NCBI GenBank assembly: GCA_029834535.1
Contig: JAQMWT010000014.1
Span: 62,001-126,000 of the forward strand
Source of the DNA: Chrysophaeum taylorii
Lineage: Eukaryota; Sar; Pelagophyceae; Pelagomonadales; Pelagomonadaceae
Direction of reading: 5' to 3'
Length of the DNA stretch: 64,000 nucleotides
Position numbers and translations under genes: made by a program. Of the stretch, positions 1 to 64,000 are shown piece after piece (position 1 is the stretch's first letter; the number at the start of each line of letters is the position of its first letter). The notes beneath the pieces are model-generated. The model searched no databases. It was not told the origin of the DNA and was given only the letters and a program-made list of their open reading frames with translations.

Positions 1-1800
1 TGTGGCTTGTGGAACACCCCCGGCTTGGCTTGGCTTGTCGTGGGCAGCATAAAATTCGACCAGCTTATTGTTTTCCTCGCATACTTGGCACACGTTGTCA
101 ACAATGGGAGCGTTCTTTAAGTTGGCCTCCACCGTGAAGTTCGGTAGAAGTCGTCTTCAAGGGCAAGCCAGCGGCCACGAGTGACAATTGATCGACGATT
201 TCATTGACGTCGCCCCACATTGCATCCTGCTCTAGGCTGGCCTCTTCGCCGGGTATATCCTCCACCACGAGCGCTAGGACCTCGTCCACGATCATCGCAC
301 CCATTTCGAGACCACCGGAGGAGCCAGAAGGCCGCGTAACGCAGAAAAACGAGAACAAAGCTGACTGTCCCCGAAGCCGGTGTTGAAGCGCGCCTTGTCG
401 ATTGATGCTTCACACGAGTTCACAGAGTCAACTTCTAATACAACTTTTTGCCCATCGTTATGAGCATCGTTACCATCCGATTTTTCGAACCTTACGTTGC
501 TTTTTATGATTGAGGCAGACTCGACGTAATGTTCATTCAGGAAGGATGGTTACGTGTGGTCCCCTCAGAGCTCTGCACCTCCTCACCCTACCGATGAATC
601 CAACACTTCTTCATACGATTCCAAATGCTCCTCCTACGGTTGCAAGCTTGTCGCAACAGGTGGATCCATTCAACACGCTTGCGGTTGTACTGGGCATACT
701 TGTCGCCGTAAACTCGCGCTCAATGGTGCGGTTATCCTTATCGGCGAATTGCTTGTCGCTGATCCTCGTGCACGTCTAAGACAGTAACACGCAGTTATGG
801 CGCGCTTATAAACTGTAACTCGAAATCGAACTTTGTAGCACAGTGTAGCTATGTTGAACCATCCGCGAACATCCACATTATTATGTTTCGGTGGCCCGCG
901 CTCTACAAGCTTCGACGGGCGCATCAAGTTCGTCGAAGCTCGGCAATCAGCGTGGCGGCAGAACGACAGGAGTGCGTGCGAGGCGATCACGGAGAACAAA
1001 CTACTCGTCATTTCGCCGGCTGTGCAAGGGACTTGGGCCAAGAGGCCGGAACTTGGCGTGATCGCGCCCTACGCGGCGAATCTGGCTGCCAGCGAGAGAC
1101 AGGTTCGCGTCGAATCTCCGAGCGATGAACGACCACGGCGACATGGTATGCGCGCGACCCGTCTTCGTGGATTCCCGTTTCCCACTGTGCGTCTCGGAGT
1201 CGCTGTACCTCAGGACAAGAGAGTGCGATGCGATCGTCGACGCACTGCGGTACTCGAAATGGCAGTCTCGACGCGCTGCGATGACAACGTCGCGCTCGAG
1301 TACGAACATGGGGCAGAGACGCTCTCCTACTGAAGCTCTGTGCACGCAATGACCACCGCCCGCGGTTCGGCGTGCTGTCTCTCCTCGAACTTCGCTACGA
1401 TATTTGTACGTGCGGGAAAACTCGGGGTCAGAATGCCCAAGTCGTGTCCGCAGGGGCTGCCTGCCGACGAAGCATGACAACCACCAGTCATGTCTCGACG
1501 GCGGCGTCGGGACGCCGGGGCTGGGGCAGCGATCGGCGGTGCGACCGCACTACTCGCGCTCAAGGATGAAGCTCGTTGCTAATCTCCTCCGTGACAGAAA
1601 CATAGAAGAAGCACCAGCCGATTTTTTAGTTGTGTGGGCGCTTGAACCCGGCTAAGTCCCAGCCATTCGCCAAGACGTGCGCAGGACGCTTCTTATCTGA
1701 GCGTCCGCGCTATTTCCAGATGCCTGCGTGCACTTCGACTTCCACTTGCTCTGAGTGCTGTCGTTACAATTGTCCATCCAGCAGGTGGCCCTGCTGCTAA
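1..1800. other. unrecognised GC-mixed stretch, no gene identified
   Basis: Several open frames overlap on both strands (for example plus 851-1333 and minus 1001-1480). None contains a domain or motif that I recognise, and the overlapping frames look like the product of GC-rich, stop-poor sequence. I see no LTR, tRNA or tandem repeat here. It could hold a decayed gene or an old transposon interior; I cannot tell which. Confidence 0.3.
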
Positions 1801-1814
1801 CCGAATCTCACTAT

Positions 1815-2128
1815 TCACCATTTTTTAACTTTGATCCTGTAGAGAACGGGCGTAAGGCTCGGAGATGAAAGTTGAATGCTGTCCACGTCTATCATGGTGG
1901 CCGTATATAGCGTTACGGTGTGCGAAAACATATGACATAAAGGAGAGAATGCTCGTGTGGGGTACGCAGTCTTAACGTGTGTGGTGTAGCTATGTACAAC
2001 CCATGCTAAAGCGTATACAAACAATTGTGTTGCATGGCGAGGCTAGACCGGCGCGGTAACGGTCCAAAACCCAATATGGTACGTGCATGCAACACATGAT
2101 CCCTCAGGACCCCGCTGGGCCCATAACC
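1815..2128 (-). mobile_element. leader (primer-binding side) of a family-1 copia element
   Basis: Reading the minus strand away from the LTR at 2129-2434, the first bases are a primer-binding site of the form GGTTATGGGCCCAG. This is complementary to the anticodon stem-loop of initiator tRNA-Met. The rest resembles the leaders at 58,910-59,098 and 40,450-40,852 (shared stretches such as GCATGGCGAGGCTAGAC and CGGTCCAAAACCCA). It is therefore the start of an element whose remaining body is not present on this side. Fossil. Confidence 0.65.
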
Positions 2129-2434
2129 TGCAGAGAATTCCGCGAGGCGTAGTTAAGTCACTGAGAGACCATCCCGTCTCACCGTGTGAGTCTGGCAGGG
2201 TAGATTTCAGGGAACAAAAGTTAGGTCCCCCTAGCCTCAGCACACGACAGACGATACATAGAAACACACCAGGCTAACATGTGATCCTACATACCTACGG
2301 GACGCGCTAGTTCATGACGAGCTTGGACGCAAATCAGGGACTAGAGATTTGGTGAAAAGGGAAAAGGAAGGGTAAGGAAGAGATAGCTTTCTCAACGGAC
2401 GGGTAAGGGTAAGGAATTAGTAGATTTCTCTGCA
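2129..2434 (-). repeat. family-1 copia LTR
   Basis: The LTR reads on the minus strand and ends with the inverted repeat TGCAGAG / CTCTGCA. It is clearly related to the LTRs at 22494-22812, 29094-29408, 40853-41171, 57915-58227 and 59099-59405 (shared blocks include CCATCCCGTCTCA and GGGACGCGCTAG). A primer-binding site follows on its left. On its right it abuts a copia integrase relic, so it marks an insertion into that relic. It is more diverged than the LTRs of the young element at 29-41 kb, so probably older. Confidence 0.8.
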
Positions 2435-2700
2435 TTGAAGACCAAGATATGACGGAAGTGGCCCCACTTTGAGAGTACTGAAACATACCCACCATCACAT
2501 GCCCAGGCCTCGCCGGGTTGAAATGTTTTCTCAAAGGAAGGCTGGTGCTTTAGGTGATGGGAGTGACGGTCGCGTCTTGTCTCTGCAATAGCCGAGAGTA
2601 ATGGAAAACACCGTGGGAGAAACCATAAGCACGCCAGTAGCGTCTGGTGGCCTAAGTTCCTGTGGGATAGGCTGAGTTGGATCGAAGATAGGGTTCCTGC
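2435..2700 (-). mobile_element. copia integrase relic, family-D-like
   Basis: The minus strand encodes a short stretch, PSFEKTFQPGEAWACDGGYV, that matches the integrase core start of the element at 48.96-57.66 kb (PSFEKILQPGEAWACDGGYV), including the first catalytic Asp. A weaker match to the preceding zinc-binding segment lies just upstream. The relic is cut by the LTR at 2129-2434. Broken fossil; its relation to the unrecognised DNA on its right is uncertain. Confidence 0.65.
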
Positions 2701-5366
2701 TCGGAGTTGACTAGGTCATTGCGGTGAAGTCATGCTCGAGATCAAAGTCGTCAAAAAGATGACATGAAGAGATTGCTAAGGAGCGATGCATCGACATAGT
2801 GTCAGGGGTGACCGAGGCGGTGCAGTTATCTGTCTGGCTGAGGTAGCCGAACTGATAATATTCCTGTGGGTGCGTACAACTCTGTCGTGCGCTAGCGTTT
2901 GCTGGTGCCTTTTCTATGGTCGTGTCGGAAAGCGAGATCATCTGCGCTAATATGGTTTGCTGCAGCAGGGGCGGATCACTTGGGACGTTGGAAGGTAGCC
3001 ATTGTTCTCCGGAGGTGAAGGGAGCAGACATAGATGTAGCGTCGTTTCATCGTGACCGAATGGGCGTAATCACTAAATGCGTTTAATCGCGGTGGGCTTA
3101 CGTACATATTCCTGATGTGTCCGTACGTCCTGCAGTGTTGCTTCTACGAGCGGGATATGCCTGACGAACTGGTCAATCGGATGGGGTACATCAATTATAG
3201 CTGATGAAGGCGCTGTGCGAGGTCAAATGGATGAACGTTTGACGTTCATCCATTTGACCTGGGCATCGTCCTCTTAGTCTGGAGCTGTGCAGTGCAGCTG
3301 GCGTTCATTGCCTTGTCTGCTAGGTCAATGAACTGACCGGTGTGCCTAGTCGTTGTGGCCTTATCTGTCGTCGTTTTGTCCTCGAGAGACTGCAAAAAAG
3401 TAGACGTTGCTGTGCGTGAGACGAGACATTGTAGCCTTTGAGCAATCGTGTTTGCAATGGGTAGCTGAATGCTTAATTGACTGGCGGTTGCCGTGGCTGG
3501 GAAATTCTAGAGACATGCTTGCTTTGCGGCAGTCGTCTTGGCATTGGAGGTTGCCATGAAGAGACTCGTAAGTTCAAAGCCAGACGTCGGGAAATGCGTC
3601 GAGAGACCTGTGAGGTCACTAAATGACATACGCCCTCGTAACGCGTTCGCGGCAAGGCGTGGGCGCGAGCGGCTTATGTTGGCGAGCTGAGGGTCGTGAT
3701 GCACGTGACGGCGCGGAGCGTCCGTTTTAATGGCAAATATTGGGGTGTTAAAAGCGTCGACGCGGCGAGCATCGAGAAGCGGGTCATGCTCGAAGAGCAA
3801 GATCGCGTAAAAATACTTGTAGTGCGAGCAATCCGAAATCGGTGCCAAAGGAAGTGTGGCGGTCAACCGAACGGTCTGCAAGTGGTGGCAGATGGGTGCG
3901 TTGGCTGAGGAGCCATTTGTGAGAATGTCCGGCCTGGAATACGTGGGGTCCAGTACGGGAAAGCGACAAGAGAGGTTTCGAAAGAGGAGTGCGAGTCCGC
4001 TGAGGTCGTAGTCCTCAAGTGCAATGCAGCCAAGGACGATGGAGTGGCCAGGCGTGCTTGTTGCATCCTCAATGACGGTGGTGTGACCAGAGCGGTGAAC
4101 GTCAAAATGACCGGAGGGACCCAAAGGTGTGCAGTGCATGCTAAGTTGCTGGCTTATGACATGTTCCTGGAATGAGGAGGGACGTGCCGAGCATGAGTGC
4201 GCTGTTGAGGAATGTGCACCGAACGTGGCGAGTGTGCATGTCCGCGGTGGGGTTGGCAGTAGGCGTTGGACTTTCGTCGTATGTCCCCATGATTCGAAGA
4301 TTTTGACATGAATGGCTTAAGAGTAGCGAGCCAACGAATTGCGCGTGAACGATGTCTGCAGAGAGCGCAACGTCGAGCTGTCTGAGACTACGCAAGCGTG
4401 TGGCATCCAGGAGAGAGGTGCACGAGCGGACATAAAGGACTGAAATGGTAATGGTTGCGATAGTAGTGTTCACGGTGTGCGGCTGATCGGAGCGTTGGTA
4501 ACTCTCGAAACCTGTGTCCATGACTGCGGACATGGTCGTGGCATGAAAAGGGCTTGGTCGCGTTGAGACGCTCGGGTTTGCATCCGAAATGGGTGCGTCC
4601 TCTGGCTGAGAGTCGGAGAGCGGATGAGCGTGTGCTGCGACTGAGGCATGTGCTGCGACATCCTCTGAATCGTAAGGTAGGGATCGCAAGTGAGTCTGTC
4701 CAATCTGCTAGGCAGTGCCATCAAACGTGTCCGGCCTGGAAGTTGGATGGCGGTCATTGCAGCTGAACATCAGAGCGTGGCGTGCAACCCACCCAGAGCG
4801 TGCCTATCTTCAGAGGGAGAAGGCTGCGAGAGGGGACCAATTTGAAAGTGGTCTGTGGCGACTGATGGGGTGGTGTCAAACGACTGATGGGGTGGTGTCA
4901 AACAAGGCAGTTAAGCTTGGCGAGTCCGTGCTGGCATCTGCAGGTGAGATGAGTTCCTGCGGACATTGTGTCGGTGAGACCATTGGAAGCATATTGTTTT
5001 CCTGTAGATGCGACGTAGCGGAAGCATTGCTGATGGCACAAGAGTAGAATGGCTGAGCGGGATTGGTCGGGAAGACCATCTTCGAAACTAGTGAAGTATG
5101 ACGTGCTTCTTCACTGTAGATATCAGACTGGGGGTCGTCATCAGATCAGAGGTCGTCAGTGACCTGCAGCTCTGTTCCCTTGGGTATGATGGCGCTGCGT
5201 CCATAGAGCCGTGAGTTGAGTTGCCATAATCGATACGAACAGGATGCTCGGGAACATTGCGGAGTGTCTCAATCTCGTAGACGTGTCCGTTGTGGGAGCA
5301 AGGTAGCTTGATGGTCCGTCATCAAAGCTGCTACCTGGGCCGTTCTCGCCAAAGAGGGAACGAGCC
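2701..5366 (-). other. unrecognised coding-like region on the minus strand
   Basis: Open minus-strand frames at 2711-3031, 3507-4139 and 4141-4689 encode Ser/Thr/Pro/His-rich protein with no domain I can name. It lies directly upstream (5' on the minus strand) of a copia integrase relic, so it may be the decayed upstream part of that element. I could not identify a protease or methyltransferase motif in it to prove this. A near-perfect tandem of a 17-base phrase (ACTGATGGGGTGGTGTC) occurs at about 4860-4900. Confidence 0.3.
3220..3260. repeat. perfect 19-bp inverted repeat with 3-nt loop
   Basis: The arms at 3220-3238 (AGGTCAAATGGATGAACGT) and 3242-3260 are exact reverse complements around a TTG loop. 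As DNA this is a near-perfect palindrome of 41 bp; as RNA it is a strong hairpin. It is not next to a recognised gene end and has no T-run, so it is not a typical Pol III stop. It may be the remains of a small inverted-repeat transposon or a palindromic insertion. Confidence 0.8.
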
Positions 5367-7101
5367 CTAGTGCATAACGTGGCAGCGTGATGGTGGTCGT
5401 GACCATCGTCGAGAGCATTGTCTCATGCCATGTCGGAGGTGTTCGACTCGTAGCCTTGTAGCTTGTCGTTGCTCTACACGTGAGAACGTCGCCGGTGGAT
5501 GTGCGCCCTCGCAACTCGAACGCGGGTGTGTGGTCGAGTTGGCATGAACCTTATGGCCAAGGAAGCGGGCTTTTTCAAAGAGGTACAGGCGTTGCCGGGG
5601 AGGCGAGGAGGGACGTGGCAATGGTCGAGGTACCATCGCTGGCGTGGTGGTGAGGACATGAGGGCGGAGCGGGGTGGGAACCAGGAGAGCCGGGTCCATT
5701 TCATCCGTGGAGATGGTGGTGGCGCGCGGGTAGAAGCGGGAGAGAGGCATCGGGGAAAGTGGGGTCGGAATGGGATGAAGGTAGGTGATGGGTGGGGGAG
5801 GGAGGAGGATGAAGACGTGAAGCATCGGCAGTGAGGTAGGAGGGAGTGGTGGGTCCGTCCAAGGCATTGAAAGTGCTTTGAAGGGCGGCGTGGGTTTCGC
5901 AGTGAGAGTGCCGTATGTCGGCGTGGGCGATTTTGAGTGCCCGGAGCAGGGTGTCCTTGAGGTGGAGTTCGGCTTGGTTGGAGACTAACTCGTCGTCTTT
6001 GATGCGAGCTTGGCGGTGGCGGAGGCTATCGCGGTGTCAGTGAGGATGAGTTTGGCGGTGGCGGAGGCCAAAGCGTTGTCTTTGAGGGTGAGTGCGACCT
6101 TGGTGACGGCCAATTCGGTGTTTTTGAGACGGAGTTCGGCCTGGGCGGTGGCCAACTCGCGTTGAAGCGCATATGAATGTGAATGCGAACCTGGGGAGAT
6201 GCGGTTCTCAGGTGGGGTCCGTGAATGGTGGGGCGGCAGGATCTTGAACCGCGGAAGAGGGAAGGGTAATATGGAAGGTGCTAGGGCCGTCATGGCCGTA
6301 GATAGTGTGATCTTGTGGAAAAGAGCGGGTGTTGCCAATGGGTGGTGGGGGGACTTTGCGAAGTGATGTGGAGGGACTCCACGAGAGTGGGGAGGAAGTC
6401 TCCAGTGGAGTTGGTGGAGTGATGGGGGCGACGAAGGGAGGTGTTGGTGATGGAGTATTTAACATCGCTGGCGCGAAGGTCGAATAAGGTGGGGGGTCAA
6501 CTTGGCGATGGGGTGTTCCAGTTGTTGGAGTAACGATGGTGCCAAGATCCGCAGTGAGTGCTGTGGGGGCCGAGACTTTGATTTTTAGGGATGGATATCC
6601 GGCGGTGTGGATGGCGGAAGGTGTTTGTTGTCCATGTTCGAGAATGTGGTGGACCGCGGGTGGGGAAGTGACCAATGGGATGGTCGGGTCTTGGGTCTTA
6701 ACTTCGTGGTGTGGGGTTTGCCTATTAAGGGGTGTTGCCTTATGGCCCGCTGGTGTGGAATCCTGTTCAAGTTGCGCATCTTGGTCATGTTGCTGGAACG
6801 TAGCTTCGATGTCAGCTGCGAGCTTAGTGTTTTCGGCAGCGAGTTTAGCTTCGTACTTATCCATGGCAGCTGCGAATTCAGCTGAAAATGCGGTTTGCTG
6901 AGCTTTGAGATTATTGAGCTCTTGCAGACCCAGAGAGCTAATTCCGTTGTTGTAGCGAATTGCTCCGCAAACTCCAGTCTCCGAACGTCGCCATTGTCTT
7001 TGGGGGGTTGCGTTTTGCGCTTTGAATGTTTTCGCCGTTGCTTTCACCCTAACCCTGCGATGGCTAACCGTGTGGTTGCGATGGAGGACGGCGCCTAACA
7101 C
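5367..7101 (-). CDS. coiled-coil and proline-rich protein, unknown function (possible retroelement Gag)
   Basis: Minus-strand open frames at 6208-7101, 5985-6338 and 5367-5867 overlap or abut in different frames. The first has a heptad-like helix with the phrases FAAAMDKYEAKLAAENTKLA and DIEATFQQHDQDAQLEQ. It is followed by about 170 residues rich in Pro, Thr and Ser. The second has near-repeating coiled-coil phrases (ELRLKNTELAVTKVALTLKD, then NALASATAKLILTDTAIASA). The third is again Pro-rich. I know no family for it. A helix followed by a Pro/Thr-rich tail is common in Gag-like proteins, and a copia integrase relic lies downstream at 2.4-2.7 kb, which makes a retroelement origin possible. 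A host gene is not excluded. A SINE sits at the upstream end (7051-7442). Confidence 0.35.
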
Positions 7102-7442
7102 GCTTGCCCCCTGCGGCGGCCCGTCCCGGAGTCAGACGGTGCCTGATCGCCTCCCGGGCTGGCCGGTTAGCACCCGGAAAGTCCGCGCCGGGATGGGGTT
7201 CGCTCGGTTGGGCAGAACGCGACGGACAGGTCGATTGTTCGTGGACCAACACCTCCGCGGCCTGCGACGCTCTTGCACGACCTCGCACAAGACCGCGCGC
7301 AGTGGCGGTCCGCCATCAACGAGTCCTCGTCCCTCGCCTCTGCCCCAACTGCGTGATTTTCCTCCGTGATACCGGACCGGCTCGTGCCGGTCCGGCCTGG
7401 CTCCCATGCTCGGGAGAGGTCTGAAGTTAGTTAGTTAGTTAG
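7051..7442 (+). repeat. SINE copy 1, TTAG-tailed, older subtype
   Basis: It shares its ends with the copies at 20488, 37250 and 51285: a head containing GGTTGCGATGGAGGACGG and a tail ending GGGAGAGGTCTGAAGTTAG followed by several TTAG units. The middle is strongly diverged from the other three. A probable target duplication, TTTCACC, flanks it (7042-7048 and 7443-7449). The open frames inside it differ from those in the other copies, so I take it as non-coding. Confidence 0.75.
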
Positions 7443-8116
7443 TTTCACCTTTCGCACCAGTAGCAAGCGGTGAGGCTTGTCTACGGTCCTAGGAACGTTA
7501 GGGGATTGCTCTCACCAGGACATCCTTCTCTTTGTCCGAGACGTCGAACTGAGTTCGATGTCGTTCGGAGGGGCGTCTCTCTAACAGTACCTCCCTGGGC
7601 CGTAACCTAGAGAACAGCAAAAAAAATTTACTGTGCTTTTGGTAGAGAATGGTGGCAGTTGTAGTGCTACCCTTAACGTCTTGTCTCTAACGACACGAAG
7701 AGCAGCACGGAGATCGACACAGTGATTTGTTGGTTTTGGGTGTGTGAATGATAAAATAATAACCTTAGATAGGAATTTTCTATCTCTACCATGCTCGGTC
7801 GATATGACGGTTCCGAGTGCGCGACCGCGTGAGAGTGGACCTGTTGGAAGCCACAGCAGTGGGACGTCACATAATATTAAACCGCGCTCAAAGCGGCGGG
7901 GTCTCGAGGCGGGGATGGCCACATGTGTGCGTGTCCACACTCGAAAGGGTCTTCTACTATTATACATCCACGTGTTCTCGTTCTGGGACAGACAAAAAGC
8001 TGCGGGTCTCCGCGCGCGACAAGGAGAGAAGTAATCTCTAAGCACCGCAATGTTCACCCCAATTGTATTCCCCCGATGACGCTCGGTCGAGAGAAAGAAA
8101 GCCCGGGGCCGGTCGG
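7443..8116. other. intergenic stretch downstream of the TPR gene
   Basis: About 670 bases between the SINE and the 3' end of the TPR gene. The long minus-strand open frame that crosses it is in the wrong frame for the spliced TPR gene and shows nothing recognisable. The 3' untranslated region of the TPR gene should lie in its right-hand part. I see no other feature. Confidence 0.4.
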
Positions 8117-8996
8117 CTACGTGTCTTTGAAAGGGTTGGCATTGGCGACGATGCGGGCAGCGGGCGGTCTGCTGCGTAGAAAGGCGTCGTAGGCGGCGAG
8201 AGAGGCAGGGGTCCATCGGCCTCGGACGACGGCAGTATCCGAGTAGATTTCGCACCAGTCGGTACCCCCGATGCCCGGCGTTGGGGGCCGGAAGCGATTT
8301 GGCGCGGAAACGGTGGGTCTGCAGATTTGGGCGTAGCTGTCCTCGGCGCCGGCGAGGTCGCCGCGCTTGAACCTGATCGCGGCGAGGAGGGCTCTCGCGT
8401 CGAGAAAGTTTGGGTCCCTTCGAAGGATGGCAAGCGTTCGTCTCTCGGCGTCGGCGAGGTCTCCAAGCTCGACGGCGACCTGCGCGCGGTTCTCGCTCGC
8501 GACGCTCGTCGACACTTTCGAGCGCGCGGCGGCGGCGGCGGCGGCGTCGTAGGCGGCGGCCGCCTCCTCCCACCGATCGAGCGCAGCGAGTGCGTTCCCG
8601 CGGTTGTTCAGCGAGACCGGATCCTGCGACGACAGTCTTTCGACGTCGTATCGTAGTCGACCTCACCTCGTCGCCGAGGGCCGCGGCGCGGTCGAAACTC
8701 TCCACGGCGCCGCGGAGGAGCGCCGCGTCGCCGCGGCTCGACCCCACGACGAGCTCCACGGTCCCCCGGTTGCTCCAGTAGAGCCGCTCGCGCGGCGCGG
8801 CCATTGTGAGTTCGACCCACGCCTCGAGCGACTCGTCGTACTTCCCCTGGGTGAACAACGACAGGGCGCGCGACACCTCGTCCTCGGGCAGCGCCGCGGT
8901 GGCAAAGCCCGACCACAGGGCTCGCCGCGACGACATCGCGGGGTACACGCCCTCGACGACCACCGCCGGGACGAGGAGGAGGAAGACACGCTTCAT
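8117..8996 (-). CDS. TPR-repeat protein with N-terminal targeting leader (two exons, 43-nt intron)
   Basis: A host gene. Exon 1 is 8667-8996 and exon 2 is 8117-8623. The intron at 8624-8666 begins GTGAGG and ends CGTCGCAG, is 43 nt long and falls in phase 0. Splicing gives a smooth join (ALGDE then DPVSLNNRGNALAAL) and a protein of about 278 residues. Residues 1-20 are hydrophobic (MKRVFLLLVPAVVV), followed by SSRRALWSGFATAALPEDE, which resembles a twin-arginine thylakoid-lumen signal. Tetratricopeptide-like helices follow at about 46-80, 111-138 and 150-205 (phrases KYDESLEAWVEL, RWEEAAAAYDAA, GDLADAERRTLAILRRDP). The C-terminal part contains GGTDWCEIYSDTAVV. TPR proteins act as protein-binding scaffolds; a plastid role is inference. 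An in-frame ATG at 9113 would add 39 residues; I chose 8996 because a hydrophobic leader starts there. The gene is divergent from the transposase gene at 9180. Confidence 0.7.
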
Positions 8997-9179
8997 AGCC
9001 GTTAACCGGTCCGGTGGATTGATGGAATTGCAGCCGCCAGATGGCGACGAGGAGTCGAAGGAGAAAGAGGAGACGGCGAGCGAAGCGAAGGCGACGCACC
9101 TGAAGAGGAACATGCGGGGTAGGGGAGATCTCTCCCAACGCTACGCGGGGCCCACAGGGACCAGCTTTACGGTTTTCAG
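8997..9179. promoter_or_regulatory. divergent upstream region between TPR gene and transposase gene
   Basis: About 180 bases separate the TPR start from the first transposase exon, which is preceded by an acceptor-like TTTTCAG at about 9173-9179. The promoter of the TPR gene should lie here. If the upstream ATG at 9113 is used, part of this stretch is coding. No TATA box is obvious. Confidence 0.3.
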
Positions 9180-12100
9180 GTAGTTCAAGGCGATCGCTTT
9201 TCGAGCAAGGAATTGGCACTCCTACGTGTGCTCGAGGAGAACGAGGCCGCAAAGTGGTTTGTCAAGGCAAGCGACCCCTGGTTGGGGCCTATCGAGGAAG
9301 GCCAGATCGACATCCTTCTGCGTGAGTTGCTGTTGCTTTTGATTGGCACGGCATCACCTTTGCGCAGGTAACTTGGCCACAAAGGCCACCCTCGGATGCA
9401 AGTCTCAAGGCTGCCCGTGTTGGGTTTGGCCCTGCAGGAAAGAAGGATGGTGCGTGGAAGAGGTCCTCGACCACACGTCTGCCCGCGGCTCATATAAGCC
9501 AGCCAGAGGCGAGTCTCGCAGTAATTGCGCCAGGAAACACCTCGTGATCGTGGTGAAGCTCATGAGCGACAGCGGGAACAACACTCGCAAATGGGCGCTT
9601 ATCGACCTCTCTCACTCTGTTCTTCGCGGGGTCCTGTCCGCAATTCTGCAGCTATCCCCCCTCAACAACACGCTCCAGCAGCTCGAGCAGGCTGCCATAG
9701 TAGAGTACCTGGGCCCGCCTGACGACGACACGGTGCATATGCAGTGTCGACTCCTATCTGATTTCGGTGACGTGACAACATATGTTCCTCGCTCGTTACA
9801 TTTTGTGACACAATGACACTTGTTTGTGACATTGTGGCATTTTGTTTGTGTTTGGGTTTGAGTCTGCAAAAAAAAATTGGGGTGACCTTTTGTTTGTGAC
9901 TCAACCATGCCCTTTTTTACGAGGACTCAATGACAGTTTTTTGACCAGCTGAGCTGACATTCAGGCCCGTTTGCGCCCTCTCGTCAATGCCATTCACGGC
10001 TGCGGGGACAATCGCGCCTATCTCAAGATGCACACAAGAGAGATGGAACTCCGTGTCTTTGAACACCGCGCGAAGGACGACCATGCTCGTCTGTATGCAG
10101 AAATGGGACGCTTGGGTGGAAACTACCCAGCTTTTGACTTGAGTACCGTAAAGATACCACCGGATTTGGAGAACACCGGAGAGAACAGCGAGCTCGACTT
10201 CTTCTATGCCGCTGGCTTTATACCCGGTCCGCATAAACGAATGTTTGAATCGGCTCTGTTGGGTACTTTTACCGTCGCCGACGCTCCCCACTGCCACCAA
10301 GAGAAAGCCCTATTCATCCGTGCCGACGCGGACGCGAATAACCAGCCACTCGAGATGGGCGTGCTTCGGGCAAACGACACGGAGTGCGGGGTCTCCTGGG
10401 TCCTTTTCGATAAGTCCATATTGGGAGAGTACCCCATTCTGAACTCCACCAGCGTTATTGATTGCCGCGATTCACACAAAGGGGGGCATGTATCTCACAA
10501 GAAGGTCCTGAATAAGACGTTGTTCAGGCCCTGTGACGAGCACGGAGGAAGGAACTGCCTACAGCGCGTCAAGGGCAAGGGCGTGCGCAGGACCTTCCGA
10601 GCGTGGGCCCTTGCGACGACGCCAGAGGCCTCAGACGCTCGCTGGAGATCGATGCCGGAGAAGCTCCGCACGTACATCGACTCCAAAGCACGGCGTCTGG
10701 GGATACCGCGCGAGAGGCTCACCGTCTTGGCGTATCCAACGTGCGTGCTGTGCCAACTGTCCTCCTGACTTGACCCCTCTTTAGGTCACTGCACGGGGAC
10801 GGGACCAGCAACTAGGTCGAGACGCTCACGAAGGACCACCTTCCTACACGCCTTCACAAAAGGTGTTGATTCTTCTTGAGTGCTGTGAAGTTGATTTGAG
10901 TGCGTGGATTTGTTTCGTGTGTGGTTGTTTGTGACCAACTCAGAATACGTCGTTGCCAGTTTAAAATTGTTTGTGACCAGTTGGCATTTGTTTCCGGCCA
11001 AGTGCTTTGTTGGCTTTTGCCAAGTCCTTCGGTGCCGGATCGTGCGAGCCTTTTGCCACATGAAACCAGGACTGTGGCTTGTTCATTGACAATATATGCT
11101 GTAGGCCCGCTATCTCAAGCACCGAGACGCCGCTGCCAAGTGGAGCAAGACGTCGAAGCGGCATACGCCGTACTGGTATGAGGAGGTCGTCGCATTGGTT
11201 TTGATTGTTACGGAGCTCGACGTGGGTGCGAGAGTAGAAAACGCAAAAGAGGGTGTTTTCAATATCACCATCGATGGCGGGCAGGATGATGAGCCTGACA
11301 TCGCAGCTGCAGGCTACGACGTCGCGGCGAATATCTGCTATGGGTCACACTGCTGTCGCATTGGGAACGATGATTTTCATCAACGACGGCTCCAAGCCGG
11401 AAGGCACGTTGTGGTGCGATTGTGGGAGGTACAAAGTAGAATGTGTGCTCTGTGTCTGTCTCGTCGCTGCTTGCGTGCAAGCCGGGAAAGACCCGAAGTT
11501 GCTCATGCCGGTGTGCTTTACGACGCACCGCTGGGTTCAGCAATACGAGGCTGGCGGCCACTTCGAGCTGCTGTCTAACGAAGTCCTTGAGAATTCAGCG
11601 TCGGGAATTCACAAAGCCTACTTCACGAGGCTCACTGAACTTGGCTCACTGAACTTCACTTCACCGCAATTTTGTGTCCAAAATCCCACGTTCACCTCAC
11701 ATTCATTCACATGGTTGACGGCCTGACCCTCACCCCGTCTTATGAGCGAAGTTGGGCCGCGCTACCTGGAGGAGGAGGTATATGTTGATGATGAGGAGGA
11801 AAACGCGGAACAGAATGAGGAGCTCAAGAAAGAGCCGATGTCGATGCTGACATCGAACACGCCCGGCAAAACTGGATGATAAACCAGGGAAACGTCTTGC
11901 TTTGGCGCGGACGAGACGGACGAAGTTGCCCTACTGCGCATGAAGAAGAATTTCATTGCGGCGGCCCGGACCAAGCATAGCGACCTCGCCGAGACCGAGT
12001 TCAAAAACGCCGGAAGCACTATCCCCGAAGACTCTGCGGAGATGGGGTCTGATGAGGAAGAACAAGACGAAGATACTGAGGTCATTCACATCGCCTAAGG

Positions 12101-12530
12101 CAAGAAACACAGAACACCATCCACTGTGAATCCTCCTTCGCCCCGAAACGCGAATGAAACTAAGTGCGCCAGACCTGGGCAATAGCGGGCGGGGGGCACG
12201 GAACTGACAAGGCGCGGCAGGGACCGGCGCAGGCTGTAAGGGGAAAAAAAAGTGACGTTCACTCACCAAGGTTCACTTTTGCACGTAGGGCGACGTGTTC
12301 ATTTAAAATCACTTCACCAGGATTGCGTGGTGGCCGTGGTGAAGTGGTTCACGTTCACTTGCTGAAGTGAATTCCCAACGCTGTGAGAATTCAAGGCAAA
12401 CCACGGCGAGAAGAAGCTCTTTCCCGCCACCATCGGCAAGCGCCGACGCGCGGCCACAAAAAAAGACACTTCATATATGGCGTGGGGGAAAAGGGGCATT
12501 TCAAAGAAGAGGTACGTTCCACTGTTGTTG
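9180..12530 (+). CDS. Mutator-like (MULE) transposase gene, multi-exon, degenerate
   Basis: A DNA-transposon transposase. The first recognised exon (9180-9321) ends at a 46-nt GT-AG intron (9322-9367). The next exon carries a Cys-rich DNA-binding segment (CKSQGCPCWVWPCRKEGWCV, then H) of the kind found at MULE N-termini. After a probable intron at 9771-9964 comes the catalytic core (9965 to about 10768), with ADAPHCH, DADANNQPLEMGVLRANDTE and SWVLFD, typical of the MULE DDE region, followed by DCRDSHKG and PCDEHGGRNC. After a second probable intron ending near 11103 are ARYLKHRDAAAKWSK and YWYEEVV, then a SWIM-type Cys/His segment (TLWCDCGRYKVECVLC) in another frame, an acidic region at about 11730-12095 and a knuckle-like HFIYGVGEKGHFKEE near 12470-12515. 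The change of frame between about 11330 and 11350 suggests a frameshift or an unrecognised small intron. I did not find terminal inverted repeats. A copia element abuts its 3' end. Confidence 0.65.
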
Positions 12531-15500
12531 TTCTTCAGATGTCCCTTCGCCGTTCTATGGCACTCGTGAATTGTCCCAATTCAATAGCAGCTGTGATAGT
12601 ATTTCCCAAGCCAGCGCATTTGTGAGTCGCATCGCTAACCGAAGCTGGACCGAAATGTCGTTAAATTCCCGCTCCACAAACCTGAAGAAGCATTTACTTC
12701 AGCAACTTCAGATGCTCATACTGACGACGCCTCCGAAGATGCTGAAAACACTCCCTCCTTGAATCCGCGCACGGAACTCAAATTCAGCGCGCGTGCGCTA
12801 CGACACATTCCCATAAAATCGGTTCCTCGCAAATCCCTATCGCACGGCACCGTGGAACATCAAAATGCCAAGGAGCGGGCAAACCGCTTCCATCACACTC
12901 ACCACTGCCCTGACAATATCGCTGCCAAAGCCCCTGACGTACTTGCCCGTCCTGGCTTCTCTGCTTCTGATATTCCGTACCGCGATATATGTATCGACTG
13001 CGTAAGTCATAACAAACGACATGGTCACGATCACTTTAATTCTACCAAGCCCAATTTTTAGCAAACTCACGAACCTGGTGAAGTTTGGGCCTGCGACGGT
13101 GGCTACGTCACCATCCCCTCTGAATGCGGTGGCTTTACCCTCATAATCTTGTTTAAAGAACTATTGTCGGACTTTCTCCTTGCGTTCTTTACGCGCACTA
13201 CCATTGCGACTGAGTTCACACAGGCTCTGGACTTTCTGTATACCTTTTGCCAAACCCAACTTAATGTTCATCTTCGAAACGTCTACTCTGACGCTTTCCG
13301 GCCATATTTCAGTCAACATGTTACCGCCCGTACCGTGTCGACGGAGGCATTATTAACCTCATTGTCTTTCCGCACTACCTTCACTCGTTCAACCACGAGG
13401 TAGAGCAACGTATTGGCTTCATTGCCTCTGCCTCCTCTACCCGTCTTCGTAACCTTCTCAATGCACATTACCGTGATGCTAAGATTGTTGAGCCTGCTAT
13501 ACATTTCCCGATGGTTGTCATTCATTTAATTCAGTCCAACAATCTTCTTCCGAATGCAACCCTCGAACGCATTCATCACGCCGTTGTTAGCCCTCAACAA
13601 TTTTTGTGCAACCAACTCTCTACCCCTCAGCACGATCACCTCAAAATGTTAGGCAGTGAATGTTTCCTACTATTGGAGCCTCGTGAGCATCATAAGTACG
13701 AACCTTCACGCCACAGGTATCTATACCTCTGCTGCGCAAACGCGCAAAACCCGCTTGTGCCACCACACGTTGATCATCAAGCCGACGTCGCTCTCAACCC
13801 AGACAATGGGCAACTCCGCGTCTCGTCCAAGCTCATTTTCACGTACATGCTCGAGCGCTCCACACTTGATCTTGAACATGCTCCTCCACCTGATACTCAA
13901 ACCGCTACTTATTGAGCCCAATCGAGATGATAACCCCGATAATGCGTTGCTGAGGGGGAATCAATCTCAGAGGGGGCAACCCACACGTGCTCCTTCACCT
14001 CCTACTCAACCCGCATCTGCTCCGTCCTCGTCTCAGTCACCTCCTAACCTTCATCATACCGCTCCTTCAACCGTCGATGACGATACTCTCTCGCCACCTC
14101 CACTCTTACCATCTTACAGGGATCTGTTTTCTCAAGATAACCCTCAACTTGTCCCCGGTTCTCGGTGCCCAAATCAACGCAAAGCCTCATCCGTGGCTTC
14201 CGTTACTGCTCGGCTTCAAGCCTCGACTGTTGGCGCCTACAAAGCCGCTGGTGGAAAACTCGCTGACTTTCGATGGGACCTTCAGCATCGTTTTATCGAT
14301 TTCAAATCACCCACCCTCTCCGCCCTCAACACCTCTGGTCGTATTCACTGGACCGCTATCAGCCCAGAGGGGGAACAGTCTTTGCTCGTTCATCACCTAC
14401 TTCCTCTGCACACCGACCTTTTGTCTCGTTACCCACTACTCGATGGTGTGTTCTTGCAACCAAGTGTGCAGCCAGCCTTCCAGTGTCTACCCACCTTACC
14501 ACAGATGGAACTCCCTTTCGTCCTCTTCCATCGTCACTTACTCCCATGTTCGTCGAACATGCTGCTGCTTTTGGTGTCTCTCCGTTGCCATACGCTTATG
14601 CCTACCTGGCACCCACCGCTATTATCGATCATAACCCGAACACGCCACGGTCATTATCTGAATATGGTTCTACATCATCTTCCTTAACTGACCCGGAGGA
14701 ATACCTCCTCTTTTCCACTGAGTACATCACTCAAGTTCTCCATTAGGAACCACTCCTCTTGATTCAACTGGAACCGGACTCATCTACCCCTTCCGCTTGT
14801 TCCACGCACGCTTATCCTGAAGTGCTGTACACTGCTTCAACCAAATAGTCGTTAAACTATGGCTCCGCAGCCACTGCAGGCCCGGACGAATGTAAAGCCC
14901 AAGCATCCGATGTACAGATCGACCAGTACAAGCTCAAGTGCTTACAAGGGCTCACGCCTGAAGATCGACAAGCCTACGTCAAGGCGATCGCAAAAGAACT
15001 ACACGACATCGTCTCGACTCGCCCTATCGACAGTCGTCTAGTCCTTAAAATCAAGACTAACTCCTCCGGCGAGTACATCAAGCACAAGGCACGTTTAATC
15101 TTGCGTGGCTTCTTAGCCTCGCTTGGTGTGGATTTCTATTCCACCTTTAGTCCTATGGCGACGATGACGGCTATACGCGCCATCTTAGCCATTGCTGCTG
15201 ACAAGAACCTTCCCGTGTACCACGTCGACGTGCCCAACGCGTTCGTCCAGTCCGACATCGACGCGCACGTCTACGTCCACCTCCCTGACGGCATCAAATC
15301 GCTTGATCCGCAAGACGATAAGTATCGCGGCCGCCGCTTACCCAATGCTAAAGTCAAAGTATGGACTTAGGCAATCACAGTCACTCTGGAACAAAGAGAT
15401 CGAAAAATTCTTCCGAAGCCTTGGCTACAAATGACACCATGCAGATTCCTGTCTGTATGTGCGCGTTACTGCCTCAGCGCGCTTCCTTATTTGCAGTCTG

Positions 15501-16735
15501 TCTGTGGACGACATCGTCATAGTCGCTAACGACGACGAACCACGAATGGCACTTCAAGAAGCTCTGCACACTCACTACTCTGTTGAGCAGTTTGAACCTG
15601 TTCACACTCTACTTGGAATGCGTGTCTGCCGGACTTCGGATGGCTCCATATCGCCGGATGTTCAGGCAAATCTTGATTCTCAGTTCGAGGATCATCCTAT
15701 ACTCAATACCTTATAAACACCTTTGAAATATCCTATGTCCACAACATATGCCCACAAAGACGGTTCTCCCACTACTGACGTGGAAAACTACATCCATGGG
15801 CACTTCTCTACATTACCTGGCAAGCTGGCCTTCATGCAAGCTGCCTGTCGCCCTGATTTCTCGCAAGCTCTGGGACGCTGCTCTAGAGGTATGCACTCTC
15901 CTACCTATGTGCATGTTCAAATGTTACAGCATCTCCTCCGCTACCTTGCCAAGCCGGAGAACAGAGCTCTCCGCCTTCGGTTTCATCCTGTGGGAAATGC
16001 CATCAAGAATCACCTCCGCATCATTACCGAGTCGACCTATCTACTATGGTTGACTACCAGGAAAGAGACGTAGTTGCTGGCAAATTTGACCCCCTAGTCG
16101 CCAACGCTGCAGCCGCACATACTTCCAACAACCCAGATAGCTCTTCCCTCTCTCAACTCGTTGGTTCAAAATCGGAGAGTATGCTGCATTACAAAAGATT
16201 CGCCCCTGGCAAGTTAAATGTGGCCGACGGCCCTACCAAACTACTTGCAGCTGAGTTCGCCACATTTGGTTCCCTCTTAGGCATGAGTCATGTCAACTCA
16301 AGTCTGAATCCTAACTTGCTAACCCTGGTGACCGCAATGTCGTTAAACTAGCCCTTATTCATTATCCTTTTTTTCTAATCCACTTGTTAAGATCACTGAT
16401 GCTCCTCCAACCAGCATTGTGAACAGCCCTGCTAATGAAGATATTGCGTGTGTTCTGAAACAGACTGCTGGATCTGCAATCTAACCTTCCGATCTCACGC
16501 TCGCATTCTAGCACTTGGACGGACTTCACTAACCTTGCTACAGGTACACCTCATTATCAACCGAGGCATACCAACTTTCCAACCCCACTCGGAATATGCA
16601 CTCCTAAGAGACCTAGACCTCCATGTCTCCGCACGCCCACTTTCGCATGTCGTCGTCATCATTGCAGGAGGATTACAGTATAAGGAAAGTTCTTACTTCT
16701 TTTTGCGAACGTTTTGACCAACAGCTTATCGTTGT
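12531..16735 (+). mobile_element. copia element A (family 1): integrase, RT, RNase H and 3' part
   Basis: Plus-strand Ty1/copia relic. Its parts in order are: integrase zinc-binding segment (HHTHHCPDN ... CIDCVSHNKRH, about 12890-13020); integrase core (GEVWACDGGYV, near 13080); integrase C-terminal region and Pro/Ser-rich linker (13400-14830); reverse transcriptase from about 14870 (PNAFVQSDIDAHVYVHLPDG, SVDDIVIVAND); and RNase H-like remains up to about 16350. The order is that of family 1, whose best copy is at 29.1-41.2 kb. It carries the 12-nt junction motif, exact or nearly so, at about 12650, 14848 and 16339. No LTR bounds it on either side. Broken, with many (more than ten) inactivating changes. 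Old. Confidence 0.85.
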
Positions 16736-19689
16736 GGCTACATGACCATTAGTCTGTACTAGTCTTGTATTGATTGCATACGCGCTTGGAATATTTTGGG
16801 TATGTCCACTAGGACACTTCACGATAGTACAAACCTACCGCTCTCCGACCACCACCTTGCACAACTGCCTGCTCAGTGCATACCCTTTCACACTGACAGG
16901 AACCACAGTTTGCACAGTTGCCATATAGGCGCTTCCATTGTTTACCTGATGAGTGTACATAGATACCACCGCTAGACAGAGCCCCCTAGAATGTTCTAGA
17001 AGGTGTCAATTCTGCTCTCTGACAACCCACAGGTTCAGTCACAGTTCTCTTGCAGAACGAGCAGTAAAGGTCGCACCCAAAGCAGTCTGGGTGCTGACAT
17101 TCCCTTACCTAAGGTTCCCGTTGATTTTCTCAGCGAGAACAACCATTCCAACACCAGAGTGGCGGTGTTCACCTTGGTTATGTTGAAGATTTGCCTTTGA
17201 ATACCAGGTGCCTCATATCTGAGGCGTTCCCACTCATATCAGACCATCAAGTAGCACAGTTGGCTACTGTTTGCTACGCTAACGAGGTCAGGGCTTTTCC
17301 GCCCGACATTGATGATCGCCTTGAGGATGGTGAATGCAACCTTAACCTCACCCATTCTTGCGAACTTGCTCTCGGCCTAGTCAGACATTACCAAGAAATA
17401 TTCAACCTTATTTTTACGAAGCAATGACTCCGAATGATGTCTCGTATTTGAATCGACAATTAAACGCTGTTGTGTATAATTGGTGTGTACATGTTGTTTA
17501 TTAAATGTGTGCATTCTGTCAAGCATCTCATGTTTCGACTCAACTGTTGGACACCCACGGATTCAAACTTGACCTCATGCGGAACTCTCTCCCCGATATA
17601 CTTCCGACCGAAATGTCGTTAAACTATGGGCCAGAACGTTTTACTGCGCTATTCTTTCTACTGATTCCAATGGCCGGCTTTCCTTATTCCATACTACCGA
17701 GTCGGTAAACTTTACTGAAGCTGCCCTTGCCCAGTTCTCTCAGGAGCAACTAAAATGAACTATCCTGTGACAACACCAGCAACAATCGGTACGATAGAGG
17801 ATGGGTCGACTGGTGCCTCATCTACGAGGCACGCTCTTCTACCAGAGCACAACCTGAAGCTAACAGGCTATGCCATCCTTCTGACTCTTCAGCCATTCTT
17901 GAGTGCGCACTGGACCTTTACAACTCAGTGTCCAAAACTACAAGCGATAAAAAACGTCTTGAACCGCCAGTCTCTTGGATCCCTTACGTAGAAGAATTGT
18001 CCACACGTCAAAAACCCAAAATGCTGCTAACCCAGCTGCTGGACTCTACAGACACTGAACTGGCGCACACACCACATGCATTTGCGTCACTTACCAACTC
18101 AGCGAATGGACAACAGACGAAACCCGCGTTTAACGCGCGACGCCTACGTAACTCAAAAGACGCTAGCCAGCCCTTCTCTCCCAATGATCTTAGCTACTAC
18201 CGGCCCGGTGACTCCTATGTCACCAGAGCTCGCAGTCCTGGTCAATCTAACGATCGACCTGTGTATGCACGCACCTTTGACAGACCTTCTCGATCGGATA
18301 TGAAATTGTTAGATCGCACTAAGCATGCTATGCATGCACTCAAAGATCAATTCCGTGAACTCTCCAAATATACTGACCAAAGTGCCACTACGCCTCAGCT
18401 GCAAGATAAGATTACAAAGCTATTTGAAACGTTGTTGCAATCTGCCGATATTGTTGCCTCTACGTCTAACCCAGACGATAATTCTGACTTGCTCCGCTTA
18501 AACGATCAACTTTCCTATGCCGAAGATATCGTTCGGACTGTTGACATACATCTGCTTTCGACCGCAACGTCGTTAAACTATGGGGGAGACCAACCTACTG
18601 TGTCTGCACCCAACTCCTCTACTCCATCTAACGCAAGTGGCTTCAGTTCATCACCCGCCACTGTTCCCGCAGAATCAGTCAATTTTACTGCTGACACTAT
18701 AACAAAATTGTCACCTGAGCGGCTGACTAGGCTCTCGTCACATGTCACTGCAGCTATGTGCCGTAGGAGCCCCGATCAAGCAGCGGCCGGTACTACATCA
18801 TCGTAACCCACAAGACCTCTCACCATTCGATCTTAACAACGGTCTCGGCAAGGACAACGGCGAACCTACTGCGCCTGTCGTCCCTATTACTTTTTTACAA
18901 GTTGTGGTGACCTCATAGCTACTTACTCAAACCAACTTGTTCGCAGCCAGCACTCCCTCTACCAGTGTCACAAGTGTGCCTCGCGAAAACGCGTTTCTCA
19001 CCTAATACCGGAGAGACCATAATCTCCCCCTTCATTTCCAATTCCTATACCTGGAGAGCTGTGCATCCATCTCTTTGATGACCACCTTTGATTTCGCTCT
19101 ACCGAATCATATTGTCCCCATAGACCCTAAGTGTGCCCCAGTTGTCCAAACTGCCACTGGACAACAGCAGGTGTCGCATATTATGATCACGAAGAATATC
19201 GTGCCTCCCCTACCTGCTCACCCAGGCATCGGCTACGTCAGCTTGACTAAGCCCTGTTCCTTAAGCCAGTGCAGGGTCGACACCTGTTTATCCTAAGTGC
19301 TCCCGAGTGGAACAAGGCACAGCTAAGTGTCACCCTCAATGACTGTGAAAAGTCAAATATGTCGCATCTTACCAGCTTACTTGATAAAGACGTGAATGTG
19401 CCTATTCACTACGTCGACCACGACCTCCCGGCACTACCGTGTCTACCTTACACTCTTGCACGCGACAGGAACCTTGAGCTACGTTCACTATCCTTCACGC
19501 TGAAGAGGTGCAATGAAAACCGTGACCTTTGTCACTATTACAATTACCTGGTCACCAAGCTCAAAACTCGGCCGTGGCTGCGCACTCTGCTTCTCAACCT
19601 TCGGAAGCAGAATGAATATGTTGGGAACATTACTCCACCTCTCACTTGACTGCGCACTCGCCCAGCATTCGTATCAACTACCAACAAAG

Positions 19690-21230
19690 GTTCTCGCAAA
19701 CAAACGGCCATGCTATTATGTTCTGGATTGTCAACACCTGCGTTTCTGTCACAAGCCACACATGACTTGGGTTTGAACATCGATGTTATGATTGCTGTGG
19801 AGTCCGACGAAGCTCTTGTGCGCATGTGACGATTCCCGAATGTTTTTACCTTTCAATCTCTTCCTTCTTTCCTCTTTTCCGTCTTTCCTCAATCATCTCC
19901 ATGCCATTTCGGAAGAAGAAATACGGACCCTAAGTTGTGACATCGTTGAGCCTTCACCCCATATTATCAGCGAATCATCTGCATGCTACCATCCTTCGTG
20001 TCTATTTCCTTTCTTTGGACTTACAGCCACTGCTGCGACCGAAGCGTCGTTAAACTACCCGCCAACGGCACCTACTTACTGCCTCGGCACAAGTTAAAAC
20101 TCCGTGCAGCAATCGCAATCTGCTCAAGAACACCAAAACATCAGACTTGGTCAGTTTGCTCGACAACTCCCTCTTTGACAGTATACTCTCTGTCACCAAG
20201 CTAGTGAAACCCCTAGTCCTACTTGCGGAGATGACAACCCCTCACAGGTGTATCCACAGGGACCACATTTCCGTGGCTAACCTCATTCACGCCACACTGG
20301 ACTACACCATTGATGTAGTCGACCGCTTCCCTACTTATCTGTGTGGCGATTACCAATCTCGGGAACGATGGACCTGCATTGCTCGCAGGTACAACACTGG
20401 ACCCATGGACATCCTGTCCTGGCCGAACCAGCACCCGAAACGCTTCTTGGACATAGCAGATGATATTAACTCGGTGCCAAAAACCCTGATCGCCGACCGC
20501 ACGGTTGCGATGGAGGACGGTGCCTCATGAATCCTGGGCCTTGCGAGGGCATCCGCCCCCCCGGCGTAGGTTGGCACCTATTCGCCTCCCGGGCGGGCCG
20601 GTTGGCAGCCGGAACGTTCGCAGTGGTACGGGGTATGGCCGGGGGGCGCAGACGGAAGGTTATCGACGAGTTGGTTGTCAGTCACATCGCGGTCTCCTCG
20701 TCGCATGGCGACAAGCTTGATGATCACTATCCGCCGACCCACCTTTCGGCGCCCCTCGTCGACAGGCCCGTGATTCCGGACTGGCTCCTGTCGGTCCGGC
20801 CTGGCTCCCATGCTCGGGAGAGGTCTGAAGTTAGTTAGTAAGCCTAAAACCCTCTGACTGTCTAAGACTCTATCTCAAGGCTGGGTTCGCACTTATCCAG
20901 ATCCACCACTGGTTCAATCTCCCAAAACGTTTCCTTTGTACTCTCGCACTGGTTCCGTTCGGTTAAGCTTCTATGAGCTTGAGACCCTCAACCTACTTTT
21001 TCTCAGGCTTCATTCACAGCAAGCTTTCGAACAACATACTCACGAAACGTACTCGGAGTGTTCCTATCATCACCATGGTTTCAAGAGATCCTCTAAGCAA
21101 CCACTACCTGGATCTTCGAATCCTATCCGCCTCAAGGCATTCGTTACTCTATACAATTTGTTCGCCAGAATCTCGCCGAACAACCCTAATGATTGTCCGA
21201 GAAACCTACATTTGGGATTTTACAGCATTG
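19690..21230 (+). mobile_element. methyltransferase module of copia element B
   Basis: Relic of a cytosine-5 DNA methyltransferase domain. The S-adenosylmethionine-binding motif I reads LLCSGLSTPAFLSQA (about 19720). Motif II is AVESDEALV. Motif VI-like is LLAEMTTPH (about 20217-20250). Motif VIII is CGDYQSRERWTCIARRY (about 20340-20395). A IX-like RTGSVRLSFYELETLN lies near 20950. The order and spacing match the modules at 36.1-37.6 kb and 52.8-54.2 kb. A SINE interrupts it. Broken fossil. Confidence 0.75.
20488..20841 (+). repeat. SINE copy 2 (TTAG tail) inside copia element B
   Basis: About 354 bp, head GATCGCCGACCGCACGG, tail GAGGTCTGAAGTTAGTTAG. It is flanked by a 12-bp target duplication with one mismatch (GCCAAAAACCCT at 20476-20487, GCCTAAAACCCT at 20842-20853), as expected for target-primed insertion by LINE machinery. 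By eye it is very similar to the copy at 51285-51649, so both are fairly young. A 103-codon open frame is shared with that copy but not with copy 1; I do not call it a gene. Confidence 0.9.
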
Positions 21231-21546
21231 TAGGCTGAACGTCAATTAGCCAAACGCGGCATATATTGTTAGATTTAGGCGGAGGTTTGGGGGGAGTGTT
21301 AGGGGATACTGTGAATCACGTCATGCATCCTTGGACCCTAGCATTTTCCGAGCAAGGCTTAAGGAGGAAGTATCGTGTGTGCAGCCTGCAGTGCTTTTGC
21401 TTTCTTTTTTTGATGATCCCTAGCATGTCCCCGACTACGCCTCGCATGCCACATACGCCCTTCAGGTACATCCTTCATTCCCTCACAGAACGCACCAAAA
21501 CCTTCAAGCACTCACCCCAGCTCTCCTTTCCGGTCGGCGCTCTCAC
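21216..21546 (+). repeat. tRNA-Tyr-linked repeat R, copy 1
   Basis: It starts near TTGGGATTTTACAGCATTG and includes TTAGATTTAGGCGGAGG, CCTTGGACCCTAGCATTTTC and the C-rich phrase CATGTCCCCGACTACGCC. It is a direct copy of 21693-22060. Its left edge merges with the end of copia element B. Its right end runs into a truncated tRNA-Tyr at 21547. I see no coding potential worth calling. Confidence 0.7.
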
Positions 21547-21609
21547 CGCTCGACTGTAGGCGGGCACATGTCCATCGAGTGGTCGGCGTTTCGATTACGT
21601 CTCGCGAGA
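21547..21609 (+). tRNA. truncated tRNA-Tyr (GUA) copy
   Basis: The 3' part of a tRNA-Tyr: anticodon stem CTCGA, loop CTGTAG, about 18 nt of intron, stem TCGAG, then the T arm GGCGT-TTCGATT-ACGTC and acceptor strand TCGCGAG. The 5' half (D arm and acceptor 5' strand) is replaced by the end of repeat R. It cannot fold as a whole tRNA, so it is a pseudogene. The tRNA-repeat R order recurs on the minus strand at 42,075-41,745. Confidence 0.8.
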
Positions 21610-21692
21610 ATCTAGTTTATATGCACGCGCAACGAGGCCGTGCGTCCGTTTCGGAAGCGAGGAGGATGTGCAGCTTGTCTAGGAAACCAACC

Positions 21693-22060
21693 AGTGGGAT
21701 TTTACAGCAATGTAGGCTCAGCATCCACTAGCCAAGGCATGTGTTGTTAGATTTAGGCGCAGGCTTGGGGGAGTGTGGCGAGATACTGTGTGTGGGATAC
21801 TGTGAATCACGTCATGCATCCTTGGACCCTAGCATTTTCCGAGCAAGGCTTAAGGAGGAAGTATCGTGTGTGCAGCCGCAGTGCTTTTGCTTTCTTTTTT
21901 TGATGATCCCTAGCATGTCCCCGACTACGCCCCGCATACCACATACGCCCTTCAGGCACATCCTTCATTCCCCCACACAACGCACCAAAACCTTCAAGCA
22001 CTCACCCCAGCTCTCCTTTCCGCTCGGCGCTCTCACCCCCGCCAATCTAAGATTCTTTAA
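21693..22060 (+). repeat. tRNA-Tyr-linked repeat R, copy 2
   Basis: Second direct copy of repeat R, about 470 bp after the first. It contains GGGATTTTACAGCAATG, GGGGGAGTGTGGCGAG and GAGGAAGTATCGTGTGTGC. It follows the truncated tRNA-Tyr by about 85 bp, the same spacing and spacer sequence as at 41,900-41,983 on the other strand. The tRNA, spacer and R therefore form one repeated unit. Confidence 0.75.
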
Positions 22061-22314
22061 TCAGCGCACGCTCCGCCCTTTAACCTTTGAGTTTACTCCT
22101 AAATCTACAAGCACCCACATGCACCCCCCCCTCTTAGCCGTCGACCTACAAAGACCCCTGCAGGGGGACTCCGCGAGTAAGATACTACGAACAAGGTGGA
22201 GAGGTTTGACCCTATCAAGTGGTATGGTAGAGATGTGCGGCCTTAGATGTGACCAGCCCATTCCGCTTGCCACGTGCTACTACTGACGTAGGGAATAGAC
22301 TCCTCGCCTCTCAG
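22061..22314. other. C-rich tail of repeat R and unassigned DNA
   Basis: It includes AAGCACCCACATGCACC and CTCTTAGCCGTCGACC, which recur at about 43,220-43,260 next to other C-rich repeats, and then bases leading into the LTR stack at 22315. No gene is seen. Confidence 0.4.
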
Positions 22315-22493
22315 TGCAGAGTGTTCTGCGAGGCAGTGGTTTAAAGTCCCTGAAGAATGTCCCGTCTCACCGTGTGAATCTTGCAGGTTAAGTTCAGGGA
22401 ACAGGTTAGTTCCCCTAGCCTCAGTACACGAAAGACGACACATAGAACTACACCTAGTTTAACATGTAGTCCTACGTACCTACGGGACGCGCT
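22315..22493 (-). repeat. partial family-1 LTR
   Basis: It starts TGCAGAG on the plus strand and matches the right-hand neighbour over its length (CGTCTCACCGTGTGA, AACATGTAGTCCTACG), but lacks the other LTR end. It is directly joined to a full LTR at 22494, so two LTRs lie in direct repeat. Confidence 0.7.
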
Positions 22494-22812
22494 TGCAGAG
22501 AACTCCGCTAGGCAGTGATTAGATCACGGAGAGACCATCCCGTCTCACCGCGTGAGTCTAGCAAGTATAAGTAGGTTTCAGGGAAATGAAATGTAGGGTC
22601 CCCCTAGCCTCGGCACACGACAGACGATACATAGCAACACATCAGTGTAACATGTAATTACTACGTACCTGCGGGGCGCGCTAGACCATGGTGATGAGCT
22701 TGAGCACAAATCAGAGGACTATTTGATTGTGCAAAAAGGAAGAAGAAGGGTAAGGAAGAGATCGCGCTCTCAACGGACGGAATGAGGGTAGGAGTTAGCA
22801 GATTTCTCTGCA
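22494..22812 (-). repeat. family-1 copia LTR in an LTR stack
   Basis: Full-length LTR (319 bp), TGCAGAG ... CTCTGCA. On its right is a run of five C (22813-22817), the polypurine tract seen from the other strand, and then directly a family-D type LTR. This is a chimeric junction, since normally an element body precedes the polypurine tract. Confidence 0.8.
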
Positions 22813-22817
22813 CCCCC

Positions 22818-23218
22818 TGGAGACATTTAACCCTCTCCGGGTACATGGTAGGGACTGCGAGCAGTCTTAGGCGTGTACAGACCATTCCGCTTGTCACATG
22901 CTACTACACAAGGTAGGTATTTAGGCCCTAACTCCTTAAGGACATTAAGTCCCATAGAAACGTTTACACGGACAATGAGGAACGAAGCCTCTATTAATTA
23001 AACAGAAAACCCCGTACCTGACGGTACGCACCTGAAGGCCTACTCCACGTTGGAAAGAGCTTCAGACTAATGCTTCATGGTCATGAAAATAATAATTGCG
23101 GAAGGGTAAGGAAGTGGAGAGGGAAAGCCGTATTACGGAGAGAAAACCCTCAAGTAGAAAAGGTGTAAACGGAGTAAGGAATACCAGTATCGTACACATT
23201 ATAGTGTAGCGCTCTGGA
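22818..23218 (-). repeat. family-D type LTR, 3' LTR of the old element 2
   Basis: It reads on the minus strand from TCCAGAGCGCTACACTATAA to GGTTAAATGTCTCCA. It matches the LTRs at 48963-49356 and 57402-57664 (for example GACAAGCGGAATGGTCTG and AGGAGTTAGGGCCTAAAT). It is preceded on the minus strand by a polypurine tract GAGGGGG (23219-23225), so it is a 3' LTR of an element lying to its right. The interior on the right carries the family-1 junction motif, so LTR type and interior type do not match simply. Confidence 0.75.
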
Positions 23219-23223
23219 CCCCC

Positions 23224-24916
23224 TCGAGATGTCTTGTGGCAGAGCAACATGACATCTCTTGAGAAATGTGATTGAGGACGAGATCGGGATAAACAAGAAG
23301 TGCACTTCAGAGGTCACATAAAGTGGCACAACAGGTTCATCAGCAGACAGGTGTCACGGCTTGGACTTGGTGATAACACTCTGAATGCAAGGGAAACTTT
23401 GAAAGAGGGAAGTGAACGTGAGTGTGAGGCAGAAGTTAATGATAACGATGAGGAGATTGCTTGTTCCTCTTGGACCTCACATATGGCGGGGGGGGGGCGT
23501 CATCATCTTCAGGTTCTGAAGGATGATTGATGCTCTTTGCGGAAGCTAGAGGAAACAAACAAAAAAAAAAGGTAGAGAACGCGCAAGTAAAGACACAGGT
23601 AGCGAGACTGCCTGATCTTTATATCTCACATATAGCAGAGAGCAGAGACATCAGCACGTTAAGCGTGTGAGGTGGGTAGCGGTTAACGCTCCTGGCAGAG
23701 TTGTGTTGCGACATAAGTCGATGTTCAAGGACGAGGATGGGAGACTTAGGACTTTAACCTGAGCATCATGGTCCATGAAGCGTCGTCGTTTTATTAGAAT
23801 GCAACTGCTACGTCAAAGAGATTAAACTTGTAAGTTAGGTAGGGGTTGTGGTCCTCGTAGGAGAGCAGTCAAATGGGAAAAAAAATTTGTGAACTGTTAG
23901 TGAACAGCAAAGAAGAAGTGAAACTACAGAGGTCACATGAAGAAACACAATTTCGTGCAACTTATGTTCAGTCGTAGAATCATCAGCAGCTTGCTAACCT
24001 GGACGTTATATGGGTCGAGGATAAGTCCAGGAAGATATAAGGCGTGATGATAAAGAAAATGAAGACTGAAGACCAGTATGAGTATGTCGATGTACCATGG
24101 ACTCAAGGAGGGTGTTGTAAGAATCCTATCTGAGACCATGAAGGAAACAAAGAAGCGTGGTCTGATACATAGTCGGATATTTTCGGCAATGTATAGCGAG
24201 TTGAGGTGGGATCGTGAGACAGCAAGGGATTCAGGTCTCATGCACATAGTAGGCCATGGGTGTGGACGATATGGTACCACTGGGGTGGTGTCCGTAAGCC
24301 ATGCGTTATCCAGCACTGAGCATTTAGTCATTAGGAAGTAATGTTGGGCGGTAAGGGTACCCAATGAGAAGTGGACCCTTTAAGATTGTTAGTGTACAGT
24401 GGGCGCCGAGTGAATACATTGTTGTTGTGATGTCTGGGAATAGCGTCATCATAGGTCAAAGCATCAGAAGTCTAATGATAGAAGCAGCCGATGGATATAG
24501 TCATACAGGGCGAACAGTGGTATTCGTATGGTCGTATGTTAGGTAGATCCTGATCGACAATGGTGTACATAATACGTAAGTAGTGTGCACTGAACAAGAC
24601 GAACCGTAGCTTTGCAAGATGCTGACTCACGCAGATGGAGGTAGGTAGGTCACCCGCAATACTCGTTCATGATGTCAAATATTGAAATGAGAGCGTGAAG
24701 GCAGCTAAGTCAAAGCGTGGCATACGTATTTTGTCAACTCAAAGAGCAACGAGAGTTCAGTGAATCCGTAAAGTGTAATGATCAGAGGAGTCTACATGCA
24801 CGCGATGCAAGGTACAAACGGAGATTAAACTGCATGTGACCATGATGAGGAGAATGTACAGAGATATGAATCGTATGTTGCTGGGTTGGTAAAGTCCAAA
24901 TGTCAAACAAAAGGAC
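23224..24916 (-). mobile_element. 3' variable region of old copia element 2
   Basis: It lies between the end of the RNase H region of element 2 and its 3' LTR. Minus-strand open frames (for example 23933-24364) show nothing I can name. The position corresponds to the 3' open frames of the young element at 29.4-31.25 kb, but I could not align the two. Fossil, broken. Confidence 0.5.
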
Positions 24917-27900
24917 TAGTTTAACGACATTGAGGTCACCAGAGTTGGCGGTTAGGTCTCGTATTGGTATAAGTTAGTAACATGCGGCATACCTAGAAGG
25001 GGCGAAACGTAGCAAAGTCGGCTGAAAGTGGCGTTGTAAGACCATAAGCTATATTTAACTTGACAGGGACATGGTGGACGCGAATCTTCTGTAATGCGAC
25101 ATACACGCGAATTTTGAACCATCGTGTAGAAAGGGCTTTACTGCGAGAAGAGCCGTCAGGATTATTGGAAGTGTGCACGGCAGCAGCGTTGTCAGACAAG
25201 AGAGATAGGCTTCTGATGAAGCGTGTCCTCAGCAATAGGATTGTTGTCTGCATAAGAATCGGAGGGAGGCTCAGCTTGCGTGATAATGTAGAATGTTGGA
25301 TTAACCACAAACGAGAGCTTGAGGAGTAGTTTGCGGAGCCAGACTGCTTCGTCAACGCAAATACGTAGTGTACTGAACTCAGCTTCGAGGGTAGAGCACG
25401 AGGCGATGGTAGTCAAGGAATAAAAAAAGCGTCGGGTGAGAAGGTCACGTGACGTATGGAGCGTCTAAACCTGCTGTGCAAGCCGAGTCACATGGGGTGA
25501 TAAGATTTCAAGGTCTGAGGGAGAAGCACGGAGGGAGAAGCAGTAGCTGGTGCCGGGGCAGTGGATGCTGCTGGCAGGTAGTTTAACGACATTTTTTGTC
25601 GCAGCGATAAACTCAGCATAAACAGCTGAAAAGGTAGAAGGCACTAAGCCAGTAGTGGACTTCTTGTCTCCTGTGCCAGTGAAGGAGCATTGTCAGCATC
25701 CGCCAAAGCGACCAGGGGTTCGAACTTGCCAATAGCAATATCTTCTTATCCTGAGAGTCGACTAAGGTCGATAAGTCAACTCGAATGGCGGGTTTACTAA
25801 GGTACATTAGGAGGTGACAGAGCATCTGGACATGCACATAAGTAGGTGAGTGCATACCTCGGGAACAGCGTCCTAGAGCTTGGGAGAAATCTGGGCGACA
25901 GGTAACTTGCATGAACACAACTTGCCAAGTAAAGTAGTGAAGTGGTCGTGAATGTAAATTTCCACATCAGTGGAAGGGGGACCTTCCTTGTAGGTGAAGC
26001 TTGATGACGTAAGATGCTTAAACAGACTGAGCGTGTTCAATATAGGATGGTCATCGAATAGTGCTTCTAGCTTGGCTTGAGCGTCTAACGATATGGATCC
26101 ATTCGACGTTCCGAAGACACGCATTTCCAGAAGAGTGCGAACTGGCTCGAACTGCTCCACAGAGAAGCGCCTATGCAGTGCTTCTTGGAGCTCAGTGCGT
26201 AGTGTGTCGTCGTTCGACATTATAACAATGTCGTCCACAGATAGACCGCAAATAACGAATTAAGCGTGCGGAGAAGTACGAACATATAAACAAGTATCCG
26301 CATGGAGTCGCTTGTATCCAAAACTCCGAAAGAAGCTGTCGATCTCTTTGTTCCAGAGAGAAGGAGATTGTCTATCTGAGTCCATAGAGAGACTTTAGCA
26401 GCTTGGGTAAACGGCGGCCACGGTATTTGGCGTCTTGAGGATCGAGTAACTTGTACGTAGACGTGCTCATCGATATCAGATTGGACGAGCGCGTTGAGCA
26501 CGTCACTGTGGTACACGGGCAAGTCCTTGTATGCAGCAATAGCTAAAGTGACACGTAGAGCGGTCATCGTTGCCATAGCACTAAACGTCCCAAAGAAATC
26601 GGCGCCAAGTGAAGCTAGGAAGCCACGCAAGACTAACCGAGCCTTGTGCTTGATATACTCCCCGGAGGAGTTTGTCTTGATCTTGAGTACCAGGCGACTG
26701 TCAATTGGACGAGTCGAAGCATCAGGTAGAGCTAGCTTGAAGCAACCGAAGCGCACTATCGTGCAACTCCTTTGCGATCGCCTTGATATAAGCTTTTCTG
26801 TCTTCGGAAGAAAGTCCTTGTAGACACTTGAGCTTATACTCGTCGATAGATACGTCGGCTTCTTGGACTTTGTATTCATCCGGGCCTACGGTGGCTGGAG
26901 AGCCTTAGTTTAACGACTTTTCGGTCGAAGCAGAGTAAAGAATTCAGGATAGGCGTGAGTGGCACAGGTGGATGGAGTGGAGGTATCAGGTTCCAACTCC
27001 ACCACCATGAGAGGTTCCTCATGAAGCACCTGGGTAATGTACTCGGTAGAGCAGATGTAGCGCCAAACTCAGATGAGGAATGGCCAATAAAGCTGGTAGG
27101 TGCCAGCTAGCTGTAAGCGTATTGCAATGGAGAAACACCGAAGGCCGATGCGTGTTCCATGAACAAGGCAATAAGTGGAGGCGGAAGGTGGTGACATGGA
27201 GTGTCATCAGTGGTGAGGTGTGTGGATACTGGAATGGTGGATGCGCATTTGGTTTGCGAGAAAACACCATCCAGTATGGGATAGCGAGACAGGAGGTCGG
27301 TACGCAATGGAAGGAGGTGTTTGACCAGCAGAGCCTGTTCCCCCTCTGGGCAGAGAGCAGTCCAGTGGATGCCACCAGAGGTGTGGAGGGCGGAGAGGGT
27401 GGGTGATTTGAAATCGAGAAAGCGATGTTGAAGGTCCCAGCGGAAGTCCGCGAGTTTCCCACCAGCGGCTTTATAGGCACCAACCGTAGAAGCTTGGAGC
27501 CGAGCATTGACAGAAGTCCTGGAGGAGGCTTTGATTTGGTTGGGGCGCTTAGGACCTGGGACAAGCAGATGGTTGTCTTGAGAGCCGTGGCGAAAAAGGA
27601 GCGTCAGCACGAGTATTGTCGTCAGCAGGTCGTCAAGCTGCTGTGGGAGAAGTAGAGAGTGGAGGCGGAGTCGGCGACGGAGCGGGAGAAGCAGACGGAG
27701 CAGGGGCAGGTGGGTGCCCCCTCTGAGTATGAATCCCCCTCTGCAACGCATCATCGGGGTCTTCATCTCGATGAGGGCCAATGTCGAAGGACACAAGCGG
27801 AGCATCAGGTGGAAGAGCATGTTCAGGATCCAGGGTGGAGCGTTGGATCATATAGGTGAAGGTCAGCTTGGAGGAAACACTGGCCATTTTCGGGATTAAG

Positions 27901-29093
27901 GATAACATCAGATTGATTGTCAACGTGAGGTGAGACAAGCGGGTTTTGGGAGTTAGCGCAGCACAGGTATGATAGCGTCGGCGAGACGGTTCATATTTGT
28001 GGTGCTCGTGAGGCTCAAGTAGGAGGAAGCACTCACTGCCAAAGATTTTGAGCAGATCTTGTTGAGGTGTTGTTAGCTGATTATATAGAAATTGCTGCGG
28101 ACTGATGATGGCATGGTGAATGCTTTCGAGCGAGGCATTTGGGAGAATGTTGTATGATTGAATGGTGTGGACTACAGAACACGGAAAGTGGATTGCAGGT
28201 TCCACGATCCTGACACCACGGTGATGAGCATTGAGAAGGTTACGGAGGCGAGTTGAGGAGGCAGAAACAATATTGCCTGTACTTTGTTCGACTTCGCAGT
28301 TAAAATTAGTGAAGAGAAGGTGGGAGAGCAACAATGGTTGATGCCTTTATCTACCCGATAGGGAGTAGTGGTGTATTGGTTGAAGTACGGCCGGAACGCG
28401 TCGGAGTGTACTGTGCGTAGATTCACATTGAGTTGTGTCTTGCAAAAGGCATGTAAGTAATCTAGCTTGCGTGAATTCGGTCGCGTTGGTAGTGCGCGTA
28501 AAATAGGCTAGTAAGAACTTTGATAGCAGTTCTTTGAAGACAATAACGTGGGTGAAGCCGCTCCATTCAGAAGGAACGGTGACGTAGCCACCATCGCAAG
28601 CCCAGACTTCACCTGGCCGGTGGGTCTGTTCAAAGTTGGGCTTGGTCTCGTTCTCTTGGTCGTGACGGTGGCGTTTGTTGTTGTGGCAAATGTAGTCTAT
28701 GCACATATCTCTGTAGGGAATATCGGATGCAGAGAAACCAGGGCGGGCAATGACGTCAGGGCAGTGGTGTACATTGTGGATGCGGTTAGCTCTTTGCTTG
28801 GCATTCTGGTATTCAACTGTGCCATGGGCGGGGATTTGCCTTGACAGGGATATGTCGCTTCCTACGAACGTTGAATTTGAGCTCCGTGGGTGCATCTAAG
28901 AAGGAAGCGTCAGTGTCGTCGTTGGAATCACCATCCGCAGCAGTTGTGTTTGTAGATAGTGCTTCGAGTGGAGTTCCTGAAGTGCGATAGTTTAACGACT
29001 TTTCGGTCCAGCTGCGGTTGGAGATGTAACTCATGAATGCATCTGCCCGAGAGATAGTGTCTGAACTGTGACTGGAAAAAGATAGTTCGCGAG
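24917..29093 (-). mobile_element. old copia element 2 (family 1), 3' part: integrase, RT, RNase H
   Basis: Minus-strand Ty1/copia relic. From right to left its parts are: end of the methyltransferase-integrase border (TEKSLNY near 28995); integrase zinc-binding segment and core (GEVWACDGGYV near 28600); Pro-rich linker; reverse transcriptase (KTNSSGEYIKHKARLVLRGF near 26650); and RNase H-like region to about 24990. It continues on the far side of the young element, at 41172-41745, so the young element split it. Its junction motifs lie near 24921, 25585, 26910 and 28993. Broken, many (more than ten) changes. Older than the element inside it. Confidence 0.85.
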
Positions 29094-29408
29094 TGCAGAG
29101 CATTTAGCAAGCAGTGGTAAGTCACCTGGGAAACCATCCCGTCTCATCATGAACGTCTGGAAGTATTTAATTCGGGGAATGAAAAGGTATGTTCCCTATA
29201 TCCTCAGAACACGACAGGCGGCATCTAGAACTACACGAGAAAGGTAAAGTGTATAGTGCTACATACCTCGGGACGCGCTAGACCATGATGATGAGCTTAA
29301 GCACAAATCAGAGGACTATTTGATTGTGTAGAAAGGAAGAAGAAGGGTAAGGAAGAGATCACGATCTCAACGGACGGATAAGGGTAAGAGGCAGCAGATT
29401 TCTCTGCA
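29094..29408 (-). repeat. 3' LTR of element 1
   Basis: 315 bp, TGCAGAG ... CTCTGCA. The polypurine tract (GAGGGGG on the minus strand, 29409-29415) adjoins it on the element side. Flanked outside by GCGAG. Confidence 0.92.
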
Positions 29409-31258
29409 CCCCCTCGAGATGTCATAAGCGCAAGGTGCGTTTGTACAGCATCTCTTGAGAAAGATGATGATGAAGGAAAGAAAAAAGGAGAATACAGTCT
29501 TGATGGTCGTCGCAGAGGTCACATACGAAGCATCAAGAGTATAGGTCGATTTGACTCTTTTGAACAGAACACTAAGAGACACAGATACAACAGACAGTGT
29601 GTTAGGATTAGGATTATCAATCATCGTCAGCTTCTGCTGTAAGGTGGCGAAAACCAATAGCTGAATGATGTGGTGTCAAGAGAAGGGTGAGTGCAAGTAG
29701 AGCACGCAGTATAGATGGCGAAAGAGAATCTAGTTGAAAGGTGTCCAGTTGGTTTTTTCCAAAAAAGGTTGGACTTGGCGAACGAAGATAGAAGAGTCTT
29801 CAGATTCACATGAGAGCGGACAGAATGCTCTGAAGCATGAGAGCAACTTGTCACGTAGATGAAGGAGGTGATCGTCCGGAGAGGAGTGGTTGGCAGCATG
29901 TTGGTCATGAGCGGTGAGTGTTAAGCGAGACAACAGCTCTGTGATCTTATACAGTGTTATAAGTAACACGTGGGTGCTGGCTGTAAGAGGGAAGAGCCGG
30001 TTCTCCAGGGAGGTGATTGAAGCAATGGCAGCCTCGGTAATATAGATTCGAAGAGTTTCCTGGAGTTGGTCGACTTGTTGACACAAGACGTCGAAATCAG
30101 CAAGCGAAGCATAAGACGTAGGTAACGATGGCGAAGATATCTCCAGAGTAGCTTCTAGCGTGGAGTGTAAGTAGTTTAACGACGTTTCAGTCAACGTTAA
30201 AAAAGGTGCGCAGGGAGTCTTAATGTTCTGCCTGAGTATAAGTGTGGCCGAACATTACATCCCGGAGTGATGGCGGTTCTGTATCATCAGAGGATGATGC
30301 GTAGTCGTCAAGATGTTGTACACGCGATCGAGCAACAGTAGTAATCAAATGCTGAATGGATGGCTTGCATAGCCTGAGCTTTGCGACTCTGTGTTCGAAC
30401 AAAAATCACACGTAAACTACGATGCTCAAGGTGCGTATGATGGTAGCGCGTATATGACCAACTGAGCGCGCATCACAGGGGGATTTGAAGGAAATAGCAT
30501 TGCGAGCACATACTGTAGGTTGTATAGGCACCTGATCGGTGTTGTGACAAGCACAGCAAATGTTCATGGTAATAGCAGAAATGGGGATGTGGCCATTCTT
30601 CTTATGGTCGTCCGTGTTGAGGTGACTCAGCACTTCTGTGGGGAGTTCACGAGGTGTTTGTGCCTTGGAACTGTACGTGGTCGAGACTAGGAAAGTCGGT
30701 TGTCCACGATCATTGAGCCACTGCGCACAAAAAGGAAAGCGACAAAATGAAACGTTCGCGTTTGGGGCCTCTGTAGCAGCCAATAGAAGCAATAGCAGGA
30801 GCAGCTTCCCAAGGTAGTAATGGGTAAGCGCATGGATATGAATGTGGTCAGGTCCACAAACAATAAACAGTCAGTAGACTCATAGGGCAGTGTGAATTCC
30901 ACTCGCATAAAAGAAGAGAGAAATGGGGTAACAGGGACACGGAAGTTCTCAAGGAGAGAGATTCCTCGCTCGTAAGCAGCATAGTCAATACTGAGGCCGC
31001 CCTGGAACGTCAGCGACTGAGGTGAGATATGCACGGCTGGTGTCGGTGCAACCGCAGCAGCCAGTGTGGTAGCAGTAATAGCAGTCATGGTTCGTTGCTT
31101 TTGCGACAACCTGGGGGAAGGTTCGGCCGTGGAGGGCGAGAAAGGACTGTCCTTCAACCGACTAGGGAGATGCCGCGGCCACGGGAGTGCCAAGCAAAGA
31201 CATGAGCGACACTCACACGCGTACGAAAATTTGTGGCAAAAGAAGGTAAGACCAGGGC
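29409..31258 (-). mobile_element. 3' open frames of element 1, beyond RNase H
   Basis: About 1.8 kb between the RNase H end and the 3' LTR, where ordinary copia elements have almost nothing. Minus-strand frames at 30687-31193, 30406-30792 and 29730-30194 can be seen. The second includes a Cys-rich phrase MNICCACHNTDQ, perhaps metal-binding. The third begins at a junction motif (MTETSLNYLHSTLE) and looks alpha-helical (LCQQVDQLQETLRIYITEAA). I recognise no family. Family D has a different helical frame in the same place (56751-57284). Envelope-like features were looked for and not seen. Confidence 0.55.
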
Positions 31259-31296
31259 TAGTTTAACGACGTTGCGGTCACTAGAGTTAGGCATCT

Positions 31297-33190
31297 TCAA
31301 TCCTGTAAAGGCTTGTCGTCAGAGGCATGATGCATACCGAGTAGAGAACAAAAAGTGGAGAACTCAGCAGTAAGTGGCTTTGGAAAACCATCAGCCACGT
31401 TTAGCTTGATGGGAACATGATGGACTCGTATTTTCTGTAGCGAGATGTATTCACGGATCTTAAACCATCTGGTCGACAGTGCCTTGGATCGAGAAGACCC
31501 ACCTGGGTTATTAGAGATGTGAACAGCAGCAGCATTGTCAGACAAGAGAGGTAGGCTTCTGATGAAGCGCATATCTTCAGCAATTGGGTTGTCATTGTCA
31601 TCGAAGTCAACAGGATCAGCGGTGTTCTCACCATTAACATTGTTGACGTAGAAGGTGGGGTTGACGACAAAGGAGAGTTCCAACAGCAGCTTACGTAGCC
31701 AAACAGCTTCATTAGCACAAATACTGAGGGCAATCAACTCAGCTTCGTGAGTTGAGCAGGAGACAATCGGTTGAAGTTTGCTTTTCCAACCAATAAGGCA
31801 GTTGAAAAGATAGAAGACAAACCCGGTGGTAGATTTCCTATCTTCCTGTGCTAAGGAAGGGGCGTTGTCAGCGTCAACCATGGCAACTAAGGGATCAAAC
31901 TGTCCAGTAGATACATCCTGCGGTTGATAGTCGATCACAGTGGAGAGATCAATTCGATTAGCGGAGACAGTGCGAAGGTGAGCTTCAATAGCATTACCTT
32001 TAGGATGGAACCAGAGGCGAAGTGAGCGGTTTTCCGGCTTCTTGAGGTAGCGAAGCAAATGCTCTAGCATTTGGACGTGAACATACGTGGGTGCATGCAT
32101 ACCACGCGAACATCTGCCCAAGGCTTGCGAGAAGTCAGGTCTGCAGGCCACTCGCATGAACACCAGCTTGCCAAGGAGGGTGGCAAAGTGCGAATTGATG
32201 TACAACTCTGTTTCGGAGCTGGGAGTACCATCGTTATACTTGAAGGACGATGACATAGGATATTTAAACGGGGTCAGTTGCTGCAAGACAGGGTGATCAG
32301 CGAAGAGTTCATCCAGCTTGGCTTGCACATCCAGAGAAATGGAGCCGTCAGATGTGCGACACACACGCATGCCTAGGAGGGTATGGACAGGTTCAAACTG
32401 CTCTACAGCATACCGTTTGTGGAGGGCATCCTGTAACTCAGTACGAAGAGGGTCGTCATTGGACACAATAACAATGTCGTCTACAGACAGACTGCATACG
32501 ACGAACTTAGCATGTGCGGATACTCGAGCATATAGGCAAGAGTCCGAATGCAGGCGTTTGTAACCAAGGCTACGGAAGAAGCCGTCTATCTCTTTGTTCC
32601 AAAGAGATGGTGATTGCCGAAGTCCATAAAGTGACTTCAGCAGTTTCGGTAGACGTCGGCCCTTGTACTTAGCGTCATCGGGGTCGATAAGCTTGATGCC
32701 GTCTGGTAACTGAACATAGACGTTGGCATCAATGTCAGACTGAACGAAGGCGTTCGGGACGTCTGCATGGTAGACAGGCAATTGCTTGTATGCTGCAATA
32801 GCCAGTAGTACCCGGATTGCGGTCATTGTGGCCATGGGGCTGAAGGTGCCAAAGAAATCGGCGCCAAGAGATGCTAGGAAGCCACGTAGCACGAGGCGAG
32901 CCTTGTGCTTAACGTATTTGCCTGCAGAGTCTGTTTTAATCTTCAGCACCATCTTGCTGTCAATAGGACGAGAGACACCGTCGGGTAAGGAAAGTTTGAA
33001 GCAGCCAAAGCGGATAATGTCGTGGAGTTCCTTGGCGATGGCCTTGAGGTAGGCGTGCCTGTTTTCAGGCGACAAACCGTGGAGGCACTTAAGTTTATAT
33101 TCGTCAATGGAAACGTCCGCTTCTTGGACCTTATATTCGTCAGGACCAACAGTGGCTGGTGAATTATAGTTTAGCGACGTTGCGGTCGAG
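31297..33190 (-). mobile_element. reverse transcriptase-RNase H module of element 1
   Basis: Copia-type. RT phrases include KHKARLVLRGFLASLGADFF, PNAFVQSDIDANVYVQLPDG and LYGLRQSPSLWNKEI. The catalytic box is SVDDIVIVSND. RNase H phrases are EDRKSTTGFVFYLFNCLIGW, STHEAELIALS and LLSDNAAAVHISNNPGG. A junction motif lies at its N-terminal border (TATSLNY, near 33175) and another at its end (near 31265). Part of a large reading frame that reaches back into the integrase C-terminal region. Confidence 0.9.
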
Positions 33191-35408
33191 GCAGTGTGCG
33201 CAACTTCGGGATAAGCGGAAACAGCGTCAGTAGGAGTAGGAGAAGCAGATTCCAGTTGGATATGGATAGTAGGGTCGGTACGTAAGACCTGGGTGATAAA
33301 CTCTGTAGAGACCAGAAGGTATTCCTCCAAGTCAGCCAGAGATGCAGAAGTAGCGCCAAACTCGGATGAGTTGTGATCAATAAAGCTGGTCGGCGCCAGG
33401 TACGTAAGTGCATATTGTAAGGAAGAAGTGCCGAAGGCAGCAGCGTGTTCAGTGAACGCAGATAAAAGGGGCTGAGGAATAGGGCACGTAGGTGAACCAT
33501 CAGCAGTTAAAAAGGTTGCAGCTGGGATGCTGGATGCGCACTTGGCGTGGGCGAAGTAACCATCGACGTGCGGGTAGCGGGCAAGTAAGTCAGTGCGCAA
33601 CGGGAGAAGAAGACGAGCTAACAACGCATGTTCCCCCTCTGAGCAGATAGCAGACCAGAGGATACCACCACGGAGATGAAGGGCGGAGAGGGCGGGAGAC
33701 TTGAACGTAAGAAAGTGGTGGCGAAGATCCCAGCGGAAATCGGCGAGTTTGCCACCAGCGGCTTTGTAAGCACCAATAGTAGACGCTTGTAACCGGGCTC
33801 GGATAGTTTTCATAGAAGTGGCCTTGCGAGTGTTAGGCTGTTTGGAACCTGGGACAAGAATGAGGTCATCTTGTGCAAAAAGGTCTTTGTAAGAAGGAAG
33901 CAAGGGCGGCGGTGACATAGAGCCAGATTCGTCGGCGGTAGCGTTAGAAGATGGAGAAGAGGCCGGAGTAGGGGACGAAGAAGGAGGAGCTGAAGGAGGT
34001 GGGGAGTGCCCCCTCTGAGGATGAGGAGTCCTTGTCCCCCTCTGAATGACATGGTCTTGGATAGTGGTGTGGGGTGTGAGCGAGAAAGGCGCGGAAGGAG
34101 CGTGTGGCGGAGGAGCTAGTTCAGGATCAGGAGTAGGATGCTGCAACATGTAGAGGAATTGCAGCTTGGACGAAACACGAATTTGTCCGTTTTCAGGGTT
34201 GAGGACGACGTCAGCGAGATGGTCGACGCGTGGGGAGACGAGCGGGTTTTGCGCGTTGGCGCAACAGAGATACAGATATTTGCGGCGGCACGGTTCCCAC
34301 TTGTGGTGTTCATGGGGCTCCAATAGGAGGTAACATTCAGCGCCAAAAATCTTGAGCATATCGTGTTGGGGAGTGCTGAGTTGGTTGTAGAGTAGCTGTT
34401 GCGGACTCAGAATAGCATGATGAATGCGCTCGAGCGTGGCGTTCGGGAGAAGGTTGTAGCTTTGAACGGTGTGTATCACCGCCCATGGGAACATGATAGC
34501 GGGTTCCACGATCTTGGCGCCACGATAGTGAGCATTAAGGAGAGAACGAAGGCGAGTTGAGGAGGCGGAGGCGATGAAACCGATGGCAGACTCAACTTCA
34601 AAGTTAAAGTGGTGCATGTACGGCGGGAAGCGATGTGATTCTGGTCGTCGAAGGTGAAGTGTTAGTTAGTACGGCGGGAAGGCAATGAGTTGAATGCCCT
34701 TATCGACGCGGTACGGGGAGGTAATGTGCTGGCTAAAGTAAAGCTTGAATGCATCGGAGTAGAGGGTGCGCATGTGCACATTGAGTTGTGTACGACAGAA
34801 GTCATACACAAAATCCAGAGCTTGAGTGAACTCCGTGGCGTTGGTGGTGCGTGTAAAGTACACCAAGAGAAATTTCGAAATGAGTTCCTTGAAGACGATG
34901 ATATGTGTGAAGCCTCCCCATTCGGATGGGATGGTCACATAGCCGCCGTCGCACGCCCAGACTTCACCGGCTTTGTGGGTTTGCTCAAAAGAAGGCTTGG
35001 TCGCATTGAAATGCTTGTGCGGGTGGCGCTTGTTGTGTGCGATGCAGTCGGTGCATAAGTCGCGATATGGTATGTCAGAAGCAGAGAATCCAGGGCGAGC
35101 AAGTACGTTGGGGGCCTTGGCAGCGACGTTGTCGGGGCAGTGATGCACCCGGTGAAAGCGATTAGCACGTTCTTTGGCATTGAGATATTCGGTGGATCCG
35201 TGTGCGAGAGACTTACGAGGAATTGGATGAGCGGAAATGTGCCGTTTGCGCCGAACATCGAACTTGAGTTCGGTGTCTAAGGCAGTGGAAGGCGGTGCGT
35301 CGTCATCCTGGTGCACAGCAGGGTCACTTGGAGGTGCATCCTCATTATCACGAGTAGCGAGAGTATCTTCGTAGGACGACGATATATAGTTTAACGACAT
35401 TTCAGTCA
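33191..35408 (-). mobile_element. integrase module and Pro/Ser-rich linker of element 1
   Basis: It starts after a junction motif (CLTEMSLNY, near 35395). The zinc-binding segment is HRVHHCPDN ... CTDCIAHNKRH. The core is GEVWACDGGYVTIPSEWGGF (first catalytic Asp) and LYSDAFKLYFS (second Asp). The C-terminal region, typical of copia, has EPHEHHKWEPCRRKYLYLCC and VLNPENGQIRVSSKL, followed by a long Pro/Ser-rich stretch with short Gln-Arg-Gly phrases. Fossil. Confidence 0.88.
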
Positions 35409-36130
35409 AGCAGTTGCTGGAAATGGACATCATAAAAGATTGTGCCAAAGGCAAGGTATCTGTGCTGCACGTGGTGGAGGCTTGGTCAACGGTCATCAAA
35501 TTGGATATATAGGATTTCTTCGTCACGGCAGCAGTATGTTGGAAGGTAGGGTCCAACATAAGGGATTTAATTTCGGCAACGAGTAGCGAAAGGTGCTTGT
35601 ACAGAGTGCTGTACGTACCGGCAGGCAGAGCATTGCTGAGCATGTCACAGCAAAGGTCATGGCGTAGAGACAAGAGGAAAGATTCCTGTTGTTTGGTGTG
35701 GTTGTTAGCACGAATCAACTCCGGTCGAGTGGGGTAGCGTAATTTCCCGTTGCGAGGGTCGAGTAAAATAATATTGGCGTACCCTCGGACGGTGGGCAAT
35801 GGAGCAAGCATGGAGTGGATTTTAGAGCCGAGTTTGCGGTCACTTCCACGAAGGTACCCTATATAGCGACTATGAGATAAGTGGTGATCTTCCAGAGCAA
35901 AATGAGAGTCCTTGTAGTCGAAAGAGTTGTCGGTGGCCTTGTAGGTAAGGCAGCCAGGCATCACAAGAGAGCATCTGGACAAGAGCTTTTGTATGGCGGT
36001 GCCATAGGTGGCAGCGGAGCCAACTTGGGGAAGGGCTTGGACTATCCACAAGTAACCCATAAACGGCTCCAAATATATGGACCTGTCCCGGTCGCGGGGG
36101 ATGTCGGAAGCAATGAACGTATACGTGCTT
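35409..36130 (-). mobile_element. unnamed domain between methyltransferase and integrase, element 1
   Basis: About 240 residues with MGYLWIVQALPQVGSAATYG, YIGYLRGSDRKLGSKIHSML and CCDMLSNALPAGTYSTLYKH. The same domain follows the methyltransferase in family D (54,040-54,780, with LGFITSSDRKMGAKVHSIYT), so it is an ancestral part. I do not recognise it; it may be the methyltransferase C-terminus or a protein of its own. Confidence 0.6.
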
Positions 36131-37560
36131 CCAAAGCATCGATGGAAGCATGATATTTGGTGGTGGCGTTCTCTATGGTGAGGTTGCCATCAGAATGGTG
36201 GCCACCAGTTAAGAAGTAGGAGTTGTATGATGTTGATGAGGTTGTAAGTAGTAACCTGTGTGACGGTTGGTTAGTTTCGAAAACGGTTATGTAATAGGAC
36301 ACAGGAGTGGGTGAGTTAGTGTGTAAGCTGGCAAACAAGTTATAGAGGATTGTAAAAACCTTGACGTGTATAGGGTACGTTGCATTGGGTAGCGGCTCCA
36401 TAGAGGAGCGTTTAAAGCACAACTGATGATAAGTACACTCGGATTGAACAGAGTGAGTACGTTGCTCGTGAGCCTGTTGTGAGTGAAGGCGAAGCAGTAA
36501 CATATTGAGGGATTCAAGGTCAGCCATAGTAAGCTGAGCAGAACCTGTGCGAGAGTAAGGTGCAAACGTTTTAGGAACGGGAATATATGGAGGATCGGGG
36601 AACACCCGGATCCAGTCTTTGGATACGTGTTTAGGTAGCCAAAGTCGCTTGGGAATAGCTTGTAGATCATCCACGATCTTTAGGAAGGGGCGTGGATGGA
36701 GGATAGGCCACGACAATAATTTAATTGGTCCAGTAGAATACCTGCGTGCGATGCATATCCATCTTTCTCTAGATTGGTAGTCGCCACAGAGGAAGGTCGG
36801 GAACCTATCAACAACATCGACACAGTAATCGAGTGTAGTATGGATAAGATTGGCCACTGTGATGTGGTCTTGATCACAGTACTTATGCGGAGGCGTCATC
36901 TCCGCCAGTAGTACCAAGGGCTGGAGTAGCTTGATGACAGACAGCATGCTGTCGAAAAGAGAATCGTCCAGCAGGCTGTGTAAGTCTTCTGTCTTATGCT
37001 GTTTTAGTAAACTCCTGTTTGTGCAGGGAGGAGTGATCTCAATTATATCACAATAGAATGTGCGCCTTTCCTCTGGTGAGATTAGGTGAAGATGGTTAAT
37101 AAAGGCGGGGAGAGATTCAAATAATAATACAGTAGGGAAACGGTGGCGTAACATACGAACAAGCGTATCATCAGACTCAACAACAACTTTTACATTGATA
37201 TTTAAGCCTAAGTCATTAGTGGTTTGAGACAGGAACGCCAGAGTTGACACTAACTAACTAACTTCAGACCTCTCCCGAGCATGGGAGCCAGGCCGGACCG
37301 ACAGGAGCCAGTCCGGAATCACGGGCCTGTAGACGAGGAGCGCCGAAAGGTCGGTCGGCGGAGAGTGACCATCAAGCTTGTCACCATACGACGAGGAGAC
37401 CGCGATGTGACTGACAACCAACTCGTCGATAACCTTCCGTCTTCGCCCCCCAGCCATACCCCGTCCCACAGCGAACGTTCCGGCTGCCAACCAGAGTTGA
37501 CAAACCAGAACAAAGTAACATGACAGAAGGTTTGCGGAGATTGGACTCTTGTGGGAGAAA
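36131..37560 (-). mobile_element. cytosine-5 DNA methyltransferase module of element 1
   Basis: C5 methyltransferases transfer a methyl group from S-adenosylmethionine to cytosine in DNA. Readable motifs: I (LLCSGLSTL, near 37530), II (VVVESDD, near 37180), IV with the catalytic Pro-Cys (IIEITPPCTNRS, Cys near 37025), VI with its Glu (VLLAEMTPPH, near 36900), VIII (CGDYQSRERWICIARR, near 36770) and a IX-like SRTGSAQLTMADLESLN. Motif VI has EMT where most enzymes have ENV. The same order appears in two other copies in this window. A SINE sits inside motif I (37250-37490). Its place between protease and integrase suggests it is made as part of the polyprotein. Confidence 0.85.
37250..37490 (-). 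repeat. SINE copy 3, 5'-truncated, inside methyltransferase motif I
   Basis: 241 bp in minus orientation. The TTAG tail is at the left (CTAACTAACTAACTTCAG). The head stops early at GGCTGCCAA, a 5' truncation typical of target-primed reverse transcription. It is flanked by a perfect 12-bp target duplication CCAGAGTTGACA (37238-37249 and 37491-37502). The duplicated bases belong to the methyltransferase SAM-binding motif, so the insertion came after the copia element had landed or was carried by its parent. Confidence 0.92.
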
Positions 37561-37578
37561 CACTGGGCGTGAAAGTAG

Positions 37579-38640
37579 TCAAGTTAATGGCTGCGTATTT
37601 TGCTGAACAAACTTGTTCTGTTTCCGAAGATTGAGAACCAAAGGGCGAATCCACGGGCGATCTGGTAAAACTCTTTGGAGTAGGTAGTTGTAGTATGCCA
37701 GTAGATCCCTGTTTTCATGGTATCGCTTGAGGGGAAATGCGAGCGAACGAAGTTCGAGTTGCTTGTCGCGAGCGATGTTGTAAGTGAGACAAGGGAGAGC
37801 AGGTAAATTAGCTGCTATGTAGTGTATGGGTATACGTACATCTTTGTCTATGCGGCTCGTGACAGCGCTGAGCTTTAGCTCAGCTCGATCATTGAACACA
37901 GTGGTCAGGTTCGTCTGGTTCCACTCGAGCATGCTCAGGATAGCGAGATGTCGGTCATGCACTGGCTGAAGACATAAAGCGAAGTCGATCTTAACATAGC
38001 CAACTTGTGGATGATCTGGTAGGGGAACAACAATGTTACGTGTTAACATCATGTGTGATGCACGTTGTTGTCCAGTAGCCGTCTGAATAACAATCGGCGC
38101 GTATTTGGAGTCCAGTGGAATTGTATGATTGGGTATTGCAAAATCATAAGTGGACATCAATGAGATGGTAGCACAAGAGTCAAAACATAGAAAAGAGCAA
38201 TGTGGAGGGACACTGTTTACCTTCATGTAGTTGGTGAGGAAGGCGTTTTCCGAATGTGGGCAAGTAGTGGAGAGGCTGGCTATGAAGAAGTTCTCCAGCA
38301 ATAACAGACTCGTTGGAATAATAATCGGTTGAACAGGCGGTGATGGTTCGTCAGCCTCATCAGCCATGCCGTGCTTTTCATCAATTGACGATAGCGAAGT
38401 ATGATCGGCATCCCTTTTGGTTTCGGCTTGTGATGGTAGGTTGAGGGCAGATTGGACCTGTGAAGATAGCGAGGACAATAATGCTGGTGGTAAAGCCGAG
38501 ATGGCGGAAGCGGTAAAGAGGTTAGGCACTGTATTGGAAGGATTACCCTGTGTGTTTGTAGTAGGAGGAGTAGTTGCCTTTGGGGTGGGAGCAGTAACAA
38601 CAGTATGGTGTTGTGGCTCCGCGTAGTTTAACGACTTTTA
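37579..38640 (-). mobile_element. aspartic protease module of element 1
   Basis: It follows a junction motif (SLNYAEPQ, near 38630) and a Thr/Pro-rich linker. The protease core is read at FDSCATISLMSTYDFAIPNH, with TATGQQRASHMMLTRNIVVP and HPQVGYVKIDFALCL further on. This is the DSG/DTG-like site of copia proteases with Cys in the Gly position. Family D has DTCASQHVINYKR at the same point. Confidence 0.75.
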
Positions 38641-40445
38641 GGTCGAGGATAGATGAACGTCTACATCATAAATGATGTCTTCTGCAAACATGAGCTGTTC
38701 GTTTAGACGAAGTAAACTACTGTTGTCCTCAGTAGATGTCGTTGACAGAATGTCAGCTGATTGTAATAGAGTCTCAAATAACTTGTTGATATTCTGTTGT
38801 AGCTGAGCCGTGGTATCATTATCTGTCACATGCTTCGTAAGTTCACTACACTGTTCTCGCAGGGTGTTTAAGGTGTGGTTTGTTCGATCTAATAATTTCA
38901 TGTTAGACCGAGAGGACCTGTCAAAAGTGCGGGGGTAAATTGGACGGTCATGGGACTGTCCAGCAGTTTTCTTGGTGACGTAAGAATCACCAGAACGATA
39001 ATACGATAAATCGCTGCGAGAGAAAGGCTGGCGAGCATCATTAGAGTTACGCAAGCGTCTAGCATTAAACGTGGAAGATGTACCAGGTTGGGACGAAGTG
39101 ATGAAGGCGAGTGTGTTAGCAGTTTGAGTCAGACTTTTGTCTGCTGAGTCCAGAGTGTTTGTAAGTAGTAACTTTGGCTTTGGTTGAGATGATAAACCTT
39201 CGACATAGGGTTGCCAAGAAACAGGGCGTTCTAAGCGTCTTTTGTTCGACCCATTTGATACTACATTGTATAGGTCTAATGCGCATTCTAAAATGTAGCT
39301 AGGGTTGGTAGGGTGACACAATCGTTCAGCTTCTGGCACAGGCCGAGATGAAGATCGGGTTTCATACATATAACACCAATCTACCCAACCACGATCGTAA
39401 CGATTGTTGCTGGTATTATCGGCATAATGCCGATGTATCTCTTCATAGATTTTTCTACAAAGAGTGCCAAAGTCGAATTGAAGGTCAGTCTCTTCCTGGT
39501 TAAGTTGGTAAGAGATTTGCCTAAATGCTAGGACAGCTTCGATAAATACATGGACATACCAGTTAGGATTATAAACAACAGAGTTAAATTGCTGTTTCAA
39601 ATAGGACACATCAGTAGTCGTAACAGACTCGTAGTGACTAAAGGCGATGAGCATAATGGCTCGAGCCTTGTTGGGTAAATAACTTTTGTTATATACCTCA
39701 TTGATGGCGGGCCAGGCCGCAAGTGCTGGTTTTCCAACACTTTCAAGATTGAAGTAAGTATGCAAGAATGTAGCATACGTGTTCTGATAAGTGTGCCAGT
39801 CAGCAGCAGTTAACGAAAACATAGTAACAGGGGCACGAACACGGGTGTCGAAAGCTAATGCTTTCGGGTGCGCGCGATTAAGATTCGTTCCTCTTCTAAG
39901 AAACGGGCATTGATTTCAGGACGTAATGCCTTGACTTCATAGTCGTAACAGACAGTAGCTAGCTGAGCTACTTCTGCGTCAAGTAAGTTGGGGAAAGCTT
40001 CGTTGGTGAAATGCCATTACTGATACTCAGGGGGTAATTCATCAACAGCTAAACGGAGATCAGCAGCCCTATCGGTCTTCCATTCCAGGAAAACGCGATC
40101 GAGAATTTGATTCCGGAGGATCTCGTAGTCCTTGCATGACCGAGTATATGCTTCGTACGAGTCGTACTCGAGGAAGGCATCGGCATGACTGGACCGTAAC
40201 AATTGCTTAATATGCTTGATTTGCAAGGATACCTTGCGAGTCTGAAGCTGAAATCGATTTCCATCGTTAAGAAACTCAACTACAGGAGCTTCGAGCTTCA
40301 ATATATCCGCACCTGTGATCGCCTTGGGTGCGGCTCGTGCTGCGTGTTCTGCCATAGCAGTTGACGGGGAACCTGTGGGTTCAGTCACGCAGCTGACACT
40401 GTCTAGACATTCTAAGGGGGTCTGTCTATCGGTGTCTATGTACAC
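38641..40445 (-). mobile_element. Gag module of element 1
   Basis: It encodes the capsid-type protein. It starts at MAEHAARAAPKAITGADILK (or a little upstream) and includes PTNPSYILECALDLYN and FNARRLRNSNDARQPFSRSD near the C-terminus. The same C-terminal phrase occurs in element B and, more weakly, in family D (FNARKLRNAKDKASTILPRD). No Cys-His zinc knuckle is seen; the basic, Arg/Ser-rich end may bind RNA instead. It ends at a junction motif. Confidence 0.75.
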
Positions 40446-40852
40446 TCATCGTTTTCGATGGAAAGATGTCTATTCATAGTAGTGTCGCTAAACGTAGTCA
40501 CTCAGGCAGCTGGTTAGTTTTGGTGCTCTCAAGGAGCTTGTTAAGTGCATTGCCATGGAATGTACGAGTGGACGTACCCAAAATATTCCATAACATGTGT
40601 GCAAGAGTACAGGTTAGCCAATTACACACACATCAACATTGACATGACAATACGATACTATGAACAGGTGCACACAAAGTTACACGATCACGTGTGCAAA
40701 AATATGCTATATACAGCCCAATGGTAATGCCGTTATATTGACAAGCGTGTTTACGTGGCGAGGCTGAACCGGCGCGGTAACGGTCCAAAACCCATAGGTT
40801 ACGTGCACGTTTTAGCACATGGTTTCTCAGGCACCCGCCTGAGCCCATAACC
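40446..40852 (-). mobile_element. leader and primer-binding site of element 1
   Basis: Directly after the 5' LTR (minus strand) comes GGTTATGGGCTCAGGC (40837-40852). It is complementary to the anticodon stem-loop of initiator tRNA-Met rather than to its 3' end, which is the half-tRNA priming known from Drosophila copia. About 390 bp of leader follow, shared with the fragments at 57665-57914 and 58640-59098. Confidence 0.8.
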
Positions 40853-41171
40853 TGCAGAGCATTTAGCAAGCAGTGGTAAGTCACCTGGGAAACCATCCCG
40901 TCTCATCATGAACGTACGGAAGTATTTAATTCGGGGAATGAAAAGGTATGTTCCCTATATCCTCAGAACACGACAGGCGGCATCTAGAACTACACGAGAA
41001 AGGTAAAGTGTATATATAGTGCTACATACCTCGGGACGCGCTAGACCATGATGATGAGCTTAAGCACAAATCAGAGGACTATTTGAGTGTGCAGAAAGGA
41101 AGAAGAAGGGTAAGGAAGAGATCACGTTCTCAACGGACGGATAAGGGTAAGAGGCAGCAGATTTCTCAGCA
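40853..41171 (-). repeat. 5' LTR of element 1
   Basis: 319 bp, close match to 29094-29408. Flanked outside by the target duplication GCGAG (41172-41176). Promoter and polyadenylation signals should lie here, but I cannot place them by eye. Confidence 0.9.
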
Positions 41172-41745
41172 GCGAGTTAGGAAGCTATACACATAGGTCT
41201 TCTTCAAAGTGGCAATATCGTGTTGAAAGGAGGGGTCCAACATAAGTGACTTCATATCGACAACTATACGGCAGATGTGTATGTACAGAGTATGGTAAGT
41301 GCCTGCAGGCAACGCATTGCTGAGAAGGTCGCAGCATAAATCTTTCTACGGCGCAAGTAAGAAGGTTGCCTGGGAACGGGTATGAGTGTTGGCTCTAATA
41401 AGAGCGAGTAGGGTAACGGAGTTTGTTATTGAGAGGGTCCATCAGGATCATATTTGCATATCCCCGTATGGTAGGCAGTGGAGCTAGCATCGAATGGATC
41501 TTGGATCCAAGCTTGAGGTCACTGCCACGTAAGTAGCCAGTATATCGGGCATGAAAAAGATGGTAATCTTCCAAGTCAAAGTATCTGTCTTGGTAATAGA
41601 GTCGATCGGCGGGTTGGTTACAAACAACACAGTTGGGTATGACAAGGGCGCTAGATTGCGCATGGCAGGAAACGTACCGCGGGCTGTGTTGACAGGGGGG
41701 TAGGCTTGCACTAGAGTCGCGATTATGATTCGAGATGGAGCGTCT
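41172..41745 (-). mobile_element. old copia element 2, 5'-side fragment
   Basis: It matches the domain between methyltransferase and integrase of element 1 (for example TCCAACATAAGTGACTT against 35,550, and GCAACGCATTGCTGAG against 35,630). It is continuous with 24,917-29,093 once the young element and one copy of its target duplication are removed from the layout. Its right edge meets repeat R at about 41,745-41,760. Broken fossil. Confidence 0.8.
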
Positions 41746-41905
41746 TATCGGCGGGGTTATCGCTGGCGGTTAGGGCATGCCGTGCTTCACACCATCCCAC
41801 ACACAGTATCTCGCCACACTCCCCCAACCCTGCGCCTAAATCTAACGACACATGCCTTGGCTAGTGGATGCTGAGCCTACATTGTTGTAAAATCCCAATG
41901 GATGG
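41746..41905 (-). repeat. tRNA-Tyr-linked repeat R, copy 3 (partial)
   Basis: In minus direction it reads TGGGATTTTACAACAATG, AGGCTCAGCATCCACTAGCC, TTAGATTTAGGCGCAGGG and GAGTGTGGCGAGATACTG, like copy 2 at 21,693. It lies about 80 bp downstream of the tRNA-Tyr at 41,983-42,075, with the same spacer (GCACGCGCAACGAGGCC) as at 21.6 kb. Confidence 0.75.
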
Positions 41906-41982
41906 TTTCCTAGACAAGCTGCACATCCTCCTCGCTTCCGAAACGGACGCACGGCCTCGTTGCGCGTGCATTTAAACTAAAT

Positions 41983-42075
41983 TCTCGCGAGACGTAATCG
42001 AAACGCCGACCACTCGATGGATATATGCCCATGCCCGCCTACAGTCGAGCGCTCTACCAACTGAGCTATCGCGAG
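41983..42075 (-). tRNA. tRNA-Tyr (GUA) with a 20-nt intron
   Basis: Full cloverleaf by eye: acceptor CTCGCGA with TCGCGAG, D arm GCTCAGTTGGTAGAGC, anticodon stem CTCGA with TCGAG, loop CTGTAG-A with anticodon GTA, and T arm GGCGT-TTCGATT-ACGTC. The intron (GCGGGCATGGGCATATATCC) follows position 37, as in other eukaryotic tRNA-Tyr genes. No clear T-run terminator follows. The tRNA with its spacer and repeat R recurs elsewhere, so this may be the head of a repeat rather than a single-copy gene. Confidence 0.85.
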
Positions 42076-42200
42076 GTGCAGGACGCGCGTCACCATGACT
42101 CGAACCCACAGCCTTTGGTTCCGCGCAGTTGATAAACGTACCACCCTGCTACGTTTCATCACGTGTTGAGCGCTTCGCACAAAATCTTTATAAATGACTT
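42076..42200 (-). promoter_or_regulatory. upstream block of tRNA-Tyr with TATA-like box and tRNA-like remnant
   Basis: A TTTATAAA-like box lies at about 42,186-42,194, roughly 115 bp upstream of the tRNA. Between them is a stretch with A-box-like TAGCAGGGTGGTACG and B-box-like GGGTTCGAGTC. A related block (TTTATAAATAC, then GGTTTCGAATCG) precedes the tRNA-Tyr at 60,995-61,082. The spacing would fit a dicistronic transcript with a decayed upstream tRNA. It does not fold convincingly as a tRNA. Confidence 0.4.
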
Positions 42201-42279
42201 GGACTGACCCGAAGAAGAGAAAGGGCCTCAGAAAGATAGGTAGGTAGCTCTTCAGGACTTTCCCAGTGGAGAACAGTCA

Positions 42280-43330
42280 TTCGCAGACACTACGGCACCG
42301 CCTGCCCCACGCCTCGGCGATGACCCCGACTAGGTCCCGCGTACTTATCTCCGCCCGTCAGGCACATCCCTCATACCCCACAAACCCACCCTAGGCACCT
42401 CTTTCCCTCAAATCTGGCACCACCCTAGGTGTTTCACGGCCGACTGCTTAAAAGAAGGGGCCCTGAGTCCCTGAGGTATCGAGGATAACAGAAACAGGAG
42501 CAAGTGAGGAGAGAGAGCAAGGAGAAACAGGGGAGAAAAGCCAATAAAATCAATAGGTTTGATCAAGAAAAAGACGCCGCGTCATCCAACTGGCGCCAGT
42601 TGGATGGCGCGAGCGGGGTTTTCCGAGTCGCTTCTAGGGCGATGTCGCCGCCGTCGGGAGGCGTCGTCGCCTTTTGGAGCGCTTGGTCTCGAAGTGCGCG
42701 GTGCACCACACCGCGCTTTGCGTCGGATGGGGCGGCGACCAACTGGAGGAAGGTATCCCAGAACTCGAGGGCGGCGGTGGGGTGCGTGTGCAGGGGTCGC
42801 GGGGGACGGGGCGGGATTCGGTTTGAGCAGCCTGGGCGAGACACCGGTGTTTCCGCCGCTTTAGTTTTTCGGTTGCGACGGCAAGAAAGAAAAGGGGGGT
42901 GTCCGCTTACACCGACTCGGCTGATGTCCTCGCAGAACACGAGGATGCCGGACAGGTGGCGGCTTCTCTCTCTCCGCCTCGCAGTAATCACCACTGGATC
43001 GCCATCTCGAATGCGAGATGACAAATCGTTTATGATAAGAATAAAGGCTTGGGATGACAGCTGTCTTCGAGACAGGATGCTGACGTAGACTACGGGCGGG
43101 GCCCGTCCTCTCTTCGCCTCCCCCGCGTCTCGGCGATGACCCCGACTAGGCCCCGCATGCCTATCTATGCCCTTCCGGCACATCCTTCATGCCCGGCACG
43201 ACACACCATAACCTTCAAGCACCCACACGCACCACCCCCCTCTTAGCAGTCGACTCCGCCCGTCAGGCACATCCCTCCTACCCCACAAACCCACCCACAT
43301 CCCTCTTAGCAGTAGACCTTAAAAGATAGA
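42280..43330. repeat. C-rich repeats flanking an unassigned GC-rich segment
   Basis: Two related C-rich blocks at about 42,300-42,430 and 43,115-43,320 share CGGCGATGACCCCGACTAGG, CCGCCCGTCAGGCACATCCC and CCCCACAAACCCACCC. Weaker matches occur in repeat R (21,430 and 21,915). Between them, open frames on both strands (plus 42,504-43,088, minus 42,563-43,183) overlap. The minus one has a protein-like end (ALEFWDTFLQLVAAPSDAKR), but I recognise no family. The two blocks might be the ends of one inserted element. Confidence 0.45.
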
Positions 43331-43558
43331 CCTGGAAGCTTGTGAGTAAAGGGTAATGGCGCGGTGAACGAAGGGTAAGGCTGACAGCAGACGTTGCTGT
43401 TCCCAGAGTTTGTTTAAGCGCAGCCCTCCGCGGTTGTGCTTGGAGGACTTGTGGCCGAGTGGAAACAAAAGTCGAGGTTAGTGACATGACCTACTTTCGA
43501 GAAATCGACAAATAAAGTTATAGTTTAGTATAGGTTTCTATACATGTGACGATGCGAG
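43331..43558. other. unassigned stretch downstream of the Ty3/gypsy relic
   Basis: No gene is recognised. It probably belongs to the 3' side of the Ty3/gypsy element on the minus strand, but I found no LTR pair to prove it. Confidence 0.3.
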
Positions 43559-46260
43559 CGGGAGATCAGAAAGGGTTTTTTTGTCCGCTAAGCACCGTTC
43601 TTGCGCCAGTGGACGCGCCTAGCCTTGCACTTCATGACCGACGCGTTAGCTCAAAACTTCAAGTGCCTATTGCTTCCGCCATTCTCAACCTCTCAGCCAC
43701 ACTTGCGGCGAGACTCGCGGCGAAGCTTCTTACGAGAGGCAAGAATGTCGTAGGCGTGGGCGGCGATTCTGTCGGGGATTTCGCCACCACTGTGGAGCGT
43801 GAAGCCGTGCAGAATGACATCGATCTCGTGAGGGGCGAAGTCAGTAACGCAAGGGGTGTAGCGAATGGTGATGTTTTTCTTGAGAGTGACGCCGCGGCCT
43901 TCGGGCGTTTTAGATTCAGGGTTGAGGCGTCGGGTGAGTAGGTGCGAACGTGGCTTGTAATTGCTGAGGTCGTTATTGTCGTCGAGATCAACATAGAAGT
44001 GGAGAGCGAGACGGTCGGTTTCCCAGTCGTAGGACTCGTAAATTTCGGCGACGTGGAGCTTGGTACGCGAGAAGCGGTTCGAAGAATCGGGAATGCGGAA
44101 GATGATGAACCGTCCACGCTCGTAATCGAGGCGAGGGACGTGCGGTGGCTTAGGAACGGCAGTGTCGACAATCGGAGGTACCGAAACCGGAGTGATCTGC
44201 TGGACGTGAACGACACGCTCCTCGGCACGGTCATCGAGCGACTTGATTTTGTAGGTGACGGGCGAGATTTGCTTGGTGATCAGGAAGGGTCCACGCCATT
44301 TAGGGCGTAACTTGTTTTGTGGCTTCGGGATGTAGAGGAGGACGTGCGATCCTTCGGTGTACTCGACGTCGACGTGGTCGGCGTCATAGAGTAGCTTCTG
44401 CGTTTGCTTGGCCTTATAGGAGCCTCAGCTACCACTTGGGTATAGAATCGGAGGGCGTTGCGGTTATCAGTCAAAGCATCCTCTCGGGTCTTCGGCAGAA
44501 TCCGACGTGGAGCGGGCGACAAACTGTAGTCCGTTGGAAGCATCGGCTGGCGGTTATTCCGAAGCATGAAAGGCGAAATCTGGGTGCCAGGGATGAACTT
44601 GCGGTTGTAGCATAAGGAAACATACTTCGCGAAAGCGGGCCAGTCGGTAATACTGTGGATTAGGAGAGAGTCGCGAAGGAAAGCTTTGAGGAAACGGTTG
44701 ACGCGTTCCGCAGAATTGGCTTGGGCGTGATAAGGCGTCGTGCTGCTGTACGGAAGGGAAAACGCCCCTAGGAATTCACGCATCAGCCCATTAGTGAACT
44801 AGCTGTCGTTGTCAGTGATGATTTTGATCGGAAGGAAAATCTGCAGAATGATGTTGGTCACAAAGGACTGCAGAATCGTCTCAGCGGTCTTACTTTGATG
44901 GACGTCCAGGATCTTTAAATGACTGAACGGATCGAACATGACAAGGATGTAGGAGTGCGGTCCGTGATTTGGCAGAGGTCCGAAGAGATCCATGAAGAGA
45001 GTCACACAGTCACTATCACCCTTAGGCTGCTGAAGGAGCCCATGGCGCTTGGGCTCTGGTGTTCGAGCCTTCTGACACACGAGACATCGGTGTGAATTAC
45101 CTACGTCATTCGACATGTGCGGCCACCAGAAGCGCTCCATGATGGTGCGGCAGGTGCTGTCGCGACTCGTGTGACCACCATTGGCCGGATTGTCATGATA
45201 GAGGCGGATGGTCTTCTCGCGCAGACACGCAGGTGCCACGAACGTTGGGGTCATGTCGGCGGCGATCCGAAAGAGCACACCATTGATGACTTCGATGCAG
45301 CAGCCTCCATACGTGCGGAAGGAATGGCCGTTTGCCATGCGGCGGCGGAACGACTCGCAGGTCTCGTCAGTCTTCTGCGCCTCGGCGATCTCACTCATAC
45401 TCAGGTTCTGAGGGATAGCGTCGATGTAGGCTTGCCTGACGGCGGCGTCGTGGAGAGGATGCTTCTGAGTATGCAAACGAGCTTTCTGGCGTTGTCGCGT
45501 AGCGCTCGCGACGTGCAAGTGAAGGGATAGTATGGGGGATCTTCTTCTTCTACGGGGATGTCCGTGGTGATGAAGGACAGGGTTATGTGACAATCCGGGA
45601 TCGGCATGCCATCGTCGTCATTTGTCTTAAGCAGCTCTTGCACGACCAAATAAGCGCGGTTGAGAGGCTCTCTCCACATTCATCCGTCTCAATCACATGA
45701 TCGATCGGATTGCGCGAGAGGCACTCTGGGATGCTCATGCCAGGGGACTTGCCTGGTTTGCAGCCAAGCTCAGGATCGAAGTTGGCGAGGCGCATCGCCC
45801 AGCGGGCGAGCTGACCTGACGAGTGGGTCGTGTTGCGCAGGAAAGTCAGATTGTGATGATCCGTCTCTAGAACCGTGCGGTGCCCTTCGATGTACGGTCG
45901 AAAATGTTTCAAAGACAGGATGACTGCGCGAAGCTCAAGGCGACGCGGCTCGTACTGGCGCATCTCCTTGGGAACCGCTCGGCTCCAGTACTCGATGATC
46001 TGTTTTTCTCGCGACTTGACCCCAATTTCGTCCTGACTTCCACCGCATGGAAGAGGTAGGCGCCGAGCCCATCCTTGGAGGCGTCCGAACGGATCTGGAA
46101 TGGCAGCTCGTACTCGGGGTGGCAAACTCCGCAAGACTCGACCAGCGCTTCGATGATCGTGTCCGAAACTTTTTGGCACTCGGGCGTCCACTTAAAGGGG
46201 ACTCCATCGAGATGATCGAGATAGAGTCGGCGCAGCGGCTCTAGAAAGCTGTGAGCTCGT
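43559..46260 (-). mobile_element. Ty3/gypsy retrotransposon relic: RNase H to post-integrase region
   Basis: Minus strand. Its parts are: RT connection and RNase H (GVPFKWTPECQKVSDTIIEA, then QIRSDASKDGLGAYLF, RRLELRAVILSLKHFRPYIE, LETDHHNLTFLRN), about 45,700-46,240; integrase zinc-binding segment (HDNPANGGHTSRDSTCR ... RCLVCQKAR), about 45,060-45,190; core with LFMDLFGPLPNHG, IITDNDS and SAERVNRFLK; a GPY/F module (RPKWRGPFLITKQISP, near 44,290); and a C-terminal stretch with HVAEIYESYDWETDRLALHF that could be chromodomain-like (weak). The RNase H-before-integrase order and the GPY/F module place it in Ty3/gypsy. Catalytic RT was not found. Broken; a handful of breaks. It has no methyltransferase in the part present. 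Confidence 0.85.
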
Positions 46261-46769
46261 ATTCACATCTTCTGTAGGCTCCATTTCGTCTCGTTCTTGT
46301 CGATCGTCCGATCAACTTCCGTATTTTGGCGGCGGCTTCTCTCATCAGCCATGGTCCCCTCAAGCTCTTCAGTGATCACGTGGCCATCATCAAAACTAGA
46401 CGGCGAATCTTGGCAATCCTCTGTTGGTAACACGTTAGAGCCTTCGCAAAGCTCCAAAGACGACTCTCGTATCATCGTGTTCGTCAATTCCTGCGACTTC
46501 ATATCTTCTTCTTCAGTCGTTCCGCTCGGACCATCATCTGCGATATCGCTTTAAATGTTCGAAATCGGTTCGTCGGTGTCCAAAATCGGTTCGTCGGGGG
46601 GCACTCAAGAAAAGAAGGCGTCGTCCCCGACGTCAAATCCGTCAGCAAACGACCATCGTCGGTGACGTAAAGATCAATGGGTGCGAAAAAGAAACGCTAT
46701 TCTCATCAGAAAGGGTGCCCTCAGAGGCGCCATCCATTAACTCAGGGATCGAAGCGCCATCTACCTGAG
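46261..46769. other. unassigned stretch between Ty3/gypsy and copia relics
   Basis: It includes a short direct repeat (TTCGAAATCGGTTCGTCGG, then CCAAAATCGGTTCGTCGG, about 46,560-46,600). Open frames on both strands (46,297-46,554 plus; 46,263-46,502 minus) overlap and show nothing recognisable. Confidence 0.3.
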
Positions 46770-48655
46770 TGTCACTATTTTAACCACGAAGTCGAGCAGA
46801 GCATAGGCTTTATTGCCTCCGCCTCCTCTACTCGCCTCCTAACCTTCTCAATGCCCATTACCGTGGCGCCAAGATCGTGGAACCTGCCATCCACTTCCCG
46901 TGGGCTGTGATCCACACCATCCAATCATACAACCTATTGCCAAATGCCTCACTCGAACGCATTCACCACGCCATCATCAGCCCTCGACAGTTTCTTGATA
47001 ATCAACTAGCAACACCTCAACATGATCTCCCCAAGATCTTTGGCAGCGAGTGCTTCCTCCTCCTTGAGCCTCATGAACACCACAAGTATGAGCCCTCTCG
47101 GCGCCGCTATCTCTACCTGTGCTGCGCCAACTCCCAAAACCCACTTGTCTCTCCTCATGTTGACCATCAAGCTGATGTTGTCCTTAATCCTGAAAATGGC
47201 CAGTTTCGCATCACCTCTAAACTGACCTTCACCTACATGATCCGCCGCTCCACCTTGGATCCTGAACATGCTCCTCCACCTGATGCTCCGCCAGTATCCT
47301 TCGACATTAGCCCACATCGCGATGAAGACCCCGATGATGCGTTGCAGAGGGGGATTCATCCTGTGAGGGGGCACACGCTCGCTCCTGCCCCGTCGCCAAC
47401 TCCGCTTCCTTCTCCTTGGTTTGCGAGAAAGCACCATCGAGTAAGGGGTAGCGAGATAGAAGATCGGTACGCAATGGAAGGAGGTGTTTGACCAGCAGAG
47501 CCTGTCCCCCTCTGGGCAGAGAGCCGTCCAGTGGATGCTACCAGAGGTGTTAATGGAGGAGAGGGTGGGTGATTTGAAATCGAGACAGCGATGTTGAAGG
47601 TCCCAGCGGAAGTCAGCGAGTTTGCCACCAGCGACTTTATAGGCACCAACCGTAGAAGCTTGGAGCCGAGCATTGACGGAAGTCATGGACGAGGTGGAGG
47701 AGCTTTACGCTGGTTGGGGCGCTTAGTTCCTGGGACAAGTTGAAGGTGGTCTTGGGAGAACAAGTCCTTGTAAGAAGGGCGCATCCAGCATCCCAGTAGC
47801 TACACACCTCCTCACCGATGTCACTCCTAGTGGCCACCTCCCGCCCTCACTTGTCGCTACGTTCATGGAACATGCTTCAGCGTTTGGTGTCTCTCCATTG
47901 CAATACCCTTACTGTTACCTGGCACCCACCAGTCTCATCGATCACTCGCCATTCTGAGTTTGGCGCTACATCCGCCGAATTGTCTGACCTGGAGGAATAC
48001 CTCCTATGCACTACCGAGTACATCACCCAGGTACTTCATGAGGAACCCCTCCTGGTTGTTGCCTTGGAACCTGACCACTCTACCCCTTCCACTTGTGCCA
48101 CTCACGCATATCCTGAAGTCCTCTACACTGCCTCGACCGAAACGCCATTAAACTATGGCTCTCCAGCCACTATAGGTCCGAACGAATACAAAGTCCAAGA
48201 AGCTGACGTATCCATCGACGAGTACAAGCTCAAGTGTCTTCAAGGCCTTCCCCTGAAGACAGACAGGCCTATGTCAAGGCCATCGCAAAGGAACTTCATG
48301 ATATAGTGCGCTTCGGCTGCTTTAAGCTATCTCTACCTGAAGCCTCTACTCGCCAAATTGACAGCCGGCTCGTCCTCAAGATCAAGACGAACGCGTCTGG
48401 CGATAACATCAAGCACAAGGCCAGATTAGTCTTGCGTGGATTTCTAGCCTCACTTGGCGCTGATTTCTTTGGGACGTTCAGCCCTATGGCAACTATGACC
48501 GCCATACGTGTCATCTTAGCCATTGCGGCGTACAAAAGACTACCGGTCTACCATAGTGACGTGCGCAACGCGTTCGTCCAGTCCGACATCGACGCACACG
48601 TCTACGTCCAACTCCCGGATGGCATCAAACTACTTGATCCTCACGACGATAGATG
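46770..48655 (+). mobile_element. copia mosaic: integrase C-terminal and RT fragments (family 1)
   Basis: Plus-strand relic with the integrase C-terminal region (VEQSIGFIASASSTR, EPHEHHKYEPSRRRYLYLCC), and RT start (EADVSIDEYKLKCL, KHKARLVLRGFLASLGADFF, QSDIDAHVYVQLPDG). A segment at about 47,410-47,800 belongs to the same family but lies in the opposite orientation. One junction motif is at about 48,144. It is a rearranged patchwork, not one insertion. Broken; many changes. Confidence 0.8.
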
Positions 48656-48962
48656 TTAAAGGCAATGAGCATGATAGCCCGGGTTGTATTAGGATGATAG
48701 TGCCGGGTGTATACCTCGGTAATGCCTGGCCAGGCCGCAAGAGCGGGTTTACCCACACTTTCGAGATTGAAAGAGGTATACAAAAAGGTGGCATAGGTAG
48801 ATTGGTAGGTTTGCCAATCGGCATGTGAAAGGGCAAAGGTGGACACTGGAGCGTTAATTCTTGCGTCAAAGGCAAGTTCACGAGGATGCTCGCGATTGAG
48901 CTCCCGTTCAGCGTCTAAGAACAAGTTATTTACTTCTGGGCGAAGGGCTTTGACCTCATTAT
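48656..48962 (-). mobile_element. family-1 Gag fragment
   Basis: Minus-strand Gag with NEVKALRPEVNNLFLDAERE and ADWQTYQSTYATFLYTSFNL, matching the Gag of element 1. Its other side is cut by the family-D element at 48,963. The Gag sequence that would precede it is found at 58,228-58,640, so the DNA between is a nested set of insertions. Fossil. Confidence 0.75.
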
Positions 48963-49356
48963 TCCAGAGAGCTACACTATTATGTGTGCGACACTGGAAC
49001 ATTTCACACCTATCTCTACAAGAGGGTTTTCTCTCCGTAATACGGCTTTCCCTCTCTCCTTCCTTACCCTTCCGCAATTACTTATTCATGACTATGAAGA
49101 ACCCAGTCTGAAGCTCTTTTCCAACATGGAGTAGGCCTCCAGGTGCGTACCGTCAGGTACGGGGTGTTCTGTTTAATTAACAGAGGCTTCGTTCCTCGTT
49201 GTCAGCGTAAACGCTTCTATGGGACCTAATGTCCTTGAGGAGTTAGGGCTTAAATCCCTACCTTGTGTAGTCGCATGTGACAAGCGGAATGGTCTGTCCA
49301 CGCCGAAGACTGCACGCAGTCTCTACCATGTACCCGGAGAGGGTCAAATCTCTCCA
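48963..49356 (+). repeat. 5' LTR of the family-D element
   Basis: 394 bp, TCCAGAGAGCTACAC ... AAATCTCTCCA, followed at once by GGTTATGGGCCCAG. Related to 57402-57664 and to the minus-strand LTR at 22818-23218. Confidence 0.85.
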
Positions 49357-49771
49357 GGTTATGGGCCCAGATGCGTAGGTGTGTCAGCCCAACTGTGTTG
49401 TACGTATAAATAGAGTGATCAATTTACGCCTGATCACGAGTACAATGCGACAATGTGTTTGGCGGTGGTCTACTGTACATATTTGTTGTGTGACGGTATG
49501 TGCCCACCAGTTAATTTGGTTTGTGACCGAGTTGGGTCGGTCACTGGTCATATGCACTCGCATAACCAATAAAATAAAAAATTTCCCTATACAAGCCGCG
49601 GAAACTTGTACGGGTTTTTTCTTTCCATTCCCCAACAAAAGACTGACTGCTCGAGAATTAATCCATATTTCTTCAGTCTCAAGTCATCCTGTTTTTAAAT
49701 AGCATGTTGATTTTTTTGGTCTTGTAAATAAGCCCAAGCTTAAAATAGCGTACTGTACATATAACCCGCAC

Positions 49772-51284
49772 TTGAGAAGCCCTTCATTCTTATGTGTCGA
49801 ATATGTCTATCAATCCTATAACCTATTCCTTAATAGGTCACAATCATGTCAAAAAAAAAAAACCAATATCCGGAATGCTCCGGAATACAGTCAAATCCTT
49901 GATAGCGAAGTAGATGCCATCTTTTCAAGATGGATATCCGAGGAAATTAACGAATTACATCAGCATTAATGAAGATGCCCTGCCCGAACATTTAAAGACT
50001 TGGCATGTCAACTCTTCCCATCAACTATCAGTCGATGCTCGTAATAATCTCGAGCGACTTAACTACCAAGAGTCATACAATCTCGTTCGTCCTGAATTAA
50101 ATGAGGATGTTAAACTTGTCCTCACTTTATTAGATACCCGATTCCCTAAATCAATTGTTATGATTCGCCTCTAACTAACATATCCTTTATAGGTCTCTCT
50201 AATGCCGATTGGATCAAACACTGCGAAATTTATGCTGGTTTCTTGTACACATTTTTAAATCTAGAATCACAAGAAAAAACCGCACTCGCTATGTGGCCTC
50301 AATTAAAGAAGATATATGCACTTACTGCACATCCTAATAAACTACGTGCAATAATGCTTTTAGCTTACCATTACTATGAGACAGTGTCTTGTACAGATGT
50401 CACTGAGCATAAATCTCAGTTTAATCGAATGTCTTTAAATGTTAATTGGTATGCCCATGTATTTGTCGAACAACTCCTTGCTTCCCAATCTCAGGCAAAG
50501 CAATTAAATAATGATGAAGCATCAATCCAATTTAATGATTCCACAATCACTCTTAAAGCTCACGAGGAGATCTACCGTCTATATGCTAATCCCTCGGATC
50601 ACGAGCGCTATTCTCAATCTTTATTGGAATGGTGTAAACTCTACGAGACACGCTCTAGGAACAACTCGATTCACGACCCTGAATTGTTAAAGCTAATTGA
50701 TCCTAATGACGTTCGTCCGTTATTGGAGTTCCTGTTAAAGATATATAATATAGCAAAGTTTTCCTCGAACCGACGCTTGTATAAACCCGCTTCCTGGATC
50801 CCTTACATCCCTGGTACTACCGCTACCTAGCCACCTAAGGTATTATTGATGGATACTATTCATCAATCCCACGACTCCCTAAACAATGCTTACTCGTTGT
50901 TAGCTACTGTAGCTGGACAGTCTGGCTTCAACGCTCGTAAGCTTCGTAATGCAAAAGATAAAGCATCGACAATTTTACCTCGTGACACGTCGTACTATCG
51001 TCCACCTTCAAATTATAACGTCAAAGGTACCAGCTTCGATCGTCCTGTCTACTCACCCTCCTCTAACCGCAATGCACGCTCTAATATGTCTCTTATGGAC
51101 CGGGCTACTTATCAGGTTGATCGTCTTCGCCACCTGTTTGGTAAACTACAGGAAGCGAATCCCAACCCCTCTACCGACTCTAAAATGGTATATGAGGAAA
51201 TGAAAAGCTTACTGAGTACCCTATGGACAACCGCTTCTCAAGCATCGACACAGTCATTAGATCCTGAAGAAGCCACCCAAGTTC
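49772..51284 (+). mobile_element. Gag module of the family-D element
   Basis: Several frames encode a Gag related to family 1: LNLESQEKTALAMWPQLKKI, HPNKLRAIMLLAYHYYETVS, FNARKLRNAKDKASTILPRD and SYYRPPSNYNVKG. Compared with family 1 the sequence is clearly diverged but the same length and order. Fossil, broken. Confidence 0.75.
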
Positions 51285-51649
51285 TAACTAACTAACTTCA
51301 GACCTCTCCCGAGCATGGGAGCCAGGCCGGACCGACAGGTGCCAGTCCGGAATCACGGGCCTGTAGACGAGGGGCGCCGAAAGGTGGGTCGGCGGAGAGT
51401 GATCATCAAGCTTGTCGCCATGCGACGAGGAGACCGCGATGTGACTGACAACCAACTCGTCGATAACCTTCCGTCTGCGCCCCCCGGCCATACCCCGTCC
51501 CACTGCGAACGTTCCGGCTGCCAACCGGCCCGCCCGAGAGGCGAATAGGTGCCAACCTACGCCGGGAGGGCGGATGCCCTCGCAAGGCTCAGGATTCATG
51601 AGGCACCGTCCTCCATCGCAACCATGCGGTCGGCGATCAGGCTAAGGGT
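51285..51649 (-). repeat. SINE copy 4 (TTAG tail) inside the family-D element
   Basis: About 365 bp in minus orientation, between Gag and protease. Tail CTAACTAACTAACTTCAG at the left; head with CCTGATCGCCGACCGCATGG at the right. It is flanked by a perfect 12-bp target duplication CCACCCAAGTTC (51273-51284 and 51650-51661). Nearly identical by eye to copy 2 at 20488-20841. Confidence 0.93.
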
Positions 51650-51687
51650 CCACCCAAGTTCACCTCTACTTATCTCGAGTTGATACT

Positions 51688-52788
51688 ATGTCCAATACCA
51701 TCATGAGCCTCTTAGAAGCCGATAAGGAATCTCATGTTTCAGAGGAAAAGCATCAAACTGAAACATCTGCTCCTGAAGCGTCCCCCAGTGATACGGAGCA
51801 GAGGGGGACTGCTGATACAGAGAAAATGTTCCACACTTTTCTATCCATTAAAGATGATGAAATCGATAACATTCCTCCGCCGCTATTGCAGCACATAAAC
51901 GCTAAAGCTCAGAGTGCTATCGTTCGTCGTCAAGAAACTTCCTCGCACTCTGAGCTCCCCAATAATCTACCCAACGAAGATAATGAAGATGGCACCGACC
52001 CCCCTGTATTGCTACCAAAATTAAACACTGGTTTTACACTTGTCGTTGTGCCTTCTGAACAAAAGCAAAGTTTCATGACACAGTACGTGTTTGGTCAAAG
52101 CTCAACACATGCCTGTTATGCAACAATGCTTAAACTGTACAACGAGTACAATTTGCCGCTAATGACTACGCCAGGATATGCTGACACATGTGCTTCTCAA
52201 CATGTAATTAATTATAAACGTTACCATGATCCTATCCACATCGTAAAGCTACCCGAGTCCTTATCACCTGCTATCCAGACTGCTCCGGATACGCAGAGTA
52301 TCTCACATGCTATGATTATAAGGACTGTCATTCCCGCTCTCCCAAAGCATCCAAATGTGGGATATGTAAAGCTAGACGTTGCGCTTTTCCTACCAAAGCA
52401 AAACGACCATAACGATCCCGATCTGCACCTCATCAGCATGACTCAATGGGGAGAAGATAAGCTTGGTATACATCTTTATGGAGTTGAATTTAAAGGACAA
52501 TCATCTATCCAGAGTAAAATTGACGATAATGTCAATATTACTTTGTTTAGACTTAATATCATGTTACGCACTCTACCAATTTATTCGCTACAACAAGCAA
52601 AAGCGCGTAAAATGGAACTTCGCTCACTACAGTTCAGACTATGTGCTTTTAATAAACAACGCGAAATGCTTAAACTATATTCCACCCTCATGGAACGCGT
52701 AATTTACGTCCCATGGCTTAAAACCATCTTGGAGTCAATGCATTCGCAGCTGCCTTACATACGCAAGCAATTCCCACCTCCCGTATGA
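51688..52788 (+). mobile_element. aspartic protease module of the family-D element
   Basis: A 366-codon frame. The N-terminal part is acidic and includes IDNIPPPLLQHINAKAQSAI. The active-site region is PGYADTCASQHVINYKRYHD (Asp-Thr-Cys-Ala-Ser), with SHAMIIRTVIPALPKHPNVG further on. It matches the protease of element 1 in order. Confidence 0.75.
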
Positions 52789-52806
52789 CGCAAGGTTACC
52801 ACACGT

Positions 52807-54233
52807 TTGCTTCACGCAGTAACTACGTCTCCTAGCTCACGAACACCTACTGTAACTCTACTTTGCTCTGGGATGTCCACTCCTGCCTTCTTGGCTTGCG
52901 CTTCTAATGACTTGCAAATCAACATCAACGTTAAAGTTCTTGTTGAGAGCGACGACAATCTCACGCACATGCTACGAAGACGTTTTGGTAATTCCATCGA
53001 AGTTTTCCCATCCCTACCCAAGTTCCTTACATATCTCCATCGAGCATCGGACGCTGAACGTGCACGATATTACACCGATATAGTGGAACTGACATCACCA
53101 TGCACAAATCGCAACATAATCAATGGGAAATCCATTTCCACCTTCGAGCGTGATATGGACGATTCCTTGTTTCCAAGTGCTCTAAGTGTACTTGAGCTTT
53201 TAAAGCCGCTTGTTCTTTTCATGGAAATGACACCACCACACTCCGCATCGTATGAAGACCATATACGAGTTGCTAATCTCATCTTCTCAACGATGCACTA
53301 TACGGTGGATATATGTGACCGATTTCCATGCTATCTGTGTGGAGATTATCAAGCAAGAGAAAGGTGGATCCTCGTTGCACGCAAATATAACACCGGCCAT
53401 CTTGATCTGCTTTCCTGGCCTAACAATCGAGTCACTTCCTTTATGGACATGCTAATTCCATTAGTCGCAAGTTAATAGTCGACGAACCTTGGACGCAAGT
53501 CTTTCCCGACATACCATTCGTGTCCACACCTAAAACCTACAACATCTTTAGTCGTACAGGATCCGTGCGCTTAACTGTGACTGAGCTTGAAACCTTAACC
53601 ATGCTGTTCCTTCGTCTGTACTCTAACAAAACAGTCGAACATCCCAGTCAAGATGAAATGGAGGGCATTTCTAACTTTCGCCTGGGATTCTTGACTAATT
53701 CAAGAAAGCCACTTGCTTGCATGAGATCCCCTATTGAACTCAAAGCTTTTGTGCTCCTCTATAATATTATGGGACGGTTATTCCCTAAATCCATCACATT
53801 ACCTGCGTCCTTTCGTATTACAACTATCGAATCTAACCAACCTTCTCACAGGTTATTCTTAAATAAATCCTCTACTTCATCCATCATTTACATCACTGAT
53901 GGAAGACATACAGGCGGAGACATAACAGTTTCTAACTCTTCTTCTAAATACCAGGCACACACAAATGCTTTTGGCGAAACCTACGCCCTTTTAACACACG
54001 ATGCCGGAATTGACAAGACTGCTTCTCTCGAACCAGTTACCGGTTTTCTTTGGCTTTGCCAAGCATACCATAATAATAATGAAAATCAAGACACACGTCG
54101 TCTAGTACAAGCACTGGTTTCCTATACCTCTCCTGTATTTCACGATTCTATTGTCTTCTACCCTCAGGAAAATCGTCTCGAATTTATCGACAAAATATTT
54201 GCTTTAAGTGACATGCATTTGTCCCAAAGCTGA
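52807..54233 (+). mobile_element. cytosine-5 DNA methyltransferase module of the family-D element
   Basis: The most readable methyltransferase copy, in two abutting frames. Motif I VTLLCSGMSTPAFLACA (about 52,850-52,900), II KVLVESDD, IV DIVELTSPCTNRN with the catalytic Cys near 53,102, VI LVLFMEMTPPH with Glu near 53,224, VIII LCGDYQARERWILVARK (about 53,335-53,385), IX-like RTGSVRLTVTELETLTMLF (about 53,555). The order is that of ordinary, unpermuted C5 methyltransferases. No targeting, BAH, PWWP or chromodomain is seen next to it. Fossil context; only a few breaks. Confidence 0.88.
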
Positions 54234-55476
54234 TATTTGGGCTTTATAACATCAAGCGATAGGAAGATGGGTGCCAAAGTTCACTCTATATACACTCCAA
54301 CTCCTACCATTCGTGGATTTGCTAATATGCTGGTGTACGATCCGCGACTCGATCGCATTCGACACTACTCAACTCGCGAATTGGCACGCACCAATAACTT
54401 CACAGCGCACCAAATCAATTTTCTTTTGTCTTTGTCCCCTGGCCTATGCTGTGATATCATCGCAAATGCTATTCCAGCTGGAACATATCATACAATTTAT
54501 AAACATTTGTGTCAGCTTGTTTATGACTTACGTATATTAACACTATCACCATCGTTTGACCCTGATCACGCTCCTCTAACCAAAAACTATAGGTCAGCCT
54601 TATTCACAAATATATTCCCAACAGCTACATCCTTAACATTACACCAGAGTTCCATTACTATGTTCTACATCTCCAATAAAAAACTCTTATGTTGTGATAC
54701 TATCACTTCTAACCACGAACTTTCTTCTTCTCATATTGATTCAGTAGCTCATGCTTTCCTCTCTAACATCTCACCCGCAGATATATCATCTCCTACTAAA
54801 GAAAAACAAATACCCCTTATAACGCCAAGACAGCTCCATGAGAAGCATGCGCCCTTCGATAAGAAAGTCCATGCCAGGGGCACCCTTGCATTTCGAGATG
54901 CGCAACAACGAGCTACCAATTTTTACAACATTCACCATTCCAGTGATTCTCAAGCCATAAAAGCTGTTCAGGTTATTGCCAGTCCTGGACACCACCCATC
55001 TGACGTACCCTACCGTAAGTCTTGTGTGGATTGTACGATTCATAAAAAACGCTTTCCTCATCCACACCACCTTATCAAGCATCCATCATTCGAAAAAATA
55101 TTACAACCTGGTGAAGCCTGGGCATGTGACGGTGGTTACGTATCTGTGCTCTCGGAATGGGGATCCTTTCGACATATCATTGTTTTCAAGTGTCTCATTT
55201 CTAAATTTCTGTTAGTGCACTTTTGTCGTAGCACTAACTCCAGCGAATTTTGTAACGCCCTTGAGTTTGTCCGTAATTTTTGTTCTACTTATGTTCATGT
55301 ACAACTAAAAATGTGATTCCTTTAAACCCCATTTATCTCAGCATGTTACAACCCCCTTCCGTGTGGAACATGGTATTAATATGTCCGCGTCCCCCCTTAC
55401 TTACATGTCTTTAATCATGAAGTCGAAGCCGCTGTTGGTCATATAGCCACTGCCGCGTCTACACGACTCAGGCATA
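54234..55476 (+). mobile_element. unnamed domain and integrase core of the family-D element
   Basis: It begins with the domain shared with element 1 (LGFITSSDRKMGAKVHSIYT, LLSLSPGLCCDIIANAIPAG). The integrase follows: zinc-binding segment (FYNIHHSSD ... CVDCTIHKKRFPHPHH) and core (QPGEAWACDGGYVSVLSEWG). Compared with element 1, the border between the two has no GTCGTTAAACTA motif. Confidence 0.8.
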
Positions 55477-56633
55477 TGCTTAATGTATCCTATAAAGGTC
55501 ACCCCCTAACAGATCCGGCACCACACTACCCGTGGGCTGTTATACATGCTATCCAATCGTATAATCTCCTCCCTAACGTTTCCCTCGGACGTATTTACAA
55601 TAAAGTCCTAAGCCCCCAACAAGTATTGTTAGACCAATGTAATGTTCCCCAACAAGACTACCTCAAGCCTTTTGGTTCTGTTTGTTATCTGCATTTGGAA
55701 CCTAACGAATTTCATAAATATGAACCCCCATGTCGTCCCTACATCTACGTATGCGGTGCTAGCGTTATAAACCCTTTAATAACACCCCATGTTAATCATT
55801 TAGCCGATGTTGTCCTTAATCCTGAAAACGGTCAAGTCCGTGTTTCCTCTAAACTGACTTTCCCTCATCTTATTTCTAAATCTCCTCCTGATTATGAACA
55901 ACATCCACCTCCCGCACCTTCACCCGACATTCCCTTCTCTGTTCACAGCACCCCCAATGATGCGGCGCAGAGGGGGAATGCTATGCCTACCGACACTGAC
56001 CATGAGAGGGGGACTCCTTCTTCTCATCTCCATGCTCCCTCTCCCGCTCCCGCAGTTGCTCCAGCTGCTCCTGCACCCGCTACTTCCACCACCACACCTA
56101 CATCTGAAGTGTCTCCCGACACTCTGCCACTTTCACCATCTTATCGGTCTCTCTATTCCCAGGATGTCCTCCGTCTCACCCGTGGTCCTCATCACCCTCA
56201 GCCTCGTCGCAAAACCAATCTCAAGGATGTTCTTACTCGTATTGCTTCGCCTACTGTTGCCGCTTATAAACAAGCCGGTGGTACGCTTGCCGACTTCAAG
56301 TATGACCTCTCCAAGCAGTACATAACGCTCTGCGACCCCACCCTCCACTCCCTTCATATCGCTCATGGCATCCACTGGACAGCTATACCTCCAGAGGGGG
56401 AATTTACACCATCCCTTCATCACCATGTGCACCAAGCGATTTCACAGTCCTCTTCAGTTATGTGTCATAGGAGCCATAGCCACCCATCGCCTGATGCTCC
56501 CCATGTTCACCTCTGCGACGACGTCAACCTCGCAGACTTTCACCTTCCTCAAGCTCTCGTTTATTTAATTTCTGAACGTGCTCACGCCTTTCAAGTTCCT
56601 CCCGCTCCATATGCTTATGCTTTGTTCGGCTGA
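55476..56633 (+). mobile_element. integrase C-terminal region and Pro/Ala-rich linker, family D
   Basis: It matches family 1 (PWAVIHAIQSYNLLPNVSLG, EPNEFHKYEPPCRPYIYVCG, VLNPENGQVRVSSKL), then a long Pro/Ala/Thr-rich linker and a conserved end (GTLADFKYDLSKQYITLCDP, HGIHWTAIPPEGEF). In family 1 the same end leads on into reverse transcriptase; here it does not. Confidence 0.78.
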
Positions 56634-56639
56634 ATCTTT

Positions 56640-57288
56640 ACACCAATTAAAAGAAGAGGTTCGGTCTTTATCCTTACGTCTCACTAATACCGAACAGCAA
56701 TTGATGGCGCGAGATCAACAACTATCGCTGCACTAATATCTCTCACACAGATGCAAGAGACTTACGAAAATTTAAACACTCAAGTGATCGAGAACATCAA
56801 GCATGTGTCTCTGTTAGACAACATCTTGTCAAGTCTTCAGATGCATCAGGACACCATAATCCCGTCCTCTGCTGTATTTGTCCATATCATTTCTCGGTCG
56901 CTTATCTCATCTATTGGACAGCTCCCTCCAGATACGTATAATGAGGCACAGCAAGTTCAAATCGACGCAGCAGCTCATCACCTCCACACAGCTATGTCTG
57001 ATGCAGATGATCGTGTTATTCCTGCGTTGGATCTACACGCTCTTACACCAGATGCTGCTATGTCTTTCCTTTCGTCTCTCATATCACCCTTGGTCACTTT
57101 GAGTGATGCAATGACTACGCATAATACCAACACTGCTAACGACCTACCCTCTGATGATCATAATTCGTCTTCTCCAGAGTTAAAGGAACTGGACGATAAT
57201 AGCGAAGATGAATTGGACCATACATCTGATGTGGATACTGATACAGCTTCTTTGCGTAACATCACAACACGCTCGACATCATAATTAA
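56640..57288 (+). mobile_element. helical 3' open frame of the family-D element
   Basis: A 177-codon frame at 56751-57284 (MQETYENLNTQVIENIKHVS, TLSDAMTTHNTNTANDL, acidic end). A short coiled-coil stretch (LKEEVRSLSLRLTNTEQQLM) lies before it. Predicted all-helical; no family recognised. It occupies the place of the 3' helical frame of element 1 (29,730-30,194), and the lengths are similar, but I see no sure sequence match. Confidence 0.5.
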
Positions 57289-57401
57289 TTTGTCCTGTTC
57301 TGTTGTTGTTTGTTCCATTGTCCACTGTTTTCATGTATATTGCACAAGTTCCGCCTCAAGAACGTCTGAAATGCATAAACCGTTTCCATACGTTGAGGGG
57401 G

Positions 57402-57664
57402 TCCAGAGAGCTACACTATTATGTGTGCGACACTGGAGCATTTTCACACCTATCCCTACCGTCAGGTACGGGGCTTTCTGTTTAATTAACAGAGACTTCG
57501 TTCCTCGTTTCAGTGTAAACGCTTCTATGGGACCTAATGTCCTTAAGGAGTTAGGGCTTAAATCCCTACCTTGTGTAGTAGCATGTGACAAGCGGAATGG
57601 TCTGTACACGCCTAAGACTGCACGCAGTCTCTACCATGTACCCGGAGAGGGTCAAATCTCTCCA
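57402..57664 (+). repeat. 3' LTR of the family-D element
   Basis: 263 bp with the same ends as the 5' LTR and preceded by GTTGAGGGGG. Directly after it comes the leader of another element, with no spacer. Confidence 0.82.
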
Positions 57665-58227
57665 AGAGTACAGGTTAGCCAATTACACACACATCAACAT
57701 TGACATGACAATACGATGCTATGAACAGGTGCACACAAGGTTACACGATCACGTGTGCAAAAAAAGTATTATATACAGCCCAATGGTAATGGCGTTGTAT
57801 TTACAAGTGTGTTTACGTGGCGAGGCTGAACAGGCGCGGTAACAGTTCAAAACCCATAGGTTACGTGCACGTTTTAACACATGGTTTCTCAGGGACGCGC
57901 CTGGGCCCATAACCTGCAGAGCATTAGCAAGCAGTGGTAAGTCACCTGGGAAACCATTCCGTCTCATCATGAACGTCTGGAAGTATTTAATTCGGGGAAT
58001 GAAAGGTATGTTCCCTATATCCTCAGAACACGACAGGCGGCATCTAGAACTACACGAGAAAGGTAAAGTGTATAGTGCTACATACCTCGGGACGCGCTAG
58101 ACCATGATGATGAGCGTAGGCACAAATCAGAGGACTATTTGATTGTGTAGAAAGGAAGAAGAAGGGTAAGGAAGAGATCACGTTCTCAACGGACGGATAA
58201 GGGTAAGAGGCAGCAGATTTCTCTGCA
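57665..58227 (-). mobile_element. family-1 LTR with primer-binding site and leader
   Basis: Minus strand. LTR 57915-58227 (TGCAGAG ... CTCTGCA), then GGTTATGGGCCCAGGC and a leader that ends abruptly at the family-D 3' LTR. The LTR is very close to those of element 1, so this copy is young. On its right it lies inside a Gag reading frame of another copy (PPEYQVWHF is the last phrase), which shows an insertion of one copia element into another. Confidence 0.82.
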
Positions 58228-59098
58228 GAAATGCCAGACCTGGTATTCAGGAGGCAGATCATCAACTGATCCAAGGTTAAATTCCGCCACTTTGGCATTT
58301 TGCCAGTCCAAGAAGACCTGGTCGAGAATCCTGCTGCGCAGGACTTCATAGTCAGCGCAGGACCTTGTGTAGGCTTCATACGCGTCGTACTCGAAGAGGG
58401 CGCCGGCACGATGAAACCTCAACACTTGCCTAATTTGCCGTACTTGGAGCGAAACCACACGGCTTTGAAGTTGGAAGCGATTCCCCTCTTGAGAAGCTCA
58501 ACGACGGGTGCCTCAAGCTTGCGAATGTCAGCACCCGTGACTGCTTTGGGTGCGACTCTTGCTGCTCGTTCTGCCATGAGAACTGTGACGTGAACCTGTG
58601 GGTTCTGTCAGAGCAGAGTTGGCTACTTCTAGACATGCTAGGGAGCTCTGTCTATCGGGAATCTATGTACACTCATCGGGTACACGATGGAAGATGCATA
58701 TATAGCAACTGTACAAACTGTGATTCCCATCAGTGCGAGGTTAGCACTGACTGGCAGTTGTTCTTTGGTTGTGCTCTCGATATTGAGAGAGCTGTTAGTG
58801 CATCATCGTTGAGCGTCCAACTTGAAATACCAAAAATATTCCATAGCGCGCGTGCATTCAGTACAGTAAGACAGAATACACGCACACCAACACTCTCACG
58901 ACAATACGAAGACATATAGACAGACACGCCAAGTTACACAGTCTTATCGTGCGTGGTGTAGCTATGCACGACCCATGTTAAGCGTATATATACAGGCGTG
59001 TTGCATGGCGAGGCTAGACTGGCGCGGTAACAGTCCAATACCCATCAGTTACGTGCATGCAACACATGATTCTTAAGGACCCGCTGGGGCCATAACCC
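58228..59098 (-). mobile_element. family-1 leader and Gag N-terminal part
   Basis: Gag phrases on the minus strand: YDAYEAYTRSCADYEVLRSR, LDQVFLDWQNAKVAEFNLGS and VDDLPPEYQ, matching the Gag start of element 1. Upstream is the leader (GTACACTCATCGGGTACACG and others) with a primer-binding site at about 59,085-59,098. Its continuation is probably the Gag fragment at 48,656-48,962. Confidence 0.75.
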
Positions 59099-59405
59099 GT
59101 AGAGTATTCCGCGAGGCAGTGGTATAAAGTCACTGAGGAACCATCCCGTCTCACAGTGTGAGTCTGGCAGGTTAAGCTCAGGGATCAGGTAAGTTCCCCT
59201 GGCCTCAGCACATGACAGAAGACACATAGAACTACACCTAGGTTAACATGTAATCCTACGTACCTACGGGACGCGCTAATCCATGATGATGAGCGTGAGC
59301 ACAAATCAGAGGACTATTTGATTGTGAAATGGGAAGAAGAAGGTAAGGAAGAGGTCGCGTTCTCGACGAACGGAATAAGAACAGGAGTCAGCAGACTTCT
59401 CTGCA
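59099..59405 (-). repeat. family-1 LTR, older copy
   Basis: About 307 bp, diverged from the young LTRs. On its left is a primer-binding site and leader. On its right is a run CCCCC (polypurine tract seen from the other strand). An LTR with a primer-binding site on one side and a polypurine tract on the other fits two elements in tandem sharing one LTR. Confidence 0.75.
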
Positions 59406-60503
59406 CCCCCTTAAGACTAAGTAAAGTGCACGTGGCTTTCGCACAAGAGCCGACGCTCGTTGTGTGGGGAAGTGGGTTTCAGAGGAGTGCATTATAAGGT
59501 TATCGACAGCTGCGCCCGAAGAGGAATGAGGCGGATCCGCCGACTTGCTGGGGGGACGCGGCGAGAGGAGAGGACTCGAGCCCGCAGGGCGTACGCATCC
59601 TGCCGCCGGACGTACATGCGACGGAGTGGGGTCTTGCTGCTGGGCACGCGCGACCTTGGTTCTAGCACTTCCCGAGGCGAGGCTGGCCTCGGTGACGTTT
59701 TCCTACAGCCGTTGTCGACCCGCGTCCGCTCGGCGATCCTTGTAGGGAGGTACAGTGGGCGTTTGAAACCGGGTGTGGTGCACGAGGGCGAGCATCGAGA
59801 TATCTGGCCGGCCTCTTCTGCGGCGTCCGCGGGTCCGTAGCCGCCATGTGTCGAGTGTTGGGACAAAACGTCGTGTCGCTGCGCCAGCCATCATTCCCCC
59901 TCTTCCCCGTCGCATCGAGCGACTCTGACTGTGACGCAGGTACTTGCCGCAGTGACCCGGCGTCGTGGGGCGGTTGTTGCCTTTAGCGTTAAGGTCGTAG
60001 AGGCATCGGGGATGCTCCCCAGAGGGCGGATCCTCATCTCCATCGATATAGCAAAGGGGGCAGTCGTTTTTATCGAGCCACTCGTCACAAGTTTCCCAAT
60101 ACCAGTTGATACTCCCTCGTGAGGTCCGTCGCGACAAATGGGGCGATTGCGGGCCGCTCGTCGTGAAGCTCTTGCCGCCGGCGATGAGGATGCGGCGATG
60201 CTGCTTGAGCGTCAACGCGACACCAAGCGCATTGCAAGTGCAGAGCGGCGTGATGATCGTCTAGAAGAAGCGCACGCCGGCGACGAGAGGACGCGATGCG
60301 CGCGCGCTCGTGGACAAACGCGAGAGTGATCGTCTGCGCCACGCCGTATGCCGTGAGAGTCGAAGGGAAAGCTAAACGGGCTGGAAACGAGGCTGCGATC
60401 CTGCAACGTCAGCGGGGACGAGAGCGCATAGTCGTAGGCAAAATGAGCCCTCCACACCCCCCATTCTTAGTACTGGATAACTAGAAACGAGAGGTCAACA
60501 TAC
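59406..60503. other. GC-rich region, possible degenerate gene, not recognised
   Basis: The minus strand at about 59,703-60,215 has a protein-like, Cys-containing stretch (NWYWETCDEWLDKNDCPLCY, then SGEHPRCLYD). The plus strand at 60,138-60,329 has an Arg/Glu-rich helical frame (MGRLRAARREALAAGDEDAA). Base composition differs from the copia DNA on both sides and resembles the TPR gene region. Either strand could hold a decayed host gene or a transposon part. I recognise no family. Confidence 0.3.
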
Positions 60504-60533
60504 ATCTCTCTCTCTCTCTCTCTCTCTCTCTCC
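60504..60533. repeat. (CT)n microsatellite
   Basis: About 30 bases of uninterrupted CT dinucleotides. Confidence 0.95.
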
Positions 60534-60716
60534 CCTCAATTCGACCTCAACTGTCTTCCGTAGTTTCTTGCGTCACGTAAAGCTCCTTTTTGACGCTCTC
60601 GCCCCACCCTTTCTAACTTTCTCTTGCATATTTCAACCTAAACCCTACTACGCCGGCCTTAATGAACGTACTGATGCTCCGCTCCACGTCGCACAAGGCT
60701 ATAGACCATCAATGCA

Positions 60717-60850
60717 CCTCATGATCTCATCCCATCCCGCAAGTGCTTAAGCGACCTGGCATACGTCCAACTTGGCCATTAAGCCTCATGATCTCATCCC
60801 ATCCCGCAAGTGCTTAAGCGACCTGGCATACGTCCAACTTGGCCATTGAG
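60717..60850 (+). repeat. tandem duplication, 2 x 67 bp
   Basis: Two copies starting CCTCATGATCTCATCCCATC and ending CCAACTTGGCCATT, at 60717-60783 and 60784-60850. They are identical by eye, so the duplication is recent. No coding meaning seen. Confidence 0.92.
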
Positions 60851-60994
60851 GTCCGGATCAGGCTCACCCACGACCTGAAGTGATGAGGTGCTTAACTTCT
60901 CAAAAAACGCTAGCGTATAAGTCGCTGAGGAAACACTTCACTTCTCGAAAGTGCAAAAAGAGCAAGCACAACAGTCGAGAACTTTCTCCGATTT

Positions 60995-61082
60995 TCTCGC
61001 GAGACGTAATCGAAACGCCGACCACTCGATAACACTCACAACCGTCTACAGTCGAGCGCTCTACCAACTGAGCTATCGCGAG
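60995..61082 (-). tRNA. tRNA-Tyr (GUA) with a 15-nt intron
   Basis: The exon sequence is the same as in the copy at 41,983-42,075: acceptor CTCGCGA/TCGCGAG, D arm GCTCAGTTGGTAGAGC, anticodon GTA in CTGTAG-A, and T arm with TTCGATT. The intron is shorter and different (ACGGTTGTGAGTGTT). That exons are conserved while introns and flanks differ argues that this is a functional gene. It is not followed by repeat R. A TTTATAAATAC box lies about 100 bp upstream with a B-box-like GGTTTCGAATCG between. Confidence 0.88.
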
Positions 61083-61333
61083 GTATACCACGATTCGAAA
61101 CCACGACCAAGGGTTCCAAACACCAGTTCAAACGTGCGCGCTCGCTCCGTACCCTCATACTCGTGCAGAAGTTCAAAATGTATTTATAAATACTTTGTGC
61201 CGAACAGAGGAAGGCTCCAGACTTTCCCCGAAGAGTCCAAAGCGTGACAACTGGAATGGGGCGTTAGACTAGCGATAGGGAATGACGCAGTGATACTAGA
61301 TACGTGATGCAGGGGTAAGTGTCATAGCTCCCA

Positions 61334-61440
61334 CACACAGGTGCTGGAAAAGAAAGAAAAGGAAAAAGGGGTAAGTGAGGACCTCACACAGGTGCTGGAA
61401 AAGAAAGAAAAGGAAAAAAAATGGGGTAAGTGAGGTCCTC
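61334..61440 (+). repeat. tandem duplication of a purine-rich unit, about 2 x 53 bp
   Basis: Two units starting CACACAGGTGCTGGAAAAG with runs of A and G and ending GGTAAGTGAGG-CCT. The second has four extra bases. The purine-rich runs are near the 3' side of the copia relic on the minus strand. Confidence 0.88.
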
Positions 61441-61449
61441 ACAGAGGAG

Positions 61450-62905
61450 AAGCACGAAGGTGGAAAAACGTCATGAGAGGCATTGTGGCATAATAAGACA
61501 GGAGATGCCATGCGAAGTCACGAGGTGAGGCAACGAGCACGAAGCCGAAGGAAGGGAGGAGCTTCCGTACAGCGGGTGAAGATATCGCTAAGATTGTCAA
61601 GACGGGGGAGACATGCTGGGGGGCAATAAGTGTGTAGCGGTGATAGTGGGTCACGGTGGTGCGGTTATCGACATGCATAGGAACGTTCAGCAGTAGCAGT
61701 AGGCAGTGGTGGAGCGGCGATCATCGGGGTTGTCGGCCCAGCTGGAGTCGGAATAATCACAGAGACGAAGGGTAGAATCGCGACCAAGAACAAGGGCAAG
61801 ATCTTGAGTACCATTGAGGTAGCGGAGCGTCGTGGCATAACAGAAATAAACAAGACAGAACCGACAAAAAAAAAGGTGATCGGAGGAACCGTGTGCAGGA
61901 CAGTCAGCCGCAGAAAGACGAAGACCGATGGGAGCGGGAGTGAATTCGGGTTTACGTGCTCGATCACGCGCAATGCGAAGACCAACGCAAGTGTGAAAGC
62001 TTTGAAAAACGCAAAAGGAAAGCTTGGTAATGGCCAATGCAAGAACGGGGGTGCGCCACAAGAAGATCATCAACAACAAGGCGCAGAACGACAGGGGAAG
62101 TAAGCAAAAGCGTGTAGCTGCAAGTGCCACCAGAATCGCAGACAAAGCTACAATCATTGACAAGGAAGCGCTCTAAGTAAAGCCACCAGTGACGACAAGC
62201 TTGCTTGCAACCGTACCAAGAGCGACAAAGTGTGGAAATGAGTTTGGAGGTATCTTTGGGTTGGCTGGGAGCATAGCCTTCGGGTGGCCAGACAGGGGCT
62301 TGTATGAAAACAGAGATGACATCCACCTTATGCAAATCCCAGTCATGAAAGGCAACGAAGGTGAGAAAGAAGCGTATAGGTTGGCTACAGGACTGTACGT
62401 GTCGTGGTAAGCAATGCCGTGAACCTGGGTTATAACCGCGGACAACGAGACGAGTTTTGTACGATTTGAAGCGGCCAGATTCACACTTCTCGCGGAGGGC
62501 CCACTTCAAAGTGCAGATGTTGCCAGAAAAAGTAGAAGGAACGCGAACGACATCCGAGCAACCGAGCTGACCGAGGGAATGATATTCGTTGGCAATGGAT
62601 TGTAGCCGACGTGCAGGATTTGGATGGGCTAGAGCTTCGCGCAAATGAGTGGAAGTGATAGCACCGTCATAAATGTAAGCTTCGACACATGGGGGATCAA
62701 CAAGGGTGTGGGCGAGACAGAGGGGAAGGAAGACATAATGAACCAACAAACGAAAGCTAGCATAATTAACGTACAGGGAATGACAAGATGACACAGAATC
62801 GACATGAGATGACACAGAATCTCGTTTCTCCAGTTGTTTCTGAATAATGTGCGCTTTTGTCGACTTGGCGCGGTCGGCTCTGTTTGGCCCGACTTTGTTT
62901 TGCAC
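61450..62905 (-). mobile_element. third-type copia relic: RT and RNase H
   Basis: Minus strand. RT phrases: ALREKCESGRFKSYKTRLVV, HKVDVISVFIQAP, a degenerate active-site box VVDDLLVA. RNase H: RYLNGTQDLALVLGRDSTLR, then CDYSDSSWADNPDDRRSTTA. It is of ordinary Ty1/copia type and not close to the two methyltransferase families. No GTCGTTAAACTA motif is present. Broken; many changes. Confidence 0.8.
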
Positions 62906-64000
62906 TTTCCTCAGGAGGTTTTGGGCTCATTGGTTTCGTCGGCTCTGGTTTGCTCGACTTTGTTGTGCACTTTTCTCTGGGGGTTGTTGGTTCTTCGGAG
63001 TTCATGAACTCGTAGAATGGTCGGTTCACGTGATGAGGTGGTCAGTCCCAGTGAAACCGGCGCATTCTCATCAAACACAGGGGACAAGGGGGCAACAGGA
63101 GACGATAGCTTGGAAGCGTGATTCGAGAAAGTCGGAACAACGTTGAAGTTCCGGTGGTTGACATTGCAGGAAAAATCTGATAAGCGAAACTGTCAGCAAA
63201 ATCGAGGTCTGAAGAACAATAGCGACAAAAGTGCCTGGGGAGACTTGCGTTAAGCGATTGTTGCCACTGAGGATCGCAGCGGGGTAAAGATAGTGGGAAC
63301 ACAGGCTGGTATATATGATGGCGGTGTACCAGACGTCTGATGAGAACGTGGCCTTTGGGCAGATATGTTGCATGGTGACCAGGTTATGACGATGGTCGGA
63401 GTCGACAGAATCAAAAACAGGCGTAAGCACGTTTGATGCGAACGTGGGTGTTTGGTTGTTGTGGCGCGAGCAAGTTGCCATGGGCACGACCGCGTCCTGT
63501 ACGCGAAGATGGAAGACATCGGACGCGCCAGCGTTGTAAGGAACGAACACGGGTAGACGTAAGGAACGAACACGGGTAGACCAGGCTGCTGTATGCCAGC
63601 CTGCTGTGGCAGATAGGAAAGTGGCCCTTTTTCGCAGTCGCAAGAACGAAGTTGCCATATGGGCCAGCGTTTGAGGAGCAAGCGGCGATCTTTGCTCGTC
63701 ATACTCGAATAGACTGCGGTAGAAGTTGGCGATAGTGGCAAAACAGTGGTGGTACGTAAGAACGTTGCAGATAGCGTCGCAGTGACACGTAAGAACAGTG
63801 CAGAGAGGGTCGCGGGTGCGGAGCACGGAATTCACTTCGATAGCAAAACCGAATTTTAAAGGTCAGAAAAGCGGCGAAAGGCGATAGTACGCGAAGGAGA
63901 ACCACAACATTGTGTTGATACCGGAGATGAAGAAGCCGAATCACACAGCAAAGACGCGTCGGTCCAGGATCCCGAAGATTGTGCACTTTTTGTTGTTTTC
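62906..64000 (-). other. unassigned upstream part, possibly the same copia relic
   Basis: A minus-strand frame at 63,071-63,835 encodes a Ser/Thr/His-rich protein (FYRSLFEYDEQRSPLAPQTL). I cannot assign it; it may be Gag- or integrase-derived because a copia RT lies directly downstream. A 24-bp-scale direct repeat of AAGGAACGAACACGGGTAGA is seen at about 63,537-63,580. The window ends inside this region. Confidence 0.35.

Follow-up and report, generated by a model that had tools for sequence, protein, structure and literature searches.

A putative cytosine-5 methyltransferase domain in Copia retrotransposons of Chrysophaeum taylorii

Why should a retrotransposon encode an enzyme of the kind that silences it? 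Such elements are a paradox met in very few hosts, and retrotransposons with their own DNA-methylating enzyme are rare and were previously known from a few other algae. We analyzed a stretch of 64,000 bp (the window; positions 62001-126000 of its contig) from the 70.8-Mb assembly of C. taylorii, which comprises 697 contigs. This genome gave 84 matches to the chlorophyll a/b-binding family, one of which had fucoxanthin-type antenna proteins (such as 7vd6, from a diatom) as its best PDB relatives, and none to phycobilisome proteins, which suggests an ochrophyte. For this DNA an earlier note had claimed that Copia elements carry a cytosine-5 methyltransferase (C5-MT) domain between protease and integrase.

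Layout of the Copia copies and expression of their frames

The window consists mostly of a nest of Copia-type elements. By tblastn and the open frames of relatives, three methyltransferase (MT) modules were located at 19695-21187 (plus strand, copy 1), 37578-36126 (minus strand, copy 2) and 52840-53930 (plus strand, copy 3). Each of them comes after gag-protease sequence. A region termed X and the integrase follow in copies 2 and 3, and in copy 2 also the reverse transcriptase (RT). The tblastn layout and the order of the motifs thus bore out the claimed position between protease and integrase. Coordinates, order and motifs had been read correctly, but the copies are less intact than implied, all three being broken due to an insertion and a frameshift (copy 2), a frameshift (copy 3) or stops and an insertion (copy 1). 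Elsewhere in the genome many copies are open. In the following, A denotes the Copia family of the window MT, B a second Copia family of the same genome and G a group of Gypsy-type elements with an MT. The reference frames for A were those of locus L011 (an open frame of 1691 aa covering MT, X, integrase and RT) and locus L014 (892 aa, gag-protease). The features of copy 2 were as follows.

40602-41172, minus strand: presumed 5′ LTR, 571 bp (same sequence upstream of gag in L009-L012 and L014-L016, 89-95% identity)
37582-40253, minus strand: gag and protease region (tblastn with the L014 frame, 91-94% identity)
37579-37581, minus strand: in-frame UGA (UGA-CUA) at the protease/MT border (UGA aligned in 14 of 14 distinct family-A loci)
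37491-37578, minus strand: start of the MT, first 28 residues with motif I LLCSGLST (tblastn match 37578-37495, 89% identity to L011)
37250-37490, no strand assigned: 241-bp insertion splitting the MT (12-bp target duplication; junctions aligned with 13 other loci)
36126 to about 37250, minus strand: remaining MT (tblastn, 92.5% identity to L011; PF00145 E 0.016)
32206-36135, minus strand: X region, integrase and RT (one tblastn stretch, 96% identity to L011; RVT_2 E 8.7e-42, weak rve match E 0.003)

The LTR sequence of copy 2 recurs at 57663-58228 (94.6% identity) and partly at 29094-29408; an intact 3′ LTR of this copy was not found, and a single full LTR-like copy fits. Two tRNA genes with an Rfam score of 55 bits lie on the minus strand of the window (60995-61082 and 41983-42075), one of which lies beside the copy-2 LTR. 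The gag-protease frame has one break near 39879-39903 and another, a TAA, at 38638-38640. The part of the MT beyond the insertion contains motif II, motif IV (TPPC), motif VI (AEMTPP), motif VIII (QSRERW) and IX- and X-like segments, and near 36126-36135 the frame shifts on passing into the region before the integrase. Copies of the 37250-37490 insertion with 95-97% identity are present at 20485-20842 and 51284-51641, and another one lies inside the gag-protease region of L012. The repeated sequence is truncated at one end and has TTAG repeats at its end, resembling a SINE or a short non-LTR element by which these Copia elements are often hit.

The features of the two copies on the plus strand, and a remnant of a B-like MT, were as follows.

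49148-49356, plus strand: presumed 5′ LTR of copy 3 (95.7% identical to 57457-57664)
50180-52779, plus strand: gag and protease of copy 3, with the repeated insertion interrupting them at 51284-51641 (39% and 27% tblastn identity to L014)
52786-52788, plus strand: in-frame UGA (UGA-CGC) at the protease/MT border of copy 3
52840-53421 and 53478-53930, plus strand: MT of copy 3 in two frames (tblastn, 59% and 43% identity to L011)
53931-56402, plus strand: X region, integrase and following part of copy 3 (within the tblastn stretch 53478-56402, 42% identity to L011)
57457-57664, plus strand: presumed 3′ LTR of copy 3 (pairs with 49148-49356)
17212-19646, plus strand: gag and protease remnants of copy 1 (tblastn, 48-58% identity to L014)
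19695-19874, 20090-20509 and 20807-21187, plus strand: decayed MT of copy 1 (tblastn, 53-68% identity to L011, with stops)
24340-24750, minus strand: decayed family-B-like MT remnant (tblastn, 30% identity to B, E 5.7e-7, many stops)

A frameshift separates the two MT frames of copy 3, and the MT of copy 1 is interrupted by the repeated insertion at 20485-20842. RVT_2 matches were obtained for copy 2 (see above) and L011 (E 7.7e-42), and rve matches before the RT, below the cut-off of this profile, in both A and B. The protease of both families was placed by its position and by a D-S/G-x-A-like stretch read by eye. On the basis of the RVT_2-type RT and the order protease-integrase-RT, families A and B are Ty1/Copia elements.

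In family A, the UGA terminates a frame common to gag and protease, and the MT frame comes next in the same phase. In L014, a frame of 892 aa is followed by this one stop and then by 1230 aa of MT, X and integrase. The context of the stop in the 14 distinct alignable loci was UGACUA (11 loci), UGAAUA, UGACUG or UGACCA (one locus each); the count is without L012, where the match breaks, and without L001 and L007, these two being duplicates of the window copy and L015. UGA-CUA is a leaky stop context. Family B is organized differently: in L053, protease and MT lie in one frame, and the upstream frame overlaps it in another phase. We infer that A is expressed via stop-codon read-through and B via frameshifting. 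Gag-pol of the murine leukaemia virus type likewise has a conserved in-frame stop between a gag-containing frame and the pol frame. Unlike that system, where the stop is UAG, A has UGA, placed after the protease and before the MT, and read-through in A is deduced from this arrangement. The insertion in copy 2 and the in-frame UGA, like the Gypsy-type family with an MT described below, were absent from the earlier note.

Probable assignment of the module to the C5-methyltransferases

When the MT modules of the window were compared singly with the C5-MT profile PF00145 (cut-off 22 bits), copy 2 scored 15.1 bits (E 0.016), the N-terminal part of copy 3 had an E value of 0.18, and the MT of copy 1 had no Pfam match. 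The open 1691-aa polyprotein of L011 had no PF00145 match up to E 1. Taken strictly, the claim thus came close to failing, since it was meant to fall if none of the three modules had a significant match. All of them stayed below the cut-off, and their membership is based on relatives. The query P0001 had only two relatives in the database, of which P0005 (37% identical) exceeded the cut-off with 23.0 bits (E 6.1e-5) and P0004, which occurs in the transcript collection MMETSP, stayed below it with 20.2 bits (E 4.4e-4). No database relatives were obtained for the MT portions of the A and B polyproteins, and viral contigs queried with A2 and P0004 yielded no MT relatives. One locus of family B had a single frame of 1952 aa with PF00145 at 32.1 bits (E 1.1e-7), a weak rve match (E 0.006) and RVT_2 (E 1.6e-38). 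In G, L054 was above the cut-off (22.8 bits) and L055 below it (19.6 bits).

Profiles of A and B aligned motif by motif over 281 columns with a probability of 86% and an E value of 5.1e-6 (2.5e-6 in a second comparison). The LTRs of copies 2 and 3 differ, and MT, X and integrase are co-linear between these two copies. Together with the A-B alignment, these results support the proposal of the earlier note that families with different LTRs share the MT and that its capture predates the split of the lineages.

A word search in the frames revealed the Pro-Cys of motif IV in 13 of 15 distinct A loci and in 27 of 28 B loci; in G this motif reads SPPC (L054, L055 and L060-L062). The Glu of motif VI was present in all 15 distinct A loci as AEMTP, that is, with AEM rather than ENV, and as ENV in 27 of the 28 B loci; in G no clear counterpart was recognised. 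Motif VIII (QxRxR) was found in 14 of the 15 A loci, the exception being L012 with QSRGR (E to G). In B it reads SKTR or similar and lacks the Gln, and in G it is SSRVR or SCRVR, which differs from the motif of DNMT3. In alignment A1, the catalytic motifs were retained down to 39-41% identity and motifs I to X were in order. This conservation, together with at least 106 genome matches and the purifying selection described below, argues for more than a chance resemblance.

Searches for structural relatives gave weaker signals. With the A1 profile nothing significant was found in the PDB, the best match being a proteasome subunit (E 0.1) followed by a C5-MT (E 0.94). The family-B profile gave three non-significant matches (E 0.015-0.03), all of them cytosine MTs acting on DNA, and the G profile gave weak, non-significant matches to DNMT2 (E 0.06-0.07). 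The predicted model of the A domain was poor (mean pLDDT 47.6; fair only for residues 1-90 and about 110-165). Foldseek with this model returned human DNMT2 as best match, tied with MET1 in second place, and also DNMT1; 22 of the 50 listed rows were C5-MTs, and unrelated oxidoreductases scored nearly as high. The predicted model of family B was unusable for a fold search. In a class comparison by hhalign with the DNMT2 and DNMT5 of the host, the matches of A and B were weak and tied them to neither, and G had a weak match to the host DNMT2 (E 0.00095, probability 22%).

Membership of the domain in another Rossmann-fold family would be in line with the window copies lying under the PF00145 cut-off and with the oxidoreductases among the fold matches. 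This reading is nevertheless close to refuted, as PF00145 exceeds its cut-off in P0005, in B and at dozens of B places in the genome, and as A and B align with motifs I to X in order. We conclude from the sequences that the module is very probably a divergent C5-MT domain. Loss of catalysis, the domain then serving the polyprotein in a structural role or by binding nucleic acid, would fit the weak Pfam scores and the altered motif VI of A. It appears improbable, given that nearly every locus examined retains the Cys of motif IV, the Glu of motif VI and the Arg of motif VIII, also at 39-41% identity, and that B has canonical ENV and PCQ. Intact copies are predicted, with good probability, to encode active enzymes.

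The structural matches also bear on the substrate. An MT acting on RNA, e.g., the genomic RNA of the element or the tRNA primer, as DNMT2 does on tRNA, would fit the best Foldseek match of the A model, although DNMT2 was tied with MET1 there, and the weak DNMT2 matches of G. According to the accessible text of PMC5890265, its authors raised RNA methylation for a LINE element. On the other hand, the sequence ties A and B to no class, hhalign to the host DNMT2 and DNMT5 was weak, and the weak PDB matches of B are DNA MTs. We regard an RNA target as unlikely.

Distribution, selection and proposed role of the methyltransferase

Genome searches yielded at least 106 matches for the A MT (1373 candidates, 103 scored), at least 127 for the B MT (657 candidates, 118 scored) and at least 131 for the G MT (1008 candidates, 131 scored), some matches of each family being pieces of the same locus. 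The G matches had ≥ 80% identity, and many of them lay in long open frames. For scale, a search with Copia RT gave at least 150 matches (1670 candidates, 150 scored). The genome search with PF00145 gave at least 124 matches (474 candidates, 123 scored), and 30 loci fetched from this list comprised one DNMT2, one DNMT5 and 28 loci matching family B. The G loci L054 and L055 were reached via PF00145 matches that covered only profile positions 2 to about 53. In G, the MT, which has LFSGAGG and SPPC, precedes an RVT_1 RT (E 1.2e-13 in L054), which led us to consider the element as Gypsy-type. In the translation, an integrase zinc-binding stretch was read by eye after the RT.

L054 (positions 2-2830), L055 and L060-L062: G elements with the MT between the protease-side region and the RT

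Two further loci, L063 and L064, have a more divergent MT that looks like that of G.

The host DNMT5 (L018) is an open frame of 2086 aa with a PF00145 score of 65.4 bits and an E value of 2.3e-130 to PDB entry 7r76 (deposited as Rad8), which we take to be Cryptococcus Dnmt5. The host DNMT2 (L017) scored 69.6 bits and had an E value of 3.9e-39 to 1g55. Both host proteins thus share PF00145 with the modules of the elements, but they have far higher scores and are stand-alone genes. No further host DNMT was recognised among the matches listed and read. Since the recognised non-element PF00145 matches, among those listed, are one DNMT5 and one DNMT2, we propose as a speculative reading of low probability that retrotransposons have taken over de novo methylation of cytosine in this alga, with two Copia families and one Gypsy family writing and the host DNMT5 copying. 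Cryptococcus DNMT5 is a maintenance enzyme.

Selection on the MT was assessed by Nei-Gojobori medians of dN/dS over the pairs with a dS of 0.01-1.5; these pairs are not independent of each other, and some of the copies sampled are damaged. In family A, the median was 0.185 for the MT (13 sequences, 78 pairs, range 0.037-0.388), 0.212 for the X region (78 pairs), 0.152 for the integrase (65 pairs, up to 0.843) and 0.139 for the RT (7 sequences, 21 pairs). The MT of B had 0.155 (14 sequences, 91 pairs) and that of G 0.218 (4 pairs); three more distant G loci compared with L054 showed a dN of 0.109-0.122 at a dS of 1.9-2.5. Judged from these low medians, the MT is under purifying selection and is conserved nearly as well as the integrase and RT of its own elements. 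Selection of a similar order has been described for the Symbiodinium elements in the accessible text of PMC5890265, with Ka/Ks below 0.2 compared to medians of 0.14-0.22 here.

The observed/expected ratio of CpG was 0.92 in seven A loci, 1.01 in five B loci, 1.17 in four G loci and 1.30 in eight host loci, and the corresponding TpG/CpA values were 1.14, 1.16, 1.06 and 0.86. The lower CpG content of the elements is compatible with some methylation-driven loss and is confounded by base composition. These values bear on the idea that the MT acts in trans, on the DNA of the host or on competing elements, the carrier gaining from an altered host methylome or from silenced rivals. High copy number and the presence of three MT families would suit such a role, as would a CpG ratio below that of the host, which is compatible with methylation of the elements. 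We consider it quite unlikely, as the CpG difference suffers from the confounding just mentioned and as the fusion to the polyprotein, probably expressed via read-through, points to action within the particle.

The reading that we think most likely, with a probability somewhat short of even for the chain as a whole, is that the MT chiefly methylates the cDNA of its own element, before integration or in the course of it. The C5-MT domain would have been built into a Copia polyprotein before the split of A and B and then retained by selection. Ribosomes passing the UGA would produce a minor Gag-Pro-MT-X-IN-RT product, so that the MT would be packaged in small amounts with RT and integrase. In the particle or the pre-integration complex it might then work on new double-stranded cDNA. 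New copies would enter the genome pre-methylated and would either resemble resident DNA or be passed to the DNMT5-type enzyme of the host. As possible roles, the earlier note had named escape from recognition and limitation of damage. We favor methylation of the own cDNA because of the sequence features reported here and because, according to the accessible text of PMC5890265, two MT domains borne by DIRS elements methylated CG in yeast. In the same yeast test, LINE- and Gypsy-borne MTs had no activity, a result called inconclusive by the authors.

PMC5890265 was the one primary report of retrotransposon DNMTs found in our literature search; its accessible text also cites earlier studies linking DNMTs with reverse transcriptase. 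It describes LINE and DIRS elements with a DNMT in Symbiodinium and Copia elements there without a DNMT domain, so that the Symbiodinium Copia case given in the earlier note is not supported. The Gypsy case of Klebsormidium in that note agrees with this source, in which the element of K. nitens carries a Dnmt3-type MT by the paper's tree. In the accessible text of PMC12344493, one sentence assigns some DNMT3 of streptophytes and dinoflagellates to DIRS and LTR Copia elements, and no such element is described there. The source given is PMC5890265, the 2018 paper, in which the streptophyte element is a Gypsy element, and the mention of LTR Copia could be a slip or an unlisted case. A DNMT inside a retrotransposon is not mentioned in the accessible text of PMC9998398 and PMC3145265. 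Our search, with most subscription journals outside its reach, brought up no account of a DNMT-bearing Copia element.

The families described here resemble SymbioDIRS-Dnmt3 and SymbioLINE-Dnmt, as presented in the accessible text, in having captured an MT that lies inside or beside pol and is present in many copies. They differ in that the carriers in Symbiodinium are LINE and DIRS elements and those here Copia, and in that the DIRS MTs are Dnmt3 whereas A and B are tied to no class. KnitGypsy-Dnmt3, an LTR element with the MT in its Pol polyprotein in the same text, is the nearest known parallel of G; A and B are, unlike it, Copia elements. If the Copia capture holds up, the habit of carrying an MT spans LINE, DIRS, Gypsy and Copia elements. 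The usefulness of a captured MT becomes directly testable in C. taylorii, where a host DNMT5 and three MT-bearing element families, two of Copia and one of Gypsy type, are kept side by side in one compact genome.

A 21-nt sequence shared by the elements

The sequence GACCGNAANGTCGTTAAACTA (21 nt) has 1094 exact copies in the genome, compared to none for the reversed control. The window has 14 occurrences of its core GTCGTTAAACTA with at most one mismatch, where 0.19 are expected. The sites were located as follows.

14848, 16339, 17615, 18569 and 20046, plus strand: 21-nt sites in the window
24917, 25579, 26906, 28988, 30172, 31259, 33167, 35387 and 38624, minus strand: 21-nt sites in the window
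L067-L070, L072-L102 and L104-L135: 21-nt sites outside the window

In family A, the sequence lies in frame, encoding T-x-x-SLNY, at the gag/protease, X/integrase and integrase/RT junctions, and again near the end of pol, where it contains a stop. It is also in frame in G-type sequence, with two copies 87 bp apart in three of four fetched loci; in these three loci it lies about 3.5 kb upstream of G-MT matches. The sequence was not found in the B locus L053 or in copy 3 of the window. The corresponding pattern at the peptide level had 1298 matches (reversed control 7), 1021 of which had exactly the codons TCG TTA AAC.

Outside C. taylorii, the 21-nt sequence was present in 31 stretches of IMG/VR contigs, compared to one for the reversed control, and in 23 of these 31 a frame of at least 60 aa starts 9-66 nt downstream of it. 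Eight of ten tested phage genes downstream of it encode head scaffolding proteins. Bacterial and archaeal genomes contained 32 stretches, of which 10 precede a frame whose beginning was labeled by eye as DnaK-like. At the 21-nt sites Rfam gave no family, with weak rows at chance level only, and the sequence had no match in the literature searched.

Given its positions at the junctions in A, we considered SLNY as a plain protease cleavage site. This explanation is insufficient, because its codons are almost invariant between unrelated sites, because the sequence is found once more where pol ends, there including a stop, and because its position in phages and bacteria is a non-coding one. It is likely a functional DNA or RNA element and might act as a signal in either nucleic acid, or mark sites at which elements exchange sequence. 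Family A also seems to have a further frame downstream of pol (29730-30254 on the minus strand, and L065), which appears to start near another copy of the 21-nt sequence (TETSLNYLHST...).
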